A stretch of 64,000 nucleotides of DNA from positions 444,198-508,197 of the forward strand of contig MU001500.1 in assembly GCA_010093485.1 (NCBI GenBank), written 5' to 3'. This DNA comes from Karstenula rhodostoma CBS 690.94. Taxonomy: Eukaryota > Ascomycota > Dothideomycetes > Pleosporales > Didymosphaeriaceae. A model generated the notes under the pieces. It was not told the DNA's origin and made no database searches. It saw only the letters and a program-made list of their open reading frames with translations. Position numbers and translations under genes: made by a program. Below, piece after piece: positions 1-64,000 of the stretch (positions are counted from its first letter, which is position 1; each line of letters starts with the position of its first letter).

Positions 1-153
1 GTTTCCAGGAAGGTCCGGGGAATGGAGGAAGTTGGTGCGGTGCCGGGCGAGGACGAGGGCTCGGGCGTGGATGTGGCCGAGGAGTCGGTTGACGAGACGC
101 CTGTGCAGGGGCGCGCGACGAGGAGCAAGACCAAGGCGAAGGGGAAGAAATGA
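1..153 (+). CDS. 3' end of an unidentified gene (partial)
   Basis: Frame 1 is open from the first base to a TGA at 151-153, giving 50 residues. The peptide has an acidic stretch (EDEGSGVDVAEE) followed by a very basic end (RATRSKTKAKGKK). An acidic then Lys-rich tail is common at the C-terminus of nuclear or nucleolar proteins, but the domain-bearing part lies outside the window and I cannot name the protein. The reading could also be chance. In its favour are the absence of stops, the coding-like composition, and an end followed by ordinary non-coding sequence. Confidence 0.5.
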   Translation, partial: VSRKVRGMEEVGAVPGEDEGSGVDVAEESVDETPVQGRATRSKTKAKGKK

Positions 154-773
154 GTGAGGGATAAGAGGCATGAGGCCAGGCCCGGCGTGGCTGGTTTCCT
201 CTCATGGATCGTCTGTCACAGAGGCATAACTGCTAACGGCTATGTTCTAGCCCCTTCTCATTAGCGTTCAACAACATCAATATCACAGACTCCAAACTCA
301 TCCGATCTCGTGCGTTCTCCTTGACATCGTCCTATCGTACCAGCATACGCACCCCGAGAATGGCCTAGCCGCATATAATATGCGCAGAACGACACTCCGC
401 TGTAAGCCGTAACGCAGCTTACCTCATCTCACCCTACCTGACTGTGCCTCTCAGCCCAACACCACGCGGTGCTATACGCACCATCTGCATATCGTTTCGC
501 CGCCACATGTGGTGTTGTGGTAAGTATATCTGAGTAAGAGCTAGCATGCAACAGGAAGCTCCGCGTACAATAGCGTGAATACCAGCGTAGGGCACAGTAA
601 CATCCCTGCGCGCCCTACAAGTACATACGCCTGGGCGATCCTTCCACGCCTTGCGTAACATTTCACAATATCCGTATCCACGAATTCCTCCCAAAGTCTC
701 ACAACGCTTAGAACCTCTTATCCCCAACCATTAATCGTTGGGATTCGTTCCTCCTTCCGCAACCCAACCCACC
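154..773. other. Intergenic region upstream of the FAD monooxygenase
   Basis: 620 bases with no convincing gene on either strand. A CT-rich tract runs into the ATG at 774, as usual for a fungal 5' leader. No repeat or RNA gene seen. Confidence 0.5.
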
Positions 774-2009
774 ATGATCCTCATCATCGGCGCCGGCATG
801 GCCGGCGTGACACTTGCGCGGCATCTCGACAGCAGGGGCATCCCCTTCCGCATCTTCGAGCAGCAGACGGAATTCAAAAACCAGGGCTTCGGCCTGACCC
901 TGCGCGCGGACACGACGCAGAAACTGCTCCCGCTGCTAGGCCTGCAAGAGGATGCCTTCGGGAAAAGCGTAGCCGTGGACCGCAGGACGGGCAAGACGAA
1001 TACCTTCCTCGTGGACGTGGAGACGGGGGCGCGGTTCGCGGCTGCGAGTTTCAAGGAGGGTGCGAGCGCGAGGGATTGGAGGACGAATAGGGAGAGGTTG
1101 CGGGGCGTGATTATGGGGGGTGTGGCGGGGCGCGTGGAATACGGGTGTAAGATGGCGTCGTTTGGTTCGACGGCCGAGGGTGTGCGGGTGGTGTTTGAGA
1201 ACGGGATGGAGGTCGATGGCAGGATCCTGGTCGCGGCCGACGGCGTGCATTCGGACATCCGCTCGACGCTGCTGCCGCGGTGCGTGCCGCGGGATTGGGA
1301 CGGCGTTATGCTGAATGGGACGTGTCGGTTTGGGGTGGCGGAGTGGGAGGAGAAGATGGCGCCGCATGTGGGCGATGCCGCTGTGTATCCCGGGTTCGCG
1401 GACCAGACGGTGCTCGCGATTACGATCTACGATGCAGACTGGGATCCTGTGGGGGGGTTTGTGGATGTGTCGTGGGGTTATTCGAGGCGGAGGAGGGTCG
1501 GACATGACGCGCTGTTCGTGCGGTACGCGGATCGCGGCTTCGACAAGGCGAGTGCGCCGGCGGCGTTCTGGGACGAGATTGCGGCGCTGCCGGAAGGTTT
1601 GGTGGAGCCGTTTCGCACGGTTTTCAAAGGGATGAAGGAGAGGGGGGATAGGACGATTCATCATCAGTTAGTGAGCTTGCTTGTTCCCAAGGATGAGCTT
1701 CTCTCCAAGCTCCAGTCAGATAGGGTCGTGTTTATTGGAGATGCGGTGCATGATTGGAGTAACCATGCGGGAACGGCGGCGAATGCGGCTATTCAGGATG
1801 CGTTGGCGTTGGGAGAGGTGCTGGAAAGAGGGGAAGAGTTAGAGGCGTATTATGAGGAGAGGTATTCGGCGTGGCTGAGCTCGTATGAGAAAAATGGGGA
1901 GGACTTCCAGGTGTTGCACAGGCCGATCGGTGAGTGGAAGTCGTTGTTGGACCAGCAGAAGTCGGACCGTGAGGAGGTGGAGGTGAAGAGAAATGTTGCG
2001 CAGCTCTAG
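774..2009 (+). CDS. FAD-dependent monooxygenase (PHBH fold)
   Basis: Single-exon gene for 411 residues. I chose the ATG at 774 because it has a good context (CACC before it) and places the Rossmann motif at the extreme N-terminus: G-x-G-x-x-G in MILIIGAGMAG, residues 1-11. The second FAD motif, an ADG followed by S-x-x-R (DGVHSDIR), lies near residue 155. The third, GDAVHDWSNHAGTAANAA, near residue 325, is the G-D motif that binds the ribityl chain. Family members use NAD(P)H and O2 to hydroxylate aromatic or polyketide-like substrates; the substrate here cannot be read from sequence. The GD motif carries DWSN where many relatives have HPMSP, so it belongs to a divergent branch. No signal peptide, so probably cytosolic. 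No biosynthetic genes sit beside it. Confidence 0.85.
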   Translation: MILIIGAGMAGVTLARHLDSRGIPFRIFEQQTEFKNQGFGLTLRADTTQKLLPLLGLQEDAFGKSVAVDRRTGKTNTFLVDVETGARFAAASFKEGASARDWRTNRERLRGVIMGGVAGRVEYGCKMASFGSTAEGVRVVFENGMEVDGRILVAADGVHSDIRSTLLPRCVPRDWDGVMLNGTCRFGVAEWEEKMAPHVGDAAVYPGFADQTVLAITIYDADWDPVGGFVDVSWGYSRRRRVGHDALFVRYADRGFDKASAPAAFWDEIAALPEGLVEPFRTVFKGMKERGDRTIHHQLVSLLVPKDELLSKLQSDRVVFIGDAVHDWSNHAGTAANAAIQDALALGEVLERGEELEAYYEERYSAWLSSYEKNGEDFQVLHRPIGEWKSLLDQQKSDREEVEVKRNVAQL

Positions 2010-2553
2010 GGAATGTTAGATGCGCGTTCATGCACAAGGCGTCGTTAGAGACAGGGCAAAGGTAATTACCATCAGGCCTAGAAGGTATGTCATTCACAAC
2101 GCTCACTCCTGCCGTAATTTTTTTGTCATGTATCTTACGTCACTACACACACATTCGCAATCGCTTTTACCATTTCATTCTCATCGTACATGTATCCCCA
2201 AGAACAACGCAAAACAATACGAAAAACCGCCGTCAGCCTCGAACGAGGTACATCGGTGTCCATAGGACAGCGAGTAGCTCCGGCTTCCTCCAGCAAGATG
2301 GCGCTCATGAATATTCAAGACCCATACATCCAATGTTCCTCATCGTGGTCATACACCATAACAAAAAATCATGCCCGGGAGTCGTGATAACAAAGAAAGA
2401 AAAAAATGTGAGAGTGTGCGCCCTTGACCCGCAATCCGAACCTAAAAACATGCTGACCGGTCCTTCAAAGATGATAGAAGTTTCGGACGGTGTCGCCAGA
2501 CCGTCTTAAGAACGTAGTGATGTAGAGTAAGTGATGGCGACGCTTTGCCCTGC
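2010..2553. other. Convergent intergenic region
   Basis: 544 bases between the 3' ends of the monooxygenase (+) and the 774-residue protein (-). A/T-rich, with A-tracts near 2370-2407. It probably holds both 3' untranslated regions. No gene or repeat seen. Confidence 0.5.
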
Positions 2554-4878
2554 CTAATTCATGGACTCTCCATCAGAAAGTACCATGCCGTCGAAGTTGT
2601 TCGAATCCTCATCGGTCTCAGTAACATTGGGACGTTTGGACGACACCTTGCCAATCATAGTATCCGGAAGCTTCGTAGAGTCAGTGTTGGTGAGACCAGG
2701 GATAGTGCGCCGGCGCTCGGTTTTATTCCGGAATTCCAGTTCCTTGAGGTCCTTGGGCCAGTTTTCGGCAATCTTCTGCTGCTCGAACAAGTCGTGTGGT
2801 TGGGCCCGCACTGTGCGAACTGCGCGCGAAACATTGCGGCCGACTCGACTAGCCACCGTCGTGGTCACCGTGGCGGTGTTCTCGACAGCCGTCATGACAT
2901 TTTCGTAGACTGAGACACGCGGCTTATCCTGGTAGTCGACTGGCGGTTGCTCGCCATGGACACGGCGGGGCGATGTCTGCTTATCGGCTCCCTCTTTGAC
3001 TTTCACCATCGTCCAATCGTCCTCGTCCAGGTCGTCGTCGAAGTCGATTGAATTCTGCTGCACGGCATATGGGTTCTTGTCGAGGACGTAGTTGCGTGGA
3101 TCGCCCTTCTTGTACTGCACGCCCGCCATCTTGTAAACCGGCTTCGTCTTCTCCGCCTTCCGCGCCTCCTTGTAGGACGTCTCCTCCGCCCACTGCGCGA
3201 CGCTCGCAGGAAGAGACTCCTTGTAGCCGAGTTTGATCGCGCTCATGGTAGCTGTTGTTGCGACAACCTTCCCAGTGCGACGTGCGCCCTTTCCGACCAA
3301 TGTACCGACAGACCAGATGGCTTTACCAACACCAGCCACTCCGAGAGCGCTGCCGAAGGAACATGCTGCGGAAGAGACGTTTTTGACCGCCTCGTATGTG
3401 TCGTGCTTGGCGGCGTCATACGTACCGGGGAAATGGTACGTTGGGTAGTCCTTCAACCCACAATTTGCCATCTCGTGATCCAACATATCCATAGATACGT
3501 CCGCGTACTCGCCATCGATGAGATTCTGGTCGCTGTCAATTGGAGACTTGGGCGGAGCTTGTACATGTGCGCTGCGACGCTTCAGGTTGTGATCTGCTTG
3601 GGCTTTGATTTGAGTATATGTGGGCATGGGAGACGCGCCGGTGGTCCCCAACGTGGGTAGTGGAACCAATTTAGCGGGGCTGGGGACTTTGGGCGTCTTC
3701 GGCACAAGAGAAGGACGCGAGGTCGTAGGTTGCTTTCCAAGAGTGGCCTTGGTGAAGCCGCCGGTGGTGTTCTCCTTGTTCGCATTCGAGGCGACGGAAG
3801 GCTTCTTGGTAGGCTTTTCAACAGCTTTTTTGACGGGAGAGTCCAAATCAATGTCTTCCAACTCATCATCCAGCTCCTCTTCTGATGCCGTAGCAGCGGG
3901 CGCCACACCGCGAGAATTCGAGGCAACGGATGAAACAAGTCGAGACTCCGGAGTGTTTGCCGAGGTGGCGACTGGCTCAGCAATTTCAGCCTCCTCGAAG
4001 AGCTTCTTCTGTATCAAGACCGGGCCTCGAGACGGCGAATCCTCCCACTCGCCATCGTAGTCAGGAGCCGCGACACCGTGCAACTTCTTCAACCAGTCAG
4101 CTTGGGCCATGGATGCGGGCTTCTCAGTAGATGAGAATTTGGCAGTGGTTCCGGCCCAGACAGAGTGATTGAGATCCTCCAGTTTCGTGGTCGAGGTGGA
4201 AGCCGGTGTTTCTGACACTTGCATCGCGGAAGAAGTGTTGTCGTCGACGGGAATCGTGGGCGAGTTCAGTTGATTATGACCTTCCTTGATCATAGAATCC
4301 GTCATACCGATGAATTTGTCTACAGGATCGGTCGTGTATGAAGGATTGTGCCCAGCGGTATGCTTTGACGGGTTTATTGCTAGAGCCATGCGCTTTCCAG
4401 TCGAGTTGTCGTTAGGTGAGCCGGAGTAAGCAGTGCCGAGGGACTTAAGTGTAGAGGGCATAGGGGCAGGCTCGGGAGAGATATCGGTATGTGCTTCCTT
4501 CACTGTGGCCCCGGCGCCCGTGTCCGTAACCTCGCCCAATGAAAGGTCCGTCTTGCCGTCAGGAGGTGTCTCTTTCTTCGGGACAGCGAACATAGCATGT
4601 AAGCGGGCCATAGCTGGATCATTCTCGCCCTCAGCGGTCTTGTCTTCGTTCGGAGCAACAGGGGAGATCCCATCTGAAGCTGGGTCTCTCTTCGGGGCAA
4701 ATATGGCGTCCAACACTTCCTGATCGGTCTGAGGTCGGTTACCCCATGCATTCAACTCTTGAACATCTCCAAGCGAGGCGCCCTGGTCCGCGAGTGCTCG
4801 CTCTAGGCGCTCGTCGTGAGGATTGTTGTCATCCTCGTCGAAGAAGGGATTTGGGTTGAATCCCCGTGACGGCTCCAT
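2554..4878 (-). CDS. Hypothetical disordered protein, 774 aa
   Basis: Uninterrupted reading frame. The start is taken at the ATG 4876-4878 (MEPSRGFNPNPFFDED); another in-frame ATG lies 57 bases upstream. The first ~500 residues are rich in Ser, Thr, Pro, Asp and Glu and look disordered, with repeated LDDELEDID-type acidic patches. The second half is more ordered. A hydrophobic, Gly/Ala-rich stretch at about residues 500-560 (FGSALGVAGVGKAIWSVG) could be a membrane-associated or amphipathic segment. It is followed by a charged part with DFDDDLDEDDWTMVKVKE and a long basic/Ser region. I recognise no family. The gene is convergent with the monooxygenase. An uninterrupted frame of 2.3 kb in a genome with frequent stops makes it a real gene; its function is unknown. 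Confidence 0.8.
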   Translation of the reverse strand: MEPSRGFNPNPFFDEDDNNPHDERLERALADQGASLGDVQELNAWGNRPQTDQEVLDAIFAPKRDPASDGISPVAPNEDKTAEGENDPAMARLHAMFAVPKKETPPDGKTDLSLGEVTDTGAGATVKEAHTDISPEPAPMPSTLKSLGTAYSGSPNDNSTGKRMALAINPSKHTAGHNPSYTTDPVDKFIGMTDSMIKEGHNQLNSPTIPVDDNTSSAMQVSETPASTSTTKLEDLNHSVWAGTTAKFSSTEKPASMAQADWLKKLHGVAAPDYDGEWEDSPSRGPVLIQKKLFEEAEIAEPVATSANTPESRLVSSVASNSRGVAPAATASEEELDDELEDIDLDSPVKKAVEKPTKKPSVASNANKENTTGGFTKATLGKQPTTSRPSLVPKTPKVPSPAKLVPLPTLGTTGASPMPTYTQIKAQADHNLKRRSAHVQAPPKSPIDSDQNLIDGEYADVSMDMLDHEMANCGLKDYPTYHFPGTYDAAKHDTYEAVKNVSSAACSFGSALGVAGVGKAIWSVGTLVGKGARRTGKVVATTATMSAIKLGYKESLPASVAQWAEETSYKEARKAEKTKPVYKMAGVQYKKGDPRNYVLDKNPYAVQQNSIDFDDDLDEDDWTMVKVKEGADKQTSPRRVHGEQPPVDYQDKPRVSVYENVMTAVENTATVTTTVASRVGRNVSRAVRTVRAQPHDLFEQQKIAENWPKDLKELEFRNKTERRRTIPGLTNTDSTKLPDTMIGKVSSKRPNVTETDEDSNNFDGMVLSDGESMN

Positions 4879-5954
4879 GATTGTGAGACTTGGGTCGATA
4901 TATCTGTGGCAAGCGTCTTTTAAGAAGCCGTGCACGAGTCAAGGAAGGTTGTTTTATCTGTGGATTTAAGATGGCTGGTGAGACTTGGAGCAATGTTCAT
5001 GCGAACAGTTCCCCGTCAAAGAGTGGAAAAGACTCGAAGAAGGTTGCTCCGATTGTGGAATCGACGGTGCCAATGCGTGGGCGAGCGAGCATTACAGCAA
5101 AAGACTTCGAGTTTATAACAGCTAGGGGAGAGAGAATGCACGTGACATAATCTTGGCATTTTGTCACTTCAACTCTGAGCCTCGAGGGTCCTGTGGCGCA
5201 GCAGAAGTTACTGTGGTAACTTTCACTGTCATATCCGAGAGTAAGGTTTTAAAAAGTATTGTTTGACATGATTACATACATGGGATAGAAATCTACTATC
5301 GTATTTGTGCGTCGGTAAGGGCCGCGCGCTCGCATCGATTGTCTTGGGGGGTTACAAACCTTTGAATGGAAGGGCAGGTTTGTAATATCTCAAACGGCTT
5401 GCTTTTTGGAACAACCGCAAGTGTATTGGGCGATCTAGTTTGGCACATGGCAAAGGCTTTTGGCATGCTTCCTTATATATTTATAAGAATCAATCCCGAT
5501 CCCCCCCCAACATTGAACAAGTCAAAAGTGTATGGAAGCAGCAACCGAAAGCAGACACATGCATAGTATGTGCATACATGGCCATTATGCGCTTTCCTGC
5601 CGACGACATTGTGTCGCCACGGATACTTTCACTCTGCGTCCGTGCGCACACCTGGGCCCACGACATTGTTACGGTGGCTCGTGAGGGCGGCTCGTAGATC
5701 CAGCCCGCATTATATATACACAGCGCATCCATGATCACATAATTAACATCCACCCGCCAGCTCTCGACTTGGATAAAGCAATTCCACTCTTGCCCTGTAC
5801 GCTTCTAGCATAAGCGCACAGATTACCTGAAGCTCTCGAGACCACTGCTTCCCCAGCATCTTTGTCTATTAAGACTCATAGACACCCCATCAGCTCTCCC
5901 CTTCCACCCACCCTCAACAACACATCCACACGACAACTCCAACGTCCGTGAAAG
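4879..5954. other. Divergent intergenic region
   Basis: 1,076 bases between the 774-aa gene (-) and the 535-aa gene (+), so it should carry both promoters. A CT-rich tract with CAACAA/CACACG runs just before the ATG at 5955. Several TATA-like strings occur (5472-5480, 5710-5718). Short reading frames here show no coding character. Confidence 0.5.
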
Positions 5955-7562
5955 ATGTCATCCCCGGAGAACTACACGTTCGACGCTTTCGTGGAACTCC
6001 TCCAGCAAGGAGATGCTCGTGAACTCTTGCTCGAACTCGTTGAAGATCCTAACTTCATGGGTCTGAACGTTGCACCCCGAACCCCCGTACCGGTCTCCCA
6101 AAACTTGACAGCCGCTACGAACCCGACCCCTACCAATGCAGCATCTGCACCTCCTGCTCAGGCCCCAGCCAATCCAGTGCCTACGCCTCTTGCCCAGGCC
6201 ACACCCACTATGCCAACTGCGGCCCCCCCTCTGCGAGAAGAGGACGAACTTCCGGAGGACATCTCGCCTTCTCCCTCTCCTGCGTCTTCGGACTCTTCCA
6301 ACGACGTTGTGTGGAACAACTGGGAAAACAAGCATGTTCCAAAGTATGAGAAGGACCCGGCGCAACATCCATTGATTCCGCTGGATCAATCGTTCACCTC
6401 GCTCCCGTACAGTGCTGCTATAAGTTACGAGCAGCACAAAATCAGGAAGGAGAATCGCGCTCGTGAGAAGGCTGAGCGCAAGGAACGGGAGAAGAACGAC
6501 AGAGAGCGACCCATTTTCGAGTGGTTGCTCAAGGTCGACAGCGAGAAAGAGGAGAACCCAGAGATACCCGACTTGGCGAGCATCCAAGAACCGCGGTGTG
6601 AAACTGAAGCTTTGGACACCCTTCTGAAGGGCAACCGAAAGCGGAAGGACAGGGCCGACCCAGAGGAAGCTGTCGAGAAGTCCATGCCGCCTAGCAAACG
6701 TCGTTCAACCTCTCCCGAAGAAGTACCAGAGGATGAACAAAAGGGCAAAGACCGAGTCCCCGTGGAGGAAAATTCCAATGAAGACCAGACGTCTGGTAAA
6801 GGTCGCTCGATCTACATGGATATGATACTGGAGAACGAGCGAAAGCGAAAGGACATGGATGACCCGAAGGAAGATGCCGACGAGTCTTCACAGCGGCCCA
6901 AGAAAAAGCCGAAACAGGTATCGTTTGCTGAGACGCCTGCTGAGGTGCGAATCATTCCCGAGGAAGATGTGACTGTGGAACCAGAAGCTGAGCCCGAGTA
7001 CAGCGACGACGAGCGAGAAGATGCGGAGCCTCGTAGGCAGCCCTCGCTGGACGCCACTCAGGACGCTCCTGCACTTTCAGACACACCGTCGGGACCCGCA
7101 CATGGAGCACCTTCATCTCCGCAGGTTCCCCAGCAGCCTTGGCAGCCTCCGCCTGAGGTAGAGGACTTGCGACTCCATCCGGGATCGAACAACACATATG
7201 GTCGGTTTCCAGCCCTCGACCTTTACCCCCCGAGGCGCAAATTGGCTGCAGTCCCACCGATTAGGACTGAGCCGTACGTTTTCGGCGGGGTACGCCAATC
7301 AAACCCCTTGAAGCGTAAGGCTAAAGGGGAACCGAAGGGTGCTGGCGTTCGCCGTTCAAAGCGACTCCAAAAAGCCGCAACTCCCGAAGACGAGGATTCA
7401 GCTGCCCCCGATGGCGGACAGGTTGCTCCCGAGCGCGCTGCTCCAGATCAAGAGCCCCTGACTGAGCCCTTGGTCACCATCAGGAGGAGGGGTGGTACGA
7501 GGCCGCGATTGATCGCCAACATTAAGGTCCGTCCGGCAAATCTGTCTCGTCTGGTACGGTAA
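5955..7562 (+). CDS. Hypothetical charged protein, 535 aa
   Basis: Single exon, starting at the ATG after a pyrimidine-rich leader. Residues 1-40 form the only compact-looking part (MSSPENYTFDAFVELLQQGD, then a Leu-rich helix ending FMGLN). Then come a Pro/Ala/Thr linker (40-95), an acidic patch, and a strongly charged helix rich in K/R/E around residues 155-190. Several bipartite basic clusters follow (NRKRKDR, KRRS, RPKKKPK, RRSKRLQKA), which suggests a nuclear protein. Near residue 320 a basic run leads into KQVSFAETP, which fits the [KR]-x-V-x-F pattern used by protein phosphatase 1 partners; the fit is to a short motif only. No catalytic domain recognised. Confidence 0.75.
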   Translation: MSSPENYTFDAFVELLQQGDARELLLELVEDPNFMGLNVAPRTPVPVSQNLTAATNPTPTNAASAPPAQAPANPVPTPLAQATPTMPTAAPPLREEDELPEDISPSPSPASSDSSNDVVWNNWENKHVPKYEKDPAQHPLIPLDQSFTSLPYSAAISYEQHKIRKENRAREKAERKEREKNDRERPIFEWLLKVDSEKEENPEIPDLASIQEPRCETEALDTLLKGNRKRKDRADPEEAVEKSMPPSKRRSTSPEEVPEDEQKGKDRVPVEENSNEDQTSGKGRSIYMDMILENERKRKDMDDPKEDADESSQRPKKKPKQVSFAETPAEVRIIPEEDVTVEPEAEPEYSDDEREDAEPRRQPSLDATQDAPALSDTPSGPAHGAPSSPQVPQQPWQPPPEVEDLRLHPGSNNTYGRFPALDLYPPRRKLAAVPPIRTEPYVFGGVRQSNPLKRKAKGEPKGAGVRRSKRLQKAATPEDEDSAAPDGGQVAPERAAPDQEPLTEPLVTIRRRGGTRPRLIANIKVRPANLSRLVR

Positions 7563-9359
7563 TCGTGCTTCCTGCGACGGCACTGAACAGCTTCCCTGGC
7601 GACACAAATTCCCGCGAGCAAAAGCTTCAATCCGGCATCAATTATCGAAATACACCCCCTTCGTAACATCAGACGTACAGAGGGCGACCGCAAGCACCCT
7701 ATATCACCTACTACCAGTCTTGAGTGTAAGGTTGAGGCCTGCCTCCCTTCCAGGCCCCGCACACCTAGTGCCTGCTCGGACCATCACAGGCCGTATGCGC
7801 CGGTTGTTGGCGCATTATCGTATGCTCCGACGTGGAATCGGACCGACGCACTCCAAAAACAAAAAATAACCCAAGATTAGGAACTCCAGATTTCGCCGCA
7901 GACCTTTGGGAACTCCAGATTTCTCCGCAGACCCACTCCACTAGGCCAAGCCTAGTGGGTTTACTCGAGTTATACTGTTTACGAGCAATATACAGATATA
8001 TATACCACCCCAAAATGTTGAGGTGAAGGTAACAGGGCCCGTCGCATGATTTGGTAAGCTCAAGACACCCGGTAGAGAGTCGGGCCTGTGCGTATCGCCC
8101 GTCGTCCAAAGCTACTTCCCAACATATAAACGTACAAGAGGGTAACCACACAGACGACATCACTCTGTACCATACTTGAGCGCAAGGTTGAGGCTTGCCT
8201 CCCTTTAACATTAAGACACCCGGTAGAGAGTGGGGCCTTCCCAGTGGAGGTATTGGGGAGGCTTCTGGAGTTACGTATCGATGTGAATCTGGAGTATCGG
8301 GTGCCAGAAACGCGTTATGAGTCGAGACAATAATTGCCTCCTCGTTTCGCATCTGGCACCCAACTACCTTCGACGCATTAAAAACCGGGACTTTTGTTGG
8401 GAGATTGGCAAGAAGGTGAAAGGGGTTTTGGAGAGCGTGCATGGTTGACTTTATCGCGTTGTTGTTCTCAGATCCCGATGAGCTGTTATTAGTCGTCTCG
8501 AGCCGTTAGTTCTGAACTTTGTCTCGTTTTATCTGGATTTCGTTTCGAGCTTTATCTCGTTCCCTTTTCGATAGTTTCCACGATAAATTTAAACTTGTCA
8601 AAAATTTGGCCTCGCGTGAGCGAAGATCCAGCTACTAGCCATGCGATGAGATGGTCTACATTTTCTTTGTCGAGAGACAACTAACCTCTGACACGACTGA
8701 CAAAGAATGTAAGACTGCTGTGCAACACTGTTAGCATTGCGTTTGCCAAACCCGCTATTAACCGCTACTATTCTGGGTCGCATGGAAGACCCAGTCATCT
8801 TGCCCCATGCAGACTTGATTATGACCCGTCAGGCAACATATCTAGCTAACCACACCTCTATCTGCTCGTTTTCCCTACCAACGTTCTATGCTTCCTTTTC
8901 AATCCAGCCGGGTACCGACTCAGATAAAGCCCCGCCAGCGACACCCACGCCATCAGGTCCGTCAGACCCAGGCCAAGCAACAACGGTAACCGTGCGGCCT
9001 CCACGGCCGCCAGATACCATCCCGTCTATGTCTTCCCAAAGCCCTGCAAGCCATGAGGAGAACACGACGGGTATCGAGCTAGCGAGCGCCATCAACAACA
9101 CCCCAGTAGAAACAGGAACTGACCTCGTATTCCTATCCCTATTAGTGCGAGGTAGGTGGAAGACTTGGAAGCGGGGGTTTGATTAGAGCTTAGTGCGATA
9201 GTGGTTGACATATCGGCTGCCGCATTGTTGTTTTCATCCACGTGACTTCACTGTATATCAAGAAGAAGAGTTCAGGTGCAACACTCAGCCTCTTGTCCAT
9301 TCCCTATCGGCGCGGCTTTATGCCGCAAAGCGCCGCCATCCCCCACCTCTTCTCTAATC
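7563..9359. other. Gene-poor region with degenerate short repeats
   Basis: 1.8 kb without a supportable gene. It contains a 29-bp tandem pair (7881-7933), a perfect 9-bp inverted repeat with a 3-base loop (7938-7958), and two segments each copied twice: a GGTTGAGGC-T/C-TGCCTCCCTT block (about 7729-7750 and 8185-8206) and an AAGACACCCGGTAGAGAGT block (about 8063-8081 and 8213-8231). Frames at 7765-8442 (-) and 8737-9186 (+) are open but lack coding character. Confidence 0.5.
7881..7958. repeat. 29-bp tandem pair plus 9-bp palindrome
   Basis: The string GAACTCCAGATTTC begins at 7881 and again at 7910. Each copy ends in CCGCAGACC, so the period is 29 bases with one substitution. Directly after the second copy, CCACTAGGC (7938-7946) and its exact complement GCCTAGTGG (7950-7958) are separated by CAA. 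Such a cluster is typical of the edge of a decayed transposable element, but no coding remnant is visible. Confidence 0.7.
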
Positions 9360-12300
9360 CTAGATCGCACCCAAACTCCTCACCACATCATCCGCCAACT
9401 CCCCCTTCGCATCCCCCTTCGCCTTGCTATCATCCACCTCGGGCGCACTCGGCACCTCCACACCCCCCAGCTTCCACTGCATCCCCAGATACGCGTCGCT
9501 GAACACAACCACATCGAGTCTCTTGCCCTGCGCCTCGCGCGGGATACTCATCTTCGCCTGTCCGTGCAGCTTAGCTCCACCGGCATTGTTTCTCCCAGCA
9601 GCAGCAGCACCGCCGCGACCGCCCCTGCCTCTCCCGGCATTACTCTTGGACGGATCGTTCCACCCCACGCGCTTCAGTGCGACGATCTCGTCGGTGCCGG
9701 TGTAGGAAAGGATCACGAAGAAGCCCTCCGTCTGCGGCTTCGGGTACCGCGGCGCATAGATCCTCACGCCCCCATTCGCCATCCGTGCAGGGTTAACCCG
9801 CGTCAGCGCAACCGTGACCCCCGTCACCGTGAGCGCCGCAAGCTCCAGCTTGACGACCGGCAGCCGCGCCACCGGCTCCAGAAACCTTTTCACCGCAGCG
9901 TTCGGCACGCCCGCGAAGCGCGCTGCTTTCTCGAGCACCGCCGGCGCCGCGGTGGACGCTTCGACGAGCGTCTTGGGCGCGGCTTTCGCGTTCTCGAGAC
10001 GCTGCTTCTCTTTCTCGGGGTCGACGCCTGGGAAGAGGGATAGCGGGCCGTCAGTGGGCCAGCGCGCGGATTTGATGGCTTGCAGAAGCGTCGCCATCGT
10101 CTCGGTAGAAGAGCGGTAGCCCAGCTCAGTCAGCACGTCGATAGAGGCCTGCACAATACGGATGCTCTGATCGAGCACGCTATTCAAGTCGCCGACGTAG
10201 TCTGAGATGGGGAGGTCCACGCGCGAAAAGTGCGCTTGCAAGAGGAGGAACGCCTTGACGTGGGGGTCCCAGAGCGGGAGGTCGAAATGCGTCTCTGCTT
10301 TGAGCGGGAGCGCCTTGGACAGCTCGCCGTTAATGAGGTCCTCGTTGTGGCGCACGGGGAGCTCGTCGTACTCTGTTGCATGGGAGACCCAGGCGAGGAC
10401 TTCGGCGAAGGTGGCGTCGCGCTTGGCATGCTTGACGAGGTAGCGGATCGTCTTGTGGCTGAGGTAGTAGTAGCTCATGATTTTGCCAAGGGGAGTAGAG
10501 TTGATGTCGCCGGTGCCATGGAGGTCAATGCAGGAGGATTCGGAGAGCTCGGTGAGAGAGGTCTCGACGAGGTTGATCATGTAGTCGTTGGCCATTGTCT
10601 GGGCGGCGATCGTGTTGTGCTCTTCGGCGGAGATTTCAAGACCGTAGAAGGAGGGGTTTTTGTGGAGGCGGCGGAAGAAGAACGTCCAGGTGAGATAGTC
10701 TAGGGCATCTTGTTTGGTGGCTATTGTGCCCGCTGAGACTTCGGCGCCAAGATGGTTGTCCAGGACCTTGTGGAGAGAGGACTCAACTGGAAAACCGGTG
10801 TGCAAGAAGTGTTTGTAGAAGTCTTTCTTCGAATCCTGTGTGAAGATGCGAGCTATACCCGAAGAATCGAACTGAGGGCGACCGGCACGACCAAGCATCT
10901 GTAGCACATCGGTGAGATCCATGTCCTTGTACCCTTCTGTTTTCGCGTCGAAGAACTGCGTGCCTTTGACCACAACAAGATGAGCGGGAAGATTGACACC
11001 CCATGCAAGCGTGCTTGTGGCGACCAAAATCTGGATTTGATTGTTCGCGAATAACTCTTCGGAGAGCTGACGGTCGGATTCCACAAGACCAGCATGATGG
11101 AGCCCGATACCGAAGCTCAAAGCTTCTCGCAGCGCATCGTCTTTGACGCGATCAAGGTTCAGCGCTAGGTCATCCTCAGACATGTGAAGGAAACGTCTCG
11201 GGTTGTCTTCCATGCCGCAGAAGTTGATAAGGTCCCTTGCAGTAAGGCGAGTCTGCCGACGGGAGGCAACAAACACAATGACGGGCTTCTCGGGTGAATG
11301 CGCTTTGATGGCGAGGAATGTAGGGCGATTCATCGACTGCATAAGCGGACAGAAGCCACGCTGCTCAGGAAAACCGTCGATGTAGATCTCCAAGGGCACG
11401 GGACGAACCGAGTGGCGGAAATTGAATAGGCCTTCCTTGACACCAAGCCAATTACCAAGATCGGATGCATTGGCACAAGCTGTCGACATGCCTAAAAGAC
11501 GGACTGAACCCTTACTCTGGGAAGCGATGTAGTTCATTCGAGAGACAATGATCTCGAGGATAGGGCCACGATCTCCACCGAGCAGATGGATCTCATCGAT
11601 GATCACTAAGCTGACCTGTCGCACGTAGCCACGCGTCTGCCAGCTACGACTGATACCGTCCCACTTTTCAGGAGTCGTAATGATGATATCTGCGTCCCGG
11701 ATAGTGCGAGTGTCGGGTGTGTTGTCACCAGTGAGCTCGACCAACTTTAAACCCATCGGACCAGCGAGGCGCTTGCCCCAATCCTGGACCCGTTCGCGCA
11801 CGAGCGCCTTCATGGGTGCAATGTAGACGACCTTGGAGCCGGGCTTCTCGCGGAAAGCCCACCACATCGCGAGCTCAGCAGCTACCGTCTTACCACTACC
11901 AGTGGGCGATCCCAGCAGGACATTTGCTGGAGTGTGGTACAAGCAGTGGAATATTTGTGTTTGCATAGGATTAAAGAACTGGAACCGTTGTCCGTAGACT
12001 TCCTCTAAGACATGATTCTTTAGAACCGAGATGGGCAAAGGCTGGAGATTGAGCAGGTCTGTGTAGACGCTCTCAGTATCTGGCCGGATCAGATGCTGGA
12101 AGGAGATTGGATGCACTGTCTCTGCACCAAGCCATCGATCGGAAACTGCTCGTACATAGACCTGCGTCGGCAAAGGATCCGAGAGCGGAATGGTGAAGTT
12201 GAGCTCGTGGTCATCGTACAACTTCCTGCGTGACAGAATGAAGTACTCGTAGTGAAAGATTTCGGAGGTTTCCGAGTTCTCAACCCATATCCAGAAAGAC

Positions 12301-15300
12301 TCAGAGGATCCATGATGGCGGTCGTTCCACTTGAACTCTGGAGTGAGCCGAAGCCGAATACGGAGCACGTCTCGGTTCAAGGGTGCGATTTCGCTTTCGA
12401 TACTCACGGTTGGGAAGTTGTCCAGCAACCGACCGATGACATTGCCCATCCTTGTGTTGTGCACCAGGTCTCCAATCTCGCGTTGGTCCATGTCGCGGAG
12501 CGCTTCAATAGAGGTGTATTTCCAATCCAGCTGTCGAAGCACAGGTTGGGGTAGATCGAATTGATGCAGCGGGTGAGAGTCAGAGCGGACTTGATGCTCG
12601 ATGGAATGGCACAAACTTAGAAGCACCTGGCATTGGTATCCCCACCGGCGGTTGAGTGCAATCATGAATAGTGCTCGTGCAATACGTGCGGCATTTTGCG
12701 AGATGTAGTTGGTGTCCGAAACCAGGGTAAAGTCCTCCAGTCTTGCTCGAGATACGTACGACTGTAGCAACACGTTGGTCTTTCCATGAGGTGTGCCTAC
12801 GCCGCCTTTCACTTCATGGAAGACCTGTTCGTTTTCGATGAGTGAAGACAGCTCCTTCTCTTCAGTATCCCGAGAGGTAATTTGGTCGAACTCTCCGCTC
12901 ATGCTGACCATAGCGAAAGCTTCTTCCTCAGATCCATGCGGCTTCATCATGGTGTTGAAGATCTCAATACTGGTCTGCTGAACGTAGTATTGGCTTGCAA
13001 TGCGGCCGACATCCTTGGAGCGAAGGTCTCCAGTAGTTTCGTTGAAAACAATCATTTGACTCTGCTGTAAAACGCGAGCAGCATCAGTGATGAGCTTTTG
13101 GCGCCTCAGAACAAGCTGTGGATCGTCTCTTATCTCCGACCATTCGATTCCGTAGCTCAGGGGACTCTTTTGCATTCGGGCGAACAAATAGGAGTATCCA
13201 AGCCATTGCACACCTTCCTGTACCGTGGTGACCGTGCCCAGAGAGATCTCGGCGTTCAAGTTGTCGACAAGCTTCGCAGAGAACTTTGACTCAATCGGTT
13301 GCTGTTCAGTCACCGCCTTGAGGTAATGGTCGAGCCTATCATGCGTCGTACAAATAAATCCAATTCCAGTGTCCTGAAATTGGGGACGACCAGCACGACC
13401 AAAGATTTGGAGAACGTCGAGAATACCGAGATCGGTGAATTTACCCTCTTGAGCATTGTACACCTGAGTACCCTTGATGAGAACGGCAGCCGCTGGCAAG
13501 TTCACACCCCAGGCCAAAGTTGCGGTACAGCAAAGAACTCTCAGCACGCCATCTGCGAACAGGCGTTCAATGAGGTTCCTGTCCGAGCGAGGCATACCAG
13601 CATGGTGAGTTCCCATGCCCTTGGGAAGAAGTTCGCGCAGCTCGCGACCTTTCGATTGTTTCATGTCGCGTACCGCATTCTCATAATTCGGGTGCGTTGT
13701 CGGATCGAATAGATCGGAGCACCCAGCGTCCACTGCCTTTTCAAACAACATCCTAGCAGACTTGACCGTGTCTTTGCGCGAATGCACGAACACCATGACT
13801 TGGTGACCGAGTTTGAGCATATCTGTAACCTTATCGAAAGCTACCTGGTCGATGTTTTCCCTGGATTTGACGGTGCCAGCCTTGCCTTTGGCGCCGATGA
13901 AGTGCTGCTCCAATGGCACTGGACGGAACGATGCGTCGAAATAGAACATGCCGGCCATCTTGTTCACTCTGAGGAAGTCGGCGACATCGACATAGTTGGG
14001 GAGCGTGGCAGACAGGCCGACGATGCGGATCAGAGATTGAGTTGCCTCGACCTGTCGCTGCGTCCTCGCCACCAAACTCTCAAGGACCGCGCCGCGCTCA
14101 TCGTGCAACATGTGCACTTCGTCAATGATGAGTAAGCGGACCTTCTGCACCAGCTCTGTGTCTCCAGTGCTCTTACGTGTCACGACGTCCCACTTCTCAG
14201 GGGTCGTAATAATGATTTGTGTATCCAATATCTCGGCTTTGGTAAGATGCATATCTCCAGTCAGCTCACGAGCTTTGATGCCGAGCCAAGCCAGACGCTT
14301 TCCGAGCTTCTCAGTGACTTCAGCTGCGAGTGCTTTCATCGGGGCCACGTAGATGATCTTGAAGTCTTCAGCCATAACAGTGAAGTCAGTAGCGTCGGGG
14401 TTCTCGATCGGGTTTGGTATGATGTTCTTGGCTACAGTGTTCAAGATTGTAAGCATAGCTGCATCTGTTTTACCGGCACCTGTAGGGGCGCAGATGAGCA
14501 TGTTCTCGCTTGTGTTGTAGGCAACAGGATACACCAAGCTCTGCATGCGGTTCAACGACTTGTATCCCTTAAACGTGCGCTGACAAAGACCGTCCATATC
14601 TTTGATCTCGAGGAGTTTGCGACCAACTCCGAGTGTACCAACGCGAGCGGCAGGAATAGTGTGCTCCTCGTAGGTCTTCTCATCAACGTGAGTACTACCA
14701 GCCGGCAATGCGTACTTCTTACCCAGGCTAGACAATTTATTTCCGGCCTCATGAGCACGGTAGACGTGGGGATATTGCGGTCCTTTGCGGTCAACGGCAG
14801 CCGCCAGTGCACGGTTCTTATGTTCCCAGTCTTGCTCTCTGAGCGCTTCTTCACGCTCTGCTCGAGTTTGTAAACGACCGACGACGCCGTTGTTCCGTGG
14901 TCCGTCACGCAAGGACTGCGTGATCTCCTGCCGGTGGGAGATGAGATCGGCCACCAGATCCAGCTGCTCGTAGCCCACGATTTCCGCGAGCATCATCTGC
15001 AGCTCGTCGTTGTTGCTGTCGCTCGCCAAAATGGCAGATAACTGTTCTTTCAGCGCGGTCGCGTCTAGGCCAGAGCTGCTTCGCGCAACATCGTTGCACT
15101 TCTCCTGAAGCCACAGCTGGTCGTGAAGCTGGCTCGTCGGCTGAGCGTTCGCGATTTGGTCGAGTTGGTCGCTGCTGTACGCGTCTCCATACTCGTCGCT
15201 CAGCACATCCCAAATATCATCGCCGCTCGCAGTCCCAGAGAAGTCGTCATCATCGAAATCAAGGTCGTCGCCGTACGCAGGCGTGGTTTTGTCGTCAGAA

Positions 15301-15386
15301 GGCAGGTTCAGTTCCGCGATGGCCTGGCGCATTGCCTCGAGCTGCTCCAGCCATTGTGCTTGTGCACTTTCCACGGAAGGCGACAT
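9360..15386 (-). CDS. SLH1: Ski2-like RNA helicase SLH1 / ASCC3 homologue
   Basis: 2008 residues in one exon; yeast Slh1 is about 1970. I chose the ATG at 15384-15386 (MSPSVESAQ) over an in-frame ATG 114 bases upstream because the extension is basic and untypical. Two helicase cassettes follow an acidic N-terminal region. Cassette 1 has Walker A APTGAGKT (~300-307), DEVH (~422), SATLPN, TLAWGVNLPA and QIFGRAGRPQF. Cassette 2 has GSPTGSGKT (~1158), DEIH (~1262), the atypical motif III MSTACAN, TLAWGVNLPA and QMLGRAGRPQF. Each is followed by a Sec63-like domain. Known role of the family: the motor of the ribosome-quality-control trigger complex, which splits collided ribosomes. The length, the DEVH/DEIH pair and the N-terminus fit Slh1 better than the spliceosomal paralogue Brr2. 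The helicase is divergent from YKT6 across 329 bases. Confidence 0.93.
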   Translation of the reverse strand: MSPSVESAQAQWLEQLEAMRQAIAELNLPSDDKTTPAYGDDLDFDDDDFSGTASGDDIWDVLSDEYGDAYSSDQLDQIANAQPTSQLHDQLWLQEKCNDVARSSSGLDATALKEQLSAILASDSNNDELQMMLAEIVGYEQLDLVADLISHRQEITQSLRDGPRNNGVVGRLQTRAEREEALREQDWEHKNRALAAAVDRKGPQYPHVYRAHEAGNKLSSLGKKYALPAGSTHVDEKTYEEHTIPAARVGTLGVGRKLLEIKDMDGLCQRTFKGYKSLNRMQSLVYPVAYNTSENMLICAPTGAGKTDAAMLTILNTVAKNIIPNPIENPDATDFTVMAEDFKIIYVAPMKALAAEVTEKLGKRLAWLGIKARELTGDMHLTKAEILDTQIIITTPEKWDVVTRKSTGDTELVQKVRLLIIDEVHMLHDERGAVLESLVARTQRQVEATQSLIRIVGLSATLPNYVDVADFLRVNKMAGMFYFDASFRPVPLEQHFIGAKGKAGTVKSRENIDQVAFDKVTDMLKLGHQVMVFVHSRKDTVKSARMLFEKAVDAGCSDLFDPTTHPNYENAVRDMKQSKGRELRELLPKGMGTHHAGMPRSDRNLIERLFADGVLRVLCCTATLAWGVNLPAAAVLIKGTQVYNAQEGKFTDLGILDVLQIFGRAGRPQFQDTGIGFICTTHDRLDHYLKAVTEQQPIESKFSAKLVDNLNAEISLGTVTTVQEGVQWLGYSYLFARMQKSPLSYGIEWSEIRDDPQLVLRRQKLITDAARVLQQSQMIVFNETTGDLRSKDVGRIASQYYVQQTSIEIFNTMMKPHGSEEEAFAMVSMSGEFDQITSRDTEEKELSSLIENEQVFHEVKGGVGTPHGKTNVLLQSYVSRARLEDFTLVSDTNYISQNAARIARALFMIALNRRWGYQCQVLLSLCHSIEHQVRSDSHPLHQFDLPQPVLRQLDWKYTSIEALRDMDQREIGDLVHNTRMGNVIGRLLDNFPTVSIESEIAPLNRDVLRIRLRLTPEFKWNDRHHGSSESFWIWVENSETSEIFHYEYFILSRRKLYDDHELNFTIPLSDPLPTQVYVRAVSDRWLGAETVHPISFQHLIRPDTESVYTDLLNLQPLPISVLKNHVLEEVYGQRFQFFNPMQTQIFHCLYHTPANVLLGSPTGSGKTVAAELAMWWAFREKPGSKVVYIAPMKALVRERVQDWGKRLAGPMGLKLVELTGDNTPDTRTIRDADIIITTPEKWDGISRSWQTRGYVRQVSLVIIDEIHLLGGDRGPILEIIVSRMNYIASQSKGSVRLLGMSTACANASDLGNWLGVKEGLFNFRHSVRPVPLEIYIDGFPEQRGFCPLMQSMNRPTFLAIKAHSPEKPVIVFVASRRQTRLTARDLINFCGMEDNPRRFLHMSEDDLALNLDRVKDDALREALSFGIGLHHAGLVESDRQLSEELFANNQIQILVATSTLAWGVNLPAHLVVVKGTQFFDAKTEGYKDMDLTDVLQMLGRAGRPQFDSSGIARIFTQDSKKDFYKHFLHTGFPVESSLHKVLDNHLGAEVSAGTIATKQDALDYLTWTFFFRRLHKNPSFYGLEISAEEHNTIAAQTMANDYMINLVETSLTELSESSCIDLHGTGDINSTPLGKIMSYYYLSHKTIRYLVKHAKRDATFAEVLAWVSHATEYDELPVRHNEDLINGELSKALPLKAETHFDLPLWDPHVKAFLLLQAHFSRVDLPISDYVGDLNSVLDQSIRIVQASIDVLTELGYRSSTETMATLLQAIKSARWPTDGPLSLFPGVDPEKEKQRLENAKAAPKTLVEASTAAPAVLEKAARFAGVPNAAVKRFLEPVARLPVVKLELAALTVTGVTVALTRVNPARMANGGVRIYAPRYPKPQTEGFFVILSYTGTDEIVALKRVGWNDPSKSNAGRGRGGRGGAAAAGRNNAGGAKLHGQAKMSIPREAQGKRLDVVVFSDAYLGMQWKLGGVEVPSAPEVDDSKAKGDAKGELADDVVRSLGAI

Positions 15387-15715
15387 GACGAAGGTAGAAT
15401 CGCACGACGTCTCTCTGCCTCTTTTCCTTCTCTTTAATGCTGCGTTCCTGTGCACGCTGCGGCCTGCTGGGGTGCAGATGGTTTTGTATGACAGGTGCAA
15501 GGGAGTGGTCGTTGCGCCTCCCCCCGCCCCCGCGTGGCGCTGGTTACATCAGCCGCAGACTGCCCATGAAACCCATCGACAGCGCAAGCGTCATGCCCGA
15601 GGTTCTTCCCACGCCGCCCAGGCACCCAGACCTCTGTACATAGTTCCGCCCGCTACGCACACGCTCGCGCTCCAGCGATCTATCCCCACCCTCGCAACCC
15701 TACACACCCGCCATC
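15387..15715. promoter_or_regulatory. Bidirectional promoter region SLH1 / YKT6
   Basis: Only 329 bases separate the two divergent start codons, so both housekeeping genes must draw on this segment. It is GC-rich with pyrimidine runs (CCCCCCGCCCCCGC near 15518-15532) and no clear TATA box, as expected for a constitutive promoter. Confidence 0.6.
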
Positions 15716-16496
15716 ATGAGCATGAAGTGCCTGTACATGGGCGTAAGACCCCCTTCACCGCCGCGTGTCCGCACGACGCTGACCACCATGCCTAGGTCTG
15801 GCGCCCCAACGACGGCGGAGAGCCCGTCGAGCTGGTCCACCAGCGCGAACTCAGCAGCTTCAACCGATTCACCCGCGGAAGCATCCAAGAGTTCGTACGT
15901 CTCCTCGACCAACCCGCCCGCGCGCCCATGATCCGAGCAGCACTCTAACACAAGCACAGCTGAATCTCTTCGTCGCGACCGCAGCCAAGAAGACTCCGCC
16001 AGGCAAGCGCGTCGCCATAGAAGAGGACAAGATCCCAGGTGCGCCCACCCAGGCCATGCACCATCCCGCATGACTGACCCTCGCAGACTACCTCATCCAC
16101 ACGTACAACAACTCGCGCGGCCTCTGCGGCGTCGTCGTCACCAACAAAGAATACCCCGACTTCGTCGTCACCGGCGTCCTCAAGAAGCTCTGCGACGAGT
16201 TCTCCACCAAGCACGCCGCCTCCGCCATCGCCTCGGCCTCCGCAAACTCCCTCCCTTACCCCGAGCTCAGGGACTACATCACCCAGTACCAGAACCCCCA
16301 GGAGGCAGACAAGATCCTCAAGATCCAGCACGAGCTCGACACCACCAAGCAGGTGCTGCATCAGACCATGGAGAGCATGCTGGAGCGCGGCGAGAAGATG
16401 GACCAGCTGGTTGCCAAGAGCAATGATTTGAGCGCGAGCAGTAAGATGTTTTATACGCAGGCGAAGAAGCAGAATTCGTGCTGCAGCGTGATGTGA
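15716..16496 (+). CDS. YKT6: R-SNARE Ykt6 (four exons)
   Basis: Exons 15716-15742, 15796-15894, 15960-16038 and 16087-16496, all with GT-AG borders, total 615 bases and give 204 residues (yeast Ykt6 has 200). The first exon codes only nine residues, so the gene is easily missed. Residues 1-130 form the longin domain (MSMKCLYMG, then VWRPNDGGEPVEL). The SNARE helix follows, with the zero-layer Arg in MLERGEKMDQL, marking an R-SNARE. The C-terminus is NSCCSVM: a CaaX box (CSVM) for prenylation preceded by a Cys that is palmitoylated in known Ykt6. There is no transmembrane segment, as the family requires. It acts in ER-Golgi, vacuolar and autophagosomal fusion. Confidence 0.95.
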
Positions 16497-16761
16497 ATAT
16501 GGGGTGTTGGGAGATGGAGAGGAGAGAACGAGAGCTGCATGCGTGGTGCGTGGCTTTGCTTGACATGACTATTTGACGTTACCGTGGCCTTGTCTGGCAC
16601 GAGGCACGTCGTAAGTAAGATACTATCTTCATACCCTGTTGTGCCTGGATCAAATCAGGGGCTGACAATGCCTTTGCTGTTGCATATGAGAATACACGTT
16701 CATACCACATCACACTATCCCACATCACGGCATGAAATCACAAGTCGAAAAGATGTGTGCA

Positions 16762-16802
<41 letters not shown>

Positions 16803-17135
16803 ATGGGGGCTATCCATATGCCCAGTGGGTATCGCGCTGCCGCGGTTCTCCCATGTACCGAAACTCCAAACGAAATGACAAGAACGCCATAGGTGCATGC
16901 CATAGGAAGACCCAATCCCTTTCCTTTTCGAACCTGATTTCCGCGCACGAGGCAACGGTCGTGAAACGCCCAACCAAGCCGAATATTCGAGGCTTGGGAG
17001 GCGAGAGATTGTGTCCGTGAGGTACTGCCGATTGTTCTAATTTGCTACGTGCATCTTCTTCTTGGTAGGGTCGTTGTGCCCTCGAGAGTGCATCAGCTGT
17101 ATCAATAGGAGGGACAATGGTGAAGAGAGCATTGT
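16497..17135. other. Intergenic region with a tetranucleotide microsatellite
   Basis: 639 bases between the 3' ends of YKT6 (+) and the acidic-tail paralogue (-). Apart from the GCTT repeat it holds no gene. Open frames across the repeat are an artefact of the repeat having no stop codons. Confidence 0.6.
16762..16802. repeat. (TTGC)n microsatellite
   Basis: About ten uninterrupted copies of TTGC/GCTT over 41 bases. No coding gene overlaps it. Confidence 0.95.
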
Positions 17136-18161
17136 TTAGTCCCCGAAGACGACGAACTCGGCGCCTGGGATGGCCACTTCTTCGTACTCGAAGACGACGA
17201 AGCTGCCCTCGACTTCGAAATCGTCCTCGTCATCCTCGTCGTCCTCGTCTTCTTCTTCGTCGGAGTCAGAGTCTTCAAGATCGCTGGCCTCTTCGTCGTC
17301 CATGCCGTGGCCGAGGGTAATAACCCTTCGGGTGCTGGTGGCGGCCGAAGTGCTCTGCTCTTCGTGTTCCTCCTCCTCATTGTCATCCTCGTCTTCGTTT
17401 GAAGATGAGTACTTGCCGCCAGCTTCGTATCGCGGCGACTTGCGCCAAAAGTAGAGCTGGTTTCGCCCTCCCTCGAAACTGGTCTCAGGGCAGAAGACAA
17501 CCGTGCATGCCTTCTTTTGGCGTGGCGACTGCATCATGTTCGGGTTGGCCTCCATGCTGTCCCAGTACATTTTCAGCGCCTCGGTGGCAGTCTTCATCTC
17601 GCCCGTAGCTTGACTCGAAGATCGACTGCTATAGGCTCGCTCGTGCAAGGTGAGGTCTTCTAGTCGGCCGAGCTCCTTGAGCAAGGCTAGCTTACCAGCG
17701 TACCATGCCTGCAGCGCAGGGCAATCTTGGTCGGCGGCCTCCCAGCGCTGCTTCACCAGCCCGCCGGCGGCTTCGAGCGCGACGGTGAGAGCTTTCATGT
17801 ATGTATTGTGTACCTCCACTATGCAGACGGGGCATCTCTCTGCCTTCTCTTTATGGGCCGGATGCAGCGCGTGTCCGCATACGCTGGCTTTGCCATTCTC
17901 TTCGCTCTTTTGGGACGCGCGCTCCGCGTAGTACGCGATGTCGGCGAGCGGAGTGTCGGAGAGGTAGCCTGAGTCGCGTTTGGCGAGCCAAGACTGGAAG
18001 TCGGCGTACTCGACGGCAGTGGGAAGCCGCCCCTGACTTTTGGGTGCGAGGGTCGAGGTTTGCGATTGGTACCGCCGATACTGCTTCTGTTCGCGTGGGG
18101 TGAGGATGAGGCTCGCGGGGAGTGTCGTGGTCGGCGTCTCGGAACGGGGGCGCGCGATCAT
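17136..18161 (-). CDS. CxHxLHP-CPxC family protein A, acidic tail
   Basis: 341 residues from the ATG at 18159-18161; an in-frame ATG at 18279-18281 would add 40 residues. It shares a layout with the proteins at 23855 and 34793. There is an N-terminal F-x-x-W helix (DFQSWLAKRD, ~55-64), then a Cys/His knuckle C95-G-H97-A-L-H-P with C110-P-V-C113, which could bind one zinc ion. A long helical region with conserved W and A/L spacing follows, then a basic stretch (RQKKACTVVF) and RKSPRYEAGGKY. It differs from its paralogues in an extremely acidic segment (about residues 265-320, runs of D/E) before the final hydrophobic block EVAIPGAEFVVFGD, which resembles the C-termini of the other two. I recognise no named family. 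Probably an intracellular scaffold or regulatory protein; function unknown. Confidence 0.8.
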   Translation of the reverse strand: MIARPRSETPTTTLPASLILTPREQKQYRRYQSQTSTLAPKSQGRLPTAVEYADFQSWLAKRDSGYLSDTPLADIAYYAERASQKSEENGKASVCGHALHPAHKEKAERCPVCIVEVHNTYMKALTVALEAAGGLVKQRWEAADQDCPALQAWYAGKLALLKELGRLEDLTLHERAYSSRSSSQATGEMKTATEALKMYWDSMEANPNMMQSPRQKKACTVVFCPETSFEGGRNQLYFWRKSPRYEAGGKYSSSNEDEDDNEEEEHEEQSTSAATSTRRVITLGHGMDDEEASDLEDSDSDEEEDEDDEDDEDDFEVEGSFVVFEYEEVAIPGAEFVVFGD

Positions 18162-19835
18162 GTTTGCGGTTGACTCGGCTTCGATTAGATTTGTGGTGGG
18201 CTGCACTGTTGTGCGCGCGAGAGGTTTTCTTTGTGTCGCGCAAAGGTGCAGGGTTGATTCGGTGCTCAGTCCGCGGTACACAAACCGTTGAGGGAAATGG
18301 AGTTCTGGTGTGGGTAGAGAGCCTGCCAGCTGCGAGTGGGGAAATTAAAGCGCTGGACTCGGACCACTTTATGACAGTCGTGCGGCTTAGGCAGGGAGAG
18401 TGAAAGTGAACGGTGCCCGCGCGGAATGGTGAATGCCATAGTATTGTTCTGTGCTTTCACTATGCGTGTCTCCTCTCTGCGGTCGAACAGAGATGGCAGA
18501 GGGTCGCGTGGGGTTGAATAGCGGACTTGAGGTCAAGTGGGCTGTCAGACTGATGCTGACGCGTTTGTCGTGTCGCGGCGTGTCAAGAGGCGATCGGGAG
18601 CGTGACTATTCACGCGTTTATTGTTCGCTTCCGAGGCAAGAGTGTGTTTGTAGGAGAAGCTGCGTTCTCCGAGCGTGGCAGTTCCGTGAAAGGAAGAGGT
18701 TTTGGTGGTTGTGGGGTACCTATTCTAGTGTCGGCGGCGGCGGGGAGTCACGGAGCGCCTCGGCTATATTCGTAGGGCCTCAAACGTTGGGCGTCGACGC
18801 CTTTATGTCGCAGGACAAGAGCAACGTGTTTGTTTCTTAGGTGGCATAGAGAGGCAGATGAGGATGCCTTAAGAATTGCTGAGGTGTGTTAACAAACGAT
18901 GATCAGTTGTTGTCGGCCGTTTCTAGATGCGTCTGCCTGACGTCACCATCGATTGAGCCTGCGAACGCCTCCAGGGCGCTGCATGCGGGCCGAGAATGCT
19001 TGCCCATTGTATGCGCAGAGGTGAAATTTCATTGTATATATTGAACGATGTTCTCGCGGGTGTGGATCGTAGAACACATATCGCCCTCTTCAGTGCACTA
19101 CTCAGCATAACAATCGGTTCCGGATGTCATGGAGCCGACATGGACGCTTCTGGTCACGTGACTGGGCATTATATGTACATCTGAGCAACTCTGGAGTACC
19201 TTGCAGATGCGTAGTTAAGAATGTAATCATCAGAGTGGGAAAATGGGGTTTCTTGTAAACTGGGGTACATATGCTTGTCTCGGTGATAAATAAATCACAC
19301 CTTTTCAAGTGCACTTTGTCACACGGCAAACGCATCGCTAGCCCACATGATGACAAAAAAGCCCTCCGTACCCAGACTCTCCATGGTGATAGAGTGAGCT
19401 GAACATCAAGCGCTAGAGTGTTACAAAGGTACGACGCATGATAATGCAGGGGCCGCGGACGGCACGGCACGTACGCTGGGGCCAGCATTAAGGGTGCTTG
19501 GCCCTCCCAGGAAGCAGGAAGTACGACGGGCGTCTAGCGCGTCGGGGGCGAGGGGATCAGACCTTTGAGTGGTCTTTTACAAGAGAAAACCTAAACGCGC
19601 TAAGCAACTATACGAGAAAGTACTTCTGGGAGGGTGTACGGCAGCAACCATCTTGCTCTTGCCATCTTTTCATCCTCAGAATGGAGGCGAGACGAGTGTC
19701 TGCGCCTCCCTCGCTAATCGCTAAGTGGCCCTACTTCTGGAAGATGATGCATCGTATCGCTGAACACCTCGCCTGATCGTGTTCGAAAAGAAGACGAGAG
19801 AGCGAGGTTACTGCTATTTGTACAGCCGAGGTATC

Positions 19836-20065
19836 CTGTGGTTGTAGCCCTATCTTTGTGCAGTGGGTCTTCCGGGGTAAGTATTATATAAAATATTTAG
19901 TATTAGTACCTTTCTATAATAAGTAGGTACTATTCTATAATAAGTAGGTACTATTCTATAATAAGAAGGTACTATTCTATAAGAAGAGTTAAATACGCTA
20001 CTATAGGGGCTTAGATCCTCCGAAGAAAATAGACCCACTGCACAAAGATAGGGCTGCAACCACAG
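19836..20065. mobile_element. Candidate MITE, 34-bp terminal inverted repeats
   Basis: The left end 19836-19869 begins CTGTGGTTGTAGCCCTATC. The right end 20032-20065 ends GGGCTGCAACCACAG and is its reverse complement at 33 of 34 positions. The 230-base element encodes nothing. Its AT-rich core carries about three and a half copies of a 21-base unit. A non-coding core between long, nearly perfect inverted ends is the hallmark of a miniature inverted-repeat element moved by a transposase in trans. I could not define a target-site duplication with confidence; at most TC is repeated at the borders. Confidence 0.8.
19914..19984. repeat. 21-bp AT-rich tandem repeat inside the element
   Basis: The unit CTATAATAAGTAGGTACTAT-T repeats at 19914, 19935 and 19956 with one substitution in the third copy, followed by a partial copy. 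Confidence 0.9.
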
Positions 20066-20589
20066 TCAACCTCCGGACTCCGTGCACACACTAAAGCGCC
20101 CACTAGTCCTGCATTCGCGATCACGAAGCATATCCTGGGTCCGGACCTGGCCCCAACCGCTCGTGCTCAACTCAATATGAAGCCCATCAGCAATATACTC
20201 CTCATGGTTGTTAATCAAGGGATACTGGATAGCATTGTCATGTCGCACTTCTCGTGGGATGAAGCTTCAAGCTACACAATGTTACGACTAACGAGTTTGG
20301 GTAAAAGGTCTAACCTCAACTACTAATAGCTCTTACGGGGAGTGCCGCTCGTTCCAGGGTTAGGGCGCCAGAAGGATTTAGTCTTCATGCACCTCAATCT
20401 GCCAAAAGCGACCCAGAAAACACTGCCCACATACGACGTGCACTCATTACCTCCACAGACCCACGTCCCGGTGTGTCCATTTCACCCCGCGCACCAGTCC
20501 CTTCCCTTCCTCTCTTTTTGACGAATACCGAGCTGTGTGGATCTTCCGTAGTTTCTTAGCCACCACCAGTCCCAGTCAGTGCTGCGGTT

Positions 20590-21764
20590 ATGTCGGGTCC
20601 CCAGGAAGTACGAAGAGTTCGCAGGATGGCAGCACCACATCTCGATATACGAGCAACGACCGCAAAGCCAAAATTTGCTCAACCTACCGATGTGATCGCA
20701 TTGACGTCAACCTTCACGCCGCCGTCATCATGTTTCGAAAATCTCCTTACCATGTTGCCACCCGCCAGCTTCATATGGCATAACGAACCGGTTCCTGTCG
20801 CGAACCTGACAGTCGCAGCATGTTACCCAACCGAGTTCCTGGAGTCCTACACATCGGTGGAAACCACGAACCCACTCGGTTCGACAATAGGCTCGTCAAT
20901 CGTCCCAGCAATGAGTCCATTCGCATGTCCAAAAAATTACTGCACCATGTTCGCAGAGGCGAGGAACTACATCGCTTGTTGCCCTTCGTAGGTTCATTCG
21001 ACACACATTCCCGCATGACCTAAGCGCTGACAGTTCCAAGATCATACCAATTCCATGCTCCAGACACGACCGTTGACACAGACCGACCTGCCTATGGCGG
21101 CACCTGTTACAGCGACCTTCCCGCCAAAACCAACGTCCCAGTCATCGGCTACGACGAAGAAGGCGACACAGCAAGTAAAGCCTTCAGCCAGAGCGCCAGC
21201 GGCGGACAGGCCTTCGCGCATCCAATCGACGGCTGGGCCATTACCTCCCCCACCATCGGCTGCCCGACGTCCTCAGCATCTCTCACCACCGACAAGTCTT
21301 CATCCTCCTCCTTCTCCTCCTCGTTGGCATCATCATCATCATCGCACAGCTCCGAAGCCGGCGCTGGTGTCAACACAAGCCCCACCCCGTCTGCTACTGC
21401 CTCCTCCGACGGTGTGTCCACCGGCGCAATCGTAGGCGCCTCGATTGGTGGCTGCGCCGCCCTCGCTCTCCTCGTCGGCCTCGTGTGGTTCCTCCTTGTG
21501 CGTCGCCGCAAGAATAGCACCATCCCCAAAGACGCGTACCAGATGCCCGACGACTTCGGTGGGCCCAAGACGTACTACAGGTCCGAAGGTGCCACTCAAT
21601 TCAACAGCCACGAAGTGAGCGCGTATCCGCCAGACAAGGTCGCGTGGAGGCCAAATGAAGGACATGGCGTGTTTGAGATGCTGGCCGATAGTGCGCAGGA
21701 GTTGCCGGCGGAGCAAGTGGGCAAGCCGGGGGATGCGAAAGTCATGGCGCTTCATGCGCGGTGA
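20590..21764 (+). CDS. Single-pass membrane protein with Ser-rich stalk
   Basis: Exons 20590-20987 and 21041-21764 (53-base intron, GTAGGT...CCAAG with a CTGAC branch site) total 1122 bases, 373 residues. The ectodomain has the layout of a common fungal surface family: TSTFTPPSSCF, then FIWHNEPVPVAN, CYP, YIACCPS across the splice, YGGTCY and AFAHPIDGW. A Ser/Thr-rich stalk follows, then one transmembrane helix at about residues 262-285 (GAIVGASIGGCAALALLVG) with RRRK on the inner side and an ~85-residue cytosolic tail. This resembles Mid2/Wsc-type wall sensors in design. No signal peptide is visible at the chosen ATG, so the true start may lie in an unseen upstream exon. Confidence 0.75.
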
Positions 21765-22799
21765 GGCGGGGTGGGGAAGGGTGGAGAGCGGTGTGCTGGG
21801 ACATGAGAGCATATCTTCTTGATTGTTCTGCTGGGCATGCTGCAAGTGAAGAGGATATGGCTTGCTTCGCGTCTTTCATTGTACGTTCTTTCAGCGCTTT
21901 TGGCAAATACCCTTGGTCTTCTTCTCGTGTAATTTTTAGGCGCCTCTTGTTTTCGTAATCATTTAGCGCTTTGCGGGTTTCTCCGTCAAACGCGTTGCTT
22001 CGCCCCTCGGTTGTACTGTGGGTCAACAAAGTTGGGTCGGTCTCCGATTTTGGTCATTCTATTTGCCGTAGTACAACACAAAATTGCCGTTACGATTGTT
22101 AATTACACATAAACGTTATCAATCTTACTCATCTACTTTGCAATCTTTTTTTACATGTCGATGTGTCTCACGACGGCGTAATGCGTGCACGAAGCGGCGT
22201 GCGTTCTTCGTTCTCGTAGATTTCTCGCTGCTAAGTAAGACAGAGCAGCGCCTTGGGATTGACAGTCACACATAACCCTAAGCGCTACCAGCCAAACTAG
22301 ATCATCCAATCTATAACTAATTTACCGATCGCGTTTGTGTTTAGAATATTAGCCTTTGCTCGTGTGTCCCTCTTGGCCGACAACAATTCCTACTTAATAT
22401 TCTCCGTATCCGCCTGCCATCTTCGAACTTAGATCCTCTCAGGAAATATTTCCCATCATGCGTACGGCTACTATATATATTTGGCAGTCATACTAGTTGA
22501 GCTATCCGGTCAAGCCTTTCTTACCTTGTTCCGCTCGCTGCCAACATGCTTCACGTTGGTCTCCAGCTTCGATCCTTCCGCTCGAAGATTGATACTGAGA
22601 TACCCTGGCCATACAAAAGAATTTCTATCTCGTAACTCCAACTGCACCGGCTCGAGAAAATGTTATCCAGCCGTCGCTATTCAGCCGATATGGCTTCCTA
22701 GACGAACATATATATACACACTCATCAACCTCTCAATCGCGTGTCTCCGAACTATCATCCGATATATATACGACCAAAGGCCTTCCTTATTCACCAGTC
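21765..22799. other. AT-rich intergenic region
   Basis: About 1 kb with low GC content (especially 22040-22480) and no convincing gene. A frame open from 22481 becomes protein-like only near 22800 and is described with the decayed gene that follows. Confidence 0.5.
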
Positions 22800-23369
22800 C
22801 CGCATCTTCCGCCACATACCACCTCCATCGCCAGCAGCAGTTAGATATCGAAGCCTTGACCCATGAGAGAGATACCTTGAGAATGCTGTCCCTCAAGAAG
22901 GAACTAGTAATTCGCGAGATGGCATGTTCTCGTCAACACATTACTGACTATGGTGGTTTACCGACTTCTCGGATATCATCCACGACTTCTCGGATATCAT
23001 CCACGACTTCTCGGATATCATCCACGACTTCTCGGATATCATCCACGACTTCTCCAGTGCAGTTGGTCGCGAGCTGGCCGCAATCACAATGTCTGACCGG
23101 CCGATGACAATCTACTTCAATTCCTACTCGAAAATTTCCGATCACCTGTTCCATTGTGAGGCTGAGGCCACTTACATCAAGAAGTTGGCGGCAGGGCCTT
23201 TTCCGGGTCCAAATAGATCTCGAACCGGTAGCAGAGAAGCGCCTCGACAAACGGAGCAGTCCGATGTCAGCTTCAACCTTACCCTCCACTCTCCACTATC
23301 CATCCTCTAGACGTGGACGAGGCCATGGCGGCGGAGGAGAAGGAACTCTTAGCACACGCGGCCGACGAA
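22800..23369 (+). pseudogene. Decayed gene with frame changes and a 21-bp repeat
   Basis: Coding-like sequence moves through all three frames. Frame 2 reads a charged helix (HRQQQLDIEALTHERDTLRM, ~22834-22893). At about 22950-22960 the sense moves to frame 1: FTDFSDIIHDFSD repeats, then SSAVGRELAAITMSDRPM and KISDHLFHCEAEATYIKK. Near 23200 it moves to frame 2 (VQIDLEPVAEKRLDKRSS). Near 23305 it moves to frame 3, ending VDEAMAAEEKELLAHAADEW-LQ-stop at 23367-23369. No introns of workable length join these pieces, so I read them as indels in a dead gene. It is a helical, coiled-coil-like protein of unknown family. An undetected set of unusual introns is the alternative. Confidence 0.55.
22963..23055. 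repeat. 21-bp tandem repeat, four copies
   Basis: GACTTCTCGGATATCATCCA-C occurs at 22963, 22984, 23005 and 23026 without change, plus a 9-base partial copy. In frame 1 it codes the heptad DFSDIIH. Identical copies indicate recent expansion. Confidence 0.95.
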
Positions 23370-23854
23370 TGGCTGCAATAGATGTTCTTGCAGTGAGACT
23401 TCTAGCTTCCTAAGCTTAGACTCTTTAAGTATGTCTAGCAGGCTTGGGTATTTGTCTAGCCCACTCACTAACTTAGATCTTGGTTTCGGTAACTTGATTA
23501 AGAAGTCCTCTAGTATCCAACATAAACCCGGAAACTCGACGCTTCACCATATAATTGCACCGAACTGGGCGAACAAAAGTGAAAGAAGCTCAGGCAATTC
23601 GGTGTTAATGGTGTGTTCGTCCCTTTTTCGACATCATGTGAACGATTCGAGTTGTGATAAAACAAAGTGGTTTGTGCGCGGGGTGTATATCATGTAAAAA
23701 TGATACGGGCATAGGGTTCCCCAAAGCATAAACAACTCCGCACACGGGTCAACTCTTACCAAAGTTTCAATTCTCAAGACTTGCCTTGCTCTCAAGACAC
23801 AGATCAACCGTACACAAGCTTTAACCGACAAAGCAAATTCGGGTGCTCACCACA
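23370..23854. other. Upstream region of family protein B
   Basis: 485 bases with no gene. It should hold the promoter of the gene at 23855. A GTGTATATCATG string near 23683 is the only TATA-like feature. Confidence 0.4.
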
Positions 23855-25012
23855 ATGGCTGGCCCAAAGAAGATGATTCACGCGGGGTTTCTTTGGTCGG
23901 ATAGTGACTGTGCTGGCTTCAACGCATGGCAAAAGAAGCAGACCGTAAAGGTCTCGCCCGTTAAGAAGTACATTTCGAATGCAGAGGAGTACCATCGTTA
24001 CGTGAGCCGTCCAGAATCCAAGCGATCGTTCAGCATCAGCAGCTTGACCGGGTATTTCCTGCGTCCGGCGGAGGCCAAGCAACCTGAGTGCAGCCACAAG
24101 CTTCACCCCGACGCCCCTGTCGAAGCGTTCTGCCCGGTGTGCCAGGTCGACCATTGCATTGCGTTCCTCGATGCAATCACTCAAGCGTGGGAGAACCTGG
24201 GTGGTCCTTTCCGCGAAGATTACGAGCCAAGGTCAACGCCCCATGGATATACCAATCTGAAGCTGGCCTGGCGTGCGGCTCGGCTCGAACTCTGGAACCT
24301 GGTGGCAAATCTTGAGAAGCAGGCCATTATTGAGAATCGCTTGGACTCATATGCTTCGCCTGCCGAACATTCCGATGAGCCCGACGATCCTCTCCCTACC
24401 ATTTATGACGCGCACGCCGCTCTTGCCAGGTATCGTATGACGTACAAGTACCCAGTCGTCGATGTTCCTCACCAGACCGAACAAGAGTTCCACACTCCGC
24501 ATCCTTCTCCGAAACAGAAGAAGGAGGTCCACTTCGACAAGGACCTTAAGAACGGCAGCACCCGAAAAAACGAATCCTTTGATCGAAAGCACCCCAGATA
24601 CATCCGAGGCCAGCACGCTGTTAAACCGGGTTCAGAGTTCGAGAATACCGCATGTACGGACGACACCGAATTCCTGCTCTCGCAAACAAAGATGTTCTTC
24701 ACAGAGGATCTCGGCTTCCATGACTACGCGGAGAAGCCCGAGCATTGGCCGGAGTTCGAAGGCATTGCTGGATGTCATCCTCGTTGGGAGGAGATTCTTC
24801 AGGGCCGTAAGACGTTCACCACATGGCGAAGCCACAGGAAGTATATCCGGTGGGCCCAAAATCTGAAGGCTAGCGGCACAGATGGAGTCGCTATCGTGAT
24901 GTACGGTGGCAAGATTGTGGACTTTGTGGTGTTGAGGGCGCCGAAGGAGAAGGAGCAGAACGTCGTGAAGCGGAGGGCGAGCTGGGTCTCGTTGAGCGAC
25001 TCTCAGTCTTAG
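23855..25012 (+). CDS. CxHxLHP-CPxC family protein B
   Basis: Single exon, 385 residues from the ATG at 23855 (MAGPKKMIHAGFL), which aligns with the start of paralogue C (MSGTKAKVIFDE). Features in order: F-x-x-W helix (GFNAWQKKQ, 21-29); knuckle C79-S-H81-K-L-H-P and C93-P-V-C96; a helical W/AR region (LAWRAARLELWNLV, ~150); a basic run leading to KKEVHF (~230); HPRYIRG; GIAGCHPRWEEILQG (~308); and a hydrophobic end GVAIVMYGGKIVDFVVLRAP. The C-x-H ... C-P-x-C spacing suggests a small zinc site. No membrane segment or signal peptide. The same elements recur in the same order at 17136 (A) and 34793 (C), so the three form a family. I cannot assign a function. Confidence 0.85.
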   Translation: MAGPKKMIHAGFLWSDSDCAGFNAWQKKQTVKVSPVKKYISNAEEYHRYVSRPESKRSFSISSLTGYFLRPAEAKQPECSHKLHPDAPVEAFCPVCQVDHCIAFLDAITQAWENLGGPFREDYEPRSTPHGYTNLKLAWRAARLELWNLVANLEKQAIIENRLDSYASPAEHSDEPDDPLPTIYDAHAALARYRMTYKYPVVDVPHQTEQEFHTPHPSPKQKKEVHFDKDLKNGSTRKNESFDRKHPRYIRGQHAVKPGSEFENTACTDDTEFLLSQTKMFFTEDLGFHDYAEKPEHWPEFEGIAGCHPRWEEILQGRKTFTTWRSHRKYIRWAQNLKASGTDGVAIVMYGGKIVDFVVLRAPKEKEQNVVKRRASWVSLSDSQS

Positions 25013-25365
25013 GAAGGACGTCTTGCGGTGCATGGAAGTGTCGATTCATTCCAATGCATCGCGTAGTACTCATGACTTTTATACATTACAATGATCTCTG
25101 TTGCCATTGCAAAGCTACACCAACACATACCGTGACATGTGCTTACCACTAGACTTAGACCCAATATCTAAGGTCAGAGTATCTGTGATCATTGCTAGAA
25201 CATGCTTTCTCAGTGCTGTAGAATCTCAAGGACAACATCAGAGTATGGCGAGTACGAGTGAATTAACAGCAGACTTTGGTACGCGTAACTACGAAAAACA
25301 AAGATCATCCATCATTTCTGTCTATCTCTTACAAGATCAGGGCCCGCTGTCCGACCTAGTTGTGC
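25013..25365. other. Convergent intergenic region
   Basis: 353 bases between the 3' ends of protein B (+) and the small secreted protein (-). No gene or repeat seen. Confidence 0.5.
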
Positions 25366-25790
25366 TTACTTATGTTCTGCAGCAAGAATGCGACATATTT
25401 CCAGAGATTCAGTATCAACATATACTTTCTCAAGCCTGCCACTGTCCCCCTCGCATACACCGATTTCAGACTGAACCACCAGGCATTCAGTGTCGGGCTG
25501 CGCGGCAGGCTCCGAAGACACGATGCACTCGGAGAACACCTCTGTCATACCGGAGAATTGAAGCGGCTGGGATGGCTCGTGTCAGTGTTGGGAGCGCAGA
25601 GTGGAGTGAGGTCAGGACGTACAGTACCATACTCTTGACGCAAGTGTTTCAAAGATCGAGCGAATACTGAGTTAGATGGCGATGATTCCACGTTGGATGG
25701 ACCAAGAAGGTGAATGGAGTTAATATCGAGCGGTTTGGAGAACGTGATCGCGGCGAGGGCGCTGGCGGTGAGAAAGTGTGTGGTCTTCAT
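25366..25790 (-). CDS. Small secreted cysteine-containing protein (two exons)
   Basis: Exon 1 is 25623-25790 and exon 2 is 25366-25566, separated by a 56-base intron (GTACGT...CCCAG with a CTGAC branch site) in phase 0. The total is 369 bases, 122 residues. Residues 1-18 are a classic secretion signal (MKTTHFLTASALAAITFS). The mature part of about 104 residues is acidic and has four cysteines, all in exon 2, enough for two disulfides. No family recognised. Small, secreted and cysteine-paired proteins in filamentous fungi include effectors and wall-associated proteins, but nothing here assigns a role. A second donor (GTAAGC) overlaps the stop codon, and a further splice there would change only the last few residues. 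Confidence 0.6.
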
Positions 25791-26798
25791 ATTGGACGTG
25801 AGAGAGCTGTTCTGATATAACGGAATGATTATTGCTGTAGCGGTTGAGCTGTTGTAGAAAGCGACTGTCTGTTCTAGTAACTTATGGTGGACTATGGGAT
25901 TTTATAGATCCAGGAAGATCTGTGCATCGTAGTGTCTCGAGGGAGAGTCTGCTCTCCATCCTCATTATTTTTGGTACTCTCTAATCATAGATTTGTCTAT
26001 ATTGGGATCTCACAGGCAAGGTCAGTCGTTTCGAAACGAATTGCCGCCATCATGCGGCGGAACGTTCTCAGTGATAGGCACTGGGCGACTGGGCTGTGAA
26101 GCTGGTCTCATATTATCTTCCACGCGCTGATGTATGTATTTTAAGGGTTTGAACCGCAAGCTTTGCATATCCTCTACGGCTTCTGGAAGCATCTCAAATG
26201 CTACCGTAATTACACGAGATTCTTTTTATCATCCACGTAATCTGTAAAATCGACAAGCGACACATTGACCGATATTGTGCAGAAGTTCCCAGATATTGTC
26301 AGCAGTCATGCTGTTCGAACAGTCCTAGCACAGGTGGTCAGAAAATGCGGCGCAACTGACATCAATCCGCAATTGTCTGCTGAGATGCAGGTTTACATGA
26401 AACTCGATCTCATCTGCATGTCTTGGTCATCTTTTGTCCGTGCTGACTCTATTTTCGCGCAACACGCGACACGGCGCGTAGCGGTGCATCTTTTCACGTT
26501 CTCGAGCCCACGCGGAGCCGCTCGGAACTTCCTAGCTCCATGCACTCTACCAAAGGAGATAAAACCTGCGTATACTGTTCCTGACGTCGGATAGCGCGTG
26601 AAGGAGTCATGGTTTGGCTAGCTCGCAATCAGTAGGTCGGAGTGCGATTGGGAGCGAGCCGCGCTGCTGCCTGCAGATCCTCGGAACTCGGGCTGGAATT
26701 ATCAGATCTTCGGAGTTATCAGATCATCAGATAAAGAGCCGACCTTCCTAATTTCTTCCTGAATCCCATCGCTATCACTTGTACCCTTACCGTCAACG
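25791..26798. other. Divergent intergenic region
   Basis: 1 kb between the secreted-protein gene (-) and the MFS transporter (+). AT-rich around 25900-26240, with no supportable gene. It presumably contains both promoters. Confidence 0.5.
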
Positions 26799-28391
26799 AT
26801 GGAAACTTCAAAGTCGAATGCGCGTATTAGCTCGTCTGTCGATGCAATAACAGCTCTGCCACCAGCAGCCGAAGTCGAACTCACCACCATCCGGGAGGAG
26901 ACTCAACAGCCAATTCCAGACAAACTCGACGATCCATATCTTGTCGCATTCTCTCCGAACGATGCTTCAAACCCCAAGAACTGGCATTCGCGCCGCAAGT
27001 GGGCTGTCACCGATGTGCTGTCCGCCACAGGGTTCAATCGCATCATGGTCTCCACTATCATGGCGCCAGCGCTGCCTTTGATCGCGCAGGAATTCTCGAT
27101 GAATTCCACAGAGACGATGATGTCTTTCTCAAGCTACGTCCTTGCCACTGCCCTCGGTCCGTTGATCATCGGCCCATTATCAGAAGTATATGGACGCTCG
27201 CCTGTGCTACACGCGAGCAACATCTGGTTCCTCGTCTTCAACATAGCATGTGGGTTTGCAAACAACAAGCACGCGCTTATCGCAGCGAGGGTTCTTGCTG
27301 GGCTTGGTGCAAGTAGCATATATGCGTTGAGAGGCGGAGTGCTCGGAGACATGTTCACAGCCAAACAGCGTGGAAAGGCGATTGGTGTGTACCAATTGTT
27401 TCCACTTCTGGGTAAGCATTAACGCTGCAAGCATGTATTGGAAAGTTGCTTATTCTGTTATTCAACAGGCTCTGCGGTCGGTCCAATAATTGGAGGCTTC
27501 ATGGCAGGTCGAACTACGTGGAGATGGATGTTCTGGTCGACATCCGCATTCCAAGCCGTTATGGTCCTTGTCTCCTTCACCGTCTACCGCGAAACATACG
27601 CTCCACTCATTCTTAAGCGCCGCGCTGAACGGCTACGAAAGACGACGGGCGACGATCGATACTACACCGCACTTGAACGCATGCAAGAGAAAAAATCAGT
27701 GCGCCAAGTAATAACCCGGGCTCTGTCGCGACCACTTCGACTCATGATCCACCATCCCGTAATACAAGTTGCAAGTCTAATCGAGGCTTTCTACTACGGC
27801 ATTCTGTATCTCTTGCTTGCGAGCTTTGCAGATCTTTGGACGCAACACTACCACGCCAGTACGGAGATGAGCGGACTGCACTACATAGCTGTCGCCGGAG
27901 GCGAGCTCGCAGGCAGTCAACTCGGAGGCTACGTACTCGATGCTTTCTACCGCCGCCTGCGAGCTCGAAAGGCTGATTCCACACCGGACCCGGAGAATCG
28001 GCTACCACTCATCTTCCCCGGTCAACTAATCGGCTTCGTGGGCCTCCTCATATATGGCTGGACGGCGCAATATCACGTCCATTGGATTGCTGTAGACGTT
28101 GGAATATTCGTTGCATGCTTCGGTATGCAAATGTCAGGCATGGCCACGCATGCGTATATTATAGATGCGTATGCAGAACATACCAGTAGCGCGCAGTCTG
28201 CAACGCAATTCCTGGAAAGTCTAGCTGCGTTTTCGTTCCCACTGTTCGCACCGGTTCTGTACAGGACGTTAGGCTATGGTTGGGGAAACACTTTGTTGGT
28301 CGCCATTGGGTTGTTCCCCGGGTTCCCGCTGGTGTATGCGCTGTGGAAGTGCGGTCTGCGATGGCGGACGAACAGTCCATCCACCGAGTAG
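26799..28391 (+). CDS. MFS drug:H+ antiporter (DHA1-like), two exons
   Basis: Exons 26799-27411 and 27469-28391 (57-base intron GTAAGC...CAACAG) total 1536 bases, 511 residues. The cytosolic N-terminus ends in NPKNW, a signature just before TM1 in fungal DHA1 multidrug carriers. GPLSEVYGRSPVL fits the loop 2-3 MFS motif, and RVLAGLGASSIYALRGGVLG with DMFTAKQRGKAIGVY marks TM4-TM5. The central loop is charged (KRRAERLRKTTGDD). Later helices include GQLIGFVGLLIYGW and a final LLVAIGLFPGFPLVYALW. Expected in the plasma membrane exporting small toxic compounds by proton exchange; the substrate is unknown. The neighbours do not form a biosynthetic cluster. Confidence 0.88.
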
Positions 28392-28536
28392 AGCTCGCGC
28401 ATGAGGTCTAGACCCTAGGAATTACAGACGCCGAGGAAGAAGGTTAGTTGGTCTCGTATGGAAGGGTTCGGTTTCCTCTTTGTTCATCCAACTCCCCGTA
28501 GTCTTTGTACACCTTGTTCATTATTTGTGGCAGGTT

Positions 28537-29832
28537 TCAAGCGTCGGAGGAAGTGGATGTTGTAGATCGGAAGACCCAAGAGCCCGCAGCCGCGCCGGTT
28601 CCTGCGTTGTAGCGTCCGGTGTTTGGGTTGCTTGCGGGAGCTGCGAAGACGATCCAATTCCCAGAAAAATCATTCTCGAAGCCCGGGTTGATGACGGCAT
28701 CAGTGCGGCTACAAGCCGTCGCACTGGGTGGTGGAGTTGAGGCGGGGATGGTGATTGTTAGCGGATCTGGTCGTATGGTCGCAAACTCCGTGGTAGTTGA
28801 AATTGAGACCGAGATCTCTGTTGTAGTTGTAGGTATTTGTTCGGTCGTGGTTGAAAACTCCGTCGTGGTTGAGAGTTCCGTCGCAATAGATAGATACCTC
28901 AGTCGTGGTTGAGAGCTCCGTCGCAACTGACACCTCCATTGTTGTTGAGGTCTCTGTTGCAGTTGAATGATCTGTTACAGTCGAGATCTGCGTAGTGGTT
29001 GAGTACTCTGTCGTAGCTGAAGTCTCTGTGGAAATATAAATTTGAGTCAAAGTTGAAACTTCGGTCGCAGTTGAAGTTGAGTGCTCTGTTGTAGTTGGGA
29101 TTGTCACAGTAGTCTACTCTACTTCTCCAGGAAGACCAATGGTGGTAGGGACTGTCACCGTCGTGGTTCCCCCAGACAAAGTAATCGTAGTAGCTCTTGT
29201 TATGATCTGTGTTATTATCGAAGTCGTGAGCGTGAAAGTGTGGGCAGAGCATGTTTCTTGAGATCGGACAGGAACGGTGCTGCTAGCAGGTCGCGACGAA
29301 GCTACGGAGCTGAGAGTCGTGCGGGCAGGAGACGAAACGGCGTAGCCGCTGCAGGAGCCATATTTGATTTAGCAGACGTTGGCGGCACAGTAGCCTTTGT
29401 TCTTGTCACACCATCTATTCTCAATCGTTAGCTCAATTGCATCAGCTTATGGAAACTGTGGACTTACCCAGTCTTAGAACAGCAATCACCGAACTCACTG
29501 TCTTGACAAGTTTCCCCCCCAAAGACAGACCCGCATCGGCCATTTTGAGAAATGGTTTGTTTTGGTATACCACAGGTGCCGCACTGGAGCTGACAGCCGT
29601 ATCCGCAAAAAGCCGTTGTGGAACCGCTGGAGCAGGTCAGAATCTTTGACTCAACCGTCAACGGTCGAAGCAGACATACTACTAGCCACTCGTAGAGCAG
29701 CAATTCCCAAATTTAGACCCTACACATGTCAAATTACCGTAGCGCGTTCCACAGCGACCGGCTGTTGATACTTTGTGGGCCTCTGCAATACCGCAGATGG
29801 AGAGCAAAAACGACTCCACTCACGCATTTCAT
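28537..29832 (-). pseudogene. Broken secreted CBM18 (chitin-binding) mucin-like protein
   Basis: From the ATG at 29830-29832 the minus strand reads a signal peptide, two hevein-type (CBM18) Cys domains, a Ser/Thr-rich stalk and an NPGFE-type domain, but not in one frame. Lesions: an extra base in the T-run at 29806-29810; two adjacent TAG codons at 29679-29684 inside the first hevein domain; TAA at 29369-29371, where CAA would read through; TAG at 29114-29116; and a four-base TATC duplication near 28887-28895 that shifts frame. A 52-base intron (29416-29467) in the second hevein domain still has good GT/AG sites and rejoins GDCCSKTG with WCDKNKGYCAANVC. The parent was probably a secreted, wall-bound chitin-binding protein. 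Two stops fit C-to-T changes, as in repeat-induced point mutation, but this is inference. Confidence 0.7.
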
Positions 29833-31285
29833 TTTGTAAGCGTGGAACAAAACACAACGACCCCACACGAGGCTTCAGTTTCACTGCCGTGCTTTATAAA
29901 TCATTCTGCCATCAGTCTGGACAATGTTTGTTTCGAGTGCCAATGCTCTCGATCCCTACGGAATGGTGTAGGACCTGGAGAGAGGCTTGAATACGATCCG
30001 GTTATCCCAGAAGAGGCATGGCTGTCTGCCCGCTAGCCGCCTTTGTTAACAAAACCTCGCATTCGATCCTCTGTCGTCGGTCGATCCGATTAGCACGAAG
30101 ATCATTCCAAGGTCCTCCGATTTCATTTCGACAGTACCAGCGCGCGACAAGTCAAACGTATCGCCAGGGGCGTACTTAGCTAGCACTCTTATTATTGTAT
30201 CAAGTCGAGCTCACCAAGATATCAGATATCGCGCGGTGGTTCCAGGAGCCCCGTGAGGCTGAAGTGTGGCGTGGGCTGGGTGCGGCTAGCGCATCGCAAA
30301 AGCACAACTATGGCTGTGGGCGCAACGCCCATGTATTGGGCTGAGCTCAGCCGAATATCCTTTTCTTGATATGACTTACACAGTGAATAGTTTACTGTAG
30401 GCTGGTCTCGAGCTGACTTGGGTAGTTGAGCAGTGCCGCCGCTATGCAGGGCGCAAAGTGGCAAAGTGTCCATAGCCGCATTTGCAAAGCTTTTTAGATG
30501 GAGATGACTCGAACGAAGCTGAACGAGCTTTCTTCGCGACCTTTCGCATATTGGCACTGAAGATCAAATATCACCAAGGCATGAAAACTCCACGACACAT
30601 GTGGTAAGAAGAAGAGGCGGGAACAAAATTCTCTAGGCTGCTTCGGGTTAGACGTGGGATCGGTGGAATATGGATCTCCGCCCGAGCGACATCCGATCTT
30701 CTTCCTGTCATCAACCATTGGGGCGATCGCGAAAGTCCAGCATCTATCAGCATATAACACGTAACGGAAGGTTGGCTTCCGATGCGTTGGTATCTCTGTT
30801 GAAATCGCTGCGGCTCCTGCCGGTACCAACACTCAATCCAGAAGCCGTCAACTCACTTTCAACTACTACACGCACAAGTCCTGTCAGATGGCGTTCGCTA
30901 CATTGTGCATACGTTATGTCGCTTTACATTCATATGCCCGAGATTTTTTACTCCGTCATATCAGCGACACCCATGTTGCCCATGTGCACAAGGCAAGGCA
31001 ATGCCGGTGCACCGTTCTTCAGAGTACGCCGACTTAGGAACTTTAAGCCGTTGCACGTAGATCTGGGTGTTCTAGACCGCCGCAAGCCGCCAACTACTAA
31101 AAAGACCCACACACATCCATATCGCCTGTGTTTAGAGTTCCGTTACATCCGCACAGAACTGCGATCGACCAACTTTGCCTGCAGCCTAATTGTGTCGGAC
31201 ATTTCAACGGCGCAGACTTCCTGCGTGGATTGTGCACATTGGGACACATTATCTAGTTCTTCTCCTTATCGTTGATAAGGTTGTT
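29833..31285. other. Gene-poor region
   Basis: 1.45 kb with scattered open frames (30670-31275 + the longest) that show no domain, no consistent coding bias and no splice sites joining them. No RNA gene or repeat seen. Confidence 0.45.
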
Positions 31286-32024
31286 CTAAGGGATCGGCTG
31301 TTCTAGTGTTGCGATTAGACGCATGGCATATTGCCGTGTATGCTCGTTTGGGACTCCGCCTGCTTTCCCCCACGCGCCGCTTTGCTTCTCGGATGCAGAT
31401 ACAATTAGACTCTCAGTCTGCTTGGTGAACACCTCTTCTACGATATCAAAAGGGAAAGTGCTTTGTTGGAACACTCTCGCATAGACGACATGCCGCATTG
31501 TCGTATTGCCGTACTCGCGAAGTATTGCCGTATAGCCTTCGCAGTATCCCTCGCATTGTCTTTAACCATACGGTGTTGTTTTGGTGCGCTCAGCATGCGG
31601 TCGAATGACCGATATGCCATACAGTGCATTGCAAAATTTCAGGATGGCTTGGAACAGTCCACATCTCTCGGGGAGCCGCAGATGACCGGGTTCTTCAGAT
31701 ATTCTCAATACATTGAGGGAATCTGATCGAAGATCATTGAAAGAGCGGAGAAATTTTGCACGGGAATCGCCTAAGGATTGTCCCGTCGCTTCGATTCCGA
31801 TCTGAAAGTTTTCACCCGCTGGCATAGCTGCATTTGCGGGGTATGCCGGGATCTACACTTATTCTACTACACCAAGTAAGTAAACCGATAGACATTGGTT
31901 GTTGTGATAAGCACTGAGACCAGCCAAGGTCGACCACGAGGGGCAGCGTGCTTGAAATCTGGCCGCCTGCCCTAAGCAGAAGGTCAAGAACCTCTTCCTC
32001 TAGGGAGATAAGCCCTTCAAGCAT
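31286..32024 (-). pseudogene. Possible relic or unresolved multi-exon gene
   Basis: Protein-like segments follow one another on the minus strand in different frames. They are MLEGLISLEEEVLDLLLRAG (from 32024), then MPAGENFQIGIEATGQSLGD running to about 31562 in another frame, and finally FDIVEEVFTKQTESLIVSAS ending at a stop at 31286. Composition and helical periodicity look like real protein and unlike the surrounding sequence. I found no convincing GT-AG pairs linking all parts. It may be a decayed gene or one with introns I could not place. No family recognised. Confidence 0.35.
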
Positions 32025-32611
32025 TCGCCAATAAACACTTGCATCGGACCACTTCGGTGATTGTTACAGGACCTTCATAAATGTCGCCGCTTTGGGCAGG
32101 TGATGCCTTAAGCGACGGTACCTGGCTCTACCCACCAATGACGAAGAACCTTCCCCCGGCAGATTCATGATGCCAAGCCACTTGCTGCATATCTCAAACC
32201 ACAACCCATGATATCCCAGAGAGGCTTACATTGACTATCCTGCACTTGGCAGTAGCATGGCACAAGGACACAGTGCGAAGTCAACGGGGTCGACATGCCA
32301 AGGATCGATGGGTAATCCATCCCTCGACATGCCTATTCGAACTTTGATGCTCCGACAAACATGTTTCCAATGCCATAGAACACAATTTAAATGGATGTCG
32401 GACCCGCATACACCAATCAAAATCCAGATAGGACACATATACAAACCACGACACTTCCATTGTCGTGAATTACCAGAAGCAGACGATGGCACAAACTCGG
32501 GTATAAAGACACGATACTTCCACATGCTTTGTTGTTCATCAAAGTACTCAACAGCTTCTTTGATAAGTTCATTCACTACTTCAGAGGTCTCACAGTCCGC
32601 AGTCGTTCAAC
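32025..32611. promoter_or_regulatory. Putative promoter of the M35 protease gene
   Basis: CCAAT at 32413-32417 and TATAAA at 32502-32507, about 110 bases before the ATG, have ordinary spacing for a fungal promoter. CACGACA (32447-32453) and its complement TGTCGTG (32461-32467) form a 7-bp inverted repeat between them that could be a dimeric regulator site; this is only a guess from symmetry. Confidence 0.4.
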
Positions 32612-33708
32612 ATGAAGGTTATCTCATTCGCTGCCCTTCTGGCTTTGGCCAACGCCTCCGTCGTCACCAAGCGTGCCTCGCCTCTTGATGTCAAGCTTGA
32701 GTTGACCGGCAACACGAATGTTAAGGCTGCGATCACCAACACCGGCTCCGAGGCTATCAAGGTCTTCAAGACTGGTTCCATCTTCGGATAGCACGCCACT
32801 GAGAAAGCTCAGGTCTTCCAAGGCAGTATGCAGACCATTCTCACAAGATATAACGGCTTTGATATTCTAACACAATCTCAGGCTCCAAGGTCGATTTCGC
32901 TGGTATCAAGGTCCGCGTCACGACTGAGAACATCCCCGAGGATTCTTTCCAGGTCATCGCGCCGGGTCAGACTGTTGAGACCTCGTTCGATGTAGCTGAA
33001 CTGCACGATCTCAGCTCGGGCGGTGCTTTCTCCACCGGCGCGGTTGAGTACTCTAGCAACACTGTCACCGCCAACATCGACGGTGCCGAGGCCGAGAAAG
33101 TCCGCCGTGACTTCGTGAAGCGATCTGCCGTGCAGGCCGACTGCACTGGCAGCAAAAGGACCTCCACTGTCAACGCTCTTGCCAACTGTGCCACCCTCGC
33201 CCGGGCTGCTTCTTCTGCTGCCGCCTCCAATACCGCCAAGGTCCAGGAGTACTTCAAGTCGACCACTTCCAGCACCATCTCCACCCTTCAGAGCGTCTTC
33301 AACAGTGTCGCCACCGAGTGCGGTTCTTCCACCTCTGGTGTCTCCAAGACCTACTGCACTGATGTCTACGGCAACGGCTGCGCTTCAAACGTCTTGGCTT
33401 ACACCCTACCGTCCGGAAGCTACATCGTCAACTGCCCCTTGTACTTCAGCGCTCTTCCCGCTCTCACTAAGACTTGCCACGCTCAAGACCAGGGTAAGCT
33501 GAATCCGAACGTGACCTCATATTTCTCCCCGCTAACTGAAATTCTAGCCACCACCACTCTCCACGAGGTCACCCATCTTAGCCAGATCAAGGGTACCCGG
33601 GACTTGGGCTACGGCTACGCTGCCGCTACCCGTCTTTCTACCTCCTCTGCGCTTGCCAATGCTGACAGCTACGCTCTGTTCGCCAACGCTATTTACGCTG
33701 GATGCTAA
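32612..33708 (+). pseudogene. Deuterolysin (M35 metalloprotease) with one in-frame TAG
   Basis: Exons 32612-32825, 32882-33493 and 33548-33708 (introns of 56 and 54 bases, good borders) total 987 bases, 329 codons, in one frame, close to the family's usual ~350. There is a signal peptide (MKVISFAALLALANASV), a propeptide with a KR at the junction near residue 150, and the catalytic HEVTH (about 281-285) with GTRDLGYG supplying the third zinc ligand Asp. Cysteines are placed as in deuterolysins. The only defect is TAG at 32789-32791, codon 60, in the propeptide. Everything downstream is intact, so the lesion is recent, a population variant, or a sequencing error. As written, the product would be a 59-residue peptide. 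Known relatives are secreted neutral proteases. Confidence 0.8.
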
Positions 33709-34792
33709 TTCCATCATACGCGGGGTTGTCGGAGTAGAATGGGTAGTATGGTTGACGAAGCAATGAATTCAAATGATGATTATATAGTTGTATGAAGGTT
33801 TGGATATCTAGTACATCATTTCACATCATTCATACTCAACTGCGTGCATTGCACTTCTGAAAATATGTGTTATGAGCGGCGGATTCCGAAGGAGGAGTCG
33901 AGGGATTGCGACTCTGGTAGCACTGTTGCAGGAGAGCCACTGTGATCTGTATTGTGTCAAAACAGCATGTTTACGATAAGGATGTGATCTGTTTCATAGA
34001 CACGATTATACGCTTATCTAGAGAATTACATGGGTTCTTGAACCCTCCGCGCTTGTTCCTGCACGCCAACACGTCCATCCTTACCTAGGGAGATGGTCAC
34101 GTGATCTTGAGGCAACCCTGAAACCATCGGACTGATGTTGAAAGTGCAATCCTCTGTTATCAACTCCGCATCCCACCTGATCCTATCTAAGGTCTCCTAG
34201 TACGCAGATGGTATGGTGTTACACTCACTCGAGAGAATGATCTGACAGATGAACGCCCCATTTGCACCATAACGCCTCAGATTTAGACCCCTGGTCATCG
34301 TATTGAAAAGAGTTAAGCTCTGCATCATCTTGTGAGTTGATGAGAGGAACGATTGAAGACACCTCTGAGTGTTGGACTAGGGCCTTAAAGGTAGAGTGTC
34401 CATACAGTGAAACAAATGTCTGATCGTCAAACTCAAGATGGTATGCGTTTTGCTAGGGGTATATGAATTTGAGGTTTAGTCATTTCGGATGTCGAGGCAC
34501 TGACAGGGAGCAGTAAGCCAAGCAAAGAGGCAACTGTTGGACTTGTTGCTCTCAAGTGTGAGCTTTGATACGCTCAGTCAAAGACGAGAATTAATATAGG
34601 CGGATGATCACGTCGTAGTTTATAATGGGACTGTAATACACTTTGTTTCATACTCTATATTGTCAGTTGTCCAAATCGTTTCCACGATTATAGAGAATTT
34701 TGGGTTTATCTAATGTCAATGATCTTCCGTACCATGTCATCTCAGGTTCCATCATGTTCCCACTGCCTCTCTAGGCAAACATCAAGAAACAT
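33709..34792. other. Convergent intergenic region
   Basis: 1.08 kb, AT-rich, between the 3' ends of the M35 gene (+) and family protein C (-). No gene, repeat or RNA feature seen. Confidence 0.5.
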
Positions 34793-35893
34793 CTACAACT
34801 GATTCAGAGATGTCCAGCCCATCGTCCACCATAACAACGGATCTGCTCCTTCCTCTGCACTTCCTTCGACGGGCGCAAATTCGTAACCCGTGACCACGCC
34901 CATATTATTGCGATGCACCACTAAACCGTCAGTCTGTTCGTCCATCTCGCCGTCTTCCTCTGATTTCATGAGATCTCGGATTTGGGGCCACAATGGATGC
35001 AGTCCAACCATTCCTTCCTGCGTCACGATAGGAGTGGCCAGGCAGGGACCAGACTTGACCACGTACATCTTCAACTGCTGAATCGACGCCATATCCGATT
35101 TGTAGCCGCTAGTGTTGATGTATGCCGATTCACTCTTCGGCGCGTACTTGCCTGGGACGTAGTGGGAGCCGTTGCGATCGAACATGTACGACGCTCTTGG
35201 CTCGGCACACTCTTCGACATGGGTCGCAAAAGTGACGCGCTTCTTCTTTTTGTCTTTCGATGGCTTGATAGCAGATACATCTATGCCATTATGTGCGTCC
35301 ATGATAATAGCTTGGTACTTCGTGTTGGCGTAAGCAAATTCAACGGCGGAGGCTGAAGTGTTGATACGCTCTTTCAAGGCCGTCCTAGGCCACGACGTTG
35401 CTTCGTTGCTTTGCAACCACTTAGCCTCGAGCTCCGCAAGTTTCTCATGATGCAGAACAGCATGGATGAGAATGAGGCGCGCATGCCGCCATCCACTCCG
35501 AGCTGCGTGGTACCTTTCCCTTGCGGTTGCTACGTCTTGAAGGTATTTGGTGTCGGTAGCTTGCTTTTGTGCATGCTCCATAGCCGATACGAGTAGTTCC
35601 TGGAACCCCAGACAGATTTTGATCTCGCAGTGCGGACACCTGAAGCTTCCCTTGTTCACTGGATGTAACATGTGACCACAACCCGGGGCCGGGAGGTTCC
35701 AGCATGCACTCGGCTGTTCTAGAGGTGCGGGAAGAACCACCTCTCCGTCACACCATCTCATGAACGCATGGAGCTCAAAGCCACTGAAGATATAGCCAAT
35801 CCGATCATGATTGTGCTTTTTCTCCGCTTGCCAGGACTTGAAAAGGGCTAATTCCGTTTCGTCGAAGATGACTTTCGCTTTGGTGCCGGACAT
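34793..35893 (-). CDS. CxHxLHP-CPxC family protein C
   Basis: 366 residues from the ATG at 35891-35893 (MSGTKAKVIF), preferred over an in-frame ATG 123 bases upstream because it aligns with the start of paralogue B. In order: F-x-x-W helix (LFKSWQAEKK, 18-26); knuckle C72-G-H74-M-L-H-P with C86-P-H-C89; a helical region with GWRHARLILIH; a Lys run leading to KKKKRVTFATHVEE, a canonical R-V-x-F string; GSHYVPGKY; GMVGLHPLWPQIRDL, matching GIAGCHPRWEEIL of B; and a hydrophobic end (MGVVTGYEFAPV). Longer spacers occur between modules than in A. The protein lacks signal or membrane segments. Function unknown. Confidence 0.85.
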   Translation of the reverse strand: MSGTKAKVIFDETELALFKSWQAEKKHNHDRIGYIFSGFELHAFMRWCDGEVVLPAPLEQPSACWNLPAPGCGHMLHPVNKGSFRCPHCEIKICLGFQELLVSAMEHAQKQATDTKYLQDVATARERYHAARSGWRHARLILIHAVLHHEKLAELEAKWLQSNEATSWPRTALKERINTSASAVEFAYANTKYQAIIMDAHNGIDVSAIKPSKDKKKKRVTFATHVEECAEPRASYMFDRNGSHYVPGKYAPKSESAYINTSGYKSDMASIQQLKMYVVKSGPCLATPIVTQEGMVGLHPLWPQIRDLMKSEEDGEMDEQTDGLVVHRNNMGVVTGYEFAPVEGSAEEGADPLLWWTMGWTSLNQL

Positions 35894-36902
35894 AGAGTCG
35901 ATCTCAAAGAACCATGGCGGTACGTAGTAAGGTCCCACATGGGAAAGTGCTGAACCCATACCGCTCCCTGGTGGTTGGGTTGTGCGATGAGGGGAACATT
36001 TTGGCAGAGCCGCCATGGATTAATATGGCCAAGGGGTCCACCCGTGGCGTGAAAGAAGATAGTGTCGGGTGTGAAGTGTCAGGTGAAAAGCGAGCGACAG
36101 ACGTAGCTTTACTGTCTTACTGTTGTTCCACCTCGATCACTTTTCACCCGTATTCAAGCCGTTTTGGCACGTCCGTCAACTGACTTAGAAAAGAATGACT
36201 GAGGTCTCGCGAGATGCGTCGTCTTGTGGCGCAACACTTACAGTGTGTCATTTCCTCGTCAACTTTTCCAGGGCAACACACGGCTTTCAAGCATCGGACC
36301 CTGGAATGTCGCAAGTTCCTTTTTGGATTGTATGGAAGGCTTGGACTCATTTTTGTTGCTAGCAGAATCCTATTGGTTGTTGCCAGACTTAGTTGAGTCT
36401 ACAAATTCGGGGCGCCCCCAGTCAACCAAGGTTGGCCTTTACACACGACGTGCCCCCTGCCAACCCCCAGTGGCGGAAACAGCTACAGATATTAGTCGCC
36501 GGCGATTGCTATAAGAACATCGGACGACACCAGCGGACTTTGTGCATTGTGGCTCTGTGCGTTCATCTCGCGCGATTTAGCATATGATTGGCTGGTACAC
36601 TATGGCTTCGCGAAAGTGGATTGCTGATTGGCTACTCGCTTCCAGCACGTGACTGATGAAACTATGGACCCAATGCCGTTGACTATAAGATGTGGAAGCA
36701 TCGGTCACGGAACGTTTCGGGTGTACCATATGCCATTCTCGGTTGTTTTTTGCAACATCAGACAGTAGCACCCCCTGCGCACCTACCATATGTACCCGGT
36801 ATAACATGGAAGGCGCCCAGATCCAAGTTCCCAGTGATAGAGAGATCCCGTACCGATTTTGTAACGACACAGTCCTTTCGTCTCTCATTCTACTACATCA
36901 AA
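35894..36902. other. Divergent intergenic region
   Basis: 1 kb between protein C (-) and the carboxylesterase (+). A CTATAAG string near 36684 lies about 220 bases before the esterase ATG. No gene or repeat seen. Confidence 0.45.
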
Positions 36903-38549
36903 ATGGCATCTTATCCTAAGCTCTCTTCTTTTTTCGCGATTGCCACGCATCTCATCGCTGTAACTCTCGCACAAGCGACTACGAGCCCAACAGTAGACCT
37001 AAACTACGTCAAGTATCGCGGGCACTACAACGACACTCTTAAGATCAACGAGTATCGCGGTCTTCGCTTCGCTGAGCGCCCGATCGGGGCCCTACGTTGG
37101 AAAGCACCGCAGCCATACAACCCTCAAAACCTTTCCGATAGTGTTGTAGACGCTACACAATCCGGCCCGCCTTGTGTGCAAGGGTATCCGCAATGGACTA
37201 TATCTGGCCCTGTTCAAGCTGCCGGCTCGGAAGACTGTCTTTTCCTCGATATTTACGTTCCCGCAAATGCAACCAAAGGCAGCCATCTACCGGTCGCATT
37301 GAGCATACCGGGCGGTGGGTACGTTATGGGGTATGCAGATCAAAGCTCGCCGTATGCACTCATGAGGCACTCCAACAACTCCTTCATCTTTGTGAACATA
37401 CAATACCGTCTCGGTGCGTATGGCTTCCTAGGATCCGCTAGATATACACAGGAAGGTGGCGCGACAAACGCTGGACTGTTGGACCAGCGACTCGCGTTGG
37501 AGTGGGTGCAACAGCATATTGAATCCTTTGGAGGCGACCCATCAAAAGTCACAATCCTGGGTGGAAGTGCGGGTGGAGGGAGCGTGACGAGTCATTTGAT
37601 ATGGAAAGGCGGGATCGACACGCCACCTTTCCGGGCGGCCATGGCCGACTTTCCTTGGTGGCAACAGTATCTGAGGGAAGAGCAGTTGAAGAAGCAATAC
37701 GACAATCTATTGGGAGCAGGAAACTGTTCAACGCTCAAATGCCTACAGACACTCTCAGAAGAGGCATTGAAGGAAGCAACCCAGTCGACCTATACCTCAG
37801 CGTACGCGGACAAAGATTATGGCTACGGCAACTTTTACTATGGGCCCTATGTCGATGGAGATGTAATCCGTGACCTCCCATCTCGAGAGTTCCGCGCAGG
37901 ACACTTTGCGGAGGTGCCTACATGGGTTAGCAGGGAAGGGTACGAAGGGTTTACGTTTAGTAACCAGTCGATGACGACTGTCGAAGAAGAGACCGAGGAT
38001 TTGAGTATCCAGTTTCCGTACGCCAACCAAAACTTTGTGGACGATGTATTTGGACTGTACCCTCGGGACCAGTTTAATTCAACATTCTGGCAGCGTTTGA
38101 CCTGGTTTGGGTATGTTCGAACACAGTGAGATTCATCCGCATGGCTAACACATTTTAGCGACTTCTCCATCAATTGTCCCACTTATTATGTGGCTTCTTC
38201 GCTCGCCTCATACAAAGTTCCCGTATACAAGCAGATCTTCAATGTCGGCACGCAACTCCATGGAGCCACCGGACCCTATTTGGGTGACCTCGATTATGCG
38301 TTTGAGACTGGGGCCAATGTGACTCTGGCGAACATATTGCGGGACTGGTATGTCTCTTTTATTGTTCACAGTGATCCCAACAAGCAAAGCTGGAGCGGTG
38401 TCTCAAGGCCTATCTGGCCCGTCTATGAACAAAGTGGGAAAGTAATAAGCGTCAACTTTACAGAGCTCGGAGCTGTGAACGATAGGTATTATGACGACAC
38501 CAAGAGGTGTAGCGTCTTTTGGGAGGCTGAGGAGACGGTACAGAACTAG
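36903..38549 (+). CDS. Secreted type-B carboxylesterase / lipase
   Basis: Exons 36903-38110 and 38159-38549 (48-base intron GTATGT...TTTTAG) total 1599 bases, 532 residues. The ATG at 36903 starts a signal peptide (to about residue 24, VTLAQA). Type-B signature 2 is SEDCLFLDIYVP (109-120), the oxyanion-hole loop is PGGGYVMG, and the nucleophile elbow is GGSAG with Ser222. The family norm is G-E-S-A-G, so Gly replaces the usual Glu before the Ser. The second exon has LHGATGPYLGDLDYAF, where the family's catalytic His sits. Many N-x-S/T sites fit secretion. It hydrolyses carboxylic esters or acylglycerols; the exact substrate is unknown. Confidence 0.88.
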
Positions 38550-38851
38550 AACAGCGCGATTCACAGTACATATATTTTAATTGTATTTATAATCTCACCG
38601 GGGCTATCATAGTTCGCGAAGTTACAATCAAAAGATTGGATGTGCTCGAAAATCTTATTCTGAAGGTGAGTTGGTGAGAGAGAAAGGCATTCTGAGTCCT
38701 GTTTATGTAATATCTCACCTTTCGGTTCTCTCACCTGCGTTTTAAACCTGATCGCAACCCGTAAAAACTTACATCATATATAGCTGCTTCCTTACTTCAA
38801 CACCCACTGTCACCAAGCCTGTTCCGCAACACCATACACGACTGTGGCGCC
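38550..38851. other. Short intergenic region
   Basis: 302 bases. CATCATATATAGC near 38771-38783 is a TATA-like string about 75 bases before the next ATG. Confidence 0.4.
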
Positions 38852-40221
38852 ATGCCACCCAAACGCAAGCGCGTCGAGCCCAAGGAACACGAGGACGAGC
38901 ATCGAACACCAACCTACGCTTCTGAAGTGGAATGGTTGGCTTGTCTTACAGATCCGTCCAGGGAAGTCGTAGTCAATGAAGAGGTTGCAGACGGGAAAAC
39001 CAACACCGCGCTCATCACCGAAGCCTGCAAGCTGACCTACATTCTCTACCACAACATCCAAGCACAAGACTGTCTTCCTGCAATTCTTCAGTCCCTCAAC
39101 AAGAGCGGTACAGAAGACGACGCAGAGCTCACTCGCGTCGTGAAGTCCACACAATCCGCCTGGAAAGCGCACGTCGTGAACAAGTTCCTGCTGCCGCATG
39201 TCAAGGAGATAGTCCGCAAATGGTGCGTCGCGCATCCGTACGCGAACTTTGGGTCGCTGCCGATGAGCGAGCGCGTCAAGATGTGGTTCGAAGCTTATGA
39301 CGCTGACCCAAAGGGCATTGTGACTTTGATGTGGAAGCCTCTTATTAAAGTGTTGGACCTCGCGAGTATCTTCCGCACAGACCTGCCATCCGAGGACAAT
39401 GCGAAGGCGAAAGCTGTGCGGCAGATGTTGAGGCAGAAGTACTTCTTCGGGTGCGAGTGCACTTACAAATATAGTGTTGCAGACCAGAAAAAGGCGAGTA
39501 GTGTTGAGTTCCGTGCCTAGAGCCGAAGCTTTTAATTATGGGGAAAGACTGACACGTTTACTAGGGAAAGACCTTGGAGGATTGGGCGTTGTACGCCGAA
39601 TTCGGCGACTATGCCTCCAGCATCGTTCCTTTCGCGGACCTACTGGTCTCCCCAAAATTACTAGCCCTTGCTTCATCAGAGAGTCCGGCAAAGAAGACCA
39701 AGGTGGCGTTGGCTGAGGATTTTCTCGAGAGCGCTTCTTTGAGTTCCACGTTCGACCGCTCAGACGCAGCCACTGTGGCTTCAGCTACTTCGGACCTCAT
39801 TTCAGGTGAGCGTCACAAGATGGGAGAGCTCTCCAGCTTCCTGTCCAGCTTGTCGAACTCTCGCACCACATCCGTAGCTCCTACGCCTCCCGTAATTGAG
39901 AAGCAAGAAGAGTACACAGAGCCCTCACCGTCTCTCCACCATCTAATCAAGCGACCTTCACCTGACACGGGCTTGAAACGTCAAAGTGGACAAAAGAGCT
40001 CAAGCCTCGACGAATTCTTCGCCAGGAAGGATCGCTTGCCAGTCTTCCTGTCTGCACCCATTCCGACCCCGCCTCCTGCGGCCCCAATGAATGAAGAAGA
40101 TCGACGCTTCAATGAGTTCTTTGGCATCCCGATTGAGGCTTCACTCACTTCTACAATGGCTTCTGAGGATTCTTCCTCCGAAGTAGCACCGGAGCCAGAG
40201 TTGGATGAGGATTTGCTCTGA
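38852..40221 (+). CDS. Hypothetical protein, two exons, 435 aa
   Basis: The ATG at 38852 opens MPPKRKRVEPKEHE. A helical domain of about 210 residues follows (VRKWCVAHPYANFGSLPMSE, WKPLIKVLDLASIFRTDLPS). The frame stops at 39518 and resumes after a 3' site TTTACTAG at 39564. Joining 38852-39502 to 39565-40221 keeps the frame (1308 bases), but it uses a GTTGAG donor; the nearby GTAGTG at 39498 has a better consensus but the wrong phase. Exon 2 is Ser-rich and disordered, with two similar short motifs, LDEFFARKDRLPVF and FNEFFGIPIE. The basic N-terminus suggests a nuclear protein. No family recognised. Confidence 0.65.
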
Positions 40222-40670
40222 GGATATTCAGGGTGTGAGAACATGGTATCCGACATTGCCTAGACCGGCTTGTGTCAATCGGCAGGGCTTCATTATTGAG
40301 GTAACATTCATGCCCTGATACTATTGGTCTAGCTCGGATGGAGGAAGAAATACAAAATGCTTGCATGTGACCTACGCTCTCTGGACAATTCGGTTTCCGG
40401 AGTAGCGCTTCGGCGACGGGTATTTGGATGAAGAAGAAGGGGACGTTTCCTGCCTATCATATTAATTAGAAAGATTTTTCTACTTCTTCCCTCTACATAT
40501 TCAAGTTCGTTCGCCTGACTAAATACGGTTAATGGTCGGACAAGGGTCCAGTAACCATAAATCATCGATTGCATATTGTCTAATATAATATGCATGTGTA
40601 TTTCTAAGAAATCAACCCAACGCCACTAATGCTTTCCGCTCGTATATGTAAACAACTCATGATGCTTCGT
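40222..40670. other. Convergent intergenic region
   Basis: 449 bases, AT-rich at 40455-40600. Holds the 3' regions of two convergent genes. No further feature seen. Confidence 0.5.
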
Positions 40671-41777
40671 CTATGCCTGTGCAGACAGGAATTCCTTGCT
40701 GAAAGGGTAATCGGTGTATCCCTCAGCCTTCATAGGGAGGTAGAAGGTGTCACGGTTGTACGGGTTGAACTCAATACCCTTCTCGAGACGGAACACGAGA
40801 TCCGGAGTGCTGATGAAGTAGCGACCGAACACCACGACCACATCCTTGTTGGGATACTGCTTGTCGACGACGTTGTGCGCGGAGGCGGGCTGTAAGCCTC
40901 CGGCAATGAGGACAGGGTTGCGGAACTCGTCCACGAAGGGCTGGAGCTGCTCAGCAGGGTTCGGGTCGACGTCGACACTGCCGTCGATCCGGGAGTCGAC
41001 AAGGTGGATGTAGGCGAGGTCGTTGAGCGCATCAAGTTTCTTGATGACGTCCTTGAATTGCGGGTGCGGCTCGTCCATCTTCATGCCCTGGAAGGAGCTG
41101 AAGGGAGAAAGACGGATACTGGTCTTTTTGGCCCCAATCGCATCGACAACGGCCTTGACAACTTCGATGGCGAAGCGTGAACGGTTCTCTACGGATCCAC
41201 CGTAGGAGTCGGTGCGCTGGTTGACCTTGTCCTGGATGAACTGGTCGATGAGGTAGCCGTTGGCGCCGTGAAGCTCAACACCATCGAAGCCGGCTTCGAT
41301 GGCGTTCTTTGCAGCTTGTGCGAAGTCACCGATGGTCTCTTTGATCTCGTCGATGGTCATCTCTTCAGGCGTCGCGTAGCCCTCGCCGAGGGCGACAGGG
41401 CTGGAGGTCTTGATGGTAATGCCCTCCTTCTCAGCCTGTGCGGGGCTCGCAACACGGCCGAGCGCCCACAGCTGAAGGTAGATGAAGCTGCCCTTCTTGT
41501 GCACAGCCTCCGTCACCCTCTTCCATGAATCAATCTGCGCTTGGGTGTAGATACCCGGCACGTTGGCATAACCACCTGCCTGTTGGGAGATCACAGTCGC
41601 TTCTGTGATAAGAAGAGTGCCAGGAGCTGATGCGCGCTGCGCGTAGTATTCTGCGACCATGGGGAGGGGCACGTGATTCTCATCTGCGCGGAATCGCGTC
41701 AGTGGGGCCATTGCAACTCGGTTGTTGAGCTGAATGTCACCCAGCTTGAGCGGCTTGAAGAGTTTTGAGCTAGACAT
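40671..41777 (-). CDS. Old yellow enzyme (NADH:flavin oxidoreductase)
   Basis: Single exon, 368 residues, close to the family's usual ~370-400. FMN-site motif MAPLTRFRA (23-31) carries the Thr of the OYE PLTR box. The active site HGANGYLIDQF (170-180) contains the His170/Asn173 pair that binds the substrate carbonyl and Tyr175, the proton donor. SYGGSVENRSRF follows at about 192-203, and the phosphate-binding end has GRYFISTPDLVFRL. Members reduce activated C=C bonds of enones with NAD(P)H, in detoxification or, in some fungi, in alkaloid pathways. No pathway genes accompany it, so a general stress or detoxification role is more likely. Cytosolic. Confidence 0.93.
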   Translation of the reverse strand: MSSSKLFKPLKLGDIQLNNRVAMAPLTRFRADENHVPLPMVAEYYAQRASAPGTLLITEATVISQQAGGYANVPGIYTQAQIDSWKRVTEAVHKKGSFIYLQLWALGRVASPAQAEKEGITIKTSSPVALGEGYATPEEMTIDEIKETIGDFAQAAKNAIEAGFDGVELHGANGYLIDQFIQDKVNQRTDSYGGSVENRSRFAIEVVKAVVDAIGAKKTSIRLSPFSSFQGMKMDEPHPQFKDVIKKLDALNDLAYIHLVDSRIDGSVDVDPNPAEQLQPFVDEFRNPVLIAGGLQPASAHNVVDKQYPNKDVVVVFGRYFISTPDLVFRLEKGIEFNPYNRDTFYLPMKAEGYTDYPFSKEFLSAQA

Positions 41778-43160
41778 TGCGGCTGTAGGTCGATTTAATT
41801 CGTTGCGAATGTTCTGAGTCGGGTGCAGAGGAAGTATGTATTAGGTATGTGTTGGACACGATTTGGCTGGGTTGCTGTGGGAAGAAATCGCAGAGAGACT
41901 ACCAACATAATATACTCGACTTTGTATTTTCAATTACTTTTTCCTTCATGCAAGACCGTACAATCGCCGTTTAGCGCACACATTCGATTTCCAATCGAAG
42001 TCTCGCCCTGCTTTCAAGTGCAGCATAGATTAGTGTTGCTTACTGGGGTGCGGCGAAAACGCCGCAGCATGACGTGATTTGTGCATATTTGTCATCGGCA
42101 AAAATCGGCAATTCACCACCCGCTCCAAGTGCAATACTTAGTGCAGCTGGCATCAGCACTAGGTAGTGCAATAATTATTGAGCGCTCTAATAATAACTAA
42201 TACCTTGCCACCCTAATCCTACTAGAGGAGAACAGATCTCGCAGAGAATATAAGGTTTTAGCTAATCGCGTTAAGCTCAGACTAGCGCTCAATAATTATT
42301 GCACCACCTGTTGTCAGTCCTTCCACTTACGGTCTGCCCTCATACCGTCGCGACGTTGCGCGTATGTCAATCACTAATCACTTCTTTATCGTCGTTTTCC
42401 AATGACAACGCTGAGCACTGAGGAGCGGTTATACTAAACCGTGGCAGCCCAGGTTACTGCATGTCACGTGCAATTTGTATCACGTGCGACCATATCCCGA
42501 CATGTCCCCCGCCCACGACCCGGTCCGCTGTCCGTCTTTGTGCAATTCCTACCTACGTGCACTAAGTCTGGCATAGCAAAAGGTTCTTTAAGCCGGCTCC
42601 AATGTTTCTCACCTCTGGAGCTAATCCGCGAAGTGAGGTGGGATGGGAGCTGGGCGCCCAATGAATCTCGCTGGTAGCGGTTACGAGCTGGGTTGGTCTA
42701 TCGCAGCAAACTCTAGGGACGAGGCGGTGTATTGCAGCAAAATTTAGGGACGAGGTGGTATATGTGCTGCATGATCTTGCAATTTCGTAAGTCGCGCTTG
42801 TGCTGCAAGACTGATCATCAGTGCAGGAGGAAGAACCACCTTGGCACCGGATACGCAAAAGCACTCCATCAATGATCATGATGTTCCTCCCTGCAATGAA
42901 ACCATCGTACGGAATTGGAGTAGGTTCGCGCACGGTAGAGATACTTGAAACGACGCTTGTCGCTTATTGGCGGAGGAATCGCGATGCCCCACTTTCAGCA
43001 ATGAAGTATAAACAAGCCTGACGTGTTTCTTGACCCGCGTATTCGTGGACATTGTATCTGATGAACTATTCCGGTAAGATAACAGATATAACTCTGCTGT
43101 CAAAGGCGTTGCGGTCGAGGTAGCGTTTCGCACTCGTCTTACTCGTTCTCCAAACTCACC
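41778..43160. other. Divergent intergenic region with a short inverted-repeat element
   Basis: 1.38 kb between the OYE gene (-) and the GDSL esterase (+). Contains the element at 42161-42309. The rest shows no gene. Confidence 0.5.
42161..42309. mobile_element. Candidate MITE, 26-bp terminal inverted repeats
   Basis: The left end 42161-42186 (AGGTAGTGCAATAATTATTG then AGCGCT) and the right end 42284-42309 (AGCGCTCAATAATTATTGCA then CCACCT) are reverse complements at 25 of 26 positions. The 149-base element has an AT-rich, non-coding centre. It is unrelated in sequence to the element at 19.8 kb. Target-site duplication not certain. Confidence 0.75.
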
Positions 43161-44132
43161 ATGGATTTCTTTTTGTGTATGCTGGCACTGGCAACCGCTT
43201 TCCACATTCCGATTTCCACCGCTGCCAACACCTCTAGCGATGGCACAAAGTACATGGTCGTTTTTGGCGATTCGTACTCCAGCACAGGTTTCTGGATCAC
43301 ATCGGGATATCCCTCAGCGAGCAATCCTATGGGCAATGGCGGATCTACGACAAGTGGTGGCCTGAATTGGGCTGGCATCGTAACCAAACAACTCAACACT
43401 TCGCTACTTCTCACCTACGATTTCGCCGTATATGGCGCTACTGTCGATACTTCGCTCGTGCGAGGCAACACGCCCGATGTGAAGCAACAAGTTGGATATT
43501 TTAACCAATACCTGTCGAACAAGCCAAGTTACGCGCCCTGGACCTCTAACAACCTCCTCGTCGCCATTTGGATCGGAATTAATGACCTAGGCAACCCGTT
43601 CTGGGACGGCACCACTCCCCCGACAGACAAGGTACTGGATAAATACTTCGATCTGGTGCAGAATTTGACGGATTCTGGCGTGAAACAGTTTGCATTTCTC
43701 ACTGTACCACCGTTCCAGAATGCGCCCAGTTTCCTGCAGTCGGATACTACGAAGTTGGTATCCAGTATCTCTTCTTGGAACTCGGCTCTGAAAACGAAGG
43801 TGAACGAATTCACGGGCGCGAACAAGGGTGTGACCGCGCAGTATATCGAAACAGCGAGTTCGTTTACTACGGCTTTGGAGAACCCTTCAAAATATGGCGC
43901 TACGGATGCAAAGTGCTCGAACCCAGACGGCACCAAATGCTTGGTAAGTGGAGATTATTTTACCGGACGCCTGAATAGAGTGCGCGATATACCTGACATT
44001 CGTGCTTCGTGTGGTAGCCAATTTCTCTGCTGACTTTGCTTGCAGTGGTACGACGGATATCATGCTGGGCAAGCTATCCACAAGCTTGTTGCCGAAGCCT
44101 TTGTACGTGCACTTAAAGGCTCTTTCTTCTAA
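43161..44132 (+). CDS. Secreted GDSL (SGNH) esterase/lipase
   Basis: Exons 43161-43943 and 44046-44132 (102-base intron GTAAGT...TTGCAG) total 870 bases, 289 residues. Signal peptide to about residue 21 (FHIPISTAA). Block I VVFGDSYS gives the nucleophile Ser38. Block III is GINDLGN (~139-145), with the oxyanion Asn. The short second exon brings WYDGYHAG with Asp264 and His267, completing the catalytic triad; without the splice these residues would be lost. Such enzymes deacetylate plant polysaccharides or cleave acyl esters (carbohydrate-esterase family 16 style). Probably extracellular. Confidence 0.9.
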
Positions 44133-44790
44133 AATCGGATTCAAGGAGGCACAATTGTATATATGTCAAACTCCTTCAAGAATTTCGCATTGTCTGCGTT
44201 TGGCTTTATGGCCCTCTCTGGCATATACGTGACCTCGATGCAGTGCCAAAATGAGGAGAATATCGATCCCACGGTTCTCGGTACGCTTTTGCAGCACTAG
44301 AAGACATCACGAAAGGCAAGACACGATTTTCTAATCCTAGCGATATCTCGACCATGGTATTAAGAACGTCAATCAACAACGTGGGGGGAACACACAATGA
44401 TCGACATCATGAGAAGTGCCGATAACCGAGTTTGACCGCACTACTGCCGTAGCCAACACACCAATCTGCCCGCATAGCCGCACCTAGTGGATGTTATCAG
44501 TACTTTCAATACAAGACCATGCTCTTCCTGTCTACGAATCTGTTAATGCGCAAGGCAGAAACGTCTGCCGACGTCATACTCGACTAGCTTTGCGACTGCT
44601 TTCTACACTTGCGGATTCTGCCCAGGGTTGTCTCTTCTGCCCCGGGTTGTCTCGCGACCTAAATGTGATATTACTATTTTTACTATTCTTACACGTTCCT
44701 CCGTCCCTAGGTATCTTATCGCTGTTTGCGTGGAGGAAAGTCTACCCCGCGGCCCGTACCGTCACATTGCGGGGTCGACGTCGCGACACC
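44133..44790. other. Intergenic region
   Basis: 658 bases between two + genes. Open frames reaching back from 44791 lack coding character. Presumed promoter of the transporter. Confidence 0.45.
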
Positions 44791-46499
44791 ATGAGTTCTC
44801 CCGTCGTTGAACAACAAACACAGCCACAGACTCCATGCCGCCGCTCTTCGATAGAGTCTGCATCTAGCGCTGCAGAAAGACTGAAATGGCGCAATCACCC
44901 TGAAGTCACGTCGCCCGGTCTGGACCGGAGCAACCCGTTCGAAGATGATCACGTGGTGTCGCAGGATCCCTTTCCAACCATCTCAGACAGCGATGAATTC
45001 GATAACGAGGTTAGTACAAAAGATCATTATTATGAACGGAAAGGTCATAGAAAAGACAAAGAAAGGGAAAGAGGGGCCAATGAACAGGGTGCAGGCGATC
45101 TGGGAGTACTTCAAGGAGCCGAGAAGGAATCGGATGGGGGACAAAGATTGAGTTGGAGGGAGAGGATCCGACATTTCACTTGGACGTGGTTCTGCATGAC
45201 AATGGCTACAGGTGGCATCGCCAACGTGCTATACACGGGTTTGTCGATCTCGCCCCTCACAGACACAGCCCTTCGACTAACAACACTCCAGTACCTTTCC
45301 GCTTCCGTGGCATCTACACCCTAGGCTGTATCTTCTTCATCTTTAACATGGTTCTGTTCCTTTTCAACACTATCATGATCTCCCTCCGCTTTTACTGGTT
45401 CCCGAAGACCTTCAAAGCGTCCTTCCTCCACCCCACAGAGAGTCTCTTCATCCCCGCCGCGATCATCAGCTTCGGCACCATCCTCATCAACATTAGCCAG
45501 TACGGCGTCGATAAAACAGGGTTCTGGCTCGAGAAAACGATGATGATCCTATACTGGATAGACTGCGGACTGGCCATCGGCTTCTCCGTGGGAATCTACC
45601 TCATCATGTGGTCAACCCAGACTTTTACCATCTCACAGATGACGCCAGTGTGGATCTTCCCCGCGTATCCGCTGCTGATCATCGGTCCACATGCGGGGAA
45701 CCTCGCGCCGAAAATATCGGACCCGAATCGTGCGCTACTGGTCATCCTCTCCGGCTATGTTATACAGGGCATCGGCTTCCTTGTCTCCTTGATGATTTAC
45801 AGCGCCTTCATTTACCGCTTGATGACACAGAAGCTACCTAAGGAGTCGATGCGCCCGGGCATGTTCATCAGTGTGGGACCGTCCGGCTTCACCATCGCAG
45901 GCATAATCAACATGGGGCAGGAATTACCCAACGTCGTGCCCGAGGACTTTATGGGAAAAGGCATGGGCGAGCTCGCCGGCAAGGTCGGCATGATCGGTGC
46001 CAACTTCATGGGGCTGTGGCTCTGGGGTCTCGCGTTATGGTTCTTCCTCGTAAGCGTGGGTGCACATTATAGCTGTGTGCGCAGAGGCAAGATGGACTTT
46101 GCAATGACGTGGTACTCGTTCATCTTCCCGAACACGGCGCTTACGACGGCCACGTTTGCGATTGCGAAGGCGTTGAACGGGAACAGACCCATCCAGTATG
46201 TCGGGGCCGCGCTGACGATTCTGGTCATCGTGACGTGGCTGTTGGTGTTTGGCATGATGTTCCGCGCTCTGAAGCTTCACCAAATCTTATGGCCGCAGAA
46301 GCAAGAGGATCGTACGGAGGGTGGCTGGAAGCAGCAGAGTGCGGAAGAGCAGCGGAGGAGGAGATATGAAGGCGGACTAGATGGCTCGGAGGAAGGTAGG
46401 GTTCGCGGCTGGAGTATGGTGAGAACCTTGAGTAAGCGTGGGAGACCTGAGGGTGATGCAAGAAACAGAGCGTGGAGTTTCAGGAGGGGACCACCGTGA
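44791..46499 (+). CDS. TDT-family transporter (C4-dicarboxylate/malate or sulfite type)
   Basis: Exons 44791-45238 and 45292-46499 (53-base intron with a GTTTGT donor) total 1656 bases, 551 residues. A long hydrophilic N-terminus of about 130 residues precedes RHFTWTWFCMTMATGGIANV, the first membrane helix with the ATGG signature, and the splice restores VPFRFRGIYTLGCIFF. About ten hydrophobic helices follow (ISFGTILINISQYG, FTIAGIINMGQE and others), ending in a charged tail. This is the SLAC1/TDT fold of Mae1 malate permease and Ssu1 sulfite pump. The central VGPSGFTIAGIINMGQE fits the common fungal malic-acid-transporter group. Substrate assignment is inference. Confidence 0.87.
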
Positions 46500-47332
46500 A
46501 CAATTATAGAAGTTTCTGGACTGAAGCTTACTGCCTTTTCAATCTTAATCGGATGGCGATACTCTTGTGTTAGCGGGGCCCTTGTAAAAGAACAAAGATG
46601 AACAGCTGATCACCGAAGTAATAAATTCAACCTTGACGGTGGCTCATGGTACGAAATCATACGGAATTCTCAGCAAAGGAAGCTTGGCATGATCGACAAA
46701 AGTACATGCTACAGAATGCGGATAGAAGTTTATCTCGCGTGTCTTTTGGCCCGTCTTTGATAATCCAGCACAGCTCGTGAGCAGAAGGCCTACCTTTGGG
46801 CTTTCTGGATTCTTCACGAGTTTATACGGTAGAAGTCTCTTATTTTCAATTTTTAGGTCGCCGCCTTGCGCGATGAGATCCTAACTATAATTCTGCTGGC
46901 TGACACATCTTGGGACTTTTGACTCTCTATGTGTTTTAGAGAAGATCTGTAATTTTTATTTGGTATCGAAGCCATGTTGCCTTTGATCGTTTCTGGAGTT
47001 CTTTCGTATTATATATATTGTATACGATCACTATGAGGGTGGGTAAATCAATGAAGGGGTGGATAACACAAGTCGTCGCGCTTTGCCAATGCACGAACAA
47101 AGGGGGACCAAAAAAGCGGCTAAGGCGCGCTCAGCATCTGTGCGCAGGCTAACCAAAAAGGGCGTGAATTCGTATTGTTTTGAGTTTCTGCAAGCCGAAT
47201 ACATGAGATTATGCGGTATTATATATGCTCGTTTCAGCTAGCTCAGCTCTAAGCCTTTTTGGTTAGCTCTGCGCATCGACGCTGCGTCACGCCCACGCCG
47301 TCACGAAGTGCTCTCCTGCGATCGCATCCGGT
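46500..47332. other. Intergenic region with an imperfect inverted repeat
   Basis: 833 bases between two + genes, AT-rich. Apart from the inverted repeat listed separately, no gene is visible. Confidence 0.5.
47135..47276. repeat. Imperfect inverted repeat, possible MITE remnant
   Basis: The left arm GCGCAGGCTAACCAAAAAGG (about 47141-47160) matches the complement of the right arm CCTTTTTGGTTAGCTCTGCGC (about 47254-47274) with a one-base difference in the middle. Similarity extends weakly outward. The spacer is about 95 AT-rich, non-coding bases. Size and form fit a degenerate inverted-repeat element. Confidence 0.5.
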
Positions 47333-49231
47333 ATGTCACTCGTTGCTGCCTTAGCTACGGTTCATCGATCTTCGACCCCGAATACGATTTTGAGCTCTTT
47401 GCGAATGAGTTGGTTCAACCGACAGCTCTTCAGATCTTCTCTATTCGCGAAGTCGCCCTCAACGCTGCATTCCCGGCAGTACACAACGACTTCGCACGCC
47501 GCCGACATTCTTCGAGGCTGCGATGTGCAGCAATTCTACAAATACACCTCGGGTCGATGGCTCTGGAATGGAGAATATCAGCTTGCTCGCCGTTACGTGG
47601 AGTTCGACCTACCAGGACTCCTCCAAGTCTCAGCACAAGCCATCGGAGCTCGCTCTTGCGTCAAAGTCCAGAAACTGCCTGAAGGAAACTTCAACAAGGT
47701 CTTCCTGCTTGCCATGGACGACGGCCGAGAATTAATCGCCAAACTCCCGAACCCGAATGCTGGACGGCCGCACTTTACGACAGCCAGCGAAGCCGCCACC
47801 ATGGACTACGTACTGCTCATCGACTCATTACAGCTGGAGGTTGCTGACATGAATTTATGTTGCAGGTTCGAAATGTTCTTGGTATCCCGGCCCCCCGGGT
47901 ATATGGCTGGAGCTCCTCGAAAGACAATCCTGTCAGAGCAGAGTACATACTGATGGAACGCAGTGGAGGTGTGGAATTGGGCAAGATATGGCATGATATG
48001 CCTTGGGAAGAAAGACTTGAGGTTGTCCGGTCCTTGGTTGGGTACGAGAAAGCCTTTGTTTCTGCCAATCTTCCTATGTACGGGAGCTTGTATTATGCGA
48101 AGGACCTACCTAGCCCAAGTCCAAGTCAATTTCTTGACTCCGTCAACTCAATAGACAAGGGAGAAGCCTTCGTAGTCGGCCCGACAACTAACAGGGCATT
48201 CTTCGACCAAGGAAGAGACTCCGTCGAAGTAAATCGAGGGCCATGTAAGTTCCCTTACCTTCCCATCATGCTCGTCCCAAGCTGATTAGATGACAGGGCC
48301 TTCGCTCAACGAACTTGTCCATTCCCGCGCCACCCGAGAGCTAATGTGCATTGAAAAGTTCTCGTCGTACCCTGGTCAGCAAGGGCTGTTCAGCGGTCCT
48401 AACCAATACTGCCCCACCAGATCATTGAAGGTCGGAGTCCTCCGGGATTATCTGAAAGTCGCCACCCAGATTTTGCCTAACGATGTCAGCCTATCAAAGC
48501 CGACTCTATGGCACTCCGATCTGCACAGTGAGAACATCTTTGTTGACCCTTCTCAGCCGACAAGAATCCTCAACATCATCGACTGGCAAGCGGTCAATGT
48601 TTCCCCGCTCTTCCTCCAAGCACGCCATCCTTCGCTCATCGAGTTTGAAGGGCTAATACCAGAAGGCTTTAAGCCCATAACACTACCCGATAATTTTGAT
48701 GATATGAGCCAGGAGGCACAACACCAAGCCAAGAATCTCCGGGCTGCTCAGTCTCTCTACAAGCTCTATGAAATCCTCATTCTCCGGCAATGTCCGGAGA
48801 TAGCTCATGCTCTGCGTTTCCGAGACACTCTGCCCGGTCAAATTACTGGATTGGCAAGCTCAATCTTTAGCGATGGAGAGCCAATCCTACAGGGAATGCT
48901 CATTCGACTTCAGGACGAGTGGGCCACATGTGTTGGGTCTTCCATACCGTGCCCCCTCTCCTCCGCTCCCGAAATTAAGAAGCAGCAGGAACGTCTCGAG
49001 GCGAGTTGGAGCGAAGGTGTCGAGCTAATGCATGAGGTTTTGACCGAGATCGGCGTCTATCAAGGATGGGATGGTTGGGTCAATCATAACAACTACTCCA
49101 TGTATAAGGAGCGGTTGGCCCGATGCCGTAAGAACTTTCTCGACCGCTATGCGAAAACTGAAGAGGAGAGGAGTCAATGGGTCCAAGCCTGGCCGTTTGA
49201 AGATAAAACGCATCTGCCAACTTCTCTATAA
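47333..49231 (+). CDS. Aminoglycoside-phosphotransferase-like kinase (AIM9-type)
   Basis: Exons 47333-47809, 47866-48244 and 48297-49231 (introns of 56 and 52 bases) total 1791 bases, 596 residues. A second in-frame ATG at 47405 (MSWFNRQLFR) begins an Arg/Ser-rich stretch to about RQYTTTS that looks like a mitochondrial presequence. The family opening FYKYTSGRWLWN is followed by VQKLPEGNFNKVFLL (nucleotide loop) and IAKLPNPNAG (ATP-binding Lys). The catalytic loop is H358-S-D360-L-H-S-E-N365, and the Mg2+-binding Asp is in IIDWQ (~381). The RGPW motif is formed across the second splice. Substrate unknown; such proteins are numerous in filamentous fungi and yeast Aim9 is mitochondrial. Confidence 0.88.
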
Positions 49232-49463
49232 GCTCAGAATTGTAGAACCGCATACTGTGTCTCATCTCATCCGTAGAGAATTGCGAGAGAACGCTTCAAG
49301 AGACTTTGTGGACGAATATAGCAGTTGAAGTGTTAAGGGAAGCGCTAGATGGCGTTGAATTTATGAAGGCGCTCCTGCCGTACCCAAGGGGAGCACCAGA
49401 AGACCCCACACACATGTATAGAAGCCATAATCAAATGCGTTGTTTCTACAACAGGCTGCCTGC

Positions 49464-50904
49464 CTACCTATGCTGCACAAGCCGCACCTCACTCCCTACA
49501 CTACTCATACTTCTCAAACTCGCCTCTCTACCCACCCCTCCATTCCCACCCCCACCGGCATCCGCATCAACTTCCTTCATCTCCTCCCCATTCAACACAA
49601 CCCTTACACCGCCCGCATCCCCCGCCCTCCTCCCCACGACCCTCGCCTCCGCACTCTCCAGCCTCGGACTCTCAGGGTCACTCACACTCCTCCCTATCGA
49701 ATGCACCGAAGGCGCCGAAGATGCCGAGGATGTGGAGATCGGAATGGGCGCCGAGATGACGATCTCGCGGACTTTGCCGCGCGATCTAGCGCGGAAGAAG
49801 AACACGGCGCCGACAACGAGGAAGAGCCCGAGGATCATGGCGGCGAGGATGATGCCGATTTTGGCGCCAGTGGCTATGTCGGAGGTATCTTCTTCCTCCC
49901 CATCTTCTGGGTTATTGGAAGAAAATGGTAGCGGCGGTCTATCCGGGCTCTGAGTAGGAGCGGCGCTCGCGGATGTGGGATTTGACTTTTGTGCATTCGA
50001 TATGCAGTCATACCTCCCCTTGATGTTCGATTTGTCCAATTCATCGCAGGAGTCGTCGATGTCTTCTGTAGACGAGATGGCCAGGGTACCGGTAACGGTC
50101 GTGAGGATAGGCATCGACACGTTGGCGAAGATTCCACTGAGGCGCACATCTCCCTTTACGCTCTCCAGCTTCTCGAATGCCAGACTCTTCAGCCCACCAT
50201 TCCCCTCCACTGTGAAGTCCCCCGCTATACTCTTGATAGCATAGATATCCGCCGTATCTAAAACCGCATTCCTACTGATTTCCACAGAGCCATCAACAGC
50301 CTCCCACGGCAGACTAATACCCGCGAGGTTCGCGTTGGAGGAGATGTTGAGAGAAATGGAAACAGGCCACTTCAGCCAATCCACGCTCTCCAGCCCTGTT
50401 TTCACAACGCTGACCACACTCCTCGGCCCCAGGCTCCACCCGAAACTACAGTTCTCTAGCGCAGGGAGGTTCTCTAGGTCCAACGTATCCAAAACATCTA
50501 AGCTGGAGAAGTTGAGCGAGGAGAGGTTGGGCAGGTCGCTCAGCGTGAGGGCGTCGATCGAGACCAGAGAAGAGGAGGATATCGAGTGTAGCGATTTCGC
50601 AGCCGTCGCGTTTAGTGTAGCGAGTGATTTCGGTCCGTTGAGTTGGATGTCTGCGGGCGCGGAGGAGGTGATTGTGACAGAGGCTGTGATGTTGGTGCAT
50701 TTGTTGAGGGCGGCGACATCGGCGGGGGAAGATATGGTGAGGCCGTTTGGATCTTTGCAGTCTGTTCCGCGGATCTTGGTCAGCGGGTGCTTATACTATG
50801 ATCGGCTGTCACGAGGGAGAGGGAGGAGACATACCCAGGGCGTGAGCTACACAAATGCAGACCTGCACGACCGCACAAACAGACAGAAAACTAAAGCGCC
50901 CCAT
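49464..50904 (-). CDS. Ecm33-like receptor-L-domain membrane protein
   Basis: Exon 1 is 50835-50904 and exon 2 is 49464-50761 (73-base intron GTATGT...GAACAG). The total is 1368 bases, 455 residues. Signal peptide in exon 1 (MGRFSFLSVCAVVQVCICVA). The ectodomain carries irregular Leu-rich receptor-L repeats such as ALTLSDLPNLSSLNFSSLDV and KSIAGDFTVEGNGG, with two C-terminal Cys as in Ecm33/Sps2. Unlike GPI-anchored Ecm33, it has a Pro/Ser linker, a transmembrane helix at about residues 323-346 (IGIILAAMILGLFLVVGAVF) with Arg residues after it, and a ~110-residue cytosolic tail rich in Ser and Gly. It may be a wall-integrity or adhesion protein with signalling capacity; that is inference. Confidence 0.85.
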
Positions 50905-52105
50905 GGCTAATCATGCACAAAAAAAGAATGACTGTGGTGAGGTTTGATCTCGACTTCAAAAGAATGGCTAGGGTATCAGCGTCCACCTAAAGACATATCA
51001 ACAACAGTACGTGCGGCAGAGCCAGCGTGAAGCACGATACGCGCAACGCGGGGCAAGTGACTTCTTTTGCAGCCCGGCATGCAGCCTTTACGCGTCGCCG
51101 AATAGAAGAGATAATGTGTTTCATAGGGAAACGGCCAATGACCGATGGGGTGGTTTGCATGTCCGTTATTCTCGACTTCCTAATCGGGCGAGTCCGCCAC
51201 GCCCGAACTCCGGCCGCTTGCATGTTTCCTGCAATGCGACCGCCATTTTGCCCCGAGCTAGGTTGAGAGTGATTCTGGATCTGTTTGATGAGGGTAGATG
51301 GGTTGGAACATGTCGATGTCGGAATAGGCATACACTCGTTGCATTGGGGAGCGCCGAGCAAATAGCAAGATGTAAGAAACGCCTGCAAACTGTTGGTCCG
51401 TACGGATCGTGCCGTTACTCCAAGCTTCAACGTTCGTTAAGCACGGAAAGGCGTACAGAACGCTTTTTAGTGCCTGTCATATCCGCTGTCAGCGCCGCTA
51501 GGTTTCAGTACAGGCCACGCTTGGGGTCTTCTAGAAGCTGTATATTATCTACACCCCCGGCCCCATTGTCGTCAGAGCCTATCTTTAGTGAGGGCAGGCA
51601 TTCACGATCCTTCAACATGTGGCCAGGTGGTCAGCAGCGCTCCTGTTGTTTCATCGCTAATGTGCGAATCACCGCGTACAAACGAGGCAGACAGCAATGA
51701 AAGCTATCCAATCGAATTATCGTAAATATCCAAGTCCTAAAAGATGGTAGAAAGTTAACAAGTACACCAAAGCTAGAGGAGCAGATCCCACAGCATGGGC
51801 TCTGAGCGCAACTGATCGGCGAGGCACGATCCCAGCTCTTGTGATTGTGGTCCTTGCGCTCGAGGATGGAATGTCATCCATGTAGAAGCATCATGCAGGC
51901 TAGGCTGTTTAGCCACTTCCGTTGGGGCCAGATCCTGCGCACCACTCTGATTGTACGCACAAACGCGGACACCAGAACAACAACATTTCCCGTGAACTTC
52001 CATTAATATCCTAGCAATACGTTAACATCCGTAGAACCACAGAGTAATTACACATACCCATACCCTTGAAAGTCGTTACAAATGATCACAACCTCCGCCC
52101 TTTAC
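50905..52105. other. Intergenic region
   Basis: 1.2 kb between two - genes. A 229-codon open frame at 51011-51700 (+) has no domain and an Arg/Ser-rich composition typical of chance frames. No repeat or RNA seen. Confidence 0.5.
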
Positions 52106-55100
52106 TCACTCGCTGTCCGAGTCAGAAGTGGACTCATCGTCGGAAGATAGTGAGATAGTCTCCTGCTGAGCTTCTTCCTCATCCTTTGCAGACTCGTACT
52201 CAGTGACTTCATCAAGCTCGCTGTCGTTCAGCACCTCGCTACCTCTCTTTCGAGGAACAACAGGTAAAGAAGAGGCGAGCGAAAAGAAACGCGCACCGGT
52301 TCGACTATGTCGCACCGGGCTGTCGCTCCCAGGCTGGGGCTCTTTCTGCCTGCCGTTTCCCTGTCGTCTGCCCTTGCTCTTGATCTCGGATTGTTCCTCT
52401 TCCGAAGACTCGGACTCCTCCAGTTTTGCCTGCATTGCCGCCACCTTTGCATCGATATGAGCATCGGTCGCTTCGATGGAAAGTGCGAGAGCTTCTTCAT
52501 TCGCTCCACCTTCGACATGCTCGCGGCCTTCGTCAATCAACTCCCAGTATTTCTTTGAGCAAAATTGATTGTGCGTGACGACCTGCTTCGCTCTCTTGCT
52601 CTTCTTCGTCGTCTTGTAAGGCGTTCGCGGCTTCCATTTAACTAGGCCTGGGGCTTCTTGTCGTGCAATCGAGCCAGTGGGCAAGTAGAAGTCCATTTGA
52701 GGGTGTTGACCAGGGCCTGATCTACAGGATCCACAGCCGGGACATGACTTCACATCGCCAGCAAGGTAATAACGTCCGAGTGCGTGGTTGATGTCGCACC
52801 GCCAAGCGAGTTCATCGTGTCGAAATTGCTTCGTCCAGTACGCACCCATAGGAAGGTTTTGACCATGCTCCATTGTCTTTGAGCCGCTGGGGTGAGGGCC
52901 CAGGTCGACGGGCTCGGGTGTTGGTTCTGGTGTGGGCTCCTTCTTTTCCTTCTTTTCTTTCTTTTCCTGTTTCGCTTGCAGATAGGTCTCCACAGCTTCG
53001 ATTCCCTTCTTCAGTGCTTCGTCTGTAGTCGCGCCGGCGTTGATAGCATTCCAGTAGGCGTCTTTGGCAATGCTATTATGCGACAGATGGTCGCTCCGCC
53101 TAGGCCTCCCTGTCGGTCTACCAGGCTTCCAGGTTACTCCTGGAGCAGGCTGAGCGAAATGCGAACGCGATGGTAGGTAGAAGTCCATCACTTTTCGCTT
53201 TGGGTTTGCACTCGAAGCAGTGAAGCAACCTGGGCAGTTCTTCCTATCACCTGCATTGTAGTAATGTCCCATAGGATGTTTTATGCCACATCTCCATGCC
53301 GGCTGTTCATCGTCGACCACCTTCTCAAAATAGGCATTCGGAGGGAGCTGTTGATCGTCTTCCAGCATTCTGGACATACCGTGGTAGGGGTATGTTTGTG
53401 CCGGTATACTGCTTGGAGAGGAACTTGCACTAGATGACGTCGAAGTCGCCTCGACAGGTTTTGGAGTTGTTGAACTCTTCGAAGACGTCGAAGTCGCCTC
53501 GACAGGTTTTGGGATTGTTGAACTCTTCGAAGTCTTCGAGTTCTTTGCCTTCGGCGCGCGCTTCAGGCGCTTGTTGGACCCACCCACGGCAAGTTGATTG
53601 TTTCGTAGCTTAGAGCGGGCGGAGTTGTTCGAAGTATTTCCGGCCTCGCTATCTTGCTGCAAGACTCGCTTGGTATGCAAATCATGTTTTTCGTCGCTGA
53701 ACACTTCAGGTTGGTGTGACTGAGGGTTGTTCTGCAAGCCAGCCTGGGTCTCATTGGGTGACGGTGCTACAGTAGGCGGGTCAACAAAGTTTGCTATCCT
53801 TCGAAGACCCGGTGCGAGACGCTTCAAGTCGCCATTCTTGATAGCTCGATCGACATAACCGTCGAAGTCCAAAGGGGCCTCGCGTGGCTGTTGTGATTGT
53901 GGCCACCTGTCTATCAATTGTTGCTTGTGATTCTCAATCAGCGCCATTCTCCATAATGAGCTCTTGCCCATACACTCGTTCAGCGCGTTGTCTGACGAGG
54001 GGGATAGACTTGCCTCCTGCAAAAGTAAATCCGGCCCATGCAAAGCCACGAGACTCTGGAGACAAGCAGGCGCTTCAGCTGGAGAGTGGTTCGTACATAC
54101 CGAGGTCGTTTCAGTGTCATTTCCCATGTGCACGCTGCTACTAGAACCTGGAGAAGATGTGTCAACACCATCAGCTGCGCCACCCCAGCCACTCTGCGCG
54201 CCATTCGCGGGAATAACTCCCGGGAGCAGTACGTCTTGCGAAGTATCGTACAAGGTGGCTTGGACTCCCGGATTCTCTGTAAAGGCAAAACTACCGGGGG
54301 CACCGTAGTCCGGCAAGCCCTGAATCCAGTCATTGCGAGGCAGTATTGAGTTCTCACGCAGTGTGGCGCCTGGAAGATGCTGGTTCTTCGGCTTCTTCGT
54401 GCGGGGAGCACGCACAACTCGATCGCGAGACGCTGTATGCGCTGCGCTTCTATCCTCAAAAAGCGTGGTGTGCCCAGTGACATCGTCGATTTCCTCGAAT
54501 GGTGAAGCATCAGGGCCGACCTGATACTGTCTGGCACTATATCGCACCATGGAAGGATGACTGAACGCTCTATGCCAAGACTGGTTCATCAGACCGAGGA
54601 TGGGAAACGCATTGCCAGGGGAGAAATTGGCGAAGAACTGATCGTCAAATTGCCGAAAGTCCCAGAATGGGGTTGTCTCCTTGTCATCGTTCGCCATAAA
54701 TCTCACAGTACGCAAATGCGTGTTCCAGATGATCTTGGTAGCAAGTTTGTTCACGTTGTCGGCGATTGACCTGAGATATTGACGGACACCCTCCCGGGAG
54801 TCTTGAGCAGATAAACAGGCGTCGATTTGATTGGGATGAAGTGCGTGAGCCACGAAGTTCTTTAGGAAAGTCACCTCGTAGACTCTCTGGCTGGCCTGAT
54901 ACAAGACAAAGTTTGAGTAGTCCTCACGACTGGGCTTCCGGCGGTTCAGATGAACGCCAAGCTTGGCCCGCTGCACGCGGCTGATGGTAGGCTTGAACTG
55001 TATATTTCCGTTCAGATCTAGGAAGTGTGAGCATGCGCTGGAGTGTCACCATCAGTGAATAGCTTACAAGGCGTGAAGGGTTCTCCAACTGGCAGTTCCA

Positions 55101-55248
55101 TGGACTCCTGATTGGCGTGAGGATAATTGTAGTCACTCTGAAATTTGAGGTCAGGAATCTCGAAATCTGTCAGAAACCCCTGGGGATCTGCTGCACGGAG
55201 GTCTGGGGAGTTGATGGGGCTGTCACCCAAATCGATTTCGTCCTCCAT
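52106..55248 (-). CDS. 1030-aa protein with a duplicated Cys/His module
   Basis: Exon 1 is 55068-55248 and exon 2 is 52106-55017 (50-base intron GTAAGC...CCTAG). The total is 3093 bases. The N-terminal half (residues ~75-480) has a helical region and long polar stretches. Two copies of a ~135-residue module follow, at about 611-744 and 776-918. Each has an LP-x-x-A/G-Y start, then A-W-R-C-x3-H-x13-C-P-G-C (C637/H641/C655/C658 and C801/H805/C819/C822), then MDFYLP, W-K-P-R/G-x-P, and a helical end with YW-x(2)-I. Identical spacing implies one zinc ion per copy. The tail has KEKKEKKE and PTPEPTPEP linkers and a very acidic C-terminus (SSDDESTSDSDSE). Basic clusters suggest a nuclear, possibly DNA- or chromatin-associated protein. 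I know no named family with this module. Confidence 0.85.
53436..53531. repeat. 48-bp in-frame tandem duplication
   Basis: GACGTCGAAGTCGCCTCGAC begins at 53436 and again at 53484, so the period is 48 bases (16 residues), with two substitutions. On the minus strand it codes the repeated SST-I/T-PKPVEATSTS linker before the first Cys/His module. Confidence 0.9.
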
Positions 55249-56613
55249 GCTGAGTATGGCTTGAAGTTGCAAACAAGAACAACAGTTGATTGGCCTGACA
55301 GTAAACAATGATGAAACCAAAGTTGATCGTGAGGACGAAGTTCACAAGTTGAGCCTTGGGCAGGGCATGAGCAGAAAGCGCTTATAGTCCTTGGAGGCGC
55401 TTCTGGCTGGTGTACAAACGCCTCTTCAGGCAGATGCGCGCTTGACGAACGGACATACCCCGAGTCTGATGGCAACGTGCATTGCTCCTGATGCAGGTGG
55501 ACCTGGAGCGTTTGGATCTGGGCCACTTAGACTGGAGCCGAATCGTCGGGTTTACGGTCCTTCCAAAGCATGGGACACGGGAGCCGGTCCCATGAAATTA
55601 TCTGAGGTGCCATTGGGCCCTAGTTGGTGGATAGCAAGCTTCTGCCGTAGGCACGATACTTCCATAGCCACCCCCTACTTGTTGTGGCGTAACGTGACGA
55701 ACGGGCAATGCAACGTTCTTACTGTGAACAAACGCATCGATCGGCGTGGAGATATCCGAATTGGCACGTGGGTAGCTTCGTAGTTGAGTAGATCAAGGCA
55801 CCAAGCGGGGTGATCATAGCTCATGGAGGAAGCAGACTCTCAGGCGTTTGCAGATGACTTCGGAGCTGGCCCCTTTGGAAAATCCGACGCACAGAGCGCA
55901 TGTTTGGTTGCTGCGTGTTGTTGCTCCAAATCAACGGCGAGAAAGCGCATGTAGTCGGTCGATGCATGTGTTGCTTGTGGGTTTTGTAGAACCTTTGCCT
56001 AATGAAATCAGTGTGACCGGTGCTGCAGGCAGTTTCTTATGCTCAGCACAACACAAGGTAATCTTCGTGGATGGGCATTCAACCGAATCTGTTGGAACAC
56101 GGACGTAACAACTTTCGGCAAGATCCAGGTTACAATGGCTGAGACAGCGGGTAGGATGATGTTGTGACCATGCAAATCCTGACTTCTGTCAATAATCCCT
56201 GCACCGGATGCCGTTGGGGCGGCAAAGACAACCCGGTTCATAGCACTACAATCGACAGTTAATCTCGGACGCCCCAAAAGTAATCTGCAACCATTGATGT
56301 GAAGTAATATGCTCGTTTGCGAGGTGTGCGGAGTGCCGTTAGCTGCATGTGGCCGTTTGAGCATGCCGCGGATCGTGAGCATTGCGTCAGGCTCCTCGTC
56401 CAACAGTCAATACTTTGACAAGAGAATTGCCGCTGTTTAGCAGTGCAAGGTGAGCGTAGCATAGCGAAGGAGTGAGGTGAGGTCAGGTTGGAGTAACACA
56501 AGACGGCGCCGCCAAGCCCCCGCTTTCCTCTGATTGGCCGTGATTCGAGGTGCCACATTTCATGCTGCAACTGTCGCAGCTCAGCAGAGCTTCGTTCCCC
56601 AGACACTCACACA
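55249..56613. other. Divergent intergenic region
   Basis: 1.36 kb between the 1030-aa gene (-) and the glucosidase II beta gene (+). The 130-codon open frame at 55391-55783 (+) has no domain. No repeat found. Confidence 0.5.
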
Positions 56614-58420
56614 ATGGGGAGACAGACGCTCTCGTCAATTGCCATTCTCCTCCCGCTCCTCACAGCCACCGCAAATGCGGCCTCGGAAGCCCCTCGGCCG
56701 CGCGGCGTAGGGCCAGACTGTACGTAGCACCACCGCAGCTCCCCCGAGCCCAGTTGGACGACTGGGAGCTCACAAACTGTAGTTGCCAAGTACTATAAAG
56801 ACGCAACGTCGTTCACATGTGTCTCAAATCCCGACATCAAGCTCGATGTCTCCCGCATAAACGACGACTACTGCGACTGCCCCGACGGCAGCGACGAGCC
56901 TGGCACCTCCGCATGCTCGTACATCTCCCCACTCTCACCGAAGCAGCCCTCGCGCTACGACCCCACCAAAATCAACGACTCCCAAGCTCTGCCCGGCTTC
57001 TACTGCAAGAACAAGGGCCACATTGCGAGCTACGTGCCCTTTACAAACGTCAACGACGGCGTGTGCGACTACGAGCTATGCTGCGACGGTAGCGACGAGT
57101 GGGAAGGCGTTGGCGGCATAAAGTGCGAGGACAAATGTGCTAAGATTGGCAAGGAGTGGAAGAAACAGGACGAGGCGCGGCAAAAGAGTCAGGGCAACGC
57201 CAACAGGCGACGAAAAGAGCTTGTTGCCGAGGCGGAGCGGCTAAGGAAGGAGGTCCAGGATCGGATCGAGACGTTGCATGCTCAGATCAAGGGCCAGGAG
57301 GTCAAGGTCGAGGCGCTGACGAAGACACTGGCGGAAGTGGAGAGGTCAGAGAAGGGCAAGGTGGTGCGGGGTGCGGGCAAGGGTGGGAAGTTGGGCGTGC
57401 TGACGAGCCTGGCGAAAGACAAGGTGAACGAGTTGGCGGACAACCTTAGGACGGTCAGGGACGAGAGGGACGCTGCGAAGTCCAAGATCACCGAGCTGGA
57501 GGCCATCCTCAAGCGTTTCAAGGAGGAGTACAACCCCAACTTCAACGACGAGGGCGTTAAGCGCGCAGTCAAGGCCTGGGAAGACTACGCCGCCTCGCAG
57601 CCCGTTGCGACGGACAACTCTGCCCGCGACCGCGATCTCGAGGACCTCTTGAACCCAGCCTCCGAGGGGGCCATTAAGTGGGACGAGTTCGAGGACAACG
57701 AAGAGTCCGACGTAGAGCTTCGTACGTGCCCCATTTCCCCAACCCTACCTCACTAACATTTCCGCAGTCTACAAGTTCGAAGAATACCTCCCCACCCCGC
57801 TGCGCACCTGGGTCGACGAGAAGCTCCGCGCCCTCCGCATCACGCTCATCGAAAACGGCATCCTCGCCGACACCAACACCGACTCCCCCGAATCCAAGCG
57901 CGTGACCGATGCCCGCGACCAGCTCAGCTCCGCGCAGCGCGACCTCGAAAACGACCGTTCCGAGCTGACCAAGCACACCGAGGATCTCTCAAAAGACTAC
58001 GGCCCCGACTTCGTCTTCCGCGCGCTCCAGGGCGTGTGCGTCAACCAGGACAGCGGCGAGTACACGTACGAGCACTGCTTCCTGGACAAGACGACGCAGA
58101 AGTCGAAGAAAGGCGGCGGCCACACGGGCATGGGCAACTTCGTGCGCATCGAGACCATCACCGTCGACGAGGATCTGCCGGCGGACGGGAAGGGCCTGGG
58201 CAGCGGAGAGCGGTACGCGCTCAAGTATGAGAACGGGCAGCACTGCTGGAACGGGCCGAATCGGAGTACCCTGGTGGTGCTGGCGTGCGCGGAGCAGGAC
58301 GAGATCTGGAAGATTGTCGAGGAGGAGAAGTGTGTGTATAGGATGGAGGTGGGGACGCCGGCGGTGTGCGGCGTGAAGGCGGAGCAGCCCAAGGGGGCGC
58401 CGGCGCACAATGAGTTGTAG
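56614..58420 (+). CDS. GTB1: Glucosidase II beta subunit
   Basis: Exons 56614-56719, 56783-57721 and 57768-58420 (introns of 63 and 46 bases) total 1698 bases, 565 residues. Signal peptide (MGRQTLSSIAILLPLLTATA). An N-terminal pair of LDLa-like Cys clusters (DDYCDCPDGSDEPGTSAC and VCDYELCCDGSDEWEG) is typical of PRKCSH. Then comes a long coiled coil (about 155-300), an acidic linker, and a C-terminal MRH lectin domain with GVCVNQDSGEYTYEHCF and YENGQHCWNG. The chain ends PAHNEL, an HDEL-type ER retrieval signal. It holds the alpha subunit in the ER and presents N-glycans for trimming of glucose residues two and three; it acts in glycoprotein folding control. Confidence 0.95.
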
Positions 58421-58769
58421 GAGGCTCTTCGAACGTACGCAGGGTGGATGTAGCAAAGGTAGTGGGTGTTGTGGCATAGGTACGAGGGGGGTTCCATGGT
58501 AGCTTCGGCGTTGTTTGATTGGTTGATTAGGGCATTAGCGTAGAGTACACTGACTGACACAAGTAGAGCAAACAAGACGGTAGCATTGTTGATATACACC
58601 ACACGCGACGCCCCAGTGCAATCTTTTCTTTTTCTTCAATACTTCCACGCGATTAAAACATGGTATCAATTGGTCGACCACAGCGGTACTAGTACAGTAA
58701 TGCACACGCCAGCGAATCCTATGAATACAAAATACCCCCCCACGCTCCGGAATTTCCTCACACCATCAT
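58421..58769. other. Convergent intergenic region
   Basis: 349 bases between the 3' ends of the glucosidase II beta (+) and CFEM (-) genes. No feature seen. Confidence 0.5.
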
Positions 58770-59337
58770 CTACAACATCGCAGCCGCAAGTCCAAAGACC
58801 ACAGCACCGAGTCCGACACCGTTGGCCACTGCGGCGCCGGTCTGCTCAGCCGCAGCGCTGCTGGCCGACGACGCAGCGCCGGAGGTGGCGCTGGCAGTGT
58901 TGCTGGCACCGGATGCAGTGGAGGGTGCGAGTGTGGGCAGGTTGGAGAGGGTGATGCCGGCGGAGGCGCAGAGCTTGCTCACGGCGGGGGCGATCTCTGT
59001 TTTCGCATTAGCTACCAACCACACTACATTGCATCACACGGCTTCAACCACCTCCTTCGCTCTTCTGGAAGGATGGAAGTGGAGGTGGAAGTGTGGGGGG
59101 AGGGACCAACGTACTCGCGATATCAGCGGCCTCGCACTTGCCCGGCACGCACTTGTTGAGGCTCTCCTCGATGGAGTCCTTGCCGGTGGTGCACTGGCAG
59201 GTAGTGTCTGTGAGGGAGCAGCCGGAGGCGGGGACTGCGGAGGCGAAGCAGGAGAGGGCGCAGGTGGGGATCTGGCTGAGGTCCTGAGCGGAGACGACGG
59301 TGACAGCAGCGGCGAGGGCGAAGATGGAGAAGCGCAT
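58770..59337 (-). CDS. CFEM-domain GPI-type surface protein
   Basis: Exon 1 is 59115-59337 and exon 2 is 58770-58996 (118-base intron GTACGT...AACAG). The total is 450 bases, 149 residues. Signal peptide MRFSIFALAAAVTVVSA. The CFEM domain follows directly and has the eight expected cysteines: IPTCALSCF, SGC, TTCQC, NKC, GKC and, after the splice, SKLC. A Ser/Ala/Thr-rich linker leads to a hydrophobic tail (VGLGAVVFGLAAAML), the signal for GPI attachment. Known CFEM proteins sit in the plasma membrane or wall, and several bind heme; plant-pathogen members can have other roles. The Asp residue before the second Cys pair is compatible with heme binding but is not proof. Confidence 0.9.
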
Positions 59338-60369
59338 CCTGTCGAGAGTGGTTGCTTTTGTTGTTGAAGAAAAAAAGGGGTGGGTATCAAGTAAGTAGGA
59401 GGGTGGAATTGAAGGTTGAAGGAGTGACTTGGTTGGGAAAGCGAGGACCGGGACTGTGGGCGGGATGTGCAACGACTTTTGTAGCAGGCTGGAGTGATAA
59501 GCAAGCGCGCCCTGGTCTGGGCCGGCAGCACGGGCTAGCGGCGATGGGGTTAGGTGAGGGTTACATAGATACACTAGGATTCGAGCTGCTGTGCTACAAA
59601 CGACGGGCTAGCTACTACCTGGTGGAGCCGACGTTGGTTCGGGAACCAGTTCCTGCTAGAAGGGCAGTAGCGGAAGCTTGAAAGCTGGACGCAGGTTCGT
59701 GCACTGCAGAGATGTGCTGCATAACGCCTATGTCAAGAGAGCATTATTGAATGAACGTGAGCCGGTGTCAGCGCTGTATAGAGCGAGCTACGAGAGATGC
59801 GGATAGCATGCTGTTCGCAGTAGCAACCGCGATGCGACAAGGACTGCGCTGTCGACTTTCGATATCAGCGAGTCGTGGGGTCCCGCTAGGTTTGGACTCG
59901 AGGCGTGCCGAGCCGCTGCTAAAAGGCTATCGTGTGGGGATTTTGCCGTCGCGTGATACGAGGCAACAACTTGCGAGTCGAAACGCAGGGATTTAAGCAA
60001 TGTAGATAAATAGGTGACTGTGCATACGCTTTGTGTGAGGTGCAGGATGGATGATGCGAAGAGGCTAGAATGGAAAGCGGAGAGTTGGGATAACCTTTGT
60101 GCAGTGCCAGTCGAAGACGTCGTAGCGTGGCGCTACTGCCCCACTATCGACGGTGAGTGGATCCATCGGTTTTCCTCCTCATCTTCGGGATCTCATTTTA
60201 TGGTGATCATATCAAACTCTACTATCCTCCTAGCTTTGCGCATTTACTTTCCCTCTCCGTATCTCTGCCACAGCCCGCCCCTTACACGATATGTATCAGG
60301 TCCTACCCCCCACACCAGCAGCCTCTCTTATCCCACCACCTCCACTCTAGCCGGAACCGGCACCCCTGC
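59338..60369. other. Intergenic region
   Basis: About 1 kb with no supportable gene. A pyrimidine-rich stretch follows the CFEM start on its coding strand. No repeat seen. Confidence 0.45.
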
Positions 60370-60744
60370 CTAAAAACACACGCAGCCCGCGCCCTTGCAG
60401 TAGCCCCGCAGATCAGGGGCGGCCTTGTTCTCGCCCCACTCGTGCATACTTCCGCAGCCACGGTACCAAACCTTCCGCACCAAGTCTGTGAGCCCGCCAA
60501 TGCGCAAGCCCGCCATTACAATGCCTTTTTTCTCCGGAGTTTGCCCCGCATGCAATGGCGAGGAAAGCGGTTGTGTCGCGTTGGGCGAAATGACGATGGT
60601 GGCAAGGCAGGGTGAGTCAGCCCCGCTGTCGGGTGGAAAAAAAGAAAGCATGGCTGTTGTGTACCTACATGTACATATGCACGGTGCTGTCTCGAAACCT
60701 CGTATGCGGGTGCGGCTGCAGCTGCTTCTCATCTGGGCATGCAT
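60370..60744 (-). CDS. Possible small Cys-containing protein
   Basis: The frame ends with a segment that looks constrained: GLRIGGLTDLVRKVWYRGCG, then HEWGENKAAPDLRGYCKGAG and CVCF at the stop. The first ~50 residues from the outer ATG (60742-60744) look like chance sequence, so the real start is more likely inside (an ATG lies just before AGLRIGG) or in another exon. No family recognised and no signal peptide in the frame as read. Confidence 0.35.
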   Translation of the reverse strand: MHAQMRSSCSRTRIRGFETAPCICTCRYTTAMLSFFPPDSGADSPCLATIVISPNATQPLSSPLHAGQTPEKKGIVMAGLRIGGLTDLVRKVWYRGCGSMHEWGENKAAPDLRGYCKGAGCVCF

Positions 60745-61102
60745 CCATATAACGTCAGCTCGTATCCCGACGGCTGCTTTTTCTGCAACGAGGATAGCGA
60801 CAAGGGCCGAGAAGCCGGGTGAAGTGGGTTTATGTAGGACATTACCGCGTTTCGGCGCCTAGCGCACTGCACTGCATTCTCTGCACTGGCATTATTATGC
60901 GGCGCTAGAAGTCATCTGTGGTTGAAGTGATTACCAAGCTGTGATATTCTGCCGAACCCCACGATACGCGATCCGCAGTGCCCAAGCTGGATCAGACACT
61001 GGAAAGAGTTGCAAGTGCATTGAGCAATACCATAACAAAGTAAAAAATACTATCCAAATAACAAAGGACAACCACTAACGACACGAAAAGCAGAGCAGGG
61101 AA

Positions 61103-61470
61103 CTAGAGTGCGGGTTCAACGGTCGCACTGTAGACAGTCCACCCACCCAGTGCGGCGATGCTGTACACAACCACCAACACCGCACTCAACAAGCCAAACA
61201 TATCAAACGCAGCTAGCAAGCAACCCAACCCAAACCAATACATCTTCCGGTCCGTCCAACCACATACATACCATCTCTTCACCACATCTACATCCCCCAC
61301 CCACCACCCTGCATATCCCACCCTAGCGCGCATCGATAGCCATTACCAGCCAGCCAGCCACATAAACCAGCACAAGCGAAACCCACCCACATCCCCGCCG
61401 TCAGCCGACCTTCCAAAACCAAGCCCAAAGTCCGAGGGGAGAGGGGAGCACCGCTTCGACGATTGCACAC
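61103..61470 (-). CDS. Possible small membrane protein (uncertain)
   Basis: Minus-strand segments at 61370-61425 (TAGMWVGFACAGLCGWLA) and 61103-61245 (MYWFGLGCLLAAFDMFGLLS, then VLVVVYSIAALGGW) read as hydrophobic helices. A GTAATG donor after the first could start an intron. The composition is GT-rich, which by itself gives hydrophobic translations, so this may be chance. Confidence 0.25.
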
Positions 61471-61513
61471 ACAGCTCGTGCGTCAGCGTTGGCTAGAAGC
61501 GTCGAATGTCGGG

Positions 61514-61543
61514 TGTCGAGTGTCGAGTGTCGAGTGTCGAGTG
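61514..61543. repeat. 7-bp tandem repeat (TGTCGAG)n
   Basis: Four consecutive copies of TGTCGAG, flanked by one-base variants on each side. Confidence 0.9.
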
Positions 61544-62429
61544 CTGAGCGTGGGGCAATGGGCAGCGGCTACGAGTGTGTGCCCAAGTACACACTATACT
61601 GCAGGGCGGAGATATCTCGTAACACATCCATCGATTAATGTAGTACGCGCGCACGGCCCGTTGCGAATCTGCTGCTGTGTTGTATAGGTATGATTGATTA
61701 CTATGAGGCCGGGTAGATCACAGGAAGCAGGGGACAATACGGCGTTGTTTTGGATTGGCGATGCAGGAAGGGAGCGAAAAAGTGGCAAAGGCGTCTGATA
61801 CCGTATGATGGATGAACAGTCCGAAACACAGGCGACCATGCAAGCGATCATAAAGCACGATGCCGTCCGCGAAACGAAAACTGTAGTCGTGAATAGGTAT
61901 TTGACTCTTCCATTTCATGCCGCCTGCACAGCACGCAAGCACCACTTTACGCCTATCCGTCTACATGCCCGTGACCTTCCGACTGCACAGAACGGTACCA
62001 ACGAAAGACGATAGACCAGGCCGGTCGATTCGGTTTGGCCCGCCAATGCGCCCCACCCTAGCCAAAGACATCCCGTCATAACCCAGCTATGTACGGTGCC
62101 TTGATTCAAACATTTGTATGGTTTGCCCAATGGAGGTCGCAATCTACAACGCAACTCCGGAGCACTACGTGTCTCTCATGAGATGAACAAAAAGGGAAAG
62201 AAGAGACAAAGAAAACCAGATCCGAGACCGACCAAGAGGTATATTGCTGAGCTGAGGACAAAAAGAAAAAGGCCGTGTTTCGCACATGCTGCGAGTTCGA
62301 AAAAGAAATTACCCAGAGTAGAAGTTAAATTGGTACTGCGTGAATGCGATGTGTTGGTGTTTAGTTGAGGAGTTGAGAAGAAGAGGTTGATTTTCGGAGT
62401 GCCAATGGTAGGCGGAGTGGGAAGATGAT

Positions 62430-64000
62430 CTAAAACATCGCACCGTCCATGTTCCGCTGTGCTATGGGTGCACCGTTGATAGGACGAGGTGGAGAGGGCC
62501 TGCGTGCTCCAAATGGACCGGCGGGCATGGGCGGGCTGTTCAGGGACTGAACCTGGGCGTTTTCGTGTAGACTCCTCCCCTCGCTCATGGTCTTCCTCAA
62601 CGCTGGCCTGGGCGGTTCAGCTTGGCCAGTTGAAGCTTCGTACGAATTCGTCCTCATTGACTCGGAAAAGAGAGCGTTCGGCGAATCGAGGCCAGCATGG
62701 ATCGCTGGGTCGCGGATCTCGGAGCGACCAAATCCAAATCGCCTTCGTGGGTTGATTGGAGGAACCGGAGGGGGTGCCGTCTCCATGCCATTCCTCAAGG
62801 AAGCGCCCGGCGGCAGGTTGACAGTGTCGATGACTGATGTGGTGGAGAGGAACATCGGCTCACCAATGTCGGCCTTGGCGATGGACTTTTTGCGGAGCGT
62901 GCCCACCTTTGCCATGGGGGGAGGTCTCGCATCTGGGTTGAAGGCTATCTTGTCAGGAGTCCCAGGGTTCGATACTGGCGGGGTATTGGCTGCGGAAGCC
63001 GCCGAAAGAGGTGGGGCTTGAGGACGGAAAGCAGAGCTTTGTCCGCCAGGTGAAGGGCGGGGCGACACAGGGAGTCCAGGCGACAAATGCGCACCTGGAA
63101 CATTAGGTATTCCATTGCCGGTTTGGATAGGCTTGAGGTGCTTTTTGCTGTTGCTTCGTGACCTAGATTTGCTGTCATGGTCAGAAGACGACCGCTCAGC
63201 AGGCAATGGCTGGGTGGCATTGACCGAGTATCCTGGCATCGATGGAGTGGAGTTAGGAGGGTAGTAAACTGATCTGGACCCGATACCTTCGCCCATGGCC
63301 TGTTGGAGATCATCCCGGTACTGCTGGGGAGGGCGGCTGCGAGAGCGGCCGGACGACACTTCGGAGCTAGATCGATCCCTGCCAGAGTCTTTGCTAGATG
63401 TGGGAGGTGATCTGTTTTGCGAAGGTCCACTGCGGTTGCTGTCACCTGTTGCCGATCGTTGGCGCGGCTCACCTGGACTACGGTCGCTGTACGGAAGCGC
63501 ACGCATGTTGTGCGTGACTGACGATCCCTCAGGGACTCCAGCAAGAGAAGTGCTACTGGCATTGACAGAATTTGCGCCTAGACCAAGCACCTTAATCGGC
63601 TTGAGAGAGCCGTCCGGGTTTCGGTGGTTGTCTACAGTAGCAAAAGACTCCCGGCTTGACTTCGCGCGAAGCATGTTGAGAGCACTTTTCAGACCGCCAT
63701 GCTGCCCGGCTGGTGTAGGTGCAGGGCTTGTGGATCGACCTTCAGCACGAGCGCGGAGGCTCTCCTGGATAGCGCGTTGGCGTAGCGCAAGATCCCGCTG
63801 GAAAGCTTCGTGTTCCTCTACACTACGGCCACGAAGGTGTCCCTTGTCCTCCTCTTGCGCAAACGACGGCGTATCAGGAGAGAAGGGTGACATTGGAGAG
63901 GCGGGGTGGGGTTGTGGTTGGGGCTTCGGCGCGTCCATAGGGCTCACAGAGCTCATGCTTGCCCTCTCGTTATAGAATGGGTTGCTCTCGAGGTCATCTA
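62430..64000 (-). CDS. Large disordered protein, C-terminal part (cut by window edge)
   Basis: The frame is open from the TAG-complement stop at 62430 through the end of the window, and the sequence before the ATG at 63954-63956 still reads as protein (DDLESNPFYNERAS). So that ATG is internal and the gene continues to the right. The 520 visible residues are rich in Ser, Pro, Arg and Gly and look disordered. One charged helix is clear (EEHEAFQRDLALRQRAIQES), followed by a Leu-containing segment (GGLKSALNMLRAKSSRES). Many SP/TP and RS sites suggest phosphorylation. No family recognised from this part. Confidence 0.8.
   Translation of the reverse strand, partial: DDLESNPFYNERASMSSVSPMDAPKPQPQPHPASPMSPFSPDTPSFAQEEDKGHLRGRSVEEHEAFQRDLALRQRAIQESLRARAEGRSTSPAPTPAGQHGGLKSALNMLRAKSSRESFATVDNHRNPDGSLKPIKVLGLGANSVNASSTSLAGVPEGSSVTHNMRALPYSDRSPGEPRQRSATGDSNRSGPSQNRSPPTSSKDSGRDRSSSEVSSGRSRSRPPQQYRDDLQQAMGEGIGSRSVYYPPNSTPSMPGYSVNATQPLPAERSSSDHDSKSRSRSNSKKHLKPIQTGNGIPNVPGAHLSPGLPVSPRPSPGGQSSAFRPQAPPLSAASAANTPPVSNPGTPDKIAFNPDARPPPMAKVGTLRKKSIAKADIGEPMFLSTTSVIDTVNLPPGASLRNGMETAPPPVPPINPRRRFGFGRSEIRDPAIHAGLDSPNALFSESMRTNSYEASTGQAEPPRPALRKTMSEGRSLHENAQVQSLNSPPMPAGPFGARRPSPPRPINGAPIAQRNMDGAMF

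What the first reader, a model, noticed from the sequence alone, without database searches (positions are those of the whole stretch)
17136..35893. Three dispersed paralogues of an apparently undescribed C-x-H-x-L-H-P / C-P-x-C protein family
Proteins at 17136-18161 (-), 23855-25012 (+) and 34793-35893 (-) share an ordered set of landmarks: an F-x-x-W helix, C-x-H-x-L-H-P followed 8-11 residues later by C-P-x-C, a helical W/AR region, a basic run leading to a V-x-F string, a P/H-R/H-Y-x-x-G motif, and a hydrophobic C-terminal block. B and C also share G-x-x-G-x-H-P-x-W. The Cys/His spacing would make a compact zinc site unlike standard C2H2, RING or zinc-ribbon spacing. They are on both strands and not adjacent, so this is not a simple tandem array. 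I do not recognise the family.
Basis: partly seen in the sequence, partly recalled or inferred. Interest (0 to 1): 0.78.

Follow-up and report, generated by a model that had tools for sequence, protein, structure and literature searches.

The report
Undescribed fungal zinc-site protein family
Three genes in this fungal window belong to a real, unnamed protein family with at least six copies in the genome; each copy joins a small zinc-type site to a short conserved stretch resembling the tag by which proteins recruit the phosphatase PP1, a role that is inferred and untested.

Summary
A (17136-18161 -), B (23855-25012 +) and C (34793-35959 -; start moved upstream) are homologous: profile-profile E 9e-19, 4e-16 and 6e-21. 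Pfam and NCBIfam gave no convincing match. 'Three dispersed' is an undercount: the genome holds at least three more members, two adjacent on contig C20 and one on C16. Relatives were found in Paraphaeosphaeria, other Didymosphaeriaceae and Byssothecium, named only as hypothetical; each of the four subfamilies with several sequences is one clade, so these are old paralogues. The Cys/His spacing is not foreign to RING: C-x-H-x-L-H...C-P-x-C resembles the second half of RING-H2 without the first. The feature shared by all six, in variants, is a stretch basic-VxF-x14-FxRxxxxYxxG. In A it is the best conserved region and predicted disordered; in five of six paralogue lines at least some members fit the PP1-docking RVxF consensus, but A in this window and P0044 do not. 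Best explanation: adaptors that recruit phosphatase PP1, with the zinc/helical part for targeting. The family is established; zinc binding is likely; PP1 recruitment is inferred (0.35).

The parts
17136..18161 (-). Gene A, 341 aa (P0001). Predicted helices 22-35, 49-62 and 71-82; zinc-type motif C95-x-H97...C110-P-x-C113; predicted helices 111-205; VxF...FxRxxxxYxxGG stretch 220-252 in predicted disorder; acidic tail.
   Evidence: 15 of the 16 relatives start at or near the same Met
23855..25012 (+). Gene B, 385 aa (P0002). Zinc-type motif C79-x-H81...C93-P-x-C96; KKEVHF...FDRKHPRYIRG stretch 223-252; C-terminal part 257-385 shared with C.
34793..35959 (-). N-terminus MGSALS is myristoylation-like; zinc-type motif CGHMLHP...CPHC; KKRVTF...FDRNGSHYVPGKY stretch; C-terminal part shared with B.
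17823..17879 (-). CGHALHP...CPVC of A
24089..24142 (+). CSHKLHP...CPVC of B
35627..35680 (-). CGHMLHP...CPHC of C
17409..17450 (-). FWRKSPRYEAGGKY, 3' half of the conserved stretch in A
24578..24616 (+). FDRKHPRYIRGQH, 3' half of the conserved stretch in B
35144..35182 (-). FDRNGSHYVPGKY, 3' half of the conserved stretch in C

Best explanation
A, B and C are old paralogues of one fungal family of two-part adaptor proteins. Shown: homology, the conserved C-x-H...C-x-x-C set, predicted helices around it in A and in the same order in B, and a downstream stretch basic-VxF-x14-FxRxxxxYxxG that is predicted disordered in A. Inferred from conservation: the four Cys/His residues bind one zinc ion that pins the helical domain. 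Inferred from motif resemblance: the stretch docks on protein phosphatase 1 (the fungal Glc7 type), with V and F in the RVxF groove and the downstream FxR/Y residues as a second contact, so that each paralogue brings PP1 to its own partners. Paralogue-specific ends would set the location: a myristoylation-like MGxxxS start in C, an NLS-like basic run in the C16 member, an acidic tail in A.
For: Homology: and the tree. One search examined 41 proteins (P0003 and P0013 dropped as duplicates; P0044 not included): 40 have F.R....[YW] (the miss, P0026, is a fragment) and all 40 have [VI]xF within 32 residues upstream. The V-to-F distance is 17 in 26 and 18 in 4 of the 30 A, B, C and C20a proteins with the stretch; the C16 group has a longer gap. 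The pattern [RK]x?[VI][^P][FW] is met by 30 of the 40 (A 7 of 17, B 7 of 7, C 5 of 5, C16 10 of 10, C20a 1 of 1), against 2.5-11% of composition shuffles of the same 32 residues. In A the stretch has mean pairwise identity 0.77, above the helical and zinc regions (0.55-0.69), between flanks at 0.29 and 0.32; its 10-residue pLDDT means are 41-53. In the C16 group it is also the highest region, narrowly (0.82 against 0.80 for the zinc site). The consensus, its presence in 90% of PP1 regulators and the disorder of most PP1-binding regions are stated in PMC10731240 (passages only), which also gives TVTW as the site of human PNUTS, so the TVVF form of A here is tolerable. PMC6506691 (passages only) lists fungal Glc7 subunits for which RVxF is key. 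A PP1-type catalytic subunit is encoded in this genome (60 residues compared).
Against: RVxF is short and common, and the members inherit it from one ancestor, so its presence in many is conservation of one event and not independent evidence; the shuffles ignore this relatedness. Ten of 17 A proteins, the one in this window among them, lack the canonical pattern; so does the sixth member P0044 (RARF). No SILK or MyPhoNE pattern (recalled) was found. In B (0.55) the stretch is less conserved than the zinc, N-terminal and helical regions, and in C (0.56) it is about average. A profile of the stretch finds no PP1 regulator in the PDB at E 10, although such short stretches rarely would. Low pLDDT may only reflect the shallow alignments used (17 and 18 sequences). 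The basic run could be only an NLS.
Confidence: 0.35

Rival explanations
1. The same two-part family, but the VxF-FxR-YxxG stretch binds some other conserved partner, or folds on it, and has nothing to do with PP1. The basic run may be an NLS. This is an open class of partners, which is why its summed odds are not below those of the one named mechanism.
For: The second half (FxRxxxxYxxG) is as invariant as VxF in the 8-row alignment and has no counterpart in the PP1 motifs I know (recalled). The C16 member has an NLS-like run next to it. P0044 and 10 of 17 A proteins lack the canonical RVxF pattern.
Against: VxF stays in A proteins that lost the adjacent basic residue, so the stretch is more than an NLS; in five of six paralogue lines at least some members have the canonical form.
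Confidence: 0.4
2. The zinc motif is the remnant of a RING-H2 finger, and the proteins are degenerate or one-zinc RING ubiquitin ligases.
For: Seven of nine PDB profile matches are RING-type ligase chains (6f98, HRD1, RNF165, RBX2), E 0.05 to 6; the three shown align on CGHxLH...CPxC. zf-rbx1 is a weak Pfam match for 1 of 18 members (E 0.83).
Against: All are below significance. In the alignments the RING's first Cys pair and its sixth ligand fall on positions without a Cys in the family consensus. P0043 has lost the His of LHP, and the C16 group uses CxxC...CxxC.
Confidence: 0.1
3. The zinc module binds nucleic acid or chromatin, and the family are transcription or RNA regulators.
For: Basic runs; sub-threshold zinc-ribbon matches (FORGETTER1 ribbon in 2 of 18 members, best E 0.0097; TFIIB ribbon in 1, E 0.16).
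Against: The matches are weak and differ between members; A ends in a long acidic tail. A conserved basic face near the zinc residues was not tested.
Confidence: 0.15

Closest known systems
PP1 regulatory subunits with an RVxF motif (PNUTS; fungal Ref2, Reg1, Gac1, Bud14, Bni4 and others, as listed in PMC6506691 and PMC10731240)
   Same: RVxF-type site after a basic run in predicted disorder, with further conserved positions downstream; paralogues with different ends.
   Different: No homology to any of them appeared in the searches made; the FxRxxxxYxxG half is not a PP1 motif that I know (recalled); a zinc-type motif in front; binding untested.
RING-H2 fingers (HRD1, RNF165, RBX2)
   Same: C-x-H-x-L-H and C-P-x-C in the order and about the spacing of the second half of a RING-H2.
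   Different: The first Cys pair and the sixth ligand are missing; the His of LHP is lost in P0043; matches are below significance.
Zinc ribbons / Zn_ribbon_FGT1_2 (PF23548)
   Same: Four Cys/His residues in two pairs; the C16 group is CxxC...CxxC.
   Different: Two of 18 members match, best E 0.0097; C scores 14.7 bits against a cut-off of 27; the first pair is C-x-H in A, B, C and both C20 members.

Membership tests
RVxF-type PP1 regulator | [K/R]-X0-1-[V/I/L]-X-[F/W] motif | tested here: inconclusive
   Met by 30 of the 40 proteins with the stretch, of 41 examined. In the window B and C fit, A (KKACTVVF) does not; P0044 does not
RVxF-type PP1 regulator | motif lies in disordered sequence | tested here: inconclusive
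   A: pLDDT under 50 at 206-223, 233-237 and 239-341; B: under 50 at 199-227 and 229-244; the alignments are shallow, so low confidence is weak evidence of disorder
RVxF-type PP1 regulator | secondary PP1 motifs (SILK, MyPhoNE; phi-phi and Arg sites) | tested here: inconclusive
   SILK and MyPhoNE patterns (recalled, from no call) absent; phi-phi and Arg sites were not tested
RVxF-type PP1 regulator | binds PP1c through V and F | not testable with these tools
   no complex prediction or binding assay on hand
RING-H2 finger | eight ligands in two cross-braced zinc sites | tested here: not met
   only the C-x-H / C-P-x-C half is conserved
RING-H2 finger | significant match to a RING model or chain | tested here: not met
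   best PDB E 0.052; zf-rbx1 E 0.83 in 1 of 18
Zn_ribbon_FGT1_2 (PF23548) | score over the curated cut-off | tested here: not met
   C: 14.7 bits against 27, 14.6 for the full-length C

The most novel reading that the evidence does not exclude
A family of PP1-targeting subunits, so far found by name only in Pleosporales, that carries its own extended docking code (basic-VxF-x14-FxRxxxxYxxG) attached to a one-zinc helical domain resembling half of a RING-H2, and that diverged into at least six copies, each sending PP1 to a different place, one of them possibly to membranes through N-myristoylation.
Probability: 0.25. Interest if true: 0.65.

Novelty: new variant of a known kind. Interest (0 to 1): 0.45.

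Why it matters
It turns three unnamed proteins into a defined family with a testable function. If the stretch docks on PP1, these fungi have a set of PP1 regulators with no named counterpart in the searches made here, and an extended docking motif to add to the PP1 code. If it does not, it is still a conserved linear element waiting for a partner.

Tried and rejected
Known-family searches. Pfam: A, B and C have nothing over a cut-off; 18 members of A6 have no match better than E 0.0025 and 10 of the C16 group none better than E 0.81 (cut-offs are not shown there); P0045, P0010, P0044, P0043 and P0011 have nothing over a cut-off. Twelve A relatives (P0028-P0039) were not scanned. NCBIfam, seven proteins, nothing over a cut-off; that library is made for bacteria and archaea. 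The matches of A to NOA36, Rpc31, BUD22 and the like lie on its acidic tail.

Recent local duplication as the origin of the A-B-C cluster: rejected, because A, B, C and the C16 group are each one supported clade (98/95 to 100/100), with about 23% identity of A to B and C. The order of branching between the groups is weak, P0010 and P0044 sit on long branches, and the program warns that the B-C join may be false.

Degenerate extra copies inside the window: none seen; tblastn of 43 proteins gave 12 matches outside the three genes, all E 0.13 or more.

Genome matches dismissed as chance: C24 (L005) and C16:1473815 (L012) lie in unrelated or broken frames, C2 (L031) in another kind of ORF. C5 (L011, on the acidic tail of A) and C3 (L030) were not read.

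Literature, listings only unless said: RVxF with PP1, filamentous fungi and regulatory subunit, 2 papers (passages of PMC6506691 read); Karstenula rhodostoma with genome, 13 papers, 10 listed; RVxF with PP1, disorder and Arg motif, 3 papers (passages of PMC10731240 read); RVxF with consensus and the like, 17 papers, 10 listed; RVxF with Dothideomycetes, 0; three of four terms on orphan genes, Pleosporales, zinc fingers and uncharacterized families, 5 papers. None is about this family by title or start of abstract. That the family is not in print rests on these searches of an open-access library only.

Failed script: the BLAST half failed (shell environment); its motif table was superseded.
Full report
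What is there. The window lies on contig C9 of a 44.3 Mb assembly in 29 contigs. A protein of Karstenula rhodostoma CBS 690.94 (P0013) is identical over 285 residues to an ORF of this assembly on C16, so the genome is that species or very close to it: Didymosphaeriaceae, Pleosporales. The three ORFs are open and carry the landmarks. Relatives support the starts of A and B and move that of C to 35959.

Is it more than chance? Yes. C.H.LHP and F.R....Y..G.{1,2}[YHF] each occur three times in six frames of the window, only in these genes. BLASTP of the pairs gives E 2e-7, 3e-11 and 3e-6. With orthologues, hhalign gives A-B 99.1% (E 9e-19), A-C 98.7% (E 4e-16) and B-C 99.35% (E 6e-21). A aligns to the others only up to about residue 257, B and C nearly to their ends.

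How many? B used as query finds a member on C20 (P0010, 648 aa; E 2e-5; B-group profile 96.1%). C finds a weak match on C16 (E 0.15), whose protein P0011 has the same stretch with different zinc ligands; the C16 profile matches the C profile at 86.6% (E 4.5e-6), P0010 at 90.95% (E 1.1e-6) and the A profile only at 27.1% (E 7e-4), in each case over the stretch and its surroundings and not over the zinc site. The stretch of P0010 as query finds C16 at E 7.9e-5 and a second C20 gene, P0044, at E 0.0018, 0.8 kb from P0010 on the same strand. P0044 reads CSHTLHP...CPPC, KRARF and FARSHWRYAAGRW. So there are at least six members: three within 19 kb on C9, two adjacent on C20, one on C16. The search scores only its best candidates, so this is a lower bound; membership of C16 and P0044 rests on weaker evidence than that of the other four.

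Who else has it? B: 6 relatives. C: 5, and the C16 group: 10 with P0013 (in which only the 7997 candidates sharing most words were scored). A: 16. No separate relatives of P0010 or P0044 were recovered; P0044 was never used as a query there. Named sources are Paraphaeosphaeria sporulosa and P. minitans, Paraconiothyrium brasiliense, Didymosphaeria variabile, Kalmusia, Pseudopithomyces chartarum, Karstenula and Byssothecium circinans (the family placement of the genera other than Karstenula is recalled); every named entry is called hypothetical or uncharacterized. The search needs shared exact words, so the true range may be wider. P. sporulosa entries fall in A, B, C and C16 (P0028, P0005, P0018, P0021). 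A tree of 37 proteins makes A, B, C and the C16 group each one clade (support 98/95, 100/100, 100/100 and 100/100); five fragments (P0008, P0009, P0018, P0026, P0027) were left out of it. The paralogues are therefore older than the split of Karstenula and Paraphaeosphaeria (for C this rests on P0018, 65% identical to C, outside the tree).

The zinc-type site. C-x-H...C-x-x-C is intact in 17 of 17 A, 5 of 7 B (the two others begin within or after it), 4 of 6 C (P0027 is a fragment; P0018 begins inside the site and reads RFPHC) and 1 of 1 C20a, and in P0044. The C16 group has CxxC...CxxC in 10 of 10. The His of LHP is lost in P0043, so four residues, C, H, C and C, are the likely ligands; zinc itself is an inference. 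A profile of 18 members has RING-type E3 ligase chains as its best PDB matches (E 0.052 for 6f98), aligned as CgHaLH...CPvC on CGHILH...CPIC. The first half of the RING is missing, so this is a resemblance and not membership.

The conserved stretch. Across an 8-row alignment of the groups the invariant columns are one Cys and V, F, R, F, R, Y, G of the stretch. The distance from V to the F of FxR is 17 (26 proteins) or 18 (4, all C) in the A, B, C and C20a proteins that have it. In the C16 group the script's figure of 16 refers to a second VxF; RRVSF lies 22 before that F (sequence). P0044 has Ala for V at distance 17. In A the stretch is the best conserved region, 0.77, against 0.29 and 0.32 for its flanks, and it is predicted disordered. 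In the C16 group it is narrowly the highest, 0.82; in B and C, 0.55 and 0.56, it does not stand out.

What it may do. The first half fits the RVxF consensus in 30 of 40 proteins. Three of the four early-branching A proteins have it in full (P0040, P0041, P0043) and one does not (P0042, QCITF); of the 13 crown A proteins 9 keep VxF without the basic residue next to it. PMC10731240 (passages) gives the consensus, its presence in 90% of PP1 regulators, and TVTW as the site in human PNUTS. PMC6506691 (passages) lists fungal Glc7 subunits for which RVxF is key. A PP1-type catalytic subunit is in this genome (60 residues, best PDB PP1 match E 2.3e-23). I therefore propose PP1 adaptors at 0.35; the open class of other partners is given 0.4. 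No binding was or could be tested here.

Paralogue ends. C and its three relatives with a complete N-terminus (P0045, P0014, P0019, P0026) begin MGxxxS, 4 of 4, which resembles an N-myristoylation signal (rule recalled; D or F at position 3 in two of them is unfavourable). Nine of 10 C16 proteins have an NLS-like basic run before the RRVxF (P0025 lacks it). A ends in an acidic tail.

Verdict.

Noticed in passing
window 9360-15386 (-): A 2008-aa uninterrupted ORF with DEAD, Helicase_C and Sec63 Brl domains, each in two stretches, a Brr2/Slh1-type RNA helicase (the name is inferred from its domains).
   Followed up: partly
window 26799-28391 (+): MFS transporter split over two ORFs (26799-27422 and 27501-28391), most likely one gene with an intron between them.
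   Followed up: partly
window 44491-46499 (+): SLAC1-type anion channel over two ORFs: the start of the profile matches the end of the first (weakly) and the rest the second, again most likely an intron.
   Followed up: partly
window 36690-38129 (+): Carboxylesterase gene next to C; an FMN oxidoreductase at 40671-41777 and a GDSL lipase at 43161-44033 follow.
   Followed up: no
window 22962-23054: 4.4 perfect copies of a 21-base unit (CGACTTCTCGGATATCATCCA) about 0.8 kb upstream of gene B; not studied.
   Followed up: no
window 16762-16802: TTGC repeated 10 times without a mismatch, about 0.3 kb downstream of gene A.
   Followed up: no
window 2554-4878 (-), 5955-7562 (+), 52106-54697 (-), 62430-63956 (-): Four long ORFs (774, 535, 863 and 508 aa) without any Pfam match at E 0.001, scanned as single ORFs.
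   Followed up: no
L036 5912-6634 (-): A 240-aa ORF near the C20 pair with its own Cys/His-rich stretch (CPYCKR...CVLC); by eye not a member of this family.
   Followed up: no
L008 922-1872 (C16 member) against P0013: The annotated K. rhodostoma protein P0013 starts 31 residues later and runs 74 residues past the end of this ORF, so the C16 gene probably has an intron near its 3' end.
   Followed up: no
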